This document shows, in pieces, positions 1 to 64,000 of a stretch of 64,000 bases of DNA. Origin of the DNA: Isoetes taiwanensis (taxonomy: Eukaryota > Streptophyta > Lycopodiopsida > Isoetales > Isoetaceae); contig JAJEKV010000075.1 of NCBI GenBank assembly GCA_021234155.1, positions 3,567,720 through 3,631,719 on the forward strand. Direction: 5' to 3'. Position 1 is the first letter of the stretch. The number at the start of each line of letters is the position of its first letter. Made by a program: the position numbers and the translations under genes. The notes beneath the pieces were generated by a model, which saw only the letters and a list, made by a program, of their open reading frames with translations, searched no databases and had not been told where the DNA came from.

Positions 1-3000
1 TCCTTCTGGAATTCTAAAAAAGAAGGAGGTATAATGCATAGCATTAGCCTTTTTAGGACCATTGCATGATTACAAAGAGCTAAAGGTTCTTGGGGTTAGT
101 TTGGTTGTCTTCATGGACGAGCTTAAAAAAGCCCTTTTAATTACTCCTCATCATCACCTGTCATTCCAAGTTAGGACCTTATAGCTACAACATTGTAATA
201 CTATAACCATAGGACAACTATGACCATAGGACAACTTTGTGTGTCAGGTGTTTCTATGTTGATTCAATTTTTCACTAACAATAATTTTGAAATGTGATCA
301 TATGGTACATGAGCCACATCCATAGATCAGCAAAGAACATGCCTCTAGATCTCTAATTCACGTACCATAAATTCATGGATCAAAGAATACGCCTATAGAC
401 TTAATCTACAGCCATATGAATACGCTCTCATCATGTTTCATGGTAATAAAAACAACCATGCTCTTTTGACCTTGTAATTTATAGTTGGCATTGGTAATTC
501 AACTAATTTACCATGACCATACCATGACCATGGTAATATGCGTATAACCGGACGTTGATTCACCACCAAGACTATGAGGCAATATGCCTAATGTCCGAAT
601 TGTACCATAAAATGCGCCCTCATTTAGTTGACAACTTCATCGCTATCGCTATGCGTTTGCAAGGTAACAATGGTTCGCAAACAAATGGATATCTTTCCTA
701 TCCATATCACATTACAGTTGATGAACTTAAGTGAAAATAAGTACCAAAGATTAGGCGCTTTCCAAAGCCAATCATAACTACACTGAAATATATCAAGTTT
801 CATGATGGTCAAGCAGATAATATATTGCAAGGTTCGACAATATCATGGTCGCTTATAAAGATAAAGAAAGCCGAGACATATATTATCGCAAGAACCTATC
901 TTCATTTCACATCTTCAATTCCCATGATAAAAAGCAAATTAAACACATGATTCCTCGTGATAAACTCGATAAACGTGATAGCTTACAATTGCCTTTACCG
1001 ACAATCCCATTCAGAATCATCAATTAAATAGAATGCCAAAAAGCACCTCAGAATTGAAAGATGAATTTCATAACTTAAATTTCATAAATGCAGAAATGTT
1101 AGTGCATCTAAACCTCGCGGATACATTTGTAGAAAGTCTAGTCAACATGCGTACTAATACCACTTGGTAGTTAAGCCCAAAACGCAGCCGTGAGAGAGAA
1201 AGAGTCACAACCAACATATTGATAAGCATACAATTTAATGGAAGTCCCTTCATTGATCTCTAGTTAAAGATGCAACAAACCCATCATCATCATAAACGTA
1301 TTAAAATGCGATGTAGATTTTCATGATCATCTAACCTTCTGCAAAAATATTCTACATAAAACAACAAAAGTTAAAAGGTGAAAAAACAGTGAAAACAAAT
1401 AAGCTCATATAATGCATGGCAAGATTACCAAGTAGGATTCTAGCAGGCTGTCAAAAGCATCTATCGAGTGAACTAGAGGTGACGATCCCTACCGGGACTA
1501 AGTAATAGCTTGACTTGCTCATATCATGATGAAATCATCAAGGATAGCTTTTGCGTAAACATTTTGGAGCATTTAGATCTCATCTTCATTCTAAAGTTAT
1601 GCCCCACTGCATAGGTTTCTGCTTCAATGTACCCATCAAATCCACACATGCACATACTTTTAATTCTTTTCTCCTTTACCCCAAAATAATTGATATTCCA
1701 ATCGTAATGGTTGCTTTTGCCAGCCAGAGGAAGGCAGCAACTTCTAAAGGAAGCCAATATTAGAGAAAAGAAGTGCGTACTCGCGTCTCAAGAACTTAAA
1801 AAGTATTTGCAATAATGGATAATAATATGTGGCCTAAATAAAGCTGAACCAAATATTTAATTTGTTCTTATGATCACGAGTTGGTTACTGTATACACTTT
1901 TACGACAGAGAGCCACCATAGTTGCTTAAACTTACCGCTTGGTAACAACATCCAGGATAAAATATGTTCTACTATAACTTAAAAGCAACATCATATTTGT
2001 TATTAGAGGATTAGGAAATCACTGCCGTGATTAAATAACAACAAAGCACTCCGCCATATAATCGAGAGATGAGCCGGGCAAAAATAGGACATACATGGAG
2101 GAGGTTTGAATGTTCCAAGATCATGTAGGAGGAGGAATCATACGACGATCATATAACCGAAAGCAAAATGCATCACCGTGGAATCATAACAAAATTTAAT
2201 TTAGCTCGAGTTCCTAGTAAACTAACTCTAGATACTACCTTCCCCAACGAGTAAATGGTGTGGACGGTTGGGCTTATTGCAATGTGTTTTCAAAGAAGGC
2301 GTTGACGGCATATCTGATAAGAATCATTTAGCCACTTTGTAAATCAAGCCGCCATTGTGCTAGCTTCATGTTAGTCGAGAACAACTTGCAAACAAATAAT
2401 TCATTGAACGTGATAATAACGCCCTCTTTAAATATTTTATGACATGCCACAAAGAACACTGCTTGAAATTATTCCTAGCCGCGATCTCTTGTTCTCGACC
2501 TCACACTGTGATTCTAGAGGAGGAGTCCTTTATCATAATGTAATTGTAATCAACTTTCTTCTCACCATTAAAATGTTATTTACGGGTCCCTCGTGGATTG
2601 GCACCACAAAGCACACCCTTCTCAAATCATGTCGCTCCATCGTACCATCTACCAGATAAGTATTTCGCAGATTCACAACAACATGATAAAACAATTATTG
2701 TAACACCTAACAAAAATTGATTATGCATTCAATCTATAAAGGTTCGTGATAAAGGTACAATAACTCGCGACTCAATCATCACAAGCTTGGTATCCTTATA
2801 TTTCAGCTGTGGAGTTTTAAATTGTTCACTATTCCAATAGTTTTAGCATCGCTAACGATAATCTACAGAATACATTTAACCGATAATCTACAAGAATACA
2901 TTTAACTAGTTATAATAAGGGATGACATCAAAGCATAATCAATGCCACAACTAACCTTGTCAAATGCAATGCTTAAAAGATCACCGCCATGAAGGAACAC

Positions 3001-3769
3001 CTAATTGCTATGTGTAAAAATATTTTGCTTCCAAACTCCATACCTAACCGCAAAATTTACATTCCACGAGTTATACCCAATGCTATTGACCCATAAATTA
3101 AAAAAGAAAAAGGAGCTAGAACGTAGATTCTATGTTTTCCATGGAAAGAATGCACTCCAAAGGCTTTGAAATGCTAGTTCCGCTCAAGGAAACAACAACC
3201 ATGATATCCATATGACAATAGGTCATCTCGAGGATGCATCCTTTCAAAAATCTTCCTCAAATAACGACAACCTAATCAAGTCCGGCTTCGTGCAAATATT
3301 AAATCATAATGTATTCTGTTACCAGCATGATCTTCAAATAGGTACCCTTTGGCAAATTCCAAATACATTATTCATGCCAAATGCTGCTAAATTCTTATGG
3401 CTTTTCTGGGCCATCACTTTAGAGCATGAAGATTTGAGTTAGAAGTGAGATCTTGCCTAACTGAATTTCTCTCATTGTTTCCAAATGATGCCAGTGTCCT
3501 GACACATCAAAATCAAACTAATACCAAAGCCGGACAAAATCGTATGGCCTAATAAAGAACAAGTAAACGATGAAAACCCTCATTAATCCTACTTCCGGAT
3601 ACATTAATGGCCATCGATTTTTGACAAAACACAAGATCCCAACCTACCCTGGGCATGCAGGAGCCGGATCGACGGCCGATTTGTATCAGCCTAAAAGGAT
3701 CTTACCTCCTCCGTCACCATTGCCGCCTCCAATCGACCGAATCCCAAGGAAAGCCATTGGGGCTTATCG

Positions 3770-4060
3770 TCAATTCCATGGAGAAATCGAATTGGGCTTT
3801 TGAGCCAGGCCGGCCCAAATCCGAGGATGGACGGTCGAGATGAAATGCCCCAATATAAGGGTCGTAGATTAAAAGCCTCCCAAACTGTACGCTAGATTCG
3901 TGTCATCACCGCGACCGCCCATCTCGTGATGGACGACTTCTACCAACATTTGAGACACTCATATAACATAGTTACTTAGGTAAACATCATGCCTCACTGG
4001 GCCCATCCTATAGATGAACGGTCGATCAATCTCTACCAACATGTTGGTAGAGCTCATAAT
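3770..4060. repeat. Dispersed GAGATGGACGG-type repeat, copy 1
   Basis: Shares with 15640-15830 and 50190-50470 the order AAATGCCCCAA, then AAAAGCC(C)CAAA, then CACCG..GACCGCCCATCTC, then GATGGACG, then TCTCTACCAACA. It lies inside the 5.2-kb duplication, so copies 1 and 3 descend from that duplication, while the 15640 copy is independent. It has the size of a MITE, but I do not see clear terminal inverted repeats. Confidence 0.6.
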
Positions 4061-4149
4061 TGTATATTGATGAGTGATAAATGCATATAAGAGATAAGAA
4101 AAATATAAGAGATAAGAGATATGCAAGGGTAAGTAAATTACTATCATAA

Positions 4150-4345
4150 TTAGTAACGGGTGCCCTCACGCTGTCAGTCTTTGTTAAAAATACATTAGGT
4201 TGTGGGATGTTACTAGAATGGGTGTACTGACGCTGCCTGCCTTTGTTCAAACTATAATAGTTGGGGATGTTAATATTAGACCTGCAGTTCGACGCCTAAG
4301 TTTAACAAGAATATATTAGGTTGGGATGTTGTATTAGTGTCATTT
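4150..4345. repeat. Degenerate tandem repeat, about 67-bp units, GGGTGCCC hairpin
   Basis: Three imperfect units, each with a GTAACGGGTGCCC-type start, a short inverted repeat, CTTTGTT and ATATTAGGTTGGGGATGTT. The partner at 50565-50760 is better preserved and shows GCCCGACGTTGCCGGGC hairpins. Copy 1 has lost most of the CTG/CCGG symmetry. Confidence 0.6.
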
Positions 4346-5198
4346 TGCAAAAGAGCAAAAGAATCATCAAATAACATTAATGCAAAATGAAATTGTGCAT
4401 AGGAATGTAAGATACCTAAGCCATGAGCTGCTCTTTGGAGGCAAATGCTTTATTTCAAACTTGTGATTAAGTGGAACTCATTTAGTGTAGAATGCATGAT
4501 AATTTGTATGCCCTCGAAATGATAATAGATTGTAGCATCATATGTATACCTCAGATTGTGTCATGCATAGTTATAGTTGATGTAGTAGCAACTGCTAAGA
4601 ATGATAGATACCTATAATGTATATGTAGTTAAAAGAAGGAATAAGTACGATTTAAAGGCCTATATATAAAGGAAGGTCGACGATGCAAGATGTATCAAGC
4701 ATAAGGACATTAATGTCTCTAATAGCATGAAATTCATTGAATCAACTGCCTTGAATGCAAGATTATGACGACTAGTTGTCTTTATAGAAAGGAGTATGGG
4801 CATAATGTAAATCATCGAGCAGGAAATGTTGCAGTGTCTTGAAGCCCTCGAGGTTTGGTAGTATAACAAACTTATTTGATGTTGTTAGAAGTATAAGGCT
4901 ATTTGTCTATTGAAGTGGAAGTGCAGAGTTGATGACCATGGAAACAATTTAGAAACTTTTGTAAACACCCAATCTAAATCATAAACGCAAGGGAGATATA
5001 AAGACATCAAAGCATTCAAATGAAAAGGAGGATGCTAAAGTGCATGATGGTTTGTTGTTAAAGATTTTGCATGGAGCATTTCCTCGCTAAAGTACAAATT
5101 AGAAGTTGTTCCATGTCGCTTATGCTGCCAAGCATATTGTAAAACAATTTATGAGCATGGTAGTACATTGGTGTTTTTGTTTTTACGTCAAAGATGTT

Positions 5199-8100
5199 AT
5201 TACTAATTACAGGGTCCGCGTGATGCATATGGAACATTGATCATTCTAATGTCCACCACAAATGCAAGATAGGGCCGACCATTGAGTTGAATTGGGGAAA
5301 TGGTCATGACTTTATTCTTCACCACGGGGCCCAATCTCTAATTTTGACTACCTTAACTCCTGCACCATTTTCATCGGACATCCCCGCTTCTCCTATCCAT
5401 TATATCGTGACCTTACCTTTGGAACCATAATTTTGTTTTCATATAATTGCACATTGTAGTAACACCTCATCAAGATTCTCATCGACTTCATCGCATTCTT
5501 TATCTATGGCGGTGAATTATCTTGGACTGGCCTTGACTGGCTAAGGTAGATATTTAACTTTTTCAACTTTTTCAACAATGTTCTTCTCGCTTTGCAAAGA
5601 CAACAAACTTACCAAATACTAATAAGGCCGAGTAATATTTTGACACTACCAAGTGCTTATCAAAGCACTTACTCTTATATGTATTTTCTACTTTGCTTTC
5701 TATGAGTGGCTTAACTATAAAGGCTCACTAAGATAAGTTGTACCTTTTCCTATAATTAATGAAAACCATTCACTCAAAAAAAAAAAAAAAAATTAGAGAA
5801 TAGATGCTTAAATTATAACCTTTGGAATTAGCTTTCCTGTGAGTGTCTTGGACTTCTTCCAACAACCATCTCTTGTCACCTTCCTTCCAAATACCATCTT
5901 CTTGTCAACCTTCTTCCTTGTCAGCCGTCAGTCTTGTCTACTCACTTTCCTTGCAATTGTCTTCTTTTCTCGCTACTACCTTCTTCCGCGACCGCATTTA
6001 GGAATCTCTTCTTTCTCCTCTCAATTGTATTCTTGCTTGTCTTGAGCCGCCAAGAGCTAATGTCTCAGACCGTGGTGGTAAATGAATCCACGATATGCTC
6101 GTAGGTTGGTAGAGGTAAATGGTAGACATTATCTCACTCAGACAAGAATCAATTTATATTTGCAGATATTACGGTATTAATAGCAATTCACATCCGCATA
6201 TGGGTTAACAACTGTGATTCACCTTCTCCAATATACTTGTAATAATTTGCCGTAAGAATGACTCTCTTGTTCATCAATTTTGATCCCCAAAGGATCCTTG
6301 AATGCCGCCCACTATGTGTTTAGGTTCGTGCATTTAACAATCCAGAAATCGATTCTTCATTATTGGCTCTTCCGTGATTGATGAGAGAGAGAAATTGTCT
6401 CCAACTTGCAATGTTCCTTGCCTAATCGACATCTCCCTTCATAATGAATGGAGCCGAATCGCGTGTCCTCCCTATTATCCCAGGCTTCCAACTCTAATAT
6501 GTATAACGCTTTCACCCTTTATGTGCTTGCACCTCGCCCATAATCCCATCCAAAGTTAAATGGAAAGTAAAAGCAAAGATAGAGACTCAGGCCACCATGG
6601 TAGGTCTGCTTTTACATTGGCCTCGATAGTATGAATGTTTTGTGCCCTCTTCAAGGTGTCACAAATATATATCACTTCCTACAAACCTCAATTTAACTTT
6701 ATGAGCCAAAATACCTCGAACACATTCATCACAATAGCATTAAAAAACACGATATATGTGCATGCTTCTAAATTTCTAGAATTTGATCATACTCTAGTGA
6801 TTAAGTTGTCTTCACACCTCTTTTTCACTTGGAAATACTCAAATCGTAAATTGTACAACGCCCTCTCAGATTCCTTAGAGGCTGCTCTCCCTCTTCAACA
6901 TTTCACCGTAGTATTCTCTTTATGACGCATTCAACACTGCCATGCTCCCCTTGCCATGGCAAGATGCAAAGAAATTCCAATTTTACATCTTAATGATTAG
7001 ATTGATAAAATCTTCCTAGGTGGTAAAAGGACCTAGAGGATTTGAATTGTACCACAAGGCAACCATCGCACTGCAGTCACATGGTTTGTGTAGCATATAC
7101 CTTTTCCTTCAAGTAATTGGCATGCTTCAGAGGCGTTGTTGTACTTAATAAGCTATCATGCTTTCATCGCCCTGATATGTAAAGTGAGTCTCTTTTCACC
7201 AACTTACGACATCGCCAATTGAAAAGATTTGAGTCTCGCTTTCTTTGCATGTCCGTGGCATGTGCACTAGTATAGAACATCATCATTCCTCCAATGCATC
7301 AGTCTGGATCTCCCTGGCCGGAATTTTGAACGATAGCTCTCAAGAAAGTCTATAATGATACAATAAAGATTCCTCGAAATGTTTGCAAGCATTCCCTAAA
7401 CCGGACCGGCTCGCCACCTTGCCATATACTCATGGGGATAAATTGTTTGATAACCGTGATCAAAGATGCTCCATAAATTAGTTGTAATCGACGTGCTCTT
7501 ATAAGCCAACTTCATAACATCCTTCAAGGGTGACCATCGCTTCTCCCTTTGCCCGTGATTCTCCTTACGCGGAGTTTCAAGCGACCGCGAATGTAAGAGC
7601 AATGTAAAGGTCATAATCATATTTTAAGTTCACATTTAAGAAAAATCGCTATGTACTAATTAATTGAAGCTCATGTCAACATACTAGGCAAAAAGAGCTA
7701 CCACTCGATCCCATGTTCTCTCTCGCTATTGGTTCATCTTGTGGTCGAGCAACAATTTGAAAGACACTAGAGAGCACAGACAAGAAGGCAACAAACCGCC
7801 ATGAACAACCTTTTCCACTCAAGTTACCATCGTTTCAAAGATATTTGCAACAAATACTCTTGTTTAGCAACCCAAGTGTCCATAAGCCGATCCCGGTCTT
7901 GTTTAGCAACCCTATGCAAGCAACACTTACAAGAACAACTCTATAAATACTTAAAACATGCTACCTTATAAGATCAAATAACCTCAACGACCTAGCCGAG
8001 CATCCCGCAGATCTACAAACTCTAAAGATCAAAGAAAAGAATATCAATGCATGTAACTAATTGAATGCTCACCTTCTCGTTCTTCCAATCAAGCTTGATT

Positions 8101-9715
8101 GACTTGCTCCTCTCTTTGGGACATTCTTTGAACGCATTTCAAATTCATTAAGCATTACAATCCATGGTCAAAACATGTAGATTCTTTATACTAAGCCGCC
8201 GACTCTGGCCCCCAGATTACACTATAGTTTTCCACATTTCAATCGGTGCCGTTGAAAGTATGATTGTCACAGACATATTGGGCCCTGACCAGATATTACA
8301 TTTGCATGTACACCTAACACCATGCATGTTAGAATCTCGTCTCGCCTTTGCTGATTGCCCAATAAATCTATCTGCATGTGGTATATGCAAAGCAGCTAGG
8401 TCTCCCTCTCTTTAAGCCTTTTACAACTTAGGCTTCAAAGTCTGAACAACCCGAGACTCTATTTTCATGGTTCCGATATTGATGCTTAAACTCCTCCTAT
8501 AAAACGTGACTGAAGTCGTGTAATAAACAATATACATTTAGAGAAGCTTTTATTGTGAAAACATAAGCATTTACATACCCTCACTCTCCTCCAAATAATG
8601 AAGTGGTTGTAGTTATAAGGCTTGGGAATCTTGTCACCATTATTATTCCCTCCTCACCCCCATAACTTGCCTTTTATTTGGGCATACCCTAGTTTCAAAC
8701 TAAAGTTGTATACCTTCTCGCGATCTTCATCCGATAGTCTCATTAACTGTGATTTCCTTTTGAACATAGACCAATGGCCTCCCAAATTCAGAACTTCCTC
8801 CTCGGCCCAATGGCATAGACACTTTCTTCCTCATGTTCAAAACCTTGCAACTGGACGGTTGGTAGATCCATTAACCGCCATCATCAACGCTGATTGATGT
8901 CTTGTGTCCTAGCACGCTATTAGCTTCAAGAGTTTCCTTCATATTCTCAACAACATGTTGGTACACTTGTAATTTCTGTTTCCAATGATCCCAAACTCGT
9001 AGGTGTTCAAATTCTCGATATGATTTCCTGCCTATCGCCAGATGTACCTTTGAGGCAAAAACCTTGTTGATGTGATCAACAATAATTCTAACATGTTTTT
9101 ACCGTACTCAAATTCTTCCTTCACCTTTGTTTGCCTCTCTAAAGCCAACTTTTCAGACTCCTCTTCCCTCTTTCTTTGCAATTTCCTTTAGCAGATAAAA
9201 TTTTCCGCATGATAGGAGAAATGCACTGCAAACTTCTCTTGCACTCAACCAAACATACCCGAGGGTTTCAGAACCTTGTCATCAAGAATTGAGATAAGAC
9301 ACCAGACATGTCTCCATTGATGGATTTCAAATTGCATGCCATTGCAAATAATCTTCCTCTTCATCCACACTCAAAATTTGAATTCTATCTTGATGTCAAT
9401 TCCCAGTGAGAAGCAAGTTCTTCTGATCTTGGCCTCCAAATCGAAAGTGGCAACTTAAAGACATACCTTGCAACCAGATCCATTCAATTCCAAAATGAAA
9501 ATGACATAACCAAGAATTGTCCATTCGACGGCTTCTAGACCGAAGAGCGAGAACTAGCCTCCGAGTTTGGATCAATGACATGGCCAACTAACTTCCTAAA
9601 TTGGGGGAGGATTTGGCTCTTCCTACCGGCCCTAAGAAATACTCTAATGGTGACGCCAAACCTAGTTCAAGGGTCCAAAATATTCATAGGAAAGTACTTG
9701 GCACCCTAAAGTTAA
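5199..9715. other. Unassigned region with degenerate coding-like islands
   Basis: No gene can be called. An A18 tract at 5776-5793 follows ATTCACTC and may be a retroposon tail. On the minus strand, islands of plausible protein sequence appear at about 9100-9400 (Lys/Glu-rich, coiled-coil-like), 8620-8880 (containing KVYNFSLKLGYAQI), 7400-7620, and 6640-6900 (FEYFQVKKRCEDNLITRV). They are separated by stops and frame changes. They could be exons of one decayed minus-strand gene or transposon protein. I recognise no family. Confidence 0.35.
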
Positions 9716-12345
9716 TTATATGTCGTTGACAAAAAATAACCCCCACCTCCACGCCACCCTAATGATAAACCTAACACTATGGGTATATCGATGATATACC
9801 AATGGTATAAAATACTCTGCATATTTATACCAATGGTATGTGATTAAAACCCTATTTATGAATTCCATGGTATGTGGTTCCAAGCCATGGTTTGTGTCCA
9901 TAAAACCACTAGTCTGGCCCGTGATAAACCACTAGTCTCAAGGTCCGTATTAAAACCATTGGGGTGGGACAACGGAATTGTGTATAAATACTAAGGTATC
10001 AATACTTGTTGTATTTATACCCATGTTATGTGTGATTCCAAGCCATACTCATACATTGTCCGTGATAAACCACAAGTTTCAGTCTCAGATAAACCACTAG
10101 TCCAGGTCCAGATAAACCACTAGTCCTGTCCGTGATAAACCATAATGGGGTAGATATTGGAATTGAGAGTAAATACTCAAGGTATCAATACTTGCTGCTG
10201 TATTTTATACCCATGTTATGTGATTCCAAGCCATACTCATACATTGGGTCCGTGATAAACCACTAACCAGGTCCGTGATAAACCACTAATCATGGTCCGC
10301 ATTAAACCATAATGGGTAGACATTGAATTGAGTATAAATAATTAAGGTATCAATACTTGTTGTATTTATACCCATGGTATTATCTAAAGCCATACTCATA
10401 CATTGTCCGATAAAACCACTAGTCCGTGGTCCAGATAAACCACTAGTCCAGGTCCGCATAAACCAATGGGTAGACATTGAATTGAGTATAAATACTCAAG
10501 GTATCAATACTTGTTGTATTTATGCCCAAGGTATGTGATTCCAAGCCATACTCATATCGCTAGTCCGTAGATAAACCACAAGTTTGTGTCCGATAAACCA
10601 CTAGTCCGGTAGTCCAGATAAACCAATGGGTAGATATTGAATTGAGTATAACACTCAAGGTATCAATACTCTGGTGGCATAGTATGATCTCCAAGCCATA
10701 CTCATACATTGTCCGTGATAAAACCACTAGTCCAGGTCCGTGACAAACCAATGGGTAGACATTGACTTTATATAACACCAAGGTATCAATATTTGTTGTA
10801 TTTATACCTGCTGCATGTGATTCCACCATCCCTCACATTGTCCGTATTAAACCAATTAGTTTGTGTCCGTATAAACCACAAGTTTGTGTCCGTGATAAAC
10901 CACTAGTCCGTGGTCCAGACAAACCAATGGGTACACATTGAACTGAGTATAACACCATGTATCAATACTTGCTGTATTTATACCCATGGTATGTGATTCC
11001 AAGCCATACCATATCGCTATCCGATAAACCACAAGCTTCCAGGTCCGTGATAAACCACTAGTCCAGGTCCGTGATAAACCAATGGGGCATACATTGAATT
11101 GAGTATAAATACTCAAGGTATCAATACTTGTTGTATTTATACCTATGCATGGAATGATTCCAAGCCGCATCACGTTGTCCGATAAACCACAAGTTTTGTG
11201 TCCAGATAAACCACTAGTCTCAGGTCCGTATAAACCAATGGGTAGATATTGAATTGAGTATAAATGATTCAAGGTATCAATGCTTGGTGGTTTTATACCC
11301 ATGGCATGTGACCTGCCTACACCATACATTGGTCCGATAAACCACTAGCTTCAGTCCAGATAGCACTAGTCCTGCGGTCCAGATAAACCACTGGGTCTCA
11401 GGTCCGCACACAAACCAATGGGTAGACATTGGAATTGAGCATAAATACCAAGGTATCATCATTCTGTTGTATTTATACCCAAGGCATGCGGATTCTATGC
11501 CATCCCCTCACATTACTGGGTCCGTGATAAACCACTACTTTGTGTCCAGATAAACCACTAGTCCGTCCGCACAAAACCAATGGGGTACACATTGGAATTG
11601 AATATAAATACCACTCAGATCAATACTTGTTGCATTTATACCTACGGTAATGTGATTCCAAGCCATACTCATACGCTGTCCATAAACCACAAGTTTGTGT
11701 CCGTGATAAAACCATTACGTTCAGGTCCGTGATAAACCAATGGGGTACACACATTGAATTGGAGTATAAATACTCAAGGTATCAATACTTGTTGTATTTA
11801 TACCATGGTATGTGATTCCAAGCCATACTCACGCTTGTCCGTGATAAACCACTAGTCCAGGTCCAGATAGTCCACTAGTCTCAGGTCCGCATAAACCAAT
11901 GGGGTATTACATTGAATTGAGTATAAATACTCAAGGTATCAATACTTGTTGTATTTATACCCATGGTATGTGATTCCAAGCCATACTATACGTTACCCAT
12001 GGTATGTGATTCTAAGCCCCCACTTTTGTGTCCAGATAAAACCACTAGTTTGTGTCCGATAAACCACTAGTCTCAGGTCCAGATAAACCATTGGGGTGGA
12101 TAATAATGGAATTGTGTATAAAATACTAAGGGTGTAAATACTTGCGTATTTTATACCCATGGTATTAAAATTCCAAGCCATACCTCTACATTGTCCGTGA
12201 TAAACCACTAGTTTGTGTCCGAGCAAACCCAATGGGGTAGACATTGAGTTGGGTATAATACTCAAGCGATAAATACTTCTGTGTATTTATACCCATGGTA
12301 CGCCATTCCATATACTTTATACATTGTCTAGGATAAACCAAGACT
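9716..12345. repeat. Satellite array, about 160-bp unit, about 15 copies
   Basis: A landmark GTATCAATACTTGTTGTATT recurs near 9990, 10180, 10345, 10500, 10655, 10780, 10955, 11115, 11270, 11450, 11610, 11775 and 11935, so the period is about 160 bp. Each unit has GGGTAGACATTGAATTGAGTATAAATACTCAAG, the landmark, TTATACCCATGGTATGTGATTCCAAGCCATACTC, and then two to four copies of a 20-bp subrepeat of the form GTCC-nn-GATAAACCACTA. Unit length varies because the subrepeat number varies. Open frames in the array are repeat-derived and not genes. Confidence 0.93.
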
Positions 12346-13200
12346 TTTTATAACATAAACATGAAACTTCTTTATAACGTAAATTACGAGACTTTTTATA
12401 ACAAAGAACGCTACCTCATGGTGGTATGCCTAGGAAATGCATGGCCAATGTATCCCCGCCGAAGTCTTCCGGTCATCATTCGAGGACACATCAACGATAA
12501 CGGAACATTCTTTACACTCTTGGTTCGTGGTCTCACGTGCCGGGTGCTCTTGAATCAACATCGCTAATCATATGACTTCCTGACATCCTCAACAGCTACA
12601 TCCGTACACCGATGGTAGTCTCCACATCTTGTCATCCAATGTATCGTGATAGGGTTGATCGCACTTCAGGACTTCCCCGATCGTATCCTTCTTCGTCAGC
12701 TCCTCGCAGATACATTTTCTCAAGCAGCTTTTGTGTGTTGCCTTCTGCATTACGGTCCATAGCTAGCAAATACTTCAAAGCCTTGCCCTCGATAATAGAC
12801 TTCTTCAATTCACCAAGAATGCCCTTCGGGTTGGCCTCGTTAAGGTCAATGACCGAGGCCTGTGGGTCTCTCTCAATTCCCCATTCTCCACTTGCCCCGC
12901 ATGAACCATGAGGGACTGGGTGAAAAGATTAATAATATGAAAGTAGAACATGAATAAGAAGGAAGACAAGAACATGCTTACTGAATGTTTTGATGTTACA
13001 GTCGGCGAGATCTAGCCCTACATCCTCTCAATTTCATTCAAGTGGATGAGACATTCTCAAGACTATGGGCCGATGGCACGCTTCACGGTCAGTTTGCTCG
13101 TCCCTCACCATCCGGCCACTTCATTTTGAACAAGTAGCGTGCTGAACCTCGAATCGCTAATCAACTCAACCGCAACCAACCAAGAATAACTAAGAATAAC
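12346..13200 (-). other. Coding-like relic, unrecognised
   Basis: On the minus strand between about 12900 and 12640, shifting frames give plausible protein sequence including GILGELKKSIIEGKALKYL followed by a Leu/Lys/Glu-rich helix. It looks like the end of a plant gene or transposon protein, but I cannot name it. No start, stop or splice model holds together. The rest of the stretch shows nothing I can assign. Confidence 0.3.
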
Positions 13201-13204
13201 TAAG

Positions 13205-14010
13205 GGGTATATATAGCTTGGAGGCGCATGGATGGGCTGATGGCTATGAGATGGAGGGTATATATAGCTTCCGCTAGAAAGAACTCATAGAAAGAACCGC
13301 TATTTGGAATATTCCCTTCTATGTCATTCGGGTTAATTCAATTAGCTGCAAGGAGTTGAAATAGCTTTGAAATTCAAATACAACTTTGTTTTGATATTTA
13401 AATTCAACGGAGGGGATTAGTTTGGAAAATGAAATAAATGGCAATTATTATTTAAATTGAAATGGGGAGGGGAGTACAACGAATCCAAGATTTTGGGGCA
13501 GGAACGGCTCAAGGCTGATCCCGAATCTGATTCCTAGGTATGGAGTTTCTCGATCTAATGGCATTTAATGCTTGTCGCCGTAATTCGCCCGTCAGGAGCA
13601 AGAATGATTAACTTTGCCTCCGTCCTAAAACCACTGTGATGGGTCAAGTGGATGGCCGAAATGGATGGGCCATCATGGCGACATGGATGGGCGGATGGCT
13701 ATGGATGGGGGCTGCTGGATGTCCAAAACTAATCGAAAATGTCCCGATAAACCGTATCCCATCAGAGATATATCGCATCATTTTGAAGCTAATGGAAACT
13801 CGATTCATGTAAATAAATCATCAATTAGACTCCTTTATAAACATGCTTTTGCTGTGACCACTCACAAATAGAAGCCCCGAATTGCCATTATATGGCTATC
13901 ACATCATTTGAAGCTAACGGAAAACTCGATTCACGGAAGAAATCATTGATTGAACTCCTTTATAAATATGCTTTTACAGACTGTCAAATAGAAGCCCGAC
14001 GAATTGTTAC
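13205..14010. repeat. Local tandem duplications
   Basis: GGGTATATATAGCTT occurs twice at 13206-13275. ATGGATGGG-type words repeat at 13640-13720. An imperfect tandem duplication of about 125 bp occupies 13765-13885 and 13890-14005; both halves share TGAAGCTAA, GAAA(A)CTCGATTCA, CTCCTTTATAAA and CAAATAGAAGCCC. No gene is visible. Confidence 0.7.
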
Positions 14011-15635
14011 GCATATCCAACCTTTCTTAGCAAACTTCTTCTTTGGGGAAACTTATTAGCCCATCTTGAGTTTGAGATAAAGCTTTCAAAGTCATGCTAT
14101 ATAAGGTAATCGTGAGAGTTTCCAGCTGAGGCGTAATCCAAATGCTCCAAGTGGCAAGCATGCAAAGCTAAAAATGCACAGTATCCGGCTCGCAATTTGT
14201 ACACAATAGAATCATGTCAAGCCTTATCATTACTCGCATGACAAATCTAAAACAGAGCCCCACCCAAATGCGCTTCAAATGACTCATTTATCTTAAAGTA
14301 CCTCGCACGTGATTCCATGCAAGGGAACATCAACTCTCCACTTTAGATTTTATGCCTGCCCAGAAAGCTAGAAACTTAAGTATAATGGTGTTGGAAGTTC
14401 TAAGTCGCTGTGAGTAAACTTGCCCGACTACAAATCAAAGCAGTTTGGGAATTTTTTTTCTACTCTAGTCCAAGCATTACAAACTCACCACAAAATAGAT
14501 GATTGAATGCATTTATTCATATATATGAATAAATGCCAATAAACAGAAGAAGGGGCCTGGCTTTCTCCCACAAGATCTCCGTAACTGTACCACAACTCTC
14601 GTAGATAGTTTCCCCAACAAGTTGTCCAAATAGTTTCCCTACCATTGTCCAAATTTTGTGGTAAAATTGTAATTTTCCATCTCATAATAACTTGCATTCT
14701 TACAAAAGATATCACTTACTTGAAAAGATGGATTGGTTATCCTCCAATCCTTTGGAAAAAACTGCGGTGATGTAATATTTAATATAATGTATGGAATAAC
14801 CTTAAGCACTTCTAGATGAGCACCAAACACAAGCTTTAAGCTCGAAGAGATTCGCAAACAGCCAAGTGAGATGTATCAGCTTCAGTAGACAAACTCATGA
14901 AAATGGATGGGTTAGCTATGGTCTTACCTTCTCAAGAACCTGATGTTACTCACACAAACATTCATGCTAAGAAGAGCAAGGCAAAACCAATAGAACAATT
15001 CCATGGACTGCAAAAAAAAGAAGGAAAAGCTCGAGATCTTTCTAGTACTGCAGATACCCATACCATCTTCTAGATATTGGCTCTAATGGAGTTTCGGCAC
15101 AGATTATTCACAGAAGTTTCAACCGCAACTCTTTCCCAAAATGACATCGCCTCGACAACCTCCGCTATTTCAGAAGACCCGATCCAAGGCTAAAGAGGGA
15201 TTCGAGATGCTAGTTTCATTCAAAGATGAAGCATATGAATTCATGGCAAACTAAAGTCCCGGGCTTCACAATGCAAAATGCCGGATAAAACTTGATCCTC
15301 CTGATAGCCTATGAAATATTTCATTAATAAACTTCACACCAAGAATCCAAGAACCGAGCTACCAGATTAAATGCGCGAGTGCTCACGCCATATCGAGCCC
15401 TCGAACCGAGCAGGCAGCAACGAGATTTCAGAATTTACACTACTGCCTACATGCAAGATACGCTGAACAATAAAACCAAAGGGGATGAAGTATCTCCATG
15501 TGTTCGCGACATCGCCATACCATAAAAACTTCTATCTTCATCCCCCTTCCACTCCTATCAAAGCCGACTTATTCCATGGGCAATAACATTCCGACATCCC
15601 AAAACCGATTATAAACATCCAATATTTAATAAACA
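14010..15635 (-). other. Unassigned; possible minus-strand coding relic
   Basis: Minus-strand reading of 14040-14860 gives hydrophobic protein-like runs interrupted by stops, perhaps the end of a retroelement reverse-transcriptase ORF. I see no diagnostic motif. From 14870 to 15635 I see no gene, repeat or RNA. Confidence 0.2.
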
Positions 15636-15639
15636 TTAA

Positions 15640-15830
15640 ATATAAAATGCCCCAATTTCAAGGATGGACGGCCTACATAAAATGCCCCAAATTGAATCCC
15701 TAGATCTAATCCAAGCCACATCAAAAGCCCCAAATAAAGGCCGTTGGGTTGATTGATTGGGGTCACCGTTCTGACCGCCCATCTCAGAGATGGACGGGCC
15801 GAGATCAATCTCTACCAACAATTTCTTTGC
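15640..15830. repeat. Dispersed GAGATGGACGG-type repeat, copy 2
   Basis: Shares AAATGCCCCAA, AAAAGCCCCAAATA, CACCGTTCTGACCGCCCATCTC, AGAGATGGACGG and GATCAATCTCTACCAACA with 3770-4060 and 50190-50470. This is the copy outside the 5.2-kb duplication. It is followed by about 370 bp without an assignable feature. Confidence 0.65.
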
Positions 15831-16205
15831 ACCTTCCTTAAGCTTAAAATCAAGGGGCAATGATTTCTCACGTGTCTCGAATCAGCTGGTGCAGGATGGG
15901 GTGGGTGCCATACCTCACCTTCTTTAAAGAAAACAAATTTAATATTAAAAAGTTAATAGCTTCGGATTTATGCTCACCTTTGATCTAATCTAAGAAGATC
16001 TACTACACCAAATATTGCCGCTACTCCTCATCACACGGCATATTTGTAGACATAACAAACGCATAAACTTGGGCCGTTGATACAACACATTCAACTGCTA
16101 GAGATCAATCTGATTGTCGCCTCCAGATGTAGACGGGACGGGCGGTCAGATGAACCGCCGATTTCACAATCGACTCGGCCAAGATCAAAATCTCTATGAC
16201 AAGGG

Positions 16206-16220
16206 GGTGCTTAAGTTATT
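16206..16220. repeat. GGTGCTTAAGTTATT motif
   Basis: Preceded by a G-run and followed by an AT-rich tract. The same 15-mer occurs at 34911-34925, again after a G-run and before TATATA. It may be the terminus of a repeat family. Confidence 0.5.
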
Positions 16221-16705
16221 TATTGTATGATATGATATGATATGATATGATATTAGATATCATATGTCATATATTTCTTTATATACATGACATATATGAC
16301 ATATGACATATCATATGTCATATATCTCTTTTATATACATTTATTAAATATGACATATGACATATCATATGCCATATATCTCTTTATATATACACGACAT
16401 ATATGACATATGACATATAAATATCATATGTCATATATCTTTTTATATATTAATTTATGACATATGCATATATCATATGCCATATATTCTTATATATACA
16501 TGATATATTTGATATGACATATAAATATATGTCATATATCTCTTTATATACATGATAAATACATGACATATGACATATAAATATCATATGTCATATATCT
16601 CTTTATCTATACATGTCATATATGTGTCTTATATATAATGAAGATATAAATCTAACTTTCATGATATGTCATATGTCATATATCTCTTTATATACACGAC
16701 ATATT
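16221..16705. repeat. AT-rich palindromic tandem array, left part
   Basis: Starts with GATAT repeats (TATGATATGATATGATAT). It then has about nine units built from TGACATATGACATAT, AAATATCATATGTCATAT and ATCTCTTTATATACA, each nearly self-complementary. The same units, including ATACATGTCATATATGTGTC and AAATCTAACTTTCATGATA, resume in the same orientation at 34013. The simplest reading is one array split by an insertion. Confidence 0.9.
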
Positions 16706-17480
16706 TCATATATTCTTTTGGTTCCCCAAACGTGGTCCCCCGGCCGTAGAATTGCTTAGTTTATTTTGGCCTGGAAAATGCTAGTTTATTTTTTCTGGCC
16801 TCTAAAAAGGTCACTAAAAAATCATAAGGGTTTAAAAAAAAAAAAAACAGAAATCGCTTTTTATTTTCGTATCGGCAAGGCGTTGAGCCCCCGCCTCATA
16901 CAAGACGAGTCCCCGGCGCCGGCCCGCCCAATCTCACCGTCGCAAGACGAGGTCTGAAGCGCCGAACGCTAGATGATTTCACCGCCGCACATAACTGCTG
17001 CCAAGGCAGCCATAGGTGGACGCTAATTTATTTTCAAAATCGCCATATTTGAGGTTTTCTGCGCTAAAGCCATTTTCGTGGCTCTTTAATCGCCATATTT
17101 TCGCGCTTCGGACCGCATATATTCGAGGCTCGTGTTAAAAGCCGATTTTCGTGTTTTAATCGCCATTTCGAGGTTTTCCAGCTTCCACGCTTCCATAAGG
17201 TATTTAATATGTGCCCATTTGTATTCTAGATTTTGGCCTAGATTTTGTATTCTTTAATATGTGCCCAGATTTTGTATTTCTAGATTTTGTATTCTAAATT
17301 TTGTATTCCAGATTTTGTCTCGATATGCCTAGATTTGTCTTGATATGCCTTTTGTTGTATTCTAAAACCATGGGCCTTTGAACCATTGCCATTATAACCA
17401 TGGTCTCGGTAAGTTGAACATATTCTCGACTTCCCTTATACACCCTACCTTCATATGTTGTTTATGATAATTAGATTTAC
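16706..17480. repeat. Left subterminal region of outer element
   Basis: Contains AAATCGCTTTTTATTTTC at about 16851 and then several AATCGCCAT-A-TTT and CGAGGTTTTC words (17030-17180), which resemble the AAATCGCTTT..AAGCGATTTT palindromes of the right subterminal region. 17210-17360 repeats AGATTTTGTATTCTA-type words. No coding sequence can be supported. Confidence 0.5.
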
Positions 17481-20400
17481 TTTTACTAACAAATACATTC
17501 CCGATATTCCCCAGTGTGCATTACAAACGGGCAACAAAGCGACCGGATGGGGCGTAGATTCATTTGCAGAGAGCCGCCCGACAGTGGATGGACGAGAGTG
17601 GGCTAATTACGCCAACCGCGACACCGCAGGTTGGGTACATCACTTTTGCAGCACCGGCCGCACTCCCCATTAGATAGCCAGATACCAGGTTCTAGAGTTT
17701 TTTCATTTGTACTTGCGCAGTTGTATTTGGTAGGTTCTAGAGTTTTTTCATTTGTACTTGTATGTTTGACAGGAATATCGAGGCATATGGTCGACTGTCG
17801 CCGCCCTGGGTCTCTAACAAGCCTCGCGGCACACATAGTTTGGGCACTTATCGGTACCGACGCACCCGGGTCCCCCCATACAGCGTACGCGTGAATCGGG
17901 TTCTGGGGCGTGTTCGATTTAGGGATCGCGCTATTGGGCACCATAATGCATATCACAGAGAGATATGTGGTGGCTATCGAGGGGAACGCGGGTCGCCCTG
18001 TGAATGACCCTTCGCAGCCCATCCCTCACGATGAGGAGAGGGAGCGCCAATGACATCGAACGGGCAGGATGCAAATGGAAAGCAAATGCGCAAGAGCGTA
18101 ATGTAATCCGCATGGCGACAAAGTGCAGACAGCGCGCAGCTTTTAACGCAGGACGACCGTCTCAACGCGCGGCTCCATGCCCGCATTTGCTAGGCCTGCA
18201 GAAGATACCCTCGGCCGCGTGATGAGGCATTGGACAGTCGCCCGCAAGATCGCCAGGCATAATGGAGGGTGATGCACCCTCTATACCTCGCAGCAGGAGG
18301 CCCTGCACGCTTATGATCATCGTGACGCAACAACGAGGGAGGATCTCGTGATGAACGCGGTACCAAGATGAGTGGATGAGCCACGGATAACGCAGAGCCC
18401 CCTCCCACCCTACACCCGAGGAGATAATGGAGTATGCAACAAGGCCGGGTGCGTGAAGAGGAGCAAAAGAAGGGGGGCATTATCGCATGAGAGCGTTAAC
18501 CGCGGCAGAGCGTACCACCGTGGTAGAGCATCCATCGGTCGACGCTAAATACTCAACCCCACACTATGGAGAGAAAGCAAATAATCCACAGCTATAGCTT
18601 TGAGACACAGATTTGCATTTCGGGCATGTCGCCCCACAAAGATAAAGACACTGACCGACAGGCCATTCTTACATCACGCCGCATTTACGCATGTGTCCCG
18701 AGCAGCCTATTGAGGACATACCGCACGCACTGCTTCATTCACACGCCACCTCCATCAAGATGTGATAGAGCCTCGGTTTTCGAGGCCCATCTTTGATGAG
18801 TCAGCGAGAGCCATCAAGCACATACGCCGAGGCCAGAGGAGAGGGTTCGCTCCCTAGCTTGGCATCATTGGTTTCACCTTTTCCTCCTACCGGCAGATGC
18901 ACATGACCGATACCGGCAGGCATAGGGATGTGGCTGAGGGTTCTTTCTCAGACCGGGATGGAGTTTGGGGCAAGGCACGCTTTATGCCTACTATTTGTCG
19001 CGCAGCCTATGGGTGGGTTTGAGGTGGCAGAGAGGCACGATGCACGGTAAACATTGTGGCTACATCCTGTTTGATGTTGCCTCTATTTCCTCGGGAGGAG
19101 GTTTATATTTTTGGGGACTCGCATAATGCATCGGATATGCCGCCGAGGTATGGCGGTAGCGCTGATAGCAGCACACCACCCCACGCACCCACAGATCTTG
19201 TGGAAGGCTCCTGGCCGAACGCATGTCATTGTTGGCCGCTTCTTTGCGGCGCTTGGATGCAGGAGCGCAGCGTAAGGCAATCGTTGAATCGCTGAAGAGT
19301 GGGAGGCGATCACGTCGTGGTAATTATCGAGCACGCGGTCCTAGCACGATTTCATTCATGTTTGTCAACCTTTTCCCCACCATGTAGCACGATGTGCAAA
19401 GGTCGATGCATCGGGCCTAACCGCATGATAGATCCACATTTGCAATGGTGGACCTCGCCGGGTTCGAAGATCACCAGACATGGCTCGACCTCGCCCCCCA
19501 CGCATTCGTGATACTTCATGGGAGAGCTTGAAGCATCATTTGGCCCATCCAATATGGTGCGGGCATAGTCCCTATCCCCTCTCTGTCTCCACAGTACTCA
19601 TGCAAAGGTGAGCTGCTGCGGGACACTGCACGCTCGGTGCATATTGCGCACTTTTTGAGTACGGAGAGACTCCCGTGGCCCAGCGCTTCGAGGGCTTTTT
19701 GGTGCATGGATTCCCCACCGCGTGGTGGGCCATACCGACTCAAATACGAAAAAACCCGCTGACGCATAACCGCGAGTTCTTCATGGCCGACTTCCTTTAC
19801 TTTTAGTTGTCTTCAATCGCGCAACAAGTCCTTACCGCGGTTGGGGCCGTGGTATTGCGGTACCGGGGTCGCATTTACACACTCATGCCCCGACCACCGA
19901 CGCCGCTTTGTAAATCGGTTGAGCCGCTGGGCGCCAAATCCCCAAAGACAAAACCAAAGATTGGTCTTAGGTGCCCATGTCTGCCTAAACATCCCGATGT
20001 CATGAAGGCTTTCCTATGGCCGAGACGCACATAGACTTGCGTGTTGACACTACCCTCCCCACCACCTCATTAATAATTTACATATGCCCCAAGATGACAT
20101 CCAAAGCCTTTCACCTTGCAGTGCACCAACATGCATATCGACGAGGGATGTGGCACGGCCAGCGAAACTTCTTTACACTCATTGCTTTGTTCCACGCCGC
20201 CGGTGGCATATTGGTTCAACTACCAAATAATGAGGCGCGCCATAGTGTACTTTTTTACTATGCAATAGAAACATTGTCATTGATTTAAATGCCATGTACC
20301 ATCCACATCATCACCGAAAGGATCGGGCAAATCGAGGCGACGCCGTGGAGCCTCCTCCCACGCGGTGGGCTGGCTACAAGCCAAAGGTATGAGGCTACAC

Positions 20401-20700
20401 GACGCGTGCTTGAAAAGTTACGCTAATCTGCGTTCTCACCGAAGTTGCATAGCCCTCGATTGGGGACGCTTTCTGCATAGATCACTAACGCCCTTAGCGA
20501 CGCCGCACCTCCGCAAGCAATGGAGCCGTGTCTTCTCGCCTATGTGTTCTTGGTTCATTACCTCCGCCCGCCAAGATTGCATTTTCACATTGCCCGCAAC
20601 CCACCGACTAACCACCAATCTCAACGGTTCGCCCACTACAAAAATGGGGCGCCGATGTGGCCGAGCTCCGCCCCGGCCCCGATATAGCACTTCAAGAGTT
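17481..20700 (-). pseudogene. GC-rich coding-like region, product unknown
   Basis: About 3.2 kb that is much richer in GC than the surroundings, with few long stop-free stretches but protein-like composition in several frames. By position it follows the SWIM-like end of the minus-strand MULE transposase, so it may encode a C-terminal extension or a second element gene. MULE relatives often add OTU or Ulp1 proteases, but I see neither catalytic signature. A 29-bp direct repeat (GGTTCTAGAGTTTTTTCATT...) occurs twice at 17688-17760. Strand is uncertain. Confidence 0.3.
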
Positions 20701-21340
20701 AGGGACGGTACCTAAAGAGAAACATATCTCCTCGCTATGAGGTGCTTGCACACCGGACATCAGTAGGGAAAGGTGCAATAGTGCTGCATCATCAAAACCG
20801 TGATAAGCGGACCCCATCATCATCCGCCTCGATGCGATGGACGCCTTCAACGGCCTCGCCGCCCACTACCATGATTGTGTTTGCATCTCCCTCAAACCGC
20901 TGCAGTTAGATCTTGTGCACTCAGACGCCGCTTGGCGATAGGATCGCTGGGTTGTACCTACCAAGTCACCGCAAAGGAAGGGAACGCGGATTAGAATGGA
21001 AGAGCATTCTTAACTATGTGCTTTGCTAGAGACATACCTAGGCTCCAACACTCCGCATTCCAAGGCCAAAATTGTGCCTCCTGGGATCATCACCATTTGG
21101 ATATCCTACTAGCCAACAAATTAGAGTGTACATCCAACAAGTTAACCTTGCAACCCAAAGTTTGCACCTTCAACACCCTCCAATGGGCCTCCACGAAGTT
21201 GGTAGTGTCCATGTATCCATGGGGCCACAACCTCCGTGTCGCCGCCATTTCCTTCCTTCCTTCCACAAACGGTTGTGGGCAAGATAGCTGGGATGCCAGT
21301 GTGTATTCTCGCACGCCAACTACGAAACGATATTTCTAAT
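20701..21340 (-). pseudogene. MULE-like transposase, C-terminal part with SWIM-like finger
   Basis: Minus-strand translation contains TTNFVEAHWRVLKVQTLG (about 21212-21158), which fits the segment after the DDE catalytic core of MULE transposases, where an Asn-rich turn, Glu, His/Trp and a Leu-Lys helix precede the SWIM finger. Further on, CKHLIA (about 20752-20738) fits the Cys-x-His half of a SWIM zinc finger; the first Cys pair is blurred by frame changes. The matching upstream half of the protein is at 29740-31761. Three or more frame disruptions make it non-functional as read. Confidence 0.55.
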
Positions 21341-21403
21341 CAAGAGCTCGACAAAGACACTTACTCAAGATCTCGCATCTACCATAGAACAAAGTTTAAA
21401 TGA

Positions 21404-21411
21404 TAAACGGG
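21404..21411. repeat. Left terminal inverted repeat of inner element
   Basis: TAAACGGG, the exact reverse complement of CCCGTTTA at the right end. It marks the switch from GC-rich transposase sequence to AT-rich sequence. Extension of the repeat beyond 8 bp is imperfect. Confidence 0.6.
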
Positions 21412-21730
21412 CAAATCATTGAAACGAGAGCAAAAGGAATATTCTCAAAGATTCCCTTTTTTTTACAAAAAAGGGGTAAAATGAGGTTAAAAAAAAAAAG
21501 ATGCATGAAATTCTATTTTGACCCCGAAATGACTAATTTTTTTTTGCAAATCTAAGGAATTGACTTTTTAAAGTGTCACTTTTCTTAGCAAAAAAGAATG
21601 TTCTTAAAGTATGTTTTAAGAGAGAAACTCTAATTTCGTGAGGATAAAATATTTAACAAAAAAATTGAAGTAAGTCCAGAATTGAAACCTAGTATTCTCA
21701 AAATTTGAAGATAGAATCTTCATATTCACA

Positions 21731-24700
21731 TCAAAATTCTATGCCTTTTTCTAAGACTCCGCTTATGTGCAAAAGTGTGAGGAGGATGAGAGAGGGATCC
21801 GTGACGCCCTCATGTTCATTTATGCCATCGTCATCACCTTCACTTCTTTCATTTGCCACCGAGGAAGTGCTTGAGTTATCTTCCTCATCACTATCAACGC
21901 ATCGGTGAAGCATTGTCACCACCTTCTTCATCATCTTCTTCATAATTACAAGCTTTTTAAGCAAATTGATAGTCTTCAAAGAGACGATTGTCGATTTCAA
22001 TTTAAAATCATAGCACAATATAGTCACGCTATTAAGGTTCAAATTTCGTCCCTACAACCCACCTTCTTGACTTTCTCCCTTTTCCTTGGCTTCTCATTTC
22101 TAACTCATATCTACCTTCAAAAGCATTTTTCGAGCGTGTTGCAAAGCCAATGAATCTTGAGTTTAGTGACTAAGCCTTCCTCCTTGACTGCGGTCAAGCA
22201 CTTTTTGCTATCCGTAATCCGGCCGACCTTTGTCATCCTCCTCCTCGAAAGAGCAATTAGCATACCTTTGGTAATTTCGCGATATTACCTTTTTGGGGCT
22301 CATTCCCCGCCTTGGTCCGAGGTACATGACTCGGGCCCCTCCTCGCCTTCTACTGCAGGTGCAAATGTAGCACCGCTTGGACCTTCTTGGTGCCGGGGTT
22401 GATGGAAGGTGTTAAGCCATTGAAATGGTTCTTGCAACCGCCTTAGAGCTATATTTTGTACAACAATTTTCTGCTCGAGAAAGAAATTACTCCACCACAT
22501 CCCATCTTCTTCTAAGAAGTACTTAAAGCCCGAGGAAATTCCATTTTCAATGGCTTTTAAGGATGACTCGGGGGTACTTTTCTTCCGCTTGGACTCCTTA
22601 GGATTTTTGAGAGGAAGTTGCTCAAAGACGCGCTCTATGAAGGAAGTGTCCGAATATATTTAAGGAAGCTGCATCCTCCGGGCGGACTCCAAATTTTTAG
22701 TTGTGGTATACTTCTTCCCTCAGAAGAAGCTTTGGCCATCCTTCAAGTAGAACTTGATATGATGTTGAAAGGTGAGATCATTCAACTTGTTCACAAATTT
22801 TGTTCTCTCGCTTGAACGTTGAGAGAAAACAAACTCTCTCAAATCAAAGCCAGCCTCTTTAAGAAGATCGACCACCGAGTAGGAGTGTAAGAATCTTCAA
22901 TAATTAACTAAAGAAGGAAGACAGAAAGCCTTCTTCCTTCTAAGGCGCATTTAAAAATCACAACATTTGGTCAACTGATCATGAGTGTGGCCTACAAGTA
23001 AGAAACCGAGCTTCACTTTTCTAAAGATCCCTAGCTCCACTAACATGGCACAAGACGCAAAAGAGTGTTTGATTCTTGTTCTCCCTTGTAGTATTGTCAA
23101 GCTGCAGATAAAGCACCGGTGGTAATTGCTCTTGCTCGCACAGACCTTGTTAAGAATTGTAATTGTGAGGTTCGGGTCACCATGCAAGTTTGATACGCCA
23201 AAAATACTTTGCACCTTAGACTTCCTTTGAAGACCATAGCTCCTACAAGGTGGACTTTAACAAAACATTCCTCCGCACATCTTTAGGAATGTTCAAGAAA
23301 TGTGGTAGAGTTGTTTTTTTTTTGGTCCATTCCATCAATCACAAATGTATATGTATTGCAAAGGACGCTCAAGAGCTTTTTTTTTTATGCTTGGCAAGCT
23401 TTCTTCTCTCTCTCGCTTGTTGTTCACGATGTCTTGCAAGGTTCTCATGTACAATATCTCAGAGAAGAAATCAAGTCAAAGCATTTTCTCCAAAACAAGT
23501 GAGAGATTGAGAACATGAACTTACTTCTTTCGACCTCTCGCCTTTTGCAGCTTCGTTGACTTTAATTCTCGCACACCTCGAAAGCAAAATGTGACATTCT
23601 ATGTTTTCTAGGAATTTTCACAAGACCGAATTCACTTTTCCACAAATCGGGTGAAGTGTGAGTAAGAGATGTGCCAAGCCGAAAGTGCAAGTCTCTTTGT
23701 ACTCATTAAAAACATCTTTTTGGTGATGTTATCATTTAAATGATACATGTTGTCTGTTAGGTAGCTTCTCACATGTTTCTCTAAAAATATTTCTCCATCC
23801 ATGACACAAAGAAGAAGGGCATGCATGGTTACAACTCTTCTTGGTCCACAATGATCATCGATTGTGGATTTTTGTCCAGCCTTTTTGTGTATTCTAGACA
23901 TTCTTGTGGACCCTAAACGGTGGACAACCATAAAACATTTCTCGCAAACTTTTGACGGTTAATGTAGTGCAAGAAGGTGTTGCGGTCCGGTCTTTACATG
24001 ATAAGCTAAGTAGGCATTCGATTCCGCCAATGTCATGGAACTCAGAAGTTGTCTCTAATCGCCAGAATTTAGCCATGTTAAATTGTTGATGCAACCCAAT
24101 GAGCAAAGATTTAGTTCTCAAAAGTCTCCTCATTTTCTGCTCATCCATAAGATTTCTTCTTCTTACAGAGGAGCAAGCCCTCAAACCAAAATCCACCTTG
24201 AATTTCTTTGAAGATTGGTCGAGAACATGTAATCTCTTTGTTCCTCGCTGGTGTCCATCTTCTTCGATGAAACTTCTACTGGGGTGACTTCCTCCGTTCC
24301 GAGTGGTGTGCTTGTAGAGGAAAAACAATTCACGTGAAGTTGTTCCCTAATAGGCTGGGTACAAAGTGTTAAAGGGGTGGTGATGGCCCATAAGAGGTTG
24401 TGGCATCACCGTTTTTGTACCATCTTGAAAAGGAGTTCTTGCAAACATCTCCTTTAGAGCGGACCGAATTCTCGCAGAATCCATGTGTCACAACCATTGT
24501 TGTGTGAAGAGGAGTGCATGCCGAGCTTCGCCTTCATTTGTAGTGAAGTCCCGGTGAGAGAAATTGTAGTGAATCTCACAAATTTCTTCAGGTTTTCTGG
24601 TTCCTTGTATGTTTGCACGGCGAGGCTTAAACTACAAAAGGGGGGGGGTAGCTTGTTCTTGAGCACCCTTTGTTGTGGAGCTTCAGAGGTCCCGGATGGA

Positions 24701-24984
24701 ACAAAGGGTGGTGGCAACCTCGCCCGAACCGGTGGTGATTCTTTGGAAGGAGATGCCGCAGGCCGCCTACGTGACTTGGTGACGGCTGGAAGGGTGGTGG
24801 AAGTCCGTTACGTATCCGGACTCCTGACTTTTTCAAGAAGCAAGAACGATGAAGTAGAGGTAGGAGCTCTGAGAAAACCGGCCTTCGTAAGAAACGACGT
24901 TGGTCCCGAAAGTGTGTCCTCTAAACTAGACGAGCTTGAGACAAGGAAAGGTGGTGGAAGTTTGTTGACGGCGCGGTTTGTCAT
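21731..24984 (-). pseudogene. Transposase/integrase-like protein, DGMDQ-LQLDN-GHTHD family (probably DUF7869)
   Basis: Role is unproven; I believe databases call this family DUF7869, a protein spread through eukaryotic repeats and probably a transposase. Its conserved blocks appear in order on the minus strand, in shifting frames: a Pro-rich N-terminus from an ATG at 24984 with four LPPPF words; a Lys/Arg-rich helix near 23400; DGMDQKKTTLPHF (about 23335-23295); VLYLQLDNTTRENKN (about 23115-23070); AMLVELGIFRKVKLGFLLVG with HTHDQ (about 23045-22975); a Trp-rich EEDGMWW-like end (about 22500); and an acidic Ser/Asp/Glu tail (about 21905-21830). The invariant Asp/Asn of LQLDN and the His and Asp of GHTHD are present. 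At least six frame breaks stop it being an intact gene as read, though sequencing error may cause some. It is divergent from the methyltransferase gene. Confidence 0.75.
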
Positions 24985-26274
24985 CTTAAGAACCGCAAAA
25001 CAAAGCAGAGTTTAGATAATGTTTCTCATCACAGAGCTTTTCTTATTCCGTAATACAAGCCCGCCTACTACAAGTAGAAGTTCCCGCAACAATTAAGCCG
25101 AAAGGCAAACTAAAAGCTATTCCCCAATACACTAGAGCGTAAAAGAAGGCCAAACGTATTCCACTTCACATAGAAAACGAAAGCAAGACGGAATGGACAC
25201 CTTTAAAAGGAAATTTTGGCGCCTTCGGGCCATGTGATTCCGGGGCCTCGAAATGAAGTCAGCCACAAATACCTTCGATTATAATATATTCGTGAGTCAG
25301 ATTCGATACTCATAGAGAAAACATGGAGAGGTGAGTAAGAAAGTACAAGGTACAATCATTTGTGTGTTTGCTTATTCCCAATACACTTACCCCTTTCTCT
25401 CGGCGCGGTGTATTCCCCAATACACTTTCGCTTTCGAGGGGAGGGCGCACGCGTATTCCTAATACACTTTACGCCTCGAGGGAAGGCGACGTGTATTCGA
25501 ATACACTTACGCCTTTTGAGGGTAAGTGTATTCGAATACACTTTCGCCTTCCAAAGGCTTAAAGTGTATTCCTAATACACTTTCGTGTTCTTATGTTTTG
25601 TAAGGTTATTTTTCCGTGATTTTGTAGTAACTTTTAGGTGTTTTTTCCGCTTCTAAAACTTGTTTAGACCTGCTTTTTGTCAAGATTGCAAAGTGTTGTT
25701 TTGGCATTTTTGTCCTCTTTTTGCCCTTTGTTTTTTCCTTTTCGCAAGACATTTTGTATTCTCGAATAGTTTTTTGCCACGCTTTCTAACAAGATCGTGT
25801 TTTACACACAATTTGCAATGCATAAGAAGGCAAAGAAACAACAACAGAGGACCGTTAAAATCCCAACGAAACCGCACCCACCCACAGAAGGGTTGAGGAG
25901 ACATCTCATACCGCTATCTACTTAAAAACTTTCAAACTCAATGGTTTTTTACAAGGGGTACTTCGAAAGTACAAAGACACTTACTTTCCTACATGTCCGG
26001 TTTGAGGCCGGAGCAAAAGGTAACGATGAGAGGGAATTTGTCCCGCATGGGCACCATCCGTGCCGCGGAGTGAAGTAGCCGGGGAGTCCTGGCCACCGAG
26101 GGAGACCGCCTTTTCGCACATCCCAAGGCTTTATTCATGTTGATGAATCCTATTTTAGAGTGGTGAAAGTAAATCCTCATCCTCTATATAAGTATGTTTC
26201 ACTACTCAAGAAGAGGTCGCCTGCCCATCATCAACTACGCTCGGCAAATAACGAGCTTAAGACTTCCCCTACAA
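24985..26274. promoter_or_regulatory. Divergent intergenic region of inner element
   Basis: About 1.3 kb separates the start of the minus-strand DUF7869-like gene from the first plausible Met of the plus-strand methyltransferase gene. It should hold both promoters and includes the palindrome array at 25370-25585. No TATA box or known plant element can be assigned with confidence. An unmodelled 5' exon of either gene could also lie here. Confidence 0.4.
25370..25585. repeat. GTGTATTC palindrome array 1
   Basis: Five or six inverted repeats of the form AAGTGTATTC-n-GAATACACTT. One is perfect: AAGTGTATTCGAATACACTT at 25524-25543. They are spaced by GC-richer linkers that themselves pair in places (CGCCTTTTGAGGG with CCTTCCAAAGGC). 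The strand-symmetric structure makes spurious mirrored open frames on both strands. Confidence 0.85.
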
Positions 26275-29200
26275 ATGAAGTCATCACAAGGGGAAGAGGA
26301 TGACCAACCGAGCCCGAAAGCAAAGGCATCATCACAACTGGGAGTCCATCACAACCCGCCGAAAGGCCACCGCCACCACCACCAAAGAAGCGCCAAGGGA
26401 AACAGCTTGCCGCTAAAGAGCCTAAAAAAGCGTGACGGCTTTAATTGCGCAGAGGATATTTCCGAGGAACCTAAGAAGAAGAAGGGGAAGGGTAAAGCAC
26501 CCGTGTTGCTATTAAGGAAAAAAAAAAGTTGACAAAACAAATTTAAAAGATGGAAGAGATTAACCCGCACAAGTTTGTGCAAGGTGTCATTTATTTGCCG
26601 GGCCACTTCAATGAAGCTTCCAATCAAAAAAATGAAGCCGGTGAAAGGCCACTTCAGTGTTCGCAAAATTTATGCCGATCACTTAAGGAACCCGAAAGAC
26701 GTAATAAGGAGCAATCCAAATGCTCATGTGGCCCCAATAGTTGTCCTTGTTGACAGGAAGAGTGCAAAACCCCCAGACTATGACAGAGAAAACGCAGAGA
26801 CCTACACTCACTACGCCTTGGGAGGCAATCACAGCCTTTAAGGCAAGAAGGCAACTTTATAAAGAGAAGAAGAACCCGAGGTACCTCTCCGCCCCCTCCT
26901 CAAGGCCGCTTCATCGGGGTCTTACCGATGAAGAAGAAGCAAAATCGCTGCCAACACCCACAATGCCGACAACTAATATAAACTAAAGATGAGCTTCACG
27001 ACAATATCCGCTTCATGCATTGTGGAGTACGTAATTTTCAAGGAAAAGTACGGGTGAGGACCTCAAGAAGCCGCTTTTTTTCCTTGGAGCTTAAGGAGGC
27101 GTAGCCATTGAATGTCGCCGAAATATGACGAGGCCAACAAAAGGCGCTTCTCATTGGCCACGCATAACCGGTTCCAGCTTAGCTTTTAGAGATGGCAAGG
27201 TAAGCACAAAATGTATTCCGAATAGCAAATCAACTATTTAACGTGAATCGCCTTGAACAGATTTGGGAACCTGTGACCGATATTTACAATGTTCGAAATG
27301 GGGAGTTAAAGAGCAAGGGAAAGGAGACAAATTAAGAAAAAACCCTCGACGCACTCCAAAAAAAAAAATGACCATTACCGCCTCAAGGAAATGCAGTGGC
27401 TTCTCCGACACGAGCTTCTCGAGCAAAGCCTTCTCCAAAAGTTGTTGATAAGGAGTTTAGCCTAGAAGAAATGTCAAAGGAATTGCACAAGTAAGTTCTC
27501 CGGACACAAACATTAGTTATTGCATGTTAGATTCCCAAAAACATCTACAGAAGGTGTATTCCGTATCACACATGCCTTCCTTTACACGGGCAATGTGTAT
27601 TCCGGAATACACATTGCTTGTCTCTAGAAAGGCATTAGGTATTCCTAATACACATTGCCTGTGGAAGGAAGGCATGTGTATTCCTAATACACATTGCTCC
27701 TCCAATGTTGGCCTCGTATTTCCTGAATACGCATGCTCCCTTTAGAGAAGCAATCAGATTCCTGAATACACATTGCTTTTCTAGAGACAAGCAATGTGTT
27801 TGTCCCAGAGCGTAACTATTTTCTCGCATATTGTTTCGAGGTAGCATCACAAAGTTAACCGGTTTGTATTCCGTATACAAATAGCTTGACTTTTATTTGT
27901 TTTTCTTTTTACGCTGCCTTCATTCTTTCGCTTAAACTCATTGTTTCCTTAACGCCTTGCGCCCAAAAGAACGCCATAACATGTCAAACATGTTTGATGG
28001 AGCAAATAAACGCCGACACATGGGAAAGGTGCAAGGAACTCTACCCAATTGCCACATCCGACGAAGACATTTGTGCAATATTCACCAAATTTTGAGGGTC
28101 GGGTAATTACTCTTAGAATTCCTTTTCTCGCAGACAAACGATCTCTTGACAGCTTGTTGTTTTGTTTTTCTTTAGAGCAAAAAGAAAAATAAAGACCTAC
28201 CCGAGGGCTTTATGAATTTGGTTAGAACAAAGACGAAGAGAGAGGTCGTTAGTAAAGAAGAACTGTGGAGCCGTAACCATCCGACTACGAGAGATTCTCG
28301 CATGTTTGATCAAAACAATTTATATTCAATCATTCATGGTGATTGCACGAACCTTGTCTTTAATCGGTTAAGCCACGTGACTTTACTTTGGTTATTGCTG
28401 ATCTTCCCTATGGGTTTAAGCTTAAAGACAAAGCAGATACGACGACCAGCCCCTTCAAATTTTCGTGAGTTTAATGCTTTCATTGAAGGAATCAAGCAGA
28501 TCTCAACGCCAAACGCTCCATTCGAAAGCATGCACCGCTTGGTGGAATCAGCTTCAAAAATCACTTTGGTTCTCCGCCAGTGTGATATGAAAACCTTGTT
28601 CAGAAGTCTTATTCCGTATCACAATTACTTTTCTTTTAATTACGTGAGTGTGTATTCCTAATAGTATTTCCGCTTCGGTTTTCAAGTGTTTTCTTTGTTT
28701 TTGCTAACATCACTTTAAATGCTTCACTAGGTACAAAACTAACATCAACTACCATGGTGGAGGACCAAGGTTGCTCAGCAAGGTAGAGTACCTTCATGTA
28801 GCTTATTGGAGTTTTGATGGGAAGAGGACCATGGAACACTTTAACACCGCCACCAAAAACTTTTCAAACGCCCTAGAGTTTCCAGCAGCCTTACGTGAAT
28901 TGGCAGGACCCAAGTGCACAAGGCAGATTGTGAAATCACTACCGAAAACCACAAAGCTCATCAACCATCTCCGACATGTTCTCGGCCCGTGAGATTGGGT
29001 GCTTGATGCTTTCTTCCGGTTCGGGTACTACTATCGCATGTGCACTTAAGAAGGGCCGCGAACCGTAGCCGTGGATATTGATAAGGAGGTCAGCATTTTG
29101 TGAAGATGAGACCGGGTGCCTTTACCTACTTTACCGTGATGAAAATCAAGAGTTAGGGGCCAAGTCTTCATCCGATTATGCTAAACTAACGCCCTCGTGA

Positions 29201-29398
29201 GATACAAAATTTCCATTCTCCAAAATCACTAGACGATGAGGCAACCTTTGCAGAGCTTAAAGAAGTAGCTTTAGCTACCATTCCGAGGACAAGGAGGATA
29301 AAAACTCAAGTCTCCAAAGAAAGGAGCAGATAGAAATGTATGACGAGATGGCGAGAGCAAAGAAAAAGAATGAAGAGGACTATGATGTAGATCTTTGA
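26275..29398 (+). pseudogene. ParB-like domain joined to beta-class DNA N4/N6 methyltransferase
   Basis: Predicted to methylate an exocyclic amino group of adenine or cytosine in DNA. Blocks in order: Met at 26275 and a Lys- and Pro-rich tail resembling a nuclear signal (26275-26530); a ParB/Srx-like domain (26550-26990) with NPNAHVAPIVVLVD and THYALGGNHSLKARR, matching the ParB pattern ...PI.V....Y.L..G.HR..A; a linker (27090-27490); SIIHGDCTNLV (28317-28349); TLVIADLPYGFKLKD, with DLPY as catalytic motif IV (28400-28414); NYHGGGPRLLS and EYLHVAYWS (28750-28815); WVLDAF then GSGTT, SAM-binding motif I (29018-29032); IACALKKGR, AVDID; stop at 29396. Motif IV before motif I defines the beta class, typical of bacteria and phages (Pfam N6_N4_Mtase). 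GT-AG introns fit at 28103-28175 and 28644-28730, and a donor at 27491 opens a palindrome-rich intron, so the gene is adapted to eukaryotic splicing. Several single-base frame breaks disrupt it; some fall at places where CTG is expected. Confidence 0.75.
27535..27800. repeat. GTGTATTC palindrome array 2, in a methyltransferase intron
   Basis: Six or seven inverted repeats of the array 1 type. The best has the 18-bp core GTGTATTCCGGAATACAC (27595-27612) and stays perfectly paired out to 28 bp (27590-27617). The linkers also pair: ATTGCTTGTCTCTAGAAA near 27612 with TTTCTAGAGACAAGCAAT near 27775, and GCCTTCCTTTACAC near 27573 with GTGGAAGGAAGGC near 27660. The array can therefore fold as nested hairpins. 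It follows a splice donor at 27491, so it is probably intronic. Confidence 0.85.
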
Positions 29399-29726
29399 CT
29401 CATCGCATATAAAAAGTATCATTATTTATTAAATGAATCTTCAATATTGATGTACAACAATTTATTAAAAACATAATACTTTTTTTTCCTTTCTATTCCG
29501 TGCTTTTTTTTGTAATGCTTTCAGCCTCTTCAAGTCTATGCCTAAATTTCGCTATTTTATGATTTCTATTTCATAAGTACAAAGTTTTCGCTCTAATGAT
29601 GGGCCAAAATGGCATGAAAAAAAATTGCGAACCTCCATAAATTCTCAACAACTATCAAAAAAGGCTTATTTTAGAAACATGGTATTTTTTTAAAGGGAAT
29701 CTTTGAAACGGGAGTGATGCAACACT

Positions 29727-29734
29727 CCCGTTTA
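29727..29734. repeat. Right terminal inverted repeat of inner element
   Basis: CCCGTTTA, the exact inverse of TAAACGGG at 21404. To its right the sequence returns to GC-rich MULE transposase coding sequence on the minus strand. Confidence 0.6.
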
Positions 29735-29739
29735 ATTTG

Positions 29740-31761
29740 CAATCGTGTTATAGGCATTGTAGAAGTGATTTTCCAAGTGCTCATACCGCCCGTGCCTGCT
29801 CCAACATGAGATTAGATAGCCTTTGCCGCACATCTTGGCGATGAGCTGGTCTTGTATCCTCTGCATGAGGTTGTCACGCCATGCTCGCTTGCAATGGAAC
29901 CAACAAGATATGACACAACCGGGACCGCACGGGCATTACATCTAGGAAAACGCAAATAGTGACAAGCAAAGTTCTTTACCGCCGCCGCCGGCTCGCTGAA
30001 ACAAGATGGGTCGCTGGCAACCGCTTTCTATGGCCACTCTCCCTCTCCGCCCATGTCAATGGTGATGGACCTTGGCCTTACATGCCCCATCCGCTCAAAC
30101 ACCGCTGTAAGCGCTTTTCGTGATTTTCTTTGTCCGCCGCGACCCATTCTTATGTGTACACAAAGATGTAGAAGACCGATATCCAACCCCGCGATGCAAT
30201 CGAACCACGGGCAAGCAGAGAGCGTATCCGCCACATGTTGGTGCCAATGTCGAAGTCGAGGGCCCACCCCGAAGCTTGTTTCATCAGACGCCGCCCCACG
30301 ATATACCGTCATCTTGCGTAATCCAGGGATCCATGGGCGCTGCTCCGATCCGCAGCCGCGGAGACGCTGAATGGTCGGTGGTAGAGGACCTTTTCCCGCA
30401 TGTGCCCAAATTCTCTATGTTCTCCTCAAGGTCGTCCCACGGGCCATCGCGCCACCGCCAAAACATAGTCACGCTCGGTGCCAAGGCAAGTGAGTGCTGC
30501 ATTACCATAAGCTTCCACTAGACATGACATTCGCCACCAAACATTCGGATACTTGTTGCGTAGACGCTACACATCCTCCCCGCTCATGTCAAACCGATAT
30601 GTGACGCTGCCGGGACCGCCGCGGGTCTCCTCCCCCGAGCATGGGACCCATCGCCGCCATGTCCCATTCGTAAATTTTGTGCCGCCGTTCACGCTTTCAT
30701 TAACCGCACAAAATTTCTATCGATTAGGGTGAACTCAGAGACCATACATTGGGCGCCAGATGGATCGTGCACTTAATGCGCCGTCGGGCTAAGAAATATC
30801 CAGTCCGCCACTGCCCTCCGCAGATGACCATTCGGCCGCATCAGGCGGTTTATACGCGGCGGTACCACGCCTCGCGGACTCGACCGCCCGCTGGTTGTGG
30901 GCTCATACCGATTCCTTCACCCAAGTGGCAAAGTAAAATCGCCCACCTCATTGCCGAATCACACCCCCTGGCCCCGAGCGCGCTGTGGATGTGCACAAGA
31001 CGGACACGGCCTCGCGACTCGCGACTCTCCCACTCGATGTCGGCCCGGCCGACAGCAGGTTAGTCTCATGTTGAGGGAAGTCATTATCCTTCATGTACAT
31101 GCGAACCTTTGCAACCGCACACACGCAGTAATCGGTCATGTATTCCCAAATGATCCTGTACTTCGCTATGCCCGCTCTCCCACCGGATCTTATTTCTTTT
31201 TGGGTTCTCCACAAGTGTCGCTATTGGCAATGTGGCATCAAGGCCACTAGATTGTTCCAATCCTCTACCCAAGGCACACACTTATGTGGATGCGATCCCA
31301 CCCTATGCAAATAGGAAACATGACCGACGACTCCCACGTGATAGCCCCTCACGGATTGCTCCCACCGCCCCTCATATCTATGCCACTTTCGGAAAGAACA
31401 TGCCCGTCCGTCTCTCGTGGAAGGGGAGGAAAATGGTCCGCGATCCCGATGTCGCGACTGACACGGGTCTACCTTCGCTGACTGAAGCAATCATAAGATC
31501 ATATGTTGCTTTCAAGAAATACCCATGCACACGAACTCCTGCCCGCTCTTTGCTTGCCACCGCATGACGGACGATACATCCGAACCACCTCCCCGCATTG
31601 CATTGAACCACCGGGCCACGAGGTGCACTTGTGGCAACCGGACGGTGTAGAGCAATCCAGATCCGAATGGTCGATGAATCCTCCCAATAGTCGCTATTGT
31701 CGCCATCCGAAAGCTCGCTCAAGGAACCCTCATCCTCATAATCAATCCGACATTCTAACAA
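29740..31761 (-). pseudogene. MULE-like transposase, N-terminal and catalytic part
   Basis: Minus-strand reading begins with an acidic Ser/Asp/Glu-rich stretch (31745-31690). It includes IWEYMTDYCVCAVAKVR (about 31140-31080) and RSITIDMGGE (about 30070-30040), a candidate for the second catalytic Asp strand. It reaches CWFHCKRAWRDNLMQRI (29906-29856), the Cys-x-x-His..Lys-Arg-Ala-Trp helix typical of MULE transposases between the second Asp and the final Glu. The sequence ends at 29740 next to the inner element and continues logically at 21340 on the same strand. Frame changes are frequent. Other DDE families with a similar C-x2-H helix cannot be fully excluded. Confidence 0.55.
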
Positions 31762-32850
31762 AGCCTATCAAACAAGCCGCACTATGCCGGGAGAACTTCG
31801 AACTAAGGCGGATCGCTTTGCCGCCTTTTCACGCATATGGTAGCCCCGGCTTGTTTTATATTGAATGCAAAATCGCTTTTGCTGATTTTCAAATTTTTAT
31901 TTTTTCCCCTCCTACTTTCTACAAATACGACAGACCTTATCTTCAAAAATCGCTTAAGCGATTTCAGATTTTTTTTGGGCGGTACCGATTGTCGACAAAG
32001 CCGACGAAAAATCGCTTTTGCCGATTTTCAAATTTTTTTTTTTCCTCTTGCTTTCTAAGACCGATATGCTTTTATAATGAAATTGAGTGAGACCACTTAT
32101 GTGCACCGACCACTAAATTACATAGATGTCAAAATTTTTGGTGCTACTCTCAAATGTTTCAGATTCTTTCACATGAAGAAAATACATAGGTCTCACAAGA
32201 CATGGCTAATTCAAACAAACATACTACATAATAGACAACGATAATAGAAAACACCAAAGCTTCACTCTATGCCCACTTCAAAGCCTCGATGAGATCCTCC
32301 ATATCGAACTCATCAATATGTCTTCGACCGATGATCCACCCAATCATCCAAATTCTTGATAGAATGACCACCGGCCGACGATGAGCTTGTTTACCATAGC
32401 CCCGCATTGTCTTTTTTGCTTCTTGTAAAGCTTCCTAAACAGAGGTCTAACGTATTGTGCATCCAAACCTCCTCCATCTTCAAAGAAATTTTTCGCCTTT
32501 GCCCCGTAAATAAAGGCGTTTCAAAGATATGAGGCACTCCTCCGCCCCCCTATCGAAGTTGTTCCTCGTCGCCATTCCTTATGAACCCATCGCCTTTGGA
32601 GGAGCTTTTGTGAATTGGGCGCTTAACTTCTCTCGCTCGGATCCCGCCTATCTCGCTTCACCTCCACCAAACCGATTCAAGATGGGCTAAGATTGGGGCC
32701 CACTAATATGAGACCGCATTTCTGTGATGGTGTGTCCCCGTCATGCGCCTTTGTTTCGCCATTTTGAGTGTTCTCGAGAAGAATGTAAGAGAGCACGAGG
32801 AGCAAAACCCTATAATCTTACCCCTATCAAACAAGCCGCAAAAACGAGGA
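31762..32850 (-). other. Possible 5' exons of outer-element gene, unrecognised
   Basis: Minus-strand sequence at 32690-32270 gives protein-like runs such as FDRGAEECLISLKRLYLRGK and DEFDMEDLIEALKWA before a stop. It may be an upstream exon of the MULE-like gene or a separate small gene. Two near-repeats of CCTATCAAACAAGCCGCA occur (31765-31782, 32825-32842). Confidence 0.25.
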
Positions 32851-33975
32851 GCAAAAACCCTATATTCTTACCCTATCGCTAATCGCTTAAGCACTCCTTT
32901 CACCTGAACACGATGCTTATTTTATATTGAATTGAAAATCGCCGAGCGATTTTCAATTTTTTTTGAAGGTGATTGTTGACATGACACTTGAAAATCGCTT
33001 TTTTATTTTCAATTTTTTTTTTTTTTTTCTTCGTTTTTTTTCCTCTTACTTTCTAAGAATGTATATGCTTCCATAGTCAAATTGAGTGTACTACTTTTTT
33101 TCCCATTCATAAAAGCAAATTACACATTGTCTTTTTGTCCATCCCCGTGACGCGACAATTTAACGCAAACCATTTGCATCATTATCCGCACATTTAACAT
33201 CGCTTCATCTCTCGCTTGGCTTGTTGAGCCATTCTACCACGCTCACGTTACCTTTAACGCCTGACGCTAAAGCAGCAGGACAAGCTCCCTTTCACTCATT
33301 CTTGCGACGATGGTGAAAGGAGCAGCAGGCAGTGGGGGGGTTCTTGCCCTCGAGGAGGAGCGCGGGATTGCCGGATGATGTCCCCTGAGGAGGAGGAGGA
33401 GGAGGAGGAGGAGGCTGACATCGGTAGAAGGGACATATTGTGCCCACACCCGCCTTTAACCGGCCTGGACCATTTCAACAAGATAGGCAGGGAGATTAGA
33501 GGCGCCAGCTTTGACGATATGGCAAGTCGCTTTTATATAGAATAGAAAATCGCTAAGCGATTTTCAAATTTTTTTTATTTTCCCGGCGTTATTGTGGCCT
33601 GACGCCGAAAATCGCTTTGCGATTTTCAAATTGTTTTTCTCTTACTTTCCTTTCTACGCTACTTTTTTGCTTTTTACTTTGGCTACCGACAGTCCGGTAA
33701 AATCGCTTTAAGCGATTTCGATTTTTTTTTTTTCACTGGGCAGCGATCGCCGACGGATCGATCACGACGGACGCGATAAAATAAAAATCGCTTTAAGCGA
33801 TTTTCGATTTTATTTAAAACCACCGAGGTGAGCCGAAGCTTCCTAGAACGAAAACTAAAAATCGCTTTTTATTTTCACCTTTCCTTTTTGAAAATCGCTT
33901 TAAGCGATTTTTACCAGTCTCTAAAAATCGCTTTTTAGTTTATTTTCCTAAATCGCTTTTAGCGATTTTCGTCCA
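31855..33975. repeat. Right subterminal palindromes of outer element
   Basis: At least ten copies of AAAATCGCTT paired with AAGCGATTTT, directly abutting or separated by a few bases, followed by T-tracts. The clearest is at 33784-33804, where the two 10-mers flank a single base. Spacing tightens toward the end, with seven copies in 33540-33970. Related words occur in the left subterminal region. Subterminal repeats of this sort are common transposase-binding sites in DNA transposons. Confidence 0.8.
33290..33535 (+). other. Short coding-like stretch with GAG microsatellite
   Basis: A (GAG)n run at 33387-33415 gives poly-Glu on the plus strand, followed by GRRDILCPHPPLTGLDHFNK and about 20 more residues before a stop. 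Nothing in it is recognised, and the flanking subterminal palindromes argue that it is a relic. Confidence 0.2.
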
Positions 33976-34012
33976 TGTGACCCCCCGGATTCTTGAGCCA
34001 AAGAAGGCACCG

Positions 34013-34175
34013 TATATATGACATATGACATATAAATATCATATGTCATATATCCCTTTTATATACATGACAAATATGACATATGACATATAAATATCAT
34101 ACGTCATATATCTCTTATCTATACATGTCATATATGTGTCTTATATATACATAGCATATAAATCTAACTTTCATG
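34013..34175. repeat. AT-rich palindromic tandem array, right part
   Basis: Resumes the TGACATATGACATATAAATAT / CATATGTCATATATC units of 16221-16705 in the same orientation. It ends with ATACATGTCATATATGTGTCTT and AAATCTAACTTTCATGATA, words that occur together at 16600-16665 too. Confidence 0.88.
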
Positions 34176-35000
34176 ATACAAGATAACCATTCGCCCCCAG
34201 CAAGAATAGTCGTTGCAAAATATGGCGCCAGAATGCCAAGGTAACTAGAGCCGAAAATACTTTATTCTAAAATCTTTGGCACAAAGCTTCTATATACTTG
34301 CAAAAGGAGCAACAGACATGAGCCATAGCAGGAAGCTCCATAGATTTAGTGCTTAACTTCCTTATCGGAGTTTGTTTTTTCCAAAGTTTCCAGATACATA
34401 TTGCATTGCCACATTGGTTTGAGATATGGTAAAAAGGCTAATCCAAGACCATGGCGCTTACTCATTCGCCATAGGCGCATGATGAATGTAAGAAATAACA
34501 AGAAGAACGATTCTTCCAGAATTTGTGGTTTTGTTATTAATTTAATTGATAAAAATATAAATAAACTATCTAATTCCTTTCGTAAGTCCATCTAGGGCGC
34601 ACAAGTGGCCAAATATGCCCAATTGATCAAGTGTGTTACGGCTGAGATCAACCCAACGTAATGGGCACCATTAATTCCCTTGCCACCTCACCATATGGGC
34701 AATTAAATGTCTTGCCACCTCATCATGTGGCATTGATTGCACGCAATACACGTGGCAACATCTAGGCCATTCATGCAGCACATTCGATGGCCGAGATCGG
34801 TTCAACTCAAGCTGCCCCCTTCTATATAGAGATTTTGGTGTCGCCAAGGTCCGATCTCGATCCGACAAATTCCGCATCCGGGCATAACTTAAATCTCTAT
34901 GTAGAAGGGGGGTGCTTAAGTTATTGTATATATATTATGACGTGGTTCTACTATGAGGGACTGCACAAATTCGACTGGAAACCAATGCAAAGTCATTCAA
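34176..35000. other. Intergenic, with hairpin and GGTGCTTAAGTTATT motif
   Basis: 34346-34591 has a hydrophobic minus-strand frame of no recognisable family. CCTTCTATATAGAGATTT (34827-34844) pairs imperfectly with AAATCTCTATGTAGAAGG (34891-34908), forming the arms of a small fold-back just before GGTGCTTAAGTTATT (34911-34925). Confidence 0.45.
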
Positions 35001-35830
35001 TAAAGATTCTATAAGAATTCCCCTAGATTCTTTATGATTCTATGAAGATTCCCCTAGATTCTCAAAGATTTTATGAAGATTCCCTTAGATCTCCTATATT
35101 CACAAAGATTCTTTTTAGATTCTCCTAGATTTCTCTATGTAGATTCTCCTAGATTCTCCAAGATTTTATGAAGATTCCTCTAAATTTCTTTATATTTCGC
35201 TAGATTCAGAGAAGTTCTCTTAATATTCTCATAGATTCCCCAAGATTTCCCAAGATTTCCCAAGGTTCTCCAAGATTCCCCAAGATTCCCTCTAGATTCC
35301 CCAAGATTTTATCCCCATTCATTCTTCTTTGCGAAGATGCATGCAAGAAAGGGGGGTTTTTTTTACCATTCAGTATTTGTATACTTACCATTAGGGGGTT
35401 TTTTTGCCATTATCTGGGGCAAAATATATACTTTAGGGGTTAAATTAGCTTCCACAGATCAGTATACTAGGGATGTTTTTGGGCACACTTCGAACGCAGA
35501 TGTCCATACCCTTTTATTACTAAGTGCATCCCCCGGGGATTTTATATAGTTCTATTGAATTCTCCAAGATTTGATGAAGATTCTCCTAGATTCCTTTAGA
35601 TTATAGGAAAAATTCTCCATGATTCTCCAAGATTCTATCATGATTTCACTAGATTCTCAAAGCTTATAGAAAGATTCCCTTAGATTCCCAAAGATTCTCT
35701 TAAGATTCCTCTAGATTCTCTAAGATCGTATGAAGATTCCCTTAGACTTTACATGATTCCATCAAGATTCCTCTAGATTCTTAAAGATTCTATGAAGATT
35801 CCCTTGGATTCCCTTAATTTCTCCAAGGGG
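35000..35830. repeat. AGATTC-rich minisatellite block 1
   Basis: Irregular tandem words of 14-22 bp built on AGATTCCCCTAGATTCT and TCAAAGATT. The block is interrupted at 35340-35545 by unrelated sequence containing GAACGCAGATGTCCAT and a CCCCCGGGG palindrome. Similar blocks are at 40100-40440, 41040-42200 and 43140-43290, all in the same orientation. Confidence 0.85.
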
Positions 35831-36176
35831 GGTTCACCATATGTACACGTACGTGCCAACTGCGTGAACGTAAAGGGTTTTTTTAGTGGTTTAGTCGGCC
35901 AGTATACGATTGAGCTCTCACGCTTTTGGTGTTCTTTTCCCAGCTTTGAACGTTAAGGGAGGAAAGGCGGGAAGGAGGGATCCGTAGGTGGAAGATTAGG
36001 GCAGCTTCAACCATTTCTAAGACCAGGAGCTATCCGTTTGCCTATTTGTGGTTTATTTAGTGGGCTTCATTTTCTTCTTTGGCAACAAGAGAGCTCAAGA
36101 AAACGGGTGATGGATGGCTCTTTTGATCTCTTTTGTCTTTATGGATTCTTTGTTACAATTGTGCATGTGTATGCAG

Positions 36177-36867
36177 AATGTACAACAGAAAAAATTGATA
36201 TCCTTGAAGTTGGGATCATCTCGCCATACTCTGGCCAAGTGAAAGCCATAGAAAGCCGTCTACAGGCTTTCAAGTTCAGTGTCTTGCAATTGGAGGTTAA
36301 GTCTATAGATGGATTCCAAGGGCGTGAAAAGGACGTCATATTAGTTTCGACTGTACGCTCTAATGGCTCGGGAAATATTGGATTTCTTAAAGATTATCGG
36401 AGATTAAACGTTGCAATAACTCGTGCCAGGTTTGAGACATTTTCTATTTGCATCCATAAGTATATCTGATTGATAGGGTTTCCATCGCAGGAGCTGTCTA
36501 TATATTGTAGGGCATGCAAGCACTTTAAGTGCAAGAGAATGCATCTGGAAAGAATTGATAGATGATGCAAAACGAAGGGATTTCTTTATGAATTTTGGAC
36601 GAAATGAGGAAGTATGTAAACTGGTAAAAAGAATAAAGATAGAACTCAATCAACTTGCGGATCTGCTAAATCCTTCTTCTATACTGTTCAATGACACCAC
36701 TTGGAAGGTACTTAGCATTTCTTTCTCTTTTTGACATGTAGAATAGATGGTAATTCTATGCTAAGTTTTGCAGGTTCTATTCAGCAAGGAGTTCATAGCA
36801 AGTTTTATTGGGATTAAATCTGTACATGTTAAGCAGAACACAGGAGGGGCACTCTGTTTCTTCGAGG
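36177..36867 (+). pseudogene. SEN1-like superfamily 1 RNA/DNA helicase, 3' fragment
   Basis: Three exons with GT-AG borders read in frame: 36177-36429, 36491-36707 and 36774 to about 36867. Exon 1 has [17 protein letters not shown] (motif IV), [21 protein letters not shown] (motif V region) and [17 protein letters not shown] (motif VI). Exon 2 continues CLYIVGHASTLSA and a helical tail ending NDTTWK. These are the last helicase motifs of the UPF1/SEN1 family, closest in style to plant SEN1-like proteins. The Walker A and B part is absent, as is the normal C-terminus, so it is a captured or truncated fragment. A 30-bp piece of exon 3 is tandemly duplicated just downstream. Confidence 0.85.
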
Positions 36868-36915
36868 TACATCTTTCTTTCGAGGTAACACAGGAGGGGC
36901 ACTCTGTTTCTTCTT
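36836..36915. repeat. Short tandem duplication at the helicase fragment's 3' end
   Basis: AACACAGGAGGGGCACTCTG plus TTTCTTC occurs at 36838-36864 and again at 36887-36913, a duplication of about 49 bp that includes a possible splice donor. Confidence 0.8.
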
Positions 36916-37114
36916 ATCTTCTTTCTATTCTTCTGAAATGCAATAGACTGTGATCAACAATTGCTTCCCGCAGAAGGATGCTTTTCTAATCTAGAAGTGC
37001 AAGCATTGGGTTCTGAAGGTCAGGGATTTTTTTATTGAGTGTTGCTTGGTAGAATGTTCTGTGTTTCGGGCTTTTCTATATGTCATTGAGCTTCAGCATT
37101 GTGCTCTTTTTCAG

Positions 37115-38463
37115 ATCAATTCACTCATTGTAGACATCATAAAGCATTGGAAAATGATTGCCTGGAGTTTTGGGTTATCTGTACTAGTGTGTTATCTGTA
37201 CCATCTAATGTGCCTGTGTTGGAGAGACTGAGAATAGAGCTTAGTTCTTCTGACGAGACAGTAAGCTATTGTCTTCTGCATTTGAAGAACTATTGTCACT
37301 AGACCAATTTAGCCATACTGACTTAATAACACGCATTTATCAGTTGATGTGATTGACTAACTCAGTAGCTAACTTGCATGGATGCAGTTACAGCTGGAAA
37401 TTGATGAGTCTTATCAGCTACAAGTGCCTTCTCCTAACGATGGAAGAACAACATTGTTAAAAGTAAGACCCTTAATTCCAAAGGCTTCCTATCCTTCTAT
37501 CTCGATGATAACAATCCATTCCTTATATTGAGATTGTGATATTGACCTTCCATTGTAAGTTTACGCAGGCAAAAAATGTATATGGGGCTTTACATGGATT
37601 GCAGGTATGAGTAACAGAGATCTGATTGTCTGCCCTTTTCTACAATGGTGCACTTGCCTTGCTTATCTGCATTCTTTTGCAGACATTCAGTCAAATGTGC
37701 ATTTTCAACTTCCTAGGCATGGTGATTGAAGTACGCAATACACCATGGGATATTATGGATTCCCCAAGGTTTCCTTACAGGGGTCTTCTAATCGGTATAC
37801 TTTATTATGCTGTACGTCCAAGGCAAATAAGGCTTACTGTGTAATGGATATTGTAATGCTTTCTAGATACTTCTCGCCACTACCAGCCTTTGAAGGTCAT
37901 AAAGAGTGTCATCGATTCCATGCCATATGCAAAGTTGGTAAGGCTGATAAGTCAAATATGACATTTTTTTTTTTTGGGCATTAGAGAAAGTAATTGATAC
38001 TTTTTGGCAGAATGTTTTGCATTGGCATATTGTGGATACTCAATCCTTTCCCCTAGAGATACCTTCATTTCCCAAGCTTTGGGATGGTTCTTACACATTT
38101 ATAGAGCGCTACACTATGGAGGATGCAAAGGAAATTGTAGAGTAAGTTCAGTAACAAGTTAACTAGCCTTAATAAATCAAGCAATTTATTTCTTACATCC
38201 TTCGGATCTGCTTACTCAAATAATCAAAAGATGTATTGATACAAGGCATGCAAACTCTGAACTGTAGGTATGCACGGGTTAGAGGTATAAACGTCATGGC
38301 AGAGATTGATGTTCCTGGTCATGCTGCCTTTTGGTATTTTTGTGAACATGTTGCTCGTTTATAAGCAATGATTCCTTGTGTTACTACCAAGTCCATTACA
38401 GGGGTGTAGGATATCCATATTCGTGGCCAAGGAAATCACAGTTTAATGATGACTTGTGGTCCA
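37115..38463 (+). pseudogene. Beta-N-acetylhexosaminidase (plant HEXO type), internal fragment
   Basis: Glycoside hydrolase family 20 enzyme that removes terminal GlcNAc/GalNAc in the secretory pathway. Eight exons with GT-AG borders: 37115-37260, 37388-37462, 37569-37603, 37683-37794, 37867-37937, 38011-38141, 38268-38333 and 38402 to about 38463. Exon translations give SNVPVLERLRIELSS, NVYGALHGLQTFSQ, RFPYRGLLI, DTSRHYQPLKVIKSVIDSMP, NVLHWHIVDTQSFPLEIPSF, RYTMEDAKEIVE, YARVRGINVMAEIDVPGHA and GVGYPYSWP, the standard order of the N-terminal and first catalytic part. The exons for the signal peptide and for the catalytic Asp-Glu pair (GGDE) and the rest of the barrel are missing, so no enzyme can be made. 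The introns are retained, so this arose by genomic capture or truncation, not by retroposition. Confidence 0.93.
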
Positions 38464-38660
38464 TTTTTTTAGGCAGGAAACCTTTGACAGCTTTGTTCTA
38501 ATTTTGTTCTAAGATCATTGTCCATTGGAAGCATCCAAACTTGTATTCAAGAAGAATAGTCTTATTTTTTAGGACTAATATTTTTTAATTTACTCCAGAT
38601 ATTCCTTTCTTAAAACTTAGATTGTAAGCTAACTGGCCTCTTCTTTATCCTCTTCTGTAG

Positions 38661-38790
38661 AACTATAAAGAAGAAACCTATGCAGAGGAAGGCACTGAAG
38701 ATACAGAAGAAAAAAGCCTTAGAGCGAGCTATTGCAGATTCTGAGAAGAGGCAGCAAAAGCATCAACAAGATGAACTGAAACATAATTAA
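38661..38790 (+). pseudogene. Lysine-rich terminal exon, unidentified gene
   Basis: A splice acceptor (TCTTCTGTAG, 38651-38660) leads into 43 codons including KKKPMQRKALKIQKKKALER and ending in a stop at 38788-38790. It resembles the basic C-terminal helix of a nucleolar or ribosome-assembly protein, but the family cannot be named from one exon. It lies 37 bp before the STN1 start. Confidence 0.5.
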
Positions 38791-38827
38791 ATAAGAAACT
38801 GTACTAACCTATTTGTTTTGTGTGCCA

Positions 38828-39372
38828 ATGGCAGATGAAAGTGTCTTATCTAAAGTTAAACACTCAAGCTCTGTATCAGAGTTGGAAATGGATCCTATGT
38901 ATTTTTCTAATCTTCGCCTTCTTGGCGTTGACATCCTCAGTGTTAAAAAAATATCCCATTTGAAGGGGTGGTTTGTCCGTAAGGGTCGTCCTGTTCGGAA
39001 GGTTGAAATGGTTGGTGTTATAGTATCTTTGGATCGGAAGACAAAGTATTGCAGGTTTGCATTAGATGATGGTACTGCATGTGTGCCATGTATTTTATGG
39101 ACGAATAACATCAAGCCAGATGCGTTACAAGCCAATTAGAAGCTGAGCAAACAACGGAGATAAAATTGGGTGCCATGTTGCGCATCCAAGGCCGTCTGAC
39201 AACATTTAACAATAAGCTTCAAGTAACAATCTCCTTCATTTGCCAGGAAGACGATCCAAATGCAGAAGTACTGCATTGGATGGATTGTATGTATCTATCT
39301 AGATATTGTTACAATCTGCCATCTCCTATGGGTTCTACATCAGGCTCCATTGAACAATGTTGTTTTACTTGA
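38828..39372 (+). CDS. STN1: CST complex subunit STN1 (one apparent frameshift)
   Basis: STN1 is the OB-fold subunit of CTC1-STN1-TEN1, which protects plant telomeres and helps complete lagging-strand synthesis. Part 1 (38828-39138) has the OB-fold strands KVEMVGVIVSLDRKTKYCRF and ALDDGTACVPCILW. Part 2, in another frame (about 39138-39372), has IKLGAMLRIQGRLTTF, QVTISF, DPNAEVLHWMDCM and YLSRYCY, all typical of plant STN1, then a stop. Total about 180 codons, near the usual 160-180 of the single-exon plant gene. The Met at 38828 is chosen; 38813 is an alternative. One missing base near 39137 would explain the break. It could be a true gene with a sequencing error, or a recent pseudogene given the neighbouring gene fragments. 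Confidence 0.85.
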
Positions 39373-39569
39373 TTGATTAATTATCATGTGTCAATGACGT
39401 GGATTGATGAGATCTGATGATGTTGTTTTTTTCCTTGTGTTTAATGCGGGTACTTGTACGATCAAATGCTCATAAATGTTTCCCCTTAGACTATGATTCC
39501 TCTCCTTAAGAAGATACCTTTAACCTTTAACAAATATCTTCCCTATTTAACCTTTAACCTATTCCCTAT

Positions 39570-39735
39570 TTCTCAATAGTTCAATAGTTCTCAATTCCAT
39601 ATTTCAATAGTTCTCAATACCATAGTTCAACAGTTCTCATAGTTCAATACCATATTTCAATACCATAGTTCTCATACATCATTCTAATAGTAATAGCATT
39701 TCATTCTAATAGCATTCTAAGCTAGTTCTCAAGTC
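39570..39735. repeat. CAATAGTTCTCAATACCATA-type short tandem repeat
   Basis: Repeats of TTCAATAGTTCTCAAT, ACCATAGTTC and TTCTAATAG over about 165 bp. The rest of 39373-40090 shows no gene. Confidence 0.75.
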
Positions 39736-40040
39736 CAATGGTGTAATGGAAAAAATATTTCGATTATTCACCTCCTCTGTTGCATAGACCCCGTGATCAA
39801 TGTGCCATGTTTACCCTGGAACGTGACCAACTCAACGTGACCAAGGTCCATGGGGGTCCATGCAAGCATATGTGGCCTCTAAATGGAATCCTAGACCTAT
39901 GTCCTCACAAAAGGTAGAAAGTCGGAAAGGGGTTATATAATTTGGCACAATCAATCGTAAATCTACGGATAGGGGCTATAATGTATGTTAATTTGAAAAA
40001 CCGTATGGTATGGGTTTTTTACTCCAAAAGCCAGATATCT

Positions 40041-40120
40041 GTGGGTTTTTTTCTGCAGGACTCTAACGCAGATGCCATCTGTCCATATATAGAGGTGCAC
40101 CCCCCGGGAATTTCTCAAAG
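40041..40120. repeat. ACGCAGATGYCCAT..CCCCCGGG motif, right copy
   Basis: A GGGTTTTTTT tract, CTAACGCAGATG, CCAT and a CCCCCCGGG run match in order the sequence at 35465-35540 on the other side of the gene fragments, in the same orientation. Both sit inside or beside AGATTC minisatellite blocks. Confidence 0.6.
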
Positions 40121-42200
40121 ATTCTCTCGTGATTCCTATAGATTCCCTTCGATTTTCCAAAGATTCTCTTGAGATTCCCTTTGATTCCCAAAGATTCTCT
40201 TGAGATTCCCATAGATTCTATAAAGATTCCTCTAGATTCTCCAAGATTGCATCAAGATTCCTCTAGATTCTCTACGTATTTATGAAGATTCTTTTTAGAT
40301 TCCCTCAGATTCCTATGGATTCCCTTTAGATTCCCTAAGATTCTCTTGGAACTCCTCTAGATTCTCTAAGATCTCTGAAGATTCCCCAGATTCCTATAAA
40401 TTACCATGAATTCTGTAAAATTCTAAGATTCCAAAAAGATTCTTAGTGTTCGATCGTGTTGACTGCAACTGCGACGAAATAGTGCTAAAGCACCACTCAT
40501 TGGAAAGCTCTCGACGAGAGGAATCCAATGGTGTGGGTCCCACCTTCATCCGACCCCTCTACCGCAAGCTACGTGTCTTTGAAGGCGATTAAACAAAAGG
40601 AAGCTTTATAGAAAGTCTAATCATAAATGTTTTGCCACCTCATTACCTTTTTATTAATGAGGGTGCCACCTCACCTCTTTTAAATAAAAAAAAATCAATT
40701 TAATGTTAAAAAGTTAATGGCTAGGATTTATGCTCACCTTTTGATCTAACGGCTAAGATCTGCTACACCAAATCTACTTTAAGGGACCTTCCTTGCACCT
40801 TCCTTACAAAAAATCAAGGGCTAGGATTTATCCTTCCCTTTTGATCCAACGGTCCAGGGATGTGGTGCATGCCCCCATGCATGACCCATGCATGCCCTGA
40901 TGCTGCCACCTCACTGGCCCCACCTTAAATGGACGGCATCCGGGCATGTACGAATCAAACACATTATATACCAAAGTTTCATGATATACCTTTATCCTTA
41001 TACAAGTGGTTATACTATGAGGGAGTACACAAATTCTGAGCCATCCAATGAAGATTCTCTCTCTTAAGATTCCCTTAGATTCTCAAAGATTATCTTAAAT
41101 TTTCTCTAGATTCCCCAAGACTCGATATAGATTCCCTTAGATTCTATCAAGATTCCTCTACTAAACACACTTACTGTAAAAGATTCTCTAAGATTCCACA
41201 AGCTTCCCTACATTCTTAAGATTTTATAAAGATTCCTCTAGATTTTCAAACATTGTCACAAGAATCCTCTAGATTCTCCAAAATTCTATGTTGATTCTCC
41301 TAGATTTCGTTAGATTCTATGTAGATTCCCTTAGGTTCTATGTAGATTCCATTAGATTCTACAGAGATCCCCCTAGATTCTCTTAGATTCTACAGAAGTT
41401 CTCTTAGATTCTTCAAGATTCAGGAAAAGGTATCCTAGATTCTCAAAGATTTAATGCCCTTAGATTCTCTTAATCCCATAGATTACTTAAGATTCTCTTA
41501 AGATTCCCCTAGATTCTCAAAGATTATCCCAAATTTTCTCTAGATTCCCCTAGATTCTTATAGATTCTCTTAGATTCTATGAAGACTCCCTATTAAACAC
41601 ACTTGTTGTGAAAGATTCCCTAGGATTCCGCAAAGCTTCCCTAGATTCTTAAGATTCTATAAAGATTCCTCTAGATTTTCAAATATTATCACAAGATTCC
41701 TCTAGATGCTCCAAAATTCTATGTAGATTCTCCTAAATTCATTAGATTCTATGTAGATTCCCTTCGATTCTATTTAGATTCTTAGATTCTATAAAGATTC
41801 CCCTAGATTCCCAGAGAATCCACTAAGGTTCCTCTAGATTCTCAAAGATTTAATGAGGATGCGCTTAGATTTTGCTAGATTCTCTACGATTCGCTTGAGA
41901 CTCCCATAAATTCCCTAGTTTTGCTAAGGTTCCCCTAGCTTCCTAAAGATTATCTCAAGATTCCTCTAGATTCCCCCTTCTATGTAGATTCTCCTAGATC
42001 CCCTTAGATTCTATGAAGATTCCCCTACATTCTCAAATGTTTTATAAAGATTCCCATAGGATCTCAAAGATTCCTTTGTGATTCTCATATATTCTCGAAG
42101 ATTCTTTTGAGCTTCCTCTACATTCTCTAAGATCCTATGAAGATTCTCCTAGATTCTCTTAAATTCCATAAATTCTGTAAAATTCTAAGTTTCCAAAAAG
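40100..42200. repeat. AGATTC-rich minisatellite blocks 2 and 3
   Basis: 40100-40440 and 41040-42200 consist of degenerate AGATTCYYTTAGATTC units. Within block 3, 41085-41415 and 41505-41800 are long-range repeats, both containing AAACACACTTRYTGT and CCCTA-ATTCTTAAGATT. No coding sequence. Confidence 0.88.
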
Positions 42201-42760
42201 ATTCTTAGTATTCGATCACATTAGCTCCAACTGCGACGGAACGATGCCAAAGCACTACTCATTGGAAAGCTCTCGATGAGAGCAATCCAAGGACGTCGGT
42301 CCCACCTTCATCCGACCCCTCTACTGCAAGTTACCAGCCTTTGAAGCCGATTATAAAAAAGAAGCTTCATAGAAAGTCCATCTATTAATGGTGGTGCCAC
42401 CTCATTACCTTTTTATTAAATAAGGGTGCCACCTCACCTCTTTTAATAAAAGAAATTGCTATTTAATAAAAAATTTAATGGTCAGGATTTCTCCTCCTCC
42501 CTTTTGACCCAACGGCAAGATTGACTGCACCAAAAAGCACCTTTTTTCCTTGCACCTTCCTTTTACAAAATCAAGGGCCAAGATTTCTCACGTGCCCGAT
42601 CAACGGTCTAGGGATGGGGTGCATGCCCCATGCATGCCCCATGCATGTCCCATGCATGCCTCCCATTTAATCCAAGGGCCATTATCGTGCCACCTCACAA
42701 AATGGACGGATGGGATCAATCTCTACATAACTTTCACCCCCCCATGGGCACATTAAATAA
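40440..42760. repeat. Tandem 1.7-kb duplication of unit plus minisatellite
   Basis: The non-satellite unit at 40385-40940 (CACTCATTGGAAAGCTCTCG, TCCCACCTTCATCCGACCCC, GTGCCACCTCACCTCTTTTA, CATGCCCCATGCATG) recurs at 42175-42740 in the same orientation, each preceded by an AGATTC block. The spacing is about 1.75 kb. Confidence 0.88.
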
Positions 42761-42829
42761 TTGTATATATACAAGTCTTTGTACTATCAGTGGGTTTAAC
42801 AAGTTTTTGTACTATCAGTAAGATTTTGG

Positions 42830-44870
42830 CAAGAAAGTTGGAAGTCAAAGGCATTCTATGAAGCACACGCAATAAAAAAAGTCAAGCTAGACTTGAATAA
42901 AAGCCAAACTATAGTCAAAGAAGTCAAAGGCAAAAGTACATTTCAGATACTAATATGCTTTTCTATTTTGCTTGTCATAAGCTGTTAAGATAACAATGAC
43001 ATTAAATTCATCTTGTTCAGCTCATTATGTAATAGGCATTGCATATAAAGCTGGGGTCTTTTAAATACATTGTAAAACCAATAACAAGTGCCAATTCGAG
43101 CTTAAGACACAGAGTCCATATGGTGTCTAGTTCGAGAATAAGATTCTATATGAAGATCAGCTATATTTCTTAAGATTCCATAATAATTGCCCTAGATTCT
43201 GAAAGATTATATGAACATTACCCTAGATTTCCTAACATTTTAAAAGGATTTTGCAATCCTTATATAACCTCCTTAGAATCCCCTAAGATCCCCTAAGGTT
43301 CCATGGAAAATCACGAAGTCCGAATCGACCATCTTAACCCAATGTACTTCTAATTTATTGCTTAGCATTTATGGTCCAATTGATATTATTATTTCAAGAT
43401 ATGCAAGACAAAACACCTAGTTGTGTTCCTTCACTTCCTTTTGCATTGAAGGTCGGAAAAATGAAGAATCTTCAAAATACCTATAGTAAAACCAATAACA
43501 TTCTTCATTAAATGCTCCTTCAGACATAGGTTAAACTCTTAGTCAAAATTTTTAGTCAAACACCGGTCAAACTCTTCGTTGGAAAACCTACTATTGTTTC
43601 TAGTGCAATTCAACTTTATTTGCAATTAAGAATTTTGAAATCTTGACTTTAAGGAGAGTATACCAAAGCAAGAACCTGGTCATTTCACATCTGATTTTTT
43701 GAATGAGCTCTATATTATGTAGCAACATTGATATTGTAGTTGCGTGGGCGTGTGTGAGATATGATGTTGCTATAAGTGGCACATCCTTTCATTTGAAGAG
43801 AGCATATGTGCCCTAGAATGCCTGTATATTTGATATCCAAATCTATATATCCAGTTGTATGGCAGGTATCGGTCAGGCTCGATATACAGTTTGATACGGT
43901 GTCTATTGCCTTCGAGTCAACTTCAGTCAACTCCTTCATCTAAAACCCAATCAAACCTCCTCGACCAACCACCAATCAAACCTCAAGTCAAACTCTTAGT
44001 CAACTTCTAGTAATTGCTGAACTCAAAAGTTCCTATCATCACCCATATGCCAGAATGCAACATTGAAGTTGACAAAACTATTATTTGCGCAAGCATTCAT
44101 ATTTTATATAATCACAAGAAAAAAAAAAGGGAAAAAAAAAAAAAAACCCTTGCTTCTTTATACTAGAATGCAACATCAAAGTTGACTAAAACTATGATCA
44201 GCACAAGTATTTAGCTTTTATAAGCACTAAGGTCTGTGTGTTTGCAAAAATTGCCTGTTCAAACCAATTTAGACGATTTTTCGCTGAAATTTTTTCGTTT
44301 TGCCATGATTTAAAACCACCTTACACACTATTCAATCATTTTGAACAAAGTCCCAAAGCAAATAATATATATTAAATAGCAGATTGGGTTAAAACTTAGC
44401 GCAAAACACGAAATTGTAGAAAAGGCCAAATATCATAACATCAATTTCAACTTTGGATGCACGCTTCTTTGCAGACATGAGCAATTCTATAACATCATTT
44501 CCTCCTGGAAAATCTGTAAGCAGAGAACATAATGAAAAGATGCCCTTCGTGTCGGCTTCCATAAGCTGGTTAAAGTTGCGCACGTTAGCTGAAAATCCAA
44601 CCTGACGCATTCTGCATAAAGCCGAGGTTGCTTTTGCATAGAGACCTTTGTAATGTCTACAAAGTACATCAACCATTGAGCATCAAACACCCTAACCAAA
44701 TTCAAATGTGTAAGCTTTTTCCACATGCACACTCAAAAAGTAATTGCATATCTAAAAATGGGGCACTATTTATCACTGTGGCAACAAAGCTTAACTTGCA
44801 ACAAAGCTTAACTTGCAACACAATCAATGCCTTTAGAATATGCAATATAGCATCATCAAATAATTATAGC
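42830..44870 (-). other. Mostly unassigned; one coding-like exon
   Basis: 43140-43290 is a short AGATTC block. On the minus strand, 44690-44390 gives a stop-poor stretch with RQVGFSANVRNFNQLMEAD and FPGGNDVIELLMSAKKRASK, plausible as an exon of a helical protein, but not recognised. Nothing else is visible. Confidence 0.35.
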
Positions 44871-46064
44871 AATCGCATCGATCCGCGACAGCGGATCGGC
44901 ATTCTAGAATAGGGCGAGCATGCATGTCTTGCATGCATGCGGGCGGCGCATGCCCTTTCTGGCTAGGGTTTCGCTATTTTAGGCGTGGTTCTGCATCTTC
45001 GTCTCATCGGCGCTTCCTCTTCTCTCAGCAGTACCTTATTCTCTTTGAACCCACCCTCCCCCCCTTCTTTGTTTATTGTATTGTGCATAAATTTTTGTTT
45101 ATCATGTTCTTCTTCCACCCGCTGGGTGATGCTATCCTCTGGTATGTTCGTGTTGTCTCGTTTGTTGTGTTGGTGATGTGCGGGTTCGGGGTTGGCGGCG
45201 GCATCTGTTTGACTTCTCCATGCGGGGGTTTTGGGGCGATTTTTATGCCTTCCGTTTGTCTAAGCCCCTTCTCAAGGCTTATCACTAGGGTTTTTCCTCG
45301 AAAACCCGAAAGGGAGGGTTTTTTAATCCGTTGATAAGCTTTCGGCGGTACATCGACCACTCATCTATTAGCATTGTATTTTTGGGGTCCAAATGATATA
45401 ATTGGATTTCCCCTTTATTTTTGTGGAATAGATAGGCTTCTCATTCATCTCGTGATTTTCTACAATGGTGGGCCGGTGGGTAGCCGCACATCGCGAACTA
45501 CCCACGAAAATAAAGGGAAAATCCAATTATATCATTTGGACCCCAAAACAAATACAATGCTAAATAGATGAGTGGTTGATGTACCGCCGAAAGCTTATCA
45601 CCGGATTAAAAACCCGCCCTTCGGGTTTTCGAGAAAACCCTAGTGATAAGCCTTCGAAGGGGCTTAGACAAACGTAAAGGCATAGAATCGCCCCAAAACC
45701 CCCGCATGGAGAAGTCGAAACGGATGTCGCCGCCAACCCTTGCACCGCACATCACCAACACAACAAACGAAAACATACCAGAGAATAGCATCACCCAGCG
45801 GGTGGAGAAAAAGCATCACCCAGCGGGTGGAAAAACATGATAAACAAAACTTGTACAATAAACAAAGAAGGGGGGGAGGGTGGGTTCAAAGAGAATAAGG
45901 TACTGCTGAGAGAAGAGGAAGCGCCGATGAGACGTGGATGCAGAAACACGCCTGAAATAGCGAACTCCCAACCCAAAACGGGCATGCGCCGCCCGCATGC
46001 ATGCATGACATGCATGCTCGTCCCATTCTAGAATGGCGATCCGATGTCTCGGATCGATGCGATT
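44871..46064. mobile_element. Fold-back element with about 580-bp arms
   Basis: The left arm begins AATCGCATCGATCCG..ACA (44871) and the right arm ends with the inverse (46045-46064). Inverted landmarks include GCATGCATGCGGGCGGCGCA, CTTATTCTCTTTGAACCCAC, CACCCGCTGGGTGATGC and ATGATATAATTGGATTT. The loop is only a few tens of bases near 45465. The right arm has an extra duplication of CACCCAGCGGGTGG. Open frames in the arms mirror each other and are not genes. Such elements are mobilised in trans by a transposase. Confidence 0.9.
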
Positions 46065-49000
46065 CTAGAATGGGACTCGCAAGAAACCAACAAAGCGCCC
46101 GACTACCAGAGAACTTCCTTACAAACTAGGATCAAGGACGAGGTCACAGGACGAGGCCAAAGGCCAGTAAAGGATAGCAAGAAAGATACGCCAAATTGGC
46201 TAAACCAGGCAGGAAGAAGCCCCTCCCCTGCCTGGAAACAATTCAAAGCAATCAAAAGATTAAAGAACATGCCCTTATAAGAAAATCATTCTTGCACTAA
46301 ACTGAAACTACCCCCTACAACCAGCCTAAAATTTTAGAAAAGGAAGGACCTACTTGGAATTCTAAAAAAAGAAGGAGGTATAATGCATAGCATAGCCTTT
46401 TAGGACCATTGCATGATTACAAAAGAGTTGGGAAGGTTCTTGGGGTTAGGTTGGGTTGTCTTCATGGGACGTAGCTTAAAAAAAGCCCTTTTTTAATTAC
46501 TCCTCATCAATACCCATCATTCCAGAAGTTAGACCTATAGCTACAACATTGCAATACTATAACCATAGGACAACTATGACCATAGGACAACTTTGGTGTG
46601 CTGTGTGCTTCTCATGTTGATTCAATTTTTCACTAACAATAATTTTGAAATGTGATCATATGGTACATGAGCGACATCCATAGATCAGGCAGCAACATGC
46701 CTCTAGACTTAATTCACAGCCATAACCATGGATCAGGCAGCAACATGCCTATAGACTTAATTCACAGCCATATGAACATGCCTCTACTGTTGTTTCATGG
46801 TAATAAAAAACAAACTATGCTCTGCTTTTTGGACCTTGTACTTATAGTTGGCATTGGTAATTCAACTACACGACCATGACCATGACCATGACCATGGCAT
46901 TATGTGCAGAAGCAACCGGACGTTGATTCAGTCACAGCCAAGACTATGAGGCAATATGCGTCTAATGTCTGAATTGTACCATAAAATGCGCTCCCCGCTT
47001 TTCTAGTTGACAACTTCATCAAAGTTGTCATTGCTATGCTTGCAAGGTAACAATGGTTCAAACAAATGGATATCTTTCCTATCCATATCTGTCATTACAG
47101 TGGATGAATCCAGAAGTGAAAATAAGTACCAGCATTAGGGCGTTTCCAAAGCCAATCATAACTACAATGAAATATATCAAGTTTTGCAGATGGCTGGGCA
47201 GATAATATATTGCAGTGCCTGACAATATCATGGTCGCCATAAAGAGCCAGCAAAGCTGGAGACATATATTATCGCAAGAACCTACATCTTCACACATATC
47301 TTCAATTTACAGATAAAGCAAATTAAACACATGATTCCTCGTGATAAACTGATAAACGCATAGCTTACAATTGCCTTTACTGACAATCCCATTCGTAAAT
47401 CATCAATTAAATAGAATGCCAAAAGCACCTGTAAATTGAAAGATGAATTTCATAACTTAAATTTCATAAAATGCAGAAATGTTAGTGCATCTAAACCTGT
47501 GATACATTTGTAGAAAGTCTAGTCAACATGCAGACTAATACCACTTGGTAGTTGGTACCAACATGAGGAAATTCAAAGAACATACACAAATGTGAGAGAA
47601 AGAGTCACAACCAACATATTGATAAGCATAGGCCAATTTACTTGAAGTCTCCTTCATTGATCTGCAAGTTAAAGATGCAACAAAACCCATCATCATAAAC
47701 GGTATTAAACAGTATAGAGATTAAGATCATCTAACCTTCTAAAATATTCTACATAAAACAACAAAAGTTAAAAGGTGAAAACAGGTGAAAACAGTCAAGC
47801 TCATATAATGCATGGCAAGATTACCAAGTAGGATTCTAGCAGGCTGTCAAAAGCATCTATCAGAGTGAACTAGAGGTGACGATCCTGCTGACTAAGTGCA
47901 CAGTTGACTTACCATATCATGATGAAATCATCAAGGAGCAGTTTGCAGAAACATTTTGGAGCATTTAGATCTCATTCTCATTCTAAAGTTATGCCCCACT
48001 ACATAGGTTTCTGTTTCAATGTACCCATCAAATCCACACATGCACATACTTTAATTTTCTCCTTTACCCCCAGCTAATTGATATTCGCGATCAGAATGGT
48101 TGCTTTTGCCAGCGTAGAAGGCAACTTCTAAAGGAAGCCAATATTAGAGAAAAGAAGTGCAGACCAAGGTCTTCAAGAACTTAAAAAGTATTTGCAATAA
48201 TGGATAATAATATGTGGCCCAAATAAAGCTGTGAACCAGCACAGAATTTGTTCTTATGATCACGAGTTGGTTAATGTATACACTTACGATTAGACACCAT
48301 AGTTGCTTAAACTTACTGTTTGCAACATCCATAGGATAAACATGTTCCCCACTATAACTTAAAAGCAACATCATATTTGTTATTAGAGGATTAGAAATCA
48401 ATTGCCAGATTAAATAACAACAAAGCACGGCTTACATAATCAGAGAGATGAGCTGGGCAAAAATAGGACATACATGGAGGAGGTTTTGAATGTTCCGAAG
48501 ATCATGTAGGAGGAGGAATCATACGACGATCATATAACCGAGCAAATGCATCACTGTGAATCATAACAGCCAGACTTAGCTCAGAGTTCCTAGTAAACTA
48601 ACTCTAGATACTACCTTCCCCCAACGAGTAAATGGTGTGGACGTGTTGGGCTTATTGCACAGGTTTTCAAAGAAAGGCAGTGACGTGGCATATCTGATAA
48701 GAATCATTTAGCGCCACTTTGTAAATCAAGCTGCCATTAAAGAAGCTTCATGTTAGTCGAGAACAACTTGCAAACAACAATTCATTGAACAGATAATAAC
48801 GTCCTCTTAAATATTTTATGACATGCCACAAAGAACACTGTTGGAAATTATTCCTAGCCAGTATCTCTTGTTCTCGATTCCTGCTAATTCGTATCTCTAG
48901 AGGAGGAGTCCTTTATCATAATGTAATTGTAATCAACTTTCTTCTCAGCTTACCAAAATGTTACGGCGGTCCTGGTGATTGGCACCACAAAGCACACCCT

Positions 49001-50189
49001 CTCTCAAATCATCTTTGTCTTAATGTACCATCTACGCCATGGGCATTTCTGCATTCACAACATGATAAAAACAATTATTGTAACACCTAACAAAAAATTG
49101 ATTATGCATTCAATCTATAAAGGTTCAGACAGTGCACACAACTCTGCATCAATCATCACAAGCTTGGTATCCTTATATTTTGGGGCCAGGAGTTTTAAAT
49201 TGTTCACTATTCTGTAATAGTTTTAGCATCAGTTAACGATAATCTACAGTAATACATTTAACCGATAATCTACAGTAATACATTTAACTAGTTATAATAA
49301 GTGGATGACATCAAAAGTATAATCAATGCCACAAATAACCTTGTCAAATGCAAATGCTTAAAAGATCACCGTGCCATGAAGGAACACCCAATTGCCATGT
49401 GTAAAAATATTTTGCTTCCAAACTCCATACTGAACACCGCAAAAATTTACATTCCACGAGTTATACCAATGCTATTGACCCATAAATTAAAAAAAAAAAG
49501 GAGCTAGAACGGTAGATTCTATGTTTTCCATGGAAAGAATGCACTCCAAAGGCTTTCTTGAAAATGCTAGTCTGCTTCAAGGGAAACAACAAACCATGCA
49601 GATATCCATATGACAATAGGCTCTGTCTCGAGGATGCATCCCTTTCAAAAATCTTCCGAAAAGTCGAACGACAACCGCAATCAAGTCCGCCGGGCAAATA
49701 TTAAATCATAACAGAATTTGCTTACCGTGCACGGATCTTGACAAAATTTTTGCAGCTCCAAATTACAATATTCATGCCGAAATGCTAGCCTATGGCTTTT
49801 CGGCTACTTTAGAGCATGAAGATTTGAGTTAGAAGTGGAGATCTTGCTCTAAATCGGAATTTCTCTGCTTGTTTCAAGGTAAAAGCAGGTCTCGGACAGA
49901 CACATCAAAAATCAAACTAACAATACCAGAAAGCTGGACAAAATCGTGTATGGCCTAATAAAGAACAAGTAAACGATGAAAAAAACCCTGTCAATTCGGC
50001 CTGGATATTCACAATGGCCAGACGGATTTTTGACAAAAACACAAGATCCCAACCTTAACTTGGCCAGAGGAGCGGATCGATCGGTCGGATTTGTAACAGC
50101 GGCAGAAAAGGATCTACCTCCTCCGTCACCATTGCTGCTCCAATCGACTGAATCCCAAGGAAAGCCACAGGGGCGCCATCGTCGAATTC

Positions 50190-50470
50190 CATGGAGAAAT
50201 CGAATTGGGGCTTTTGTTGTGGGCCGTCCAAATCCGAGATGGACGGTCGAGATGAAATGCCCCAATATAAGGGTCGAGATTAAAAGCCCCAAATCAGGGG
50301 GCTGCTTGGGGTGATTCGAGGTGTCACCGTCTGCACCGTCCATCTCAGAGATGGACGATCTCTACCAACATTTGAGACACTCATATAACATAGTTACGAG
50401 GTGTCACCGTCTCGACCGTCCATCTCATAGATGAACGGCCGAGATCAATCTCTACCAACATGTTGGTAGA
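50190..50470. repeat. Dispersed GAGATGGACGG-type repeat, copy 3
   Basis: Same blocks as the copies at 3770 and 15640. Here GAGGTGTCACCGTCT..ACCGTCCATCTCA is itself repeated, at 50319-50348 and 50399-50428. Confidence 0.65.
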
Positions 50471-50564
50471 GCTCATATAATTGTATATTGATGAGTGATA
50501 ACAGATATAAGAGATAAGAAAAATATAAGAGATAAGAGATATGCAAGGAAGTAAATTACTATCA

Positions 50565-50760
50565 TACTAGTAACGGGTGCCCGACGTTGCCGGTCTTTGT
50601 TAAAAATACATTAGGTTGGGGATGTTAATACTAGAAATGGGTGCCCGACGTTGTCGGGCTTTGTTCAAACTATATTAGGTTGGGGATGTTAATATTAGTA
50701 ACGGGTGCCCGACGTTGCCGGGCTTTAACAAGAATATATTAGGTTGGGGATGTTGTATTA
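50565..50760. repeat. Tandem repeat, three 67-bp units, GCCCGACGTTGCCGGGC hairpin
   Basis: Each unit has AGTAACGGGTGCCCGACGTT, GCCGGGCTTTGTT and ATATTAGGTTGGGGATGTT. The hairpins resemble those before Helitron 3' ends, but no CTRR follows directly. Confidence 0.75.
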
Positions 50761-51640
50761 GTGTCATTTTTGCAAAAGAGCAAAAGAATCATCAAATAAC
50801 ATTAATGCAAATGAAATTGTGCATAGGAATGTAAGATACCTAAGTCATGAGCTGCTCTTTGGAGGCAAATGCTTTATTTCAAACTTGTGATTAAGTGGAA
50901 CTCATTTAGTGTAGAATGCATGATAATTTGTATGCCTGAAATGATAATAGATTGTAGCATCATATGTATACCTGTATTGTGTCATGCATAGTTATAGTTG
51001 ATGTAGTAAAGTAACTGTTAAGAATGATAGATATGCCCATAATGTATATGTAGCTAAAAGAAGGAATAAGCATGAGATTTACAAAGGCCATATATAAAGG
51101 AAGGTCGACGTGATGCAAGATGTATCAAGCATAAGGACATTAATAAGTGTCTCTAATAGCATGTGAAATTCATTGAATCAACTGCCTTGAATGCAAGATT
51201 ATGACGACTAGTTGTCTTTATAGAAAGGGAGTATGGGCATAATGTAAATCATCGATAGGAAATGTTGCAGTGTCTTGGAAGCCTGAGGCTTGGTAGTATA
51301 ACAAACTTATTTGATGTTGTTATGAAGTATAAGGCTATTTGTCTATTGAAGTGGAAGTAAGAGTTGGATGACCATGGAAACAATTTAGAAACTTTTGTAA
51401 ACACCAATCTTAAATCATAAACGCAAGGGAAAGATATAAAGACATCAAAGTATTCAATGAAAAGGAGGATGCTAAAGTATGATGGTTTGTTGTTAAAGAT
51501 TTTGCATGGAGCATTTCCTTCTGTTAAAGTACAAATTGGTAGTTGTTCCATGCTGCGTTTGCGTTGCCAAGCATATTGTAAAAAACAATTTATGAGCATG
51601 GTAGTACATTGGTGTTTTTGTTTTTACATGTCAAAGATGT

Positions 51641-53695
51641 ATCTGGAAACACAGGAATACATGAACTTCGTAAAAGGCGCTCTATGTAGTGTTGCAGTAT
51701 GAGGCAGAAGAAAGAAATCAAGGCAGTTCATGATAAGAACGGAGTTTGCTTCATTAAGAACAGCTGCGTTTGAAGAGAAGATGGAGTCATATCCGAGGCA
51801 AATCAATTATGATGTACGGCCTTTGTAGTAATGTTCTTGTGGAGACATTGGAGGCATGCAAAGTAAACATTGTTAATAATATTCAAATGTAGAGTAATGT
51901 AAAGTGTATATGCATTAAGTGAAACACTTGTATCACCCGATTTTGAACGCCTCTTTACGTTGATAATATTCAAATGTCGAGTAATGTAAAGCATATGTGC
52001 ATTAAGTGAAACACTTGTATCACCGGATTTTGAACGCCTCTTTTGATGCCCTTGTTGCGATATATAAGATTAACCAGATGAGGAATGGCGTAGGAAAGAA
52101 TGTCCATATAAGTCCTGAAAATGAAAGATTGCTCCTATAGAAGTTTTATAATTTGGTATAGAGTAAGCAGCTATGCAACCTTAAGTTGGCAAAACAATAA
52201 CAACAATATGTTTTGTTGAGTGGTAAGGTGGCTGAACATAGGTATCCAACAATGCCTCTAGAAAATATGCAATGGCTAGAAGATGCATGGATCTTATGTA
52301 TGCATGGATCTCCAAACTTCGGAGTTTGGAGATCTTAAAGAACGTTAGGTTTTGTCTAGCTTCAGCATCACCTGTTCTCTCTAGTTTGAAGCACATTCTA
52401 CAACTAAAAAGATTCAAAGAGAAGAGAACATTAGAGCAATATATCGAAGGTAGAACATCAATCACATTTATCCGATCTTTAAAGGAAATGATCCTTCATT
52501 TAATTCTAAGTCTACACATTAGAGCATGCAAACACAGGTGAAATGATGGAATAACAGCACAATCAGTAAATCAGAGCTTGAACATGTGAGAATAGACATG
52601 TTTGCTAGCAAATTTCGAAAAAGATTTAGCTCACATCCATAGAACAATAACTTGATTATTGTTCAAGAATCCAAACCAATGATGGTAGTCCTTCCTGGCT
52701 ATCTAGGAAAAGAGAATATTGTCCATTACCTTGACCCTTTGGAACTTGATGGCATCTCCAGTTGCACAATGCTTGAAATTGGTTGCAAAAATACTTAGAC
52801 AATGACCATAAAAGCCATACTGGTTGTGCTACGACCCTTTGTGAAACAATTGAGAAGACTATTCTTGACGTACACAAAGTTAATACAAATAGAGAATGTC
52901 ACTCCCTAGAAGTTGTATCTCATATTTGCTAAGTTGTTGTGTTTTGCTGCAAGGATGTACACCTGAAGCATGGCACAATATTGCCTCATTGTCCAAATAG
53001 AGCAAAAGACGTACGATTTTTACTCAAATCATTGGCACAAAATATGAAGATTACCTGGAATACAAGAGAAGGGGTTCAAGTGAGGAAGCGAGCTTGAAGC
53101 TCAAAAGTCTTTTAAATTTAGAATACTGACCTTGCATGTTCATTGTCCAAGCCTGTAAAATCATTTAATGATATAAGATGCCAAATGTTCTTGCTTTACT
53201 TACGTATTCTGACACACAATGGAAATGGGGTAATTAGCTTCAAGGGTTAATGAGCTATGATGCAGCAGACAGTAGACAATATGCCTAGAACATCTTATTT
53301 GGGAGCATCCTACAAATCTGAACCAACTGCTAAACATCTCCAAATTCAAGCTGTATTTATAACAGTCATCGCACTGTCATATGCTTGCGTCATGATCATA
53401 AGTGAAGCAAAACTGCCTATGTTGCCTCGAAGATGATATCAAGGTACCTTAGTCTTGGCCAACTATATGTATTCCAGTGTGCTGGCAGAAGACACTCAGT
53501 GCATTGAGTGTTATATACTTGCTGGATTGAGTGCCAAGAGATCCACATCATATGCTTATATCAGCTGTCAGATAATATGATGAGCAAGAGGGTCCCCTCC
53601 ACCTCCATGTTCAGTGATCCAGTCCTCTATTCGATCAATATATAGCCCAACAACATGGGAAAGAATCGATGGTGTAGAAATCTCAGGCTTAGCTA
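51641..53695. other. Unassigned, with an 85-bp tandem duplication
   Basis: 51881-51960 and 51966-52045 repeat ATTCAAATGT-GAGTAATGTAAAG, GCATTAAGTGAAACACTTGT and GATTTTGAACGCCTCTTT. A plus-strand stretch at 52272-52541 and one at 51640-51850 look coding-like (RTEFASLRTAAFEEKMESY) but match nothing I know. Confidence 0.5.
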
Positions 53696-53877
53696 TCAGA
53701 AAAGTATCCTTACGCTTAGCAATGCCTTATATTTGCTTGTATCTTTTGTCTTCATTGTACCTTCTTCAACTTTTAATGTAGGATTCTTTGTATTTTCTTC
53801 AAGTTTGTAAGCATGATCTACATTCTCAGAATCTGTGTAGTGATGCATGTCCATAACATCATCACTTATAAGGCAAA

Positions 53878-54850
53878 TAAGATAAGATAAGATAAGATAA
53901 GATGAATTTTTACGTCCACGGGAACCCAACGGGTTATGGGATGGCACATGCAAGGACAACAACCCATCTAAAACCTGGGGACTAGGCCCCATCACCAAAC
54001 ACAATAACCATATATTAAAATACTACCAAGAAGAAGATAATGCTAATGCTAGTGGTAATTTTATGCTTCTAAAATTATCTAGACATAGCCAGTCCAAGGA
54101 TTAGAAGGCCATTTATTTAGAATAATTGTTGCGCCTCCCCTGTACACTGCCCATTTCTTTTGCAGGCGGACTGCCCTCACCTTGCAGAGCTCCTCCTTAC
54201 GGTTACACAATTGAAGAGGGGAGAGGTCCTCCCGTACTGAGAAACTAGTCCCTCTAAGATGGTTTCCATGATGAAGAACCTGTAAGCGGCTAAGAGTGTC
54301 TTGAAACCGAACCAAAAGATGGCGAGGACGATCAGGTCTTGCCGCTCCCACCCTAGTAGTGGAGACAACTCCACCAACCTTCACATGCATGACATCAGTG
54401 AAAAAATGCAAAGCCGCATCCATATCAGAATGGGCATCACCTTATGCCTCTGCAACCCTTATAATACGCAAGTTCAGGCTCCTGGTAATAGAAGATACTG
54501 AGACAGCCTGCTCATGTCTGCTAGTTCGACACTGCGACTCCTGGTCCCATTGGGATTGTGAAGATGTCTGTACGCCCACCTCAACATGTTCCCTTTCCAA
54601 TGTTTGCACTTCCGCTTCGACACAATGTTTCTTCTGTGGCTGTAATTCTGTATCTAGTGTCTGTACTGAGGCATTACTTGTGCCCACATTAGCTATAGCA
54701 GAATTAGCACGCAGGTCTGGAGGAGTATTTGTAATCTCCTCTAAAGCAGATCCAAAAGATTCGTTAACATTCAGGGCGCACCCATTTTTAAAACCTCAGA
54801 CCAGAACTAAGGTCTTATATAACACATGCGACATTTTAGCTAAACACTAA
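53878..54850 (-). mobile_element. LINE relic, ORF1-like, with (TCTTA)n tail
   Basis: On the minus strand, GAARPDRPRHLLVRFQDTL, then LRGTSFSVREDLSPLQL and AVRLQKKWAVYRGG, give the RNA-binding C-terminal pattern of L1-type ORF1 proteins. Upstream is a Gln/Glu-rich, coiled-coil-like segment. A short non-coding segment (54080-53910), with CCATGCACGT-like and GGGTTCCCGTGGACGT words, leads to a (TCTTA)n tail at 53905-53878. No reverse transcriptase follows, so this is a short or truncated form. The N-terminal limit is uncertain. Confidence 0.65.
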
Positions 54851-55941
54851 GAAAGGAAAAAGCTTCATGATTGAGAGCCTCCCCGACATCCAACTGCATG
54901 AAAACAACCTACACATAAAAAAGAAAAGAAAAACACTAGCACTAAATATAGAAAACTGCCAAGAAGTACTAAAGTCTTGCCAAAATTTTCAAGAAAACTC
55001 GTCAGAAAGAAAAATTCCGTTGCATCATTACTCATGATGCCAAAAACCCTAGCGCCAAAAGCAAAATGCCAAAAAAAATGAAAGCAAAAAACCTCAGAAA
55101 TTTTGCTAAAGACACTCCAGTAAAATATCGTTGTGCCTTCAAATCGCCGCTATTGCAATAATAATAGAGCAAGAAACAATGGTAGATTCAAAATTATTGA
55201 AATCTAACTCGAGATTTAGTTAAAAAAATGTGTAGCGACTCACCTTAGCTGCAAAAATGTCGTAGCTTCTTCATAGCGCCATAGCTAATGCCGGAAGAAC
55301 TTGTTGTACAAAGGGAGGAAAGAAAATGACAAGGAAGAGAAACATGAAGAATTTTGCCACATCAACGCCACATTCCCAGAAAAATTGCCACAAGAACATT
55401 CACTTTGCGAGAATGTTGCCCTCATGAAGCGTTGCTACCTGGACAAGTGAGAATATTGTGAGAATGTTGCCCTCGTGAAGTGTTGCCCTCGAGAATGTTG
55501 CCACTTGGACATTCATATTGCGAGATGTTGTCCTCGTGAAGCAACCCCTTGGGAACCATTGTTTAATCTTGTTTATAAATTGTGTCTAGTCCAGTCTTGC
55601 AAAAAACCCTCAAGTAGCATTAAGAACATCATAAGATAAGAAATGGGAAAAAAAAAGCATCCCTGTGTTCAAGCTGAGCTACAAACAGAACCATCATCAA
55701 GCTATTTACGGCGGGACATGCGGCCTTAGAGGTGGAGAACTAAATTTTTTTAATATACTGGGCTTGCAAAATCTCAACAAATATTCATTCGCCTTACAGG
55801 ATTTCAGTCACATGATTTAAAGAGCTGAATACCTCTCGGATATTTGACTTACAGAATAGGCATATGGATTTGCTAGTCCGAATACCTCCTTGTGCCAGAT
55901 ACACCCCTCCCCCCACCCCACCCTTTTTTTTTTTTTAATAT
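54851..55941. repeat. Intergenic, with GAGAATGTTGCC repeats
   Basis: 55395-55560 repeats GAGAATGTTGCCCTC and GTGAAGYGTTGCC-type words four or five times. 55905-55940 is a C-rich then T-rich tract. No gene is called; 54851-55320 could be the 5' part of the neighbouring minus-strand LINE relic. Confidence 0.55.
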
Positions 55942-56149
55942 GTATGCTTATTGCTGCACCTTACTAGCATTGTTCCCTAATGGCGGCAATATGAATGATC
56001 ATATTTGATCCAATAACATTCATGTGTTCAAGTTAGGACCATAATGGATATTTGGATTTGGGTAAATTGTATAGCTATATATATTTACCATGAAAACTTA
56101 CTGGGTCCTTATTTACTAGTAATATTACACTTTCGTAGGTTATGGGAAA

Positions 56150-56471
56150 GGGTGAAAGCATGCTAGGGTGTACCATCTAAAGTACTTTTTAGGGAGTGCA
56201 AAACTACCCAGAAAAGTACCCAACACTGGGTACTGGGAACTTGCATAAATGCCACAATAAATAATAAGTTTGAGAGTTAATTCATTTATTTTAGTCTCTA
56301 ATAGTATTGTTATCCTCTGGTACTATAGATTGGCATGTTACTGACCTTCAATTCAAAAAATTTCGATCGATTTTAATGGAAAGAAAAAACAGAAAGTACC
56401 AGTTTTAAAAGTACCCAGTGTAGGTACTTTTGAGGGTTCCAAAAGTGGTACACCGTAGCATGCTTTTACCC
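56150..56471. mobile_element. MITE, 322 bp
   Basis: Terminal inverted repeats of about 26 bp: GGGTGAAAGCATGCTA..GGTGTACCA at the left, and at the right its inverse, reading GGGTAAAAGCATGCTA..GGTGTACCA on the other strand. The second copy of the surrounding block (60950-60965) lacks it, giving GGGAAAATCCC as an empty site. GAAA on both sides may be the target duplication. Internal AAGTACCCAGTGT-type words are also partly inverted. Confidence 0.85.
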
Positions 56472-56489
56472 GAAAACCCCTTTTTTCCT

Positions 56490-56882
56490 TAACCAAAACT
56501 TGGCCTGTTGCCAGTTACATGTTATTGAAGATGAAAGTCATACTCTTCTAAGTTGCCCTGCTTTTGAGATAGTCCAGAATCATTTTTTGACCTTAGCATT
56601 CCATTCCACGCTTCCACAACTTCTCAGAGCACCATCTGTGCATGACTTGGCATTATACATACTTGAGGTTCTAGATAAACATCTGCAATTACTGAGCCCT
56701 CAGTAGTCATTATCTCCGCTTGTCTAGTATCATCATTACTGCAAAGGTTTTTCCCTTGAAAACCTTTCGAGGCAGAGGTTTTTTAATCCTAGTAGTAATG
56801 ATTGTACTAGCCCATTGTATGGGTCCCATGACCTATTGGTCTCCATGGACGTTAAAAAAACTATTCTATTCTATTCTATTCT
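56490..56882 (+). mobile_element. 5'-truncated LINE, zinc-knuckle end of reverse transcriptase
   Basis: Plus-strand reading HVIEDESHTLLSCPAFEIVQ (56518-56577) is the His-x4-Cys half of the zf-RVT motif at the end of plant L1-like ORF2, followed by a stop at 56704. A 3' untranslated region with CCATGGACGTTAAAAAAACT follows, then an (ATTCT)n tail to 56882. It is missing from the matching site in copy 2 (about 60975). Confidence 0.8.
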
Positions 56883-58570
56883 CCATCTTTATGAATGGAG
56901 ACCGCTATTATCAGTTTAGCATAAGCAAAGATTTGATAGGTGCTGCCCAAGGTCTTATGGCAGATCATATTCATGTAAGGGGGCTGTCTTGACTATTTTT
57001 CTCGGTGATCACGACATTCCTTTTGCCCTCTTGTGAGAATTAAAACTCAGATGGGGTGTTGCACAGCATATTCCCGAGGAGTGCAGGGGCATGGGATCTT
57101 GTATGCAAAGCACGGCTATGGCCATCGCATAAAGAAAATTATATGAAGCTTCCCATTTTCTGGGTAGCTCAAACGTATGGTGTCTTGGGACTGATAATGA
57201 GTTTAACCAGATATCACAATGCATTTTTCATTATTGTCAAGAAAAATAGCTGGTAGTAGAGTAAGGGATCTGCTATAACGTAAATGCACAAGGAAGATAG
57301 ACTTATAACAGTCTCAAACCTTATGTTAGAGCAGGAAAATTATCTTAGCGTCTAAAAGCTTAAAACTATATTTATGGTGCTAGTAAATCAAGTAACTCTT
57401 GCTGTAAATGCATGACAGATTTATGAGTTATGATTCCATATTTAATACATGTTTTTTGCCTAAACGATTGAATAGAGATTAGTATCTTGGGTTGTAAATG
57501 TCCATAACTGTATGTTTCTTCTCTAAACAATGTATATTAAAGCATTTTTTTTTTTTATATTAAAGGATTTTTGCCTTTGCTTACTATTATTATTGAAATC
57601 ATGTTGAGTTAGATCTCTCTCTTGTGTGTAAATTAGTTTTATATCTTATTGTGCTCGTTTTTGGGCATGGTTAACAACCGAAAATCCTAAGGTACCTTTT
57701 GGCCCCGTGCATTTTTACCCAGTCTATGGCTAATAATGTATTGATTGGCTAATAATGTATTGGTTGGCTTCTCTTCTTAATATTTTCCTTTGTCCACTAG
57801 GTCTTAGATGAGCAAGGAATTTGGCATCAGAAGACTACTTTGTCAAGGAAAGACTGAAGAAGTTCAAATATCTACACGTACATGGATGTGTCCAAACCTT
57901 TTGGAATCTATTACTTAGATACAAGGTTTGAGTTTGCACGTTAAATAAGCTGCTAAGGTACCTTATTAATTTTTGAGGTTCTACAAGCTATTACAACATG
58001 TTTTGACTAAGAATTTTTGGAGAGAAGGTACTAGTCTCTCACATAAACCAGTAACATCTTGAAGATCTACTAAAATATAGAGCCTTATACCTTATATCTG
58101 TATCTTGATGCTTGTTTATCTTGTTCTAATTCGGCCGCTTTGGCTTAAAAGTGAAATTCTTTTGAAGAATATGCCATGACAAAGCTGGCAACACACTGAT
58201 GAATCATTTTTTCCAGATATATATTGTTACAAATGGAAAAGCTGCTACATATAGCTGGTTTTTAAACTTAAGCACTTCTTTTGTGCTCATTATATTCTGA
58301 CTTAAATGCACAATGGGTCTCTAGTTTGCATTGACTGGAAGTCTTATTGCACATATAAGGTTTTTCGAACCATAGGCCTCTGGTCTAGCTTGTATCTTAT
58401 TTGCTGATTCCGAATAAAATTCATGGTACATTGGTAGAATAGGAATAAAATATTTTTCCTACATGGTCCTTTAATGGTAATTAGCTTTAAATGACACATT
58501 TTAGTCTGAAAACATCTTTAAATTGTAAAGGATAAAACATTGATCTTCCGTGGACTTTCTAAGATTGATT

Positions 58571-59068
58571 TAATAATAATAATAATAATTGTATTGATCT
58601 TGCCCTTTGGACCTTGAAGGTCACGAGGCAGCAATTTACAGTGTCTGATCATAGACTTAACAGAAAAGAACGATGTGAGTCTATATCCTTGATGTATCTA
58701 CCAAGGTTATAAGGCTCCATCTCAAGTATCCCATGTAAATGTACAAGATTTATGTTGTGTCTATCTCTGATATGTGAGTATTCAGGACATTCAAGTAAAA
58801 CATGTCCTTCGTCCTCCATGACTCCCAATGTGCAAAAAGAGCAGAGTCTGCTCTCTCTCGGGATCCCAGCCCATCTACCTGTTTCAGACATGAGACGATG
58901 CGAGCTTGTCCGGTATCTGGCCACCACATGCTTCATATGTCTCGAGATGTTTGACAACAGGTAATCAGGTTCCGTGTACATCACCAATTGATTTATGTCT
59001 TCAATATACTTCTGCATTCTACTCCCTTTTGAGTGCCATAACCGGTTGATTGCCAATTCTTGGACCAA
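58571..59068 (-). mobile_element. 5'-truncated LINE, reverse-transcriptase C-terminus
   Basis: Minus-strand frame 59068-58649 contains RTSSHRLMSETGRWAGIPRE, LCSFCTLGV, EDEGHVLLECPEYSHIR: the full Cys-x2-Cys..His-x4-Cys zf-RVT motif of non-LTR retrotransposons. A stop is followed by a short 3' UTR (CTTCAAGGTCCAAAGGGCAA) and an (ATT)n tail at 58590-58571. The polymerase domain is absent. Confidence 0.88.
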
Positions 59069-60656
59069 ATCTCTTGGATTTGATACTATTACTTTGGTTT
59101 AAGGTTTTGGATGACATTAGTATATAGAAATCTGTAACTGTATAATGAAAGAATGGTATCATCTTGGACATTTTGTTCTTGTATGGCCAGATAAGACCGC
59201 AGAGGGACTGACCAATGCTGATGTTTGCGCTAGGATTAACAAGTTCAAGCCATATTCGTTTTTCCCCTTTTTCTTTTTTCAAATTTAGAGTATCTTGTGA
59301 GCCAAATATCCTCACATATTATTTGGCTTGAAGTTTCTTGGAATCGAGCCACACTTCGGAGCCAATATTTCGCTGGGTCGATCTTGGATCTAACTGTACT
59401 TATTTGACAATTGGATGAAATGAGTCTAATCTTAAACAAATAACCTCTATCCACAATTGGGCATTTTACCCAATTTATTTTGTCCAAGTTGCTGCTTTAG
59501 GCTAAGCAATGCATATTCATTTTTCTTCACGAAAAGTGTATACAAAGAGTATAACATTTTTTATCTAGGCTAGAGAAATTTTCCCTTCGAAAATGATTAG
59601 GAACAAAATGGAAATAGGGTCCCGTTTGTTCCCTGGCGACCAATCTCAAGATACACGTGGCATTGACCAATATTGTGGAATAGAAGTCGGGTTTCCTTAT
59701 TCCCTTAGGGTTCCTTGAGCAGGTTAGAGTTCTTGGAGCAAGTTAGGATTCTTCTGACCGCCGCCGCGAGTTCTTCACGAGTTCTTTACGCTTTCGTTCT
59801 TCAAGCCGATCGACATGGTTCTTGTTCTTGAAGCTAATCACAGTCCTTCATCAGGCCGACATATAGTAGTTCTTCATCAGCCCAACAATTCTTGGCAGGT
59901 AAATCTTCACTCAATTCCAACAGATTACAAAAACTGCCTGATCTTCGTTGAATCTCTTTAAATCTATTTAAAACTCTTGAAATCTGTTCAAAGACTCTAT
60001 GAATTGCGAGACAAAATTCAAAAAGCAGCTCCTCGATTTCCATTTTGTAGGGGAATGGAGGTTGGTCCTCCATTCTCAGTTTTGCAGGTGGGGTCCGGGA
60101 GCGGGTGACCCGCAAAATCGGGAATGGAGGACCAACCTCCATTTCCCTATATGTAAAGTCAGGGTGCCGTAGATTCAGCCCTTACATCCAATGGCGACGT
60201 GCCACGTGGCCGCCATTCTTTCCTGAATGTTGTCCAGAATTTTGGACGAGATTTCGTTTAACATTCAAAAATTTCATATGTGATTCTTCAATGTAGCCAT
60301 TGGATGCCCACCACGTGGCGTTGAATCTACGACACCCATAACTCGAATGCCCCTCTACCTTGAATTACGACGAGTCAGGCAGGCCTCCGCGCTGCCGCCC
60401 GTCTGCCAGCCTTCCTCGCCGGAATTCAAGGCAGAGGGAAATTCATGTATATATAACACCCACAAACAAATGAGCATTTGAATGGTTTTGGATAATACAT
60501 ATTTAATTTTCTTTTAAAACACCTGGAAGAGCACGTTTTCCCTTGGGAAATGATTTTCCTTTGTGGAGAGTAGGCCTAGTGTAACGAAGAAAAAAGAGAG
60601 GGAAATGAAGGTGTGAGGGAAATGAAGGCCAAGTAAAGACACAAGCTAGGACATTA

Positions 60657-60686
60657 GCCCGGCAACGCCGGGCACATGTTTACTAG
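60657..60686 (+). mobile_element. Helitron-type 3' terminus
   Basis: The hairpin GCCCGGC-AAC-GCCGGGC (60657-60673) is followed after 9 nt by CTAG (60683-60686) and then T. This is the arrangement of plant Helitron 3' ends. The 5' end (TC...) was not located. Confidence 0.55.
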
Positions 60687-60739
60687 TTTATATTTACAAA
60701 TTTTATTGTTACGTCTTTCATCACACGCCCATAACTAAT

Positions 60740-60768
60740 GCCCGGCATTGCCCGGCACACGTTTCTAG
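60740..60768 (+). mobile_element. Second Helitron-type 3' terminus
   Basis: GCCCGGC-ATT-GCCCGGC, then 8 nt, then CTAG at 60765-60768, then T. The second arm is one base away from perfect pairing. It ends exactly where copy 2 of the duplicated block begins. Confidence 0.45.
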
Positions 60769-62525
60769 TATGTATGCTTATTGCTGGACCTTACTAGCAT
60801 CGTTCCCTAATGGCGGCAATATAAGTGATCATATTTGATCCAATAACATTCACATGTTCAAGTTAGGACCATAATGGATATTTGGATTTGGGTAAATTGT
60901 ATAGCTATTATTGGGTCCTTATTTACTAGTAATATTACACTTTTATAAGTTATGGGAAAATCCCTAAACTTGGCTCTCCTCTCCATCTTTATGAATGGAG
61001 GCCGCTATTATCAGTTTAGCATAAGCAGAGATTTGGTAGGTGCTGCCCAAGGTCTTATGGCAGATCATATTAATGTAAGGGGGTTGTCTTGACTATTTTT
61101 CTCGGGCAAACAAAGCACAAACCTTTGTGATGTATACCCTGACCACGACATTCTTTTTGCTCTCTTGTGAGAATTAAAACTCAGATGGGGTGTTGCATAG
61201 CATATTTCTGAGGAGTGCAGGGGCATGGGCTCTTGCATGCAAAGCAAGGCTATGGCCATCCCATAAACGAAATTATATGAAGCTTCACATTTTCTGGGTA
61301 GCTCAAACGGATGGTGTCTTGGGACTGATAATGAGTTTAACCAGGTATCTGACAATATTTCGCTGGGCCGATCTTGGATCTAACCGTACTTATTCGACAA
61401 TTGGATGAAATGAGTCTAATCTTAAACAAATAACCTCTATCCACAATTGGGCATTTTACCGAATTTATTTTGTCCAAGTTGCTGCTTTAGGTTAAGCAAT
61501 GCACATTCATTTTTCTTCACGAAAAGTGTAACATTTTTTATCTAGGCTAGAGAAATTCTCCCTTAATGATTAGGAACAAAATGGAAATAGGATCCCGTTT
61601 GTTCCCTGGCGACCAATCTCAAGATACACATGGCATTGACCAATATTGTGGAATAGAAGTCGGGTTTCCTTATTCCCTTAGGGTTCCTTGAGCAGGTTAG
61701 AGTTCTTGGAGCAGGTTAGGATTCTTCGACTGCCGCCGCGAGTTCTTCACGAGTTCTTCACGCTTTCATTCTTCAAGCCGATCGACATGGTTCTTGTTCT
61801 TCAAGCTAATCACAGTCCTTCATCAGGCCGACATATAGTAGTTCTTCATCAGACCAACAATTCTTGGCAGGTAAATCTTCACTCAATTCCAGCAGATTAC
61901 AAAAACTGCCTGATCTTCGCCGAATCTCTTTAAATCTATTTAAAACTCTTGAAATCTATTCAAAGACTCTATGAATTGCGAGACAAAATTCAAAAAGCAG
62001 CTCCTCTATTTCCATTTTGTAGGGCGCAAAATCGGGAATGGAGGACCAACCTCCATTTCCCTATATGTAAAGTCAGGGTGCCGTAGATTCAACCCTTGCA
62101 TCCAATGGCGACGTGCCACGTGGCCGCCATTCTTTCCTGACGAGATTTCGCTTAACATTCAGAAATTTCATATGCGATTCTTCAATCTAGCCATTGGATG
62201 CCCACCACGTGGCGCTGAATCTACGACACCCATAACTTCATGTTGCACGAATGCCCCTCTACCTTAAATTACGACGAGTCAGGCAGGCCTCCGCGTTGCC
62301 GCCCGTCAGCCAGCCTTCGTCGCCGCAATTCAAGGCAGAGGGGCATTCATGTATACATAACACCCACAAACAAATGAGCATTTGAATGGTTTTGGATAAG
62401 ACATATTTAATTTTCTTTTAAAACACCTCGAAGAGCACGTTTTCCCCTTGGGAAATGATTTTCCTTTGTGGAGAGTAGGCCTAGTGTAACGAAGAAAAAA
62501 GAGAGGGAAATGAAGGTGTGAGGTC
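60769..62525. repeat. Duplicated block, copy 2 (internally deleted)
   Basis: Starts TATGTATGCTTATTGCTG like 55942 and ends GAAATGAAGGTGTGAG like 60614. A junction near 61346 joins the left part (matching up to about 57210) to the right part (matching from about 59366). Both insertions present in copy 1's left part are absent. Confidence 0.9.
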
Positions 62526-62605
62526 GGAACCAGGGGCAAAGGAAAGGGAGCTCGGCATACCTGACCTTGTATTTGTTAGTGCATAATAAAAGGGAAGGCT
62601 AGGCT
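62526..62605 (+). promoter_or_regulatory. Putative 5' leader of the right-edge gene
   Basis: Unique sequence between the end of the repeat copy and the ATG at 62606. The promoter would lie here and in the repeat itself. No TATA box is clear. Confidence 0.3.
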
Positions 62606-63983
62606 ATGGAGACTGGCGATGGTGGTGGCGGATCAGACGGAGCCAGACCACGGCGGCATCACAAATCGCAAGCTTCTGCAGCTGACGATTCTGTGCCATT
62701 GGCTCTTTCAAGACCTATTCGATCTGCCCGTCTCAGATCGCATCCTCAATACCATTCCTTCACCCGCCTTTCAATGTATCTTACACGCCGGAAGGCCAAG
62801 GCCAAGGCCAAATCCAAAGGCCGCAGCCGTAGCCGCTCCGTTGCTTCCCGCATGGCTACCATGTTGCGGTCTTCCCATCGATTGCCTTCTTCTCAGGTTT
62901 ACATTGCGCCCATACGTTCCGTATATGGCAAAAGCTTTGTTTCAATTGGAATATTGTCTTACAGGTTATGGGCACCAGTACCTTGCGCAGGTCAACGAGA
63001 AAACGGCGGATTTCCTCCGCATTAGCGTATGATTCATACAATAGTGATGCTGAAGATGCTGAACTTCTGGTAGGATTTAACAATCATGGGTTCAATTAAC
63101 ATATCTGGTTTGGCCTTATTATGGATGCTCTGGATAGGCTGTGTGTTTAATAATGAAACGGTTTAAGTTCCTCTCAAGTACATAATGCGTTGGAAAAGAG
63201 ATTGATAATCGAAACGCTTGAGTTCTCTTATGTACGTTAAAGGGACTTTGAATGGCTCTCTACAGCAACCTTATACTCAAGGAACAACGGGACAAAGACT
63301 ATAGTTTTACTGAAATCATTTCTGGATTGTCCAGATATATGTTTTAGCTGATAGTTTTTCAAAAGCTCTTGGAATTATGTTATTACGAACATATTAACGG
63401 ATCTAGATAGATAGCCAAGGACGTAATTACATGTGATTGAAAAAAATTATCATAGTTGATCAAGAAAAATCTCCTCTAGTAGGGAGGAACATAGTCCCGT
63501 AGTTTATTGCAGGAGTATATTCTAGCCGTTGCATCAAAGCTTTACTCAAAGAGGATAATGCTGGTCAAGTTTGAATATGTTAAACATGGTTGATGTTTTC
63601 ATTACTGAAAATTCGAGTGTCACGTGTGAAACTTTTGTGAAAATATAAAGGTGTTCTGCGTTTTGGAGGATAAAGGAGCCTTACTAAAATCTGTGCAAGT
63701 CAAAGACCATGATGATAGACTCAGAATATAGGATTTGCAGTGGGACAGAGGTTCATTTTGGGTCCTCGGTTTAATTCTTCTGTAAGGAAATTACAATCAG
63801 TGCATGCCATGGTATTATCTGTATGAGTAATAGGTCACAATGACCTGACTTATAGATCTTATACATAATAACGTACTTTGTCTTGATTTTATTCAATTCT
63901 GTTTCATCATTTTAGTTTCTCTGCAGGAGCGGGCATATAGGGCTTCCACTTGTGTCAAGAGGGGACATAGTCCTGATGAGCAA
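62606..63983 (+). CDS. 5' part of a spliced host gene, basic nuclear-like protein
   Basis: Three exons join in phase 0: 62606-62896, 62965-63069 and 63927-63983, with GT-AG borders (CAG|GTTTAC, TTACAG|GTT, CTG|GTAGG, CTGCAG|GAG, CAA|GTGAGT). The product begins METGDGGGGSDG, continues with an Arg/Ser-rich part and a KAKAKAKSKGRSRSRSVASR run, then STLRRSTRKRRISSALAYDS, an acidic YNSDAEDAELL, and a basic end. This suggests a nuclear, perhaps chromatin- or DNA-binding, protein; no domain is recognised. The frame is unbroken across all three exons, unlike most of the window, and the gene runs off the right edge. An overlapping +1 frame is open for 137 codons and has an F-box-like LFDLPVSDRILNTIPSP, so an F-box protein in that frame is the main alternative. 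Confidence 0.6.
63070..63926 (+). other. Intron 2 of the right-edge gene
   Basis: 857 bp, AT-rich, starting GTAGGATTTA and ending TTTCTCTGCAG, with a pyrimidine tract at the 3' end. No repeat or nested gene is visible. Confidence 0.5.
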
Positions 63984-64000
63984 GTGAGTCCGGTGGACAA

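Follow-up and report, generated by a model that had tools for sequence, protein, structure and literature searches.

A DNA transposon of the lycophyte Isoetes taiwanensis pairs a DUF7869 gene with a putative ParB-like DNA methyltransferase gene and carries phased palindromes

A DNA methyltransferase gene of bacterial type lies opposite a presumed transposase gene in the window, the whole 64,000-nucleotide stretch analysed here of the genome of Isoetes taiwanensis, a quillwort of an ancient lineage of plants. This arrangement raises the questions of whether the two genes form one mobile unit and what such an enzyme could do for it.

A cut-and-paste transposon with two divergent genes

The segment at 21388-29749 is a cut-and-paste DNA transposon, as its inverted ends, 4-bp target-site duplications (TSDs) and related empty sites show (Table 1). 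The terminal inverted repeats are conserved between copies, and exact matches to the inner repeat AAAGGGAATCTTTGA occur only twice in the window, one close to each element end. Both ends were recognised in 16 of the 20 fetched sister copies, and each of these 16 is flanked by an exact 4-bp TSD, four copies not being scorable; the duplicated sequences include AACA, TGAA, AGAG, CTCT, GAGG, CACG and CCAG, among others. The TSD of the window copy was read by eye, and its diverged left end was missed by the end-recognition script. The flanks have 39 empty-site relatives, and 39 of 41 match rows span the junction of the joined flanks. The initial annotation had bounded the element by inverted TAAACGGG/CCCGTTTA; these sequences are present, but copy comparison places the true ends 16 nt further outward on the left and 15 nt on the right. 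A Helitron reading of the right-end hairpin is ruled out by the two inverted ends and the 4-bp TSDs. Prophage, giant virus or bacterial contamination is also ruled out, by flanks belonging to repeats found in this assembly, by the introns and by the presence of the family on many contigs. A viral-contig scan with the stitched protein found no relative, and a scan for the DUF7869 motif found none.

Table 1. Features of the element in the window
Feature	Position	Strand	Remark
Transposon, whole element	21388-29749		8.36 kb
Left TSD ATAG	21384..21387	.	read by eye
Left terminal inverted repeat	21388..21413	+	diverged in window copy; sister copies: AACAAGATTGCGTATTAAACGGGAGC or AACAAAGTTGCG...
Inner inverted repeat AAAGGGAATCTTTGA, left copy	21445..21459	-	
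DUF7869 gene, presumed transposase, frame-broken	21730..24990	-	limits approximate; start by eye
DUF7869 domain with DGMDQ, LQLDN..RENKN and GHTHD blocks	22723..23386	-	90.2 bits, profile 9-178 of 192
Divergent intergenic region with array of 16-bp TGTATTCCGGAATACA-type palindromes ~40 bp apart	25041..25770	.	limits by proposed start codons
ParB-like/DNA methyltransferase gene, frame-broken	25819..29398	+	start codon 25819 proposed by eye
ParB-like domain (ALGGNHS..KARRQL ... GLTDEEEA ... HNADN)	26632..26995	+	
Intron A (GTAAGC...ACAG)	27200..27260	+	one palindrome inside
Intron B (GTAAGT donor, approximate acceptor)	27491..27963	+	second palindrome array 27556-27880
Short intron, approximate	28101..28175	+	
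Catalytic motif DLPYG	28400..28414	+	conserved in L071
Presumed intron C (acceptor CACTAG, donor unassigned)	28593..28730	+	degenerate palindromes inside
SAM-binding motif GSGTT	29018..29032	+	PF01555 matches in L041/L047
Inner inverted repeat AAAGGGAATCTTTGA, right copy	29692..29706	+	
Subterminal hairpin AAACGGGAGTG..CACTCCCGTTT	29706..29733	.	
Right terminal inverted repeat CACTCCCGTTTAATTTGCAATCGTGTT	29723..29749	-	
Right TSD ATAG	29750..29753	.	by eye; empty sites

The minus-strand gene encodes a DUF7869 protein, as the initial annotation had supposed. PF25273, whose cut-off is 26 bits, matches a single-frame piece (22954-23256, minus strand) with 44.4 bits, the stitched frames with the score given in Table 1, and an intact relative, L055, with 184.3 bits. 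The open literature searched yielded no mention of DUF7869; we infer that the protein is the transposase, because this is the only other gene in the element. Both gene regions are present in all 20 fetched copies. Genome-wide, among the matches listed (two lists of 150), DUF7869 and methyltransferase matches form 19 pairs within 8 kb, where 0.22 are expected, and all 19 are divergent. The link between the two genes, at first argued from co-location, is therefore more than neighbourhood at a single site. Artefact or chance co-location is ruled out by this comparison of copies, and the proposed unit of two divergent genes between inverted ends is real.

The window copy has broken frames in both genes. 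No copy with every exon intact was seen, and, going by the length of the ORFs, the window's subfamily has no intact member among its 20 copies. Since long open frames for both genes exist elsewhere in the same assembly, where open exons are common, subfamily decay is more likely than sequencing error as the cause of the broken frames. Single indels in the window copy may still stem from sequencing error.

A probable ParB-like part joined to a methyltransferase

Judged by its sequence matches, the second part of the plus-strand gene codes for a DNA methyltransferase of the beta-class N6/N4 type, in line with the initial call. Unaltered ORFs of the sister copies L041 and L047 score 64.5 and 65.1 bits against PF01555 (cut-off 26.7), whereas the window's own stitched frames stay under this cut-off (21.5 bits, E 2.6e-4) and found no match in NCBIfam, PDB or phages. 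The DNA methyltransferase family phrog_67 matches with E 3.8e-19. In beta-class enzymes the catalytic motif precedes the SAM motif, and here DLPYG precedes DAFSGSGTT, the two being seen in different copies. The closest solved relatives, compared over the SAM-binding half only, are the adenine enzymes CcrM (7.8e-9), MboIIA (1.3e-7) and RsrI (8.2e-7); over the same half, cytosine-N4 enzymes match much more weakly (8s9m 0.014, PvuII 0.094).

The N-terminal part is probably a ParB-like domain, on evidence that is weak but consistent. The initial annotation had proposed a ParB/Srx-like domain; several weak matches agree with it, but no family passes its curated cut-off. TIGR03764 (ParB) gives E 0.0011 and 18.6 bits against a cut-off of 143.75, DUF6551 gives 13.9 bits against 26.8, and the ParB-like phrog_1033, a family without a cut-off, gives E 0.0073 and 17.1 bits on a stretch that overlaps a match to the uncharacterised phrog_30771 (E 0.0063). 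Aligned to phage ParB-like proteins with hhalign, the GGNHSFKARRQL block scores 26.9 with our own script, against a best of 22.6 among 60 column shuffles, and 22.9 with default settings, the comparison set having been found partly by a pattern modelled on the block. When the ParB exon was searched against the PDB, all matches were weak and unrelated (best E 0.056). GERR is the canonical motif of CTP-clamp ParB; it is absent here, and GGNHS stands at that place, unlike in bacterial ParB.

Judged from sequence, two subfamilies show GT-AG borders at both intron A and intron B, in keeping with the proposed introns of this gene; the intron B acceptor is indistinct in the window copy. A fusion of a ParB-like part with a methyltransferase, inside a plant mobile unit that also carries DUF7869, is the supported reading of this locus.

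Phased palindromes and possible self-marking

A 16-bp palindrome, TGTATTCCGGAATACA, recurs at intervals of 41-42 bp between the two genes and within introns. All 11 dyads of the window lie inside the element, and five window shuffles yield 1-2. In the 20 copies, each of the 146 near-exact dyads within the element falls in the intergenic region or an intron, counting nine in intron C, a presumed intron with its donor unassigned; none lies near the element ends. Another subfamily, represented by L071, has seven dyads in the same intron with a spacing of 40-43 bp. Genome-wide, 2,483 array pairs were found against none with a reversed-pattern control. At the 50 distinct places listed, the spacing is always 40-43 bp and in 47 cases 41-42 bp, the allowed range being 36-48. 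Of the arrays found genome-wide, those that could be assigned to the neighbourhood of element genes are the ones in the fetched copies and one at a DUF7869 match (C46, 2.2 kb off). Two dyads are also present in L070, which was fetched for an rbcL fragment.

The best overall explanation, to which we give even credence, is a mobile element with a DUF7869 transposase and a self-binding ParB-like methyltransferase that marks element DNA. The ParB-like part of the second protein would be what binds the element, the probable sites being the palindrome arrays of the shared promoter region and of this gene's own introns. This parS-like step would recruit the methyltransferase part to methylate nearby adenines, or less likely cytosine N4, and the mark would set element DNA apart from host DNA. 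Such a mark might modulate the divergent promoters, oppose silencing or restrict transposition to one post-replication DNA state. The likeness to bacterial ParB-parS lies in a ParB-like domain combined with clustered 16-bp palindromes, with binding predicted here; the Isoetes palindrome presumably differs from parS in sequence. We think it less likely than not that the fuller version holds, in which the protein nucleates on the phased palindromes as a parS-like cis system of a self-marking land-plant transposon and writes 6mA; this non-CpG mark would distinguish the very many copies of the family from host chromatin and oppose or modulate silencing. Whether 6mA or 4mC has any function in plants is disputed.

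The ParB-like protein is the partner that we infer for the palindromes, and the present results would fit the transposase, or some factor of the host, equally well. A somewhat doubtful alternative is therefore that the same transposon uses them as sites for its transposase or for a host transcription factor, as promoter or intronic enhancer elements, while the methyltransferase acts independently, for example at its own recognition sequence. Many regulators typically use palindromes that are phased by roughly four helical turns and lie next to a divergent promoter, and the position of the arrays in the promoter region and introns fits this. However, transposases act near element ends, where the 20 copies have no near-exact dyad. 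As for a host factor, a subfamily whose synonymous sites are saturated has this same core in the same intron, which points towards a partner encoded by the element itself; that partner might still be the transposase. That the arrays are instead hairpin-forming minisatellites, spread by slippage or making double-stranded RNA, fits their tandem period of ~39-42 bp and the partial dyad symmetry of their spacers, but is improbable given the tight spacing and a core that stays constant while spacers vary between arrays and subfamilies (a partly circular point, as units were picked by the core).

Protein constraint and relatives in algae and phages

Protein constraint also speaks for a ParB-like methyltransferase that serves its element. 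Between L041 and L071, the ParB exon has 96 synonymous differences over 128 sites and 35 nonsynonymous over 514, and 72 codons of the last exon have 41 over 45 and 1 over 171. By these counts, the protein has been under strong purifying selection since the two subfamilies diverged. L071 has an open first exon of 420 aa, whereas its last exon has a broken frame and a changed SAM motif. By hand count, 97 of 150 scored ParB exons, out of 3,609 first-look candidates genome-wide, have no stop in the matched stretch, in a list that favours intact ones. The purifying selection and the open ParB exons speak against the methyltransferase being passenger cargo, acquired in a single capture from a bacterium or a phage and without a role for the element, as does the recurrence of this architecture in elements of brown, green and red algae (PMC12477816, as far as consulted). 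Accessory genes are frequent in large eukaryotic transposons according to the parts of the same source seen, and the lack of a fully intact copy would suit cargo; we nevertheless consider it quite unlikely.

The initial annotation had called such a fusion, with introns and inside a plant mobile unit, unexpected, yet the pairing has precedents. In the parts of PMC12477816 consulted, Sola1-1_Ec32 of the brown alga Ectocarpus carries, on the other strand from its transposase, a gene for a protein that joins a ParB-like part to an N4/N6 DNA methyltransferase, as in the quillwort element, and the authors suggest that this protein binds and modifies its own element. Similar transposon proteins are cited there from green algae (Iyer, Abhiman, Aravind 2011) and the red alga Bostrychia (Petroll 2025). 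Sola1-1_Ec32 is 21.5 kb long, against 8.36 kb in Isoetes, and palindrome arrays go unmentioned in the portions of its description consulted (PMC12477816). The 4-bp TSD of the Sola superfamily, a feature described for Sola2, is found in Isoetes together with short inverted ends as in Sola2 (PMC3627910, in the parts consulted). Sola2 targets are AT-rich in the cases described there (PMC3627910), whereas the Isoetes targets include AACA and TGAA as well as AGAG, CTCT, GAGG, CACG and CCAG.

As far as open-literature searches reach, the land-plant case, the strong protein constraint and the 16-bp palindrome arrays are new, and within the same limits they carry the class from algae to a vascular plant. 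Inside its transposons, a plant genome here holds amino-methyltransferase genes of bacterial type as a large family, together with a candidate cis site. With such a gene family, protein constraint across subfamilies and a defined sequence as candidate site, the published guess that such transposons bind and mark their own DNA becomes directly testable in a land plant.

Phage fusions, which differ in having neither introns nor a transposase partner, offer a further likeness. By eye, proteins of Streptococcus phage vb_Spy_7 and Faecalibacterium phage FP_Epona, whose records name a DNA methyltransferase only, carry a ParB-like region at the N-terminus and, behind it, a beta-class DNA methyltransferase, as here. 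Against an 87-residue methyltransferase piece, the first shows 34% identity over 86% of the piece (E 0.04) and the second 38% over 59% (E 1).

Copies, ends and insertion of the element

Genome-wide searches used an assembly with 1,110 contigs and a total of 1,658,258,908 bases; for Isoetes taiwanensis, the published assembly, made from Nanopore, Illumina and optical mapping data, is described as 1658.30 Mb in 204 scaffolds and 909 contigs (PMC8566536). At least 31 places, the window's included, match the entire 2,849-base methyltransferase query, and the 20 next-best places after the window's own were fetched as sister copies. By blast of the window stretch, the left boundary falls at 21404 in 17 of the 20 (21402, 21411 and 21939 in the remaining three) and the right boundary at 29746-29758 in 18 (29688 in two); the stretch 24562-26462 is unaligned in copies L051 and L052.

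The initial annotation had placed the inverted ends at TAAACGGG and CCCGTTTA. Both sequences are present, but the element does not stop there. Copy similarity extends 16 nt outward of the left one and 15 nt outward of the right one, and reading the copies gives the true ends as AACAAGATTGCGTATTAAACGGGAGC ... CACTCCCGTTTAATTTGCAATCGTGTT. With up to four edits permitted, 16 of the 20 copies have recognisable ends on both sides, and each of these 16 carries an exact 4-bp direct repeat directly outside the element. The unscored copies lack a recognised right end (L035, L049), left end (L041) or both (L040). In the window copy the left end has diverged and the target duplication, by eye, is ATAG, which sets the element at 21388-29749 (8,362 bp). 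Pairwise divergence among the 17 full copies, these 16 and the window's, runs from 4.0 to 18.5%, with a median of 8.2%. The 4-bp length of the target duplication agrees with that reported for Sola2 (PMC3627910).

The empty site of the window element was seen, and the element is inserted in an older repeat. When 188 and 247 flank bases were joined with a single ATAG and searched against the genome, 39 of 41 match rows spanned the junction, at 82-91% identity and with a net extra length of at most about 27 bases; of the two rows left, one comes from the right flank of the window copy itself and one is a 35-base piece. The 435 flank bases used are repetitive, with 39 or more related places in the genome. 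The surroundings of the element (18000-21384 and 29754-32000) are partly GC-rich, reaching 53-55% in 18-20 and 30-32 kb.

Linkage and identity of the two genes

The link between the two genes, initially proposed from their co-location, is strengthened by the other copies. Both gene regions are present in all 20 sister copies. In addition, when the 150 best methyltransferase places were set against the 150 best DUF7869 places, 19 pairs came out within 8 kb of each other, where chance would give 0.22, and every one is divergent as in the window. Five looser pairs from the same sets, at 8.9 to 19.2 kb, comprise three divergent and two that are not.

The plus-strand gene starts, by eye, near 25819. 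Its annotation as a methyltransferase holds by HMM in the sister copies, whose unaltered ORFs reach 64.5 and 65.1 bits against PF01555, but not in the frames of the window itself, where the gene is broken and only the C-terminus reaches PF01555, below the cut-off. The stitched window protein found no NCBIfam family, solved chain or phage match, its only PHROG match being irrelevant (E 0.39). A sister-copy ORF matches the phrog_67 DNA methyltransferase (E 3.8e-19) and, at 43.9 bits, NCBIfam CcrM, below that family's strict cut-off of 830. The sister-copy methyltransferase is matched by 2,068 phage records at E up to 1, and all 30 of those listed are annotated as DNA methylase or methyltransferase. 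The best solved chains, covering the SAM-binding half only, are the adenine methyltransferases CcrM, MboIIA and RsrI, with cytosine-N4 enzymes much lower. These chains, together with DLPYG as catalytic motif, favour 6mA over 4mC as the predicted product of the putative enzyme.

The ParB-like assignment is weaker than that of the methyltransferase. The stretch has overlapping weak matches to TIGR03764 (0.0011), phrog_1033 (0.0073), phrog_723 (0.16) and DUF6551 (0.038), as well as to phrog_30771, of unknown function (0.0063). No family exceeded its curated cut-off, and the ParB exon, searched against the PDB, gave unrelated weak matches only. When a two-sequence profile was compared with a set of eight ParB-like proteins from phages and viruses, the score was 26.9; 60 column shuffles reached at most 22.6, and the reversed control 11.6. 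The set is not independent: two of the eight came via a DNA pattern modelled on the element's motif and three from loci found with one of those two. The comparison tool's own score was 22.9, about equal to the best shuffle. About 240 further N-terminal residues (window 25819-26550) precede the ParB-like domain, and this part had no Pfam match over cut-off in sister copy L037 (3805-4713, minus strand).

The minus-strand gene carries DUF7869 by profile search. The genome search scored the best 150 of 9,902 first-look DUF7869 candidates, the longest open frame being 987 aa, and the intact relative L055 matches at 184.3 bits. DUF7869 under that name was not found in the open literature searched. 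Since it is the sole other gene of the mobile unit and has the acidic blocks DGMDQ, LQLDN and GHTHD, the protein may well be the transposase. In the C-terminal half of the L055 protein (514-2313, minus strand), the chain runs on past the domain into a KGMLVAV..FWLAKVL..LKVHW stretch, which by eye looks like a Tudor/SH3-type module and has no Pfam match over cut-off.

From 3,609 first-look candidates, the ParB-exon search scored the best 150. Counted by hand, 97 of these are stop-free in the matched stretch, a figure that concerns this exon alone and a list favouring intact copies. No copy with every exon intact was seen among those looked at, and the longest ORFs of the 20 copies are 303 aa (plus strand) and 311 aa (minus strand). 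L071, from another subfamily, has a first exon that stays open for 420 aa and a last exon in which the frame changes and the SAM motif is altered. Between L041 and L071, the ParB exon has 96 synonymous differences at 128 sites and 35 nonsynonymous at 514; 72 codons of the last exon have 41 at 45 and 1 at 171. Because synonymous sites are saturated, the ratios from this one pair, spanning two subfamilies, indicate strong constraint and no more. Distant DUF7869-domain groups show nonsynonymous distances of 0.145-0.167, for element pairs other than L041/L071.

Phased palindromes and a possible self-marking mechanism

Repeat finding revealed short dyads at two places in the window. A scan for TGTATTC..GAATACA found 11, all within the element, against 1 or 2 in each of five window shuffles; a stricter core gave eight in the element, none elsewhere in the window and none in each of 20 element block shuffles. 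Under a looser rule, each of the 20 copies, L051 and L052 included, has dyads in the intergenic region as well as at intron B. L071 has seven in the same intron, at 40-43 bp steps, and one in each of two further introns.

The stricter rule mapped 161 dyads in the 20 copies, with none in L038. The 25.0-25.8 kb region, introns A and B and 28.6 kb hold 146 of them, including nine at 28.6 kb, the presumed intron C, whose donor was not placed. The body of the DUF7869 gene, the remaining methyltransferase exons and the element ends had none. The other 15 dyads are in sequence that flanks the element in L041, L049 and L053, and point to a possible preference for insertion into relatives. L053 sits inside an array of the L071-intron kind (left flank 302-503, right flank after 8768; both match).

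Eleven of 12 DUF7869 loci, which stop short of the intergenic region, have no dyads and one has a single dyad; of four loci from an rbcL search, three have none and L070 has two. Two of the 150 best DUF7869 places are on contigs C1-C64: that on C46 has arrays 2.2 kb away, and that on C16 has no exact array among those listed. Genome-wide, palindrome pairs 20-32 bases apart number 2,483 per strand, and the backwards pattern 0. Spacing at the 50 distinct places listed is 40 (1), 41 (19), 42 (28) or 43 bp (2). In units selected by core, the information content is about 1.8 bits at core positions and 0.5 in the flanks. The central CG is frequently TG or CA, as would be expected under host C5 methylation and decay.

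In the mechanism that we propose, the ParB-like part would recruit the putative enzyme to the phased palindromes, and the methyltransferase part would then mark element DNA. We hold this full parS-like reading tentatively and consider it rather less probable than not. Proteins of this kind in Ectocarpus have been suggested to bind and modify their own transposon, and the same source describes the architecture in transposons of brown algae and cites it for green and red algae (PMC12477816). Our data add a candidate cis site, a land plant and evidence of the protein having been kept. Titles and abstract openings in the open literature searched gave no land-plant case, and the Isoetes genome paper does not mention ParB, Sola or DNA transposon in its main text.

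Other features of the window and assembly

Coordinates of features in the window
Feature	Position	Strand	Detail
Direct repeat pair	7-5197 and 46355-51640		5.2 kb, 86% identical
Degenerate tandem arrays, large	9800-12300, 35000-35820, 40100-42200		units such as GATAAACCACTAGTCC, AGATTCCCCT
Intergenic region of element	25041-25770		
Intron A	27200-27260		methyltransferase gene
Intron B	27491 to about 27963		methyltransferase gene
Presumed intron C	28593-28730		methyltransferase gene
Superfamily 1 helicase C-terminal domain	35957-36466	+	single-frame piece; AAA_12, 112.9 bits

The direct repeat pair probably represents another mobile element, present twice. The helicase piece presumably resembles plant SEN1/MAA3-type helicases. 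Elsewhere in the assembly are two open rbcL frames with several residue differences between them, on contigs of 11.4 Mb and 34.6 kb (L067 on C1052 and L068 on C840, both in G000). The 475-aa rbcL of L068 aligns over its full length with solved chains, best with 9chz_A (1073.6 bits); rice and tobacco chains score 1056 and 1039, a Chlamydomonas chain 1038 and red-type chains about 618, which places it in the green lineage and no more closely than that. The pair of frames may reflect a nuclear rbcL copy that is still open, or mixed material.
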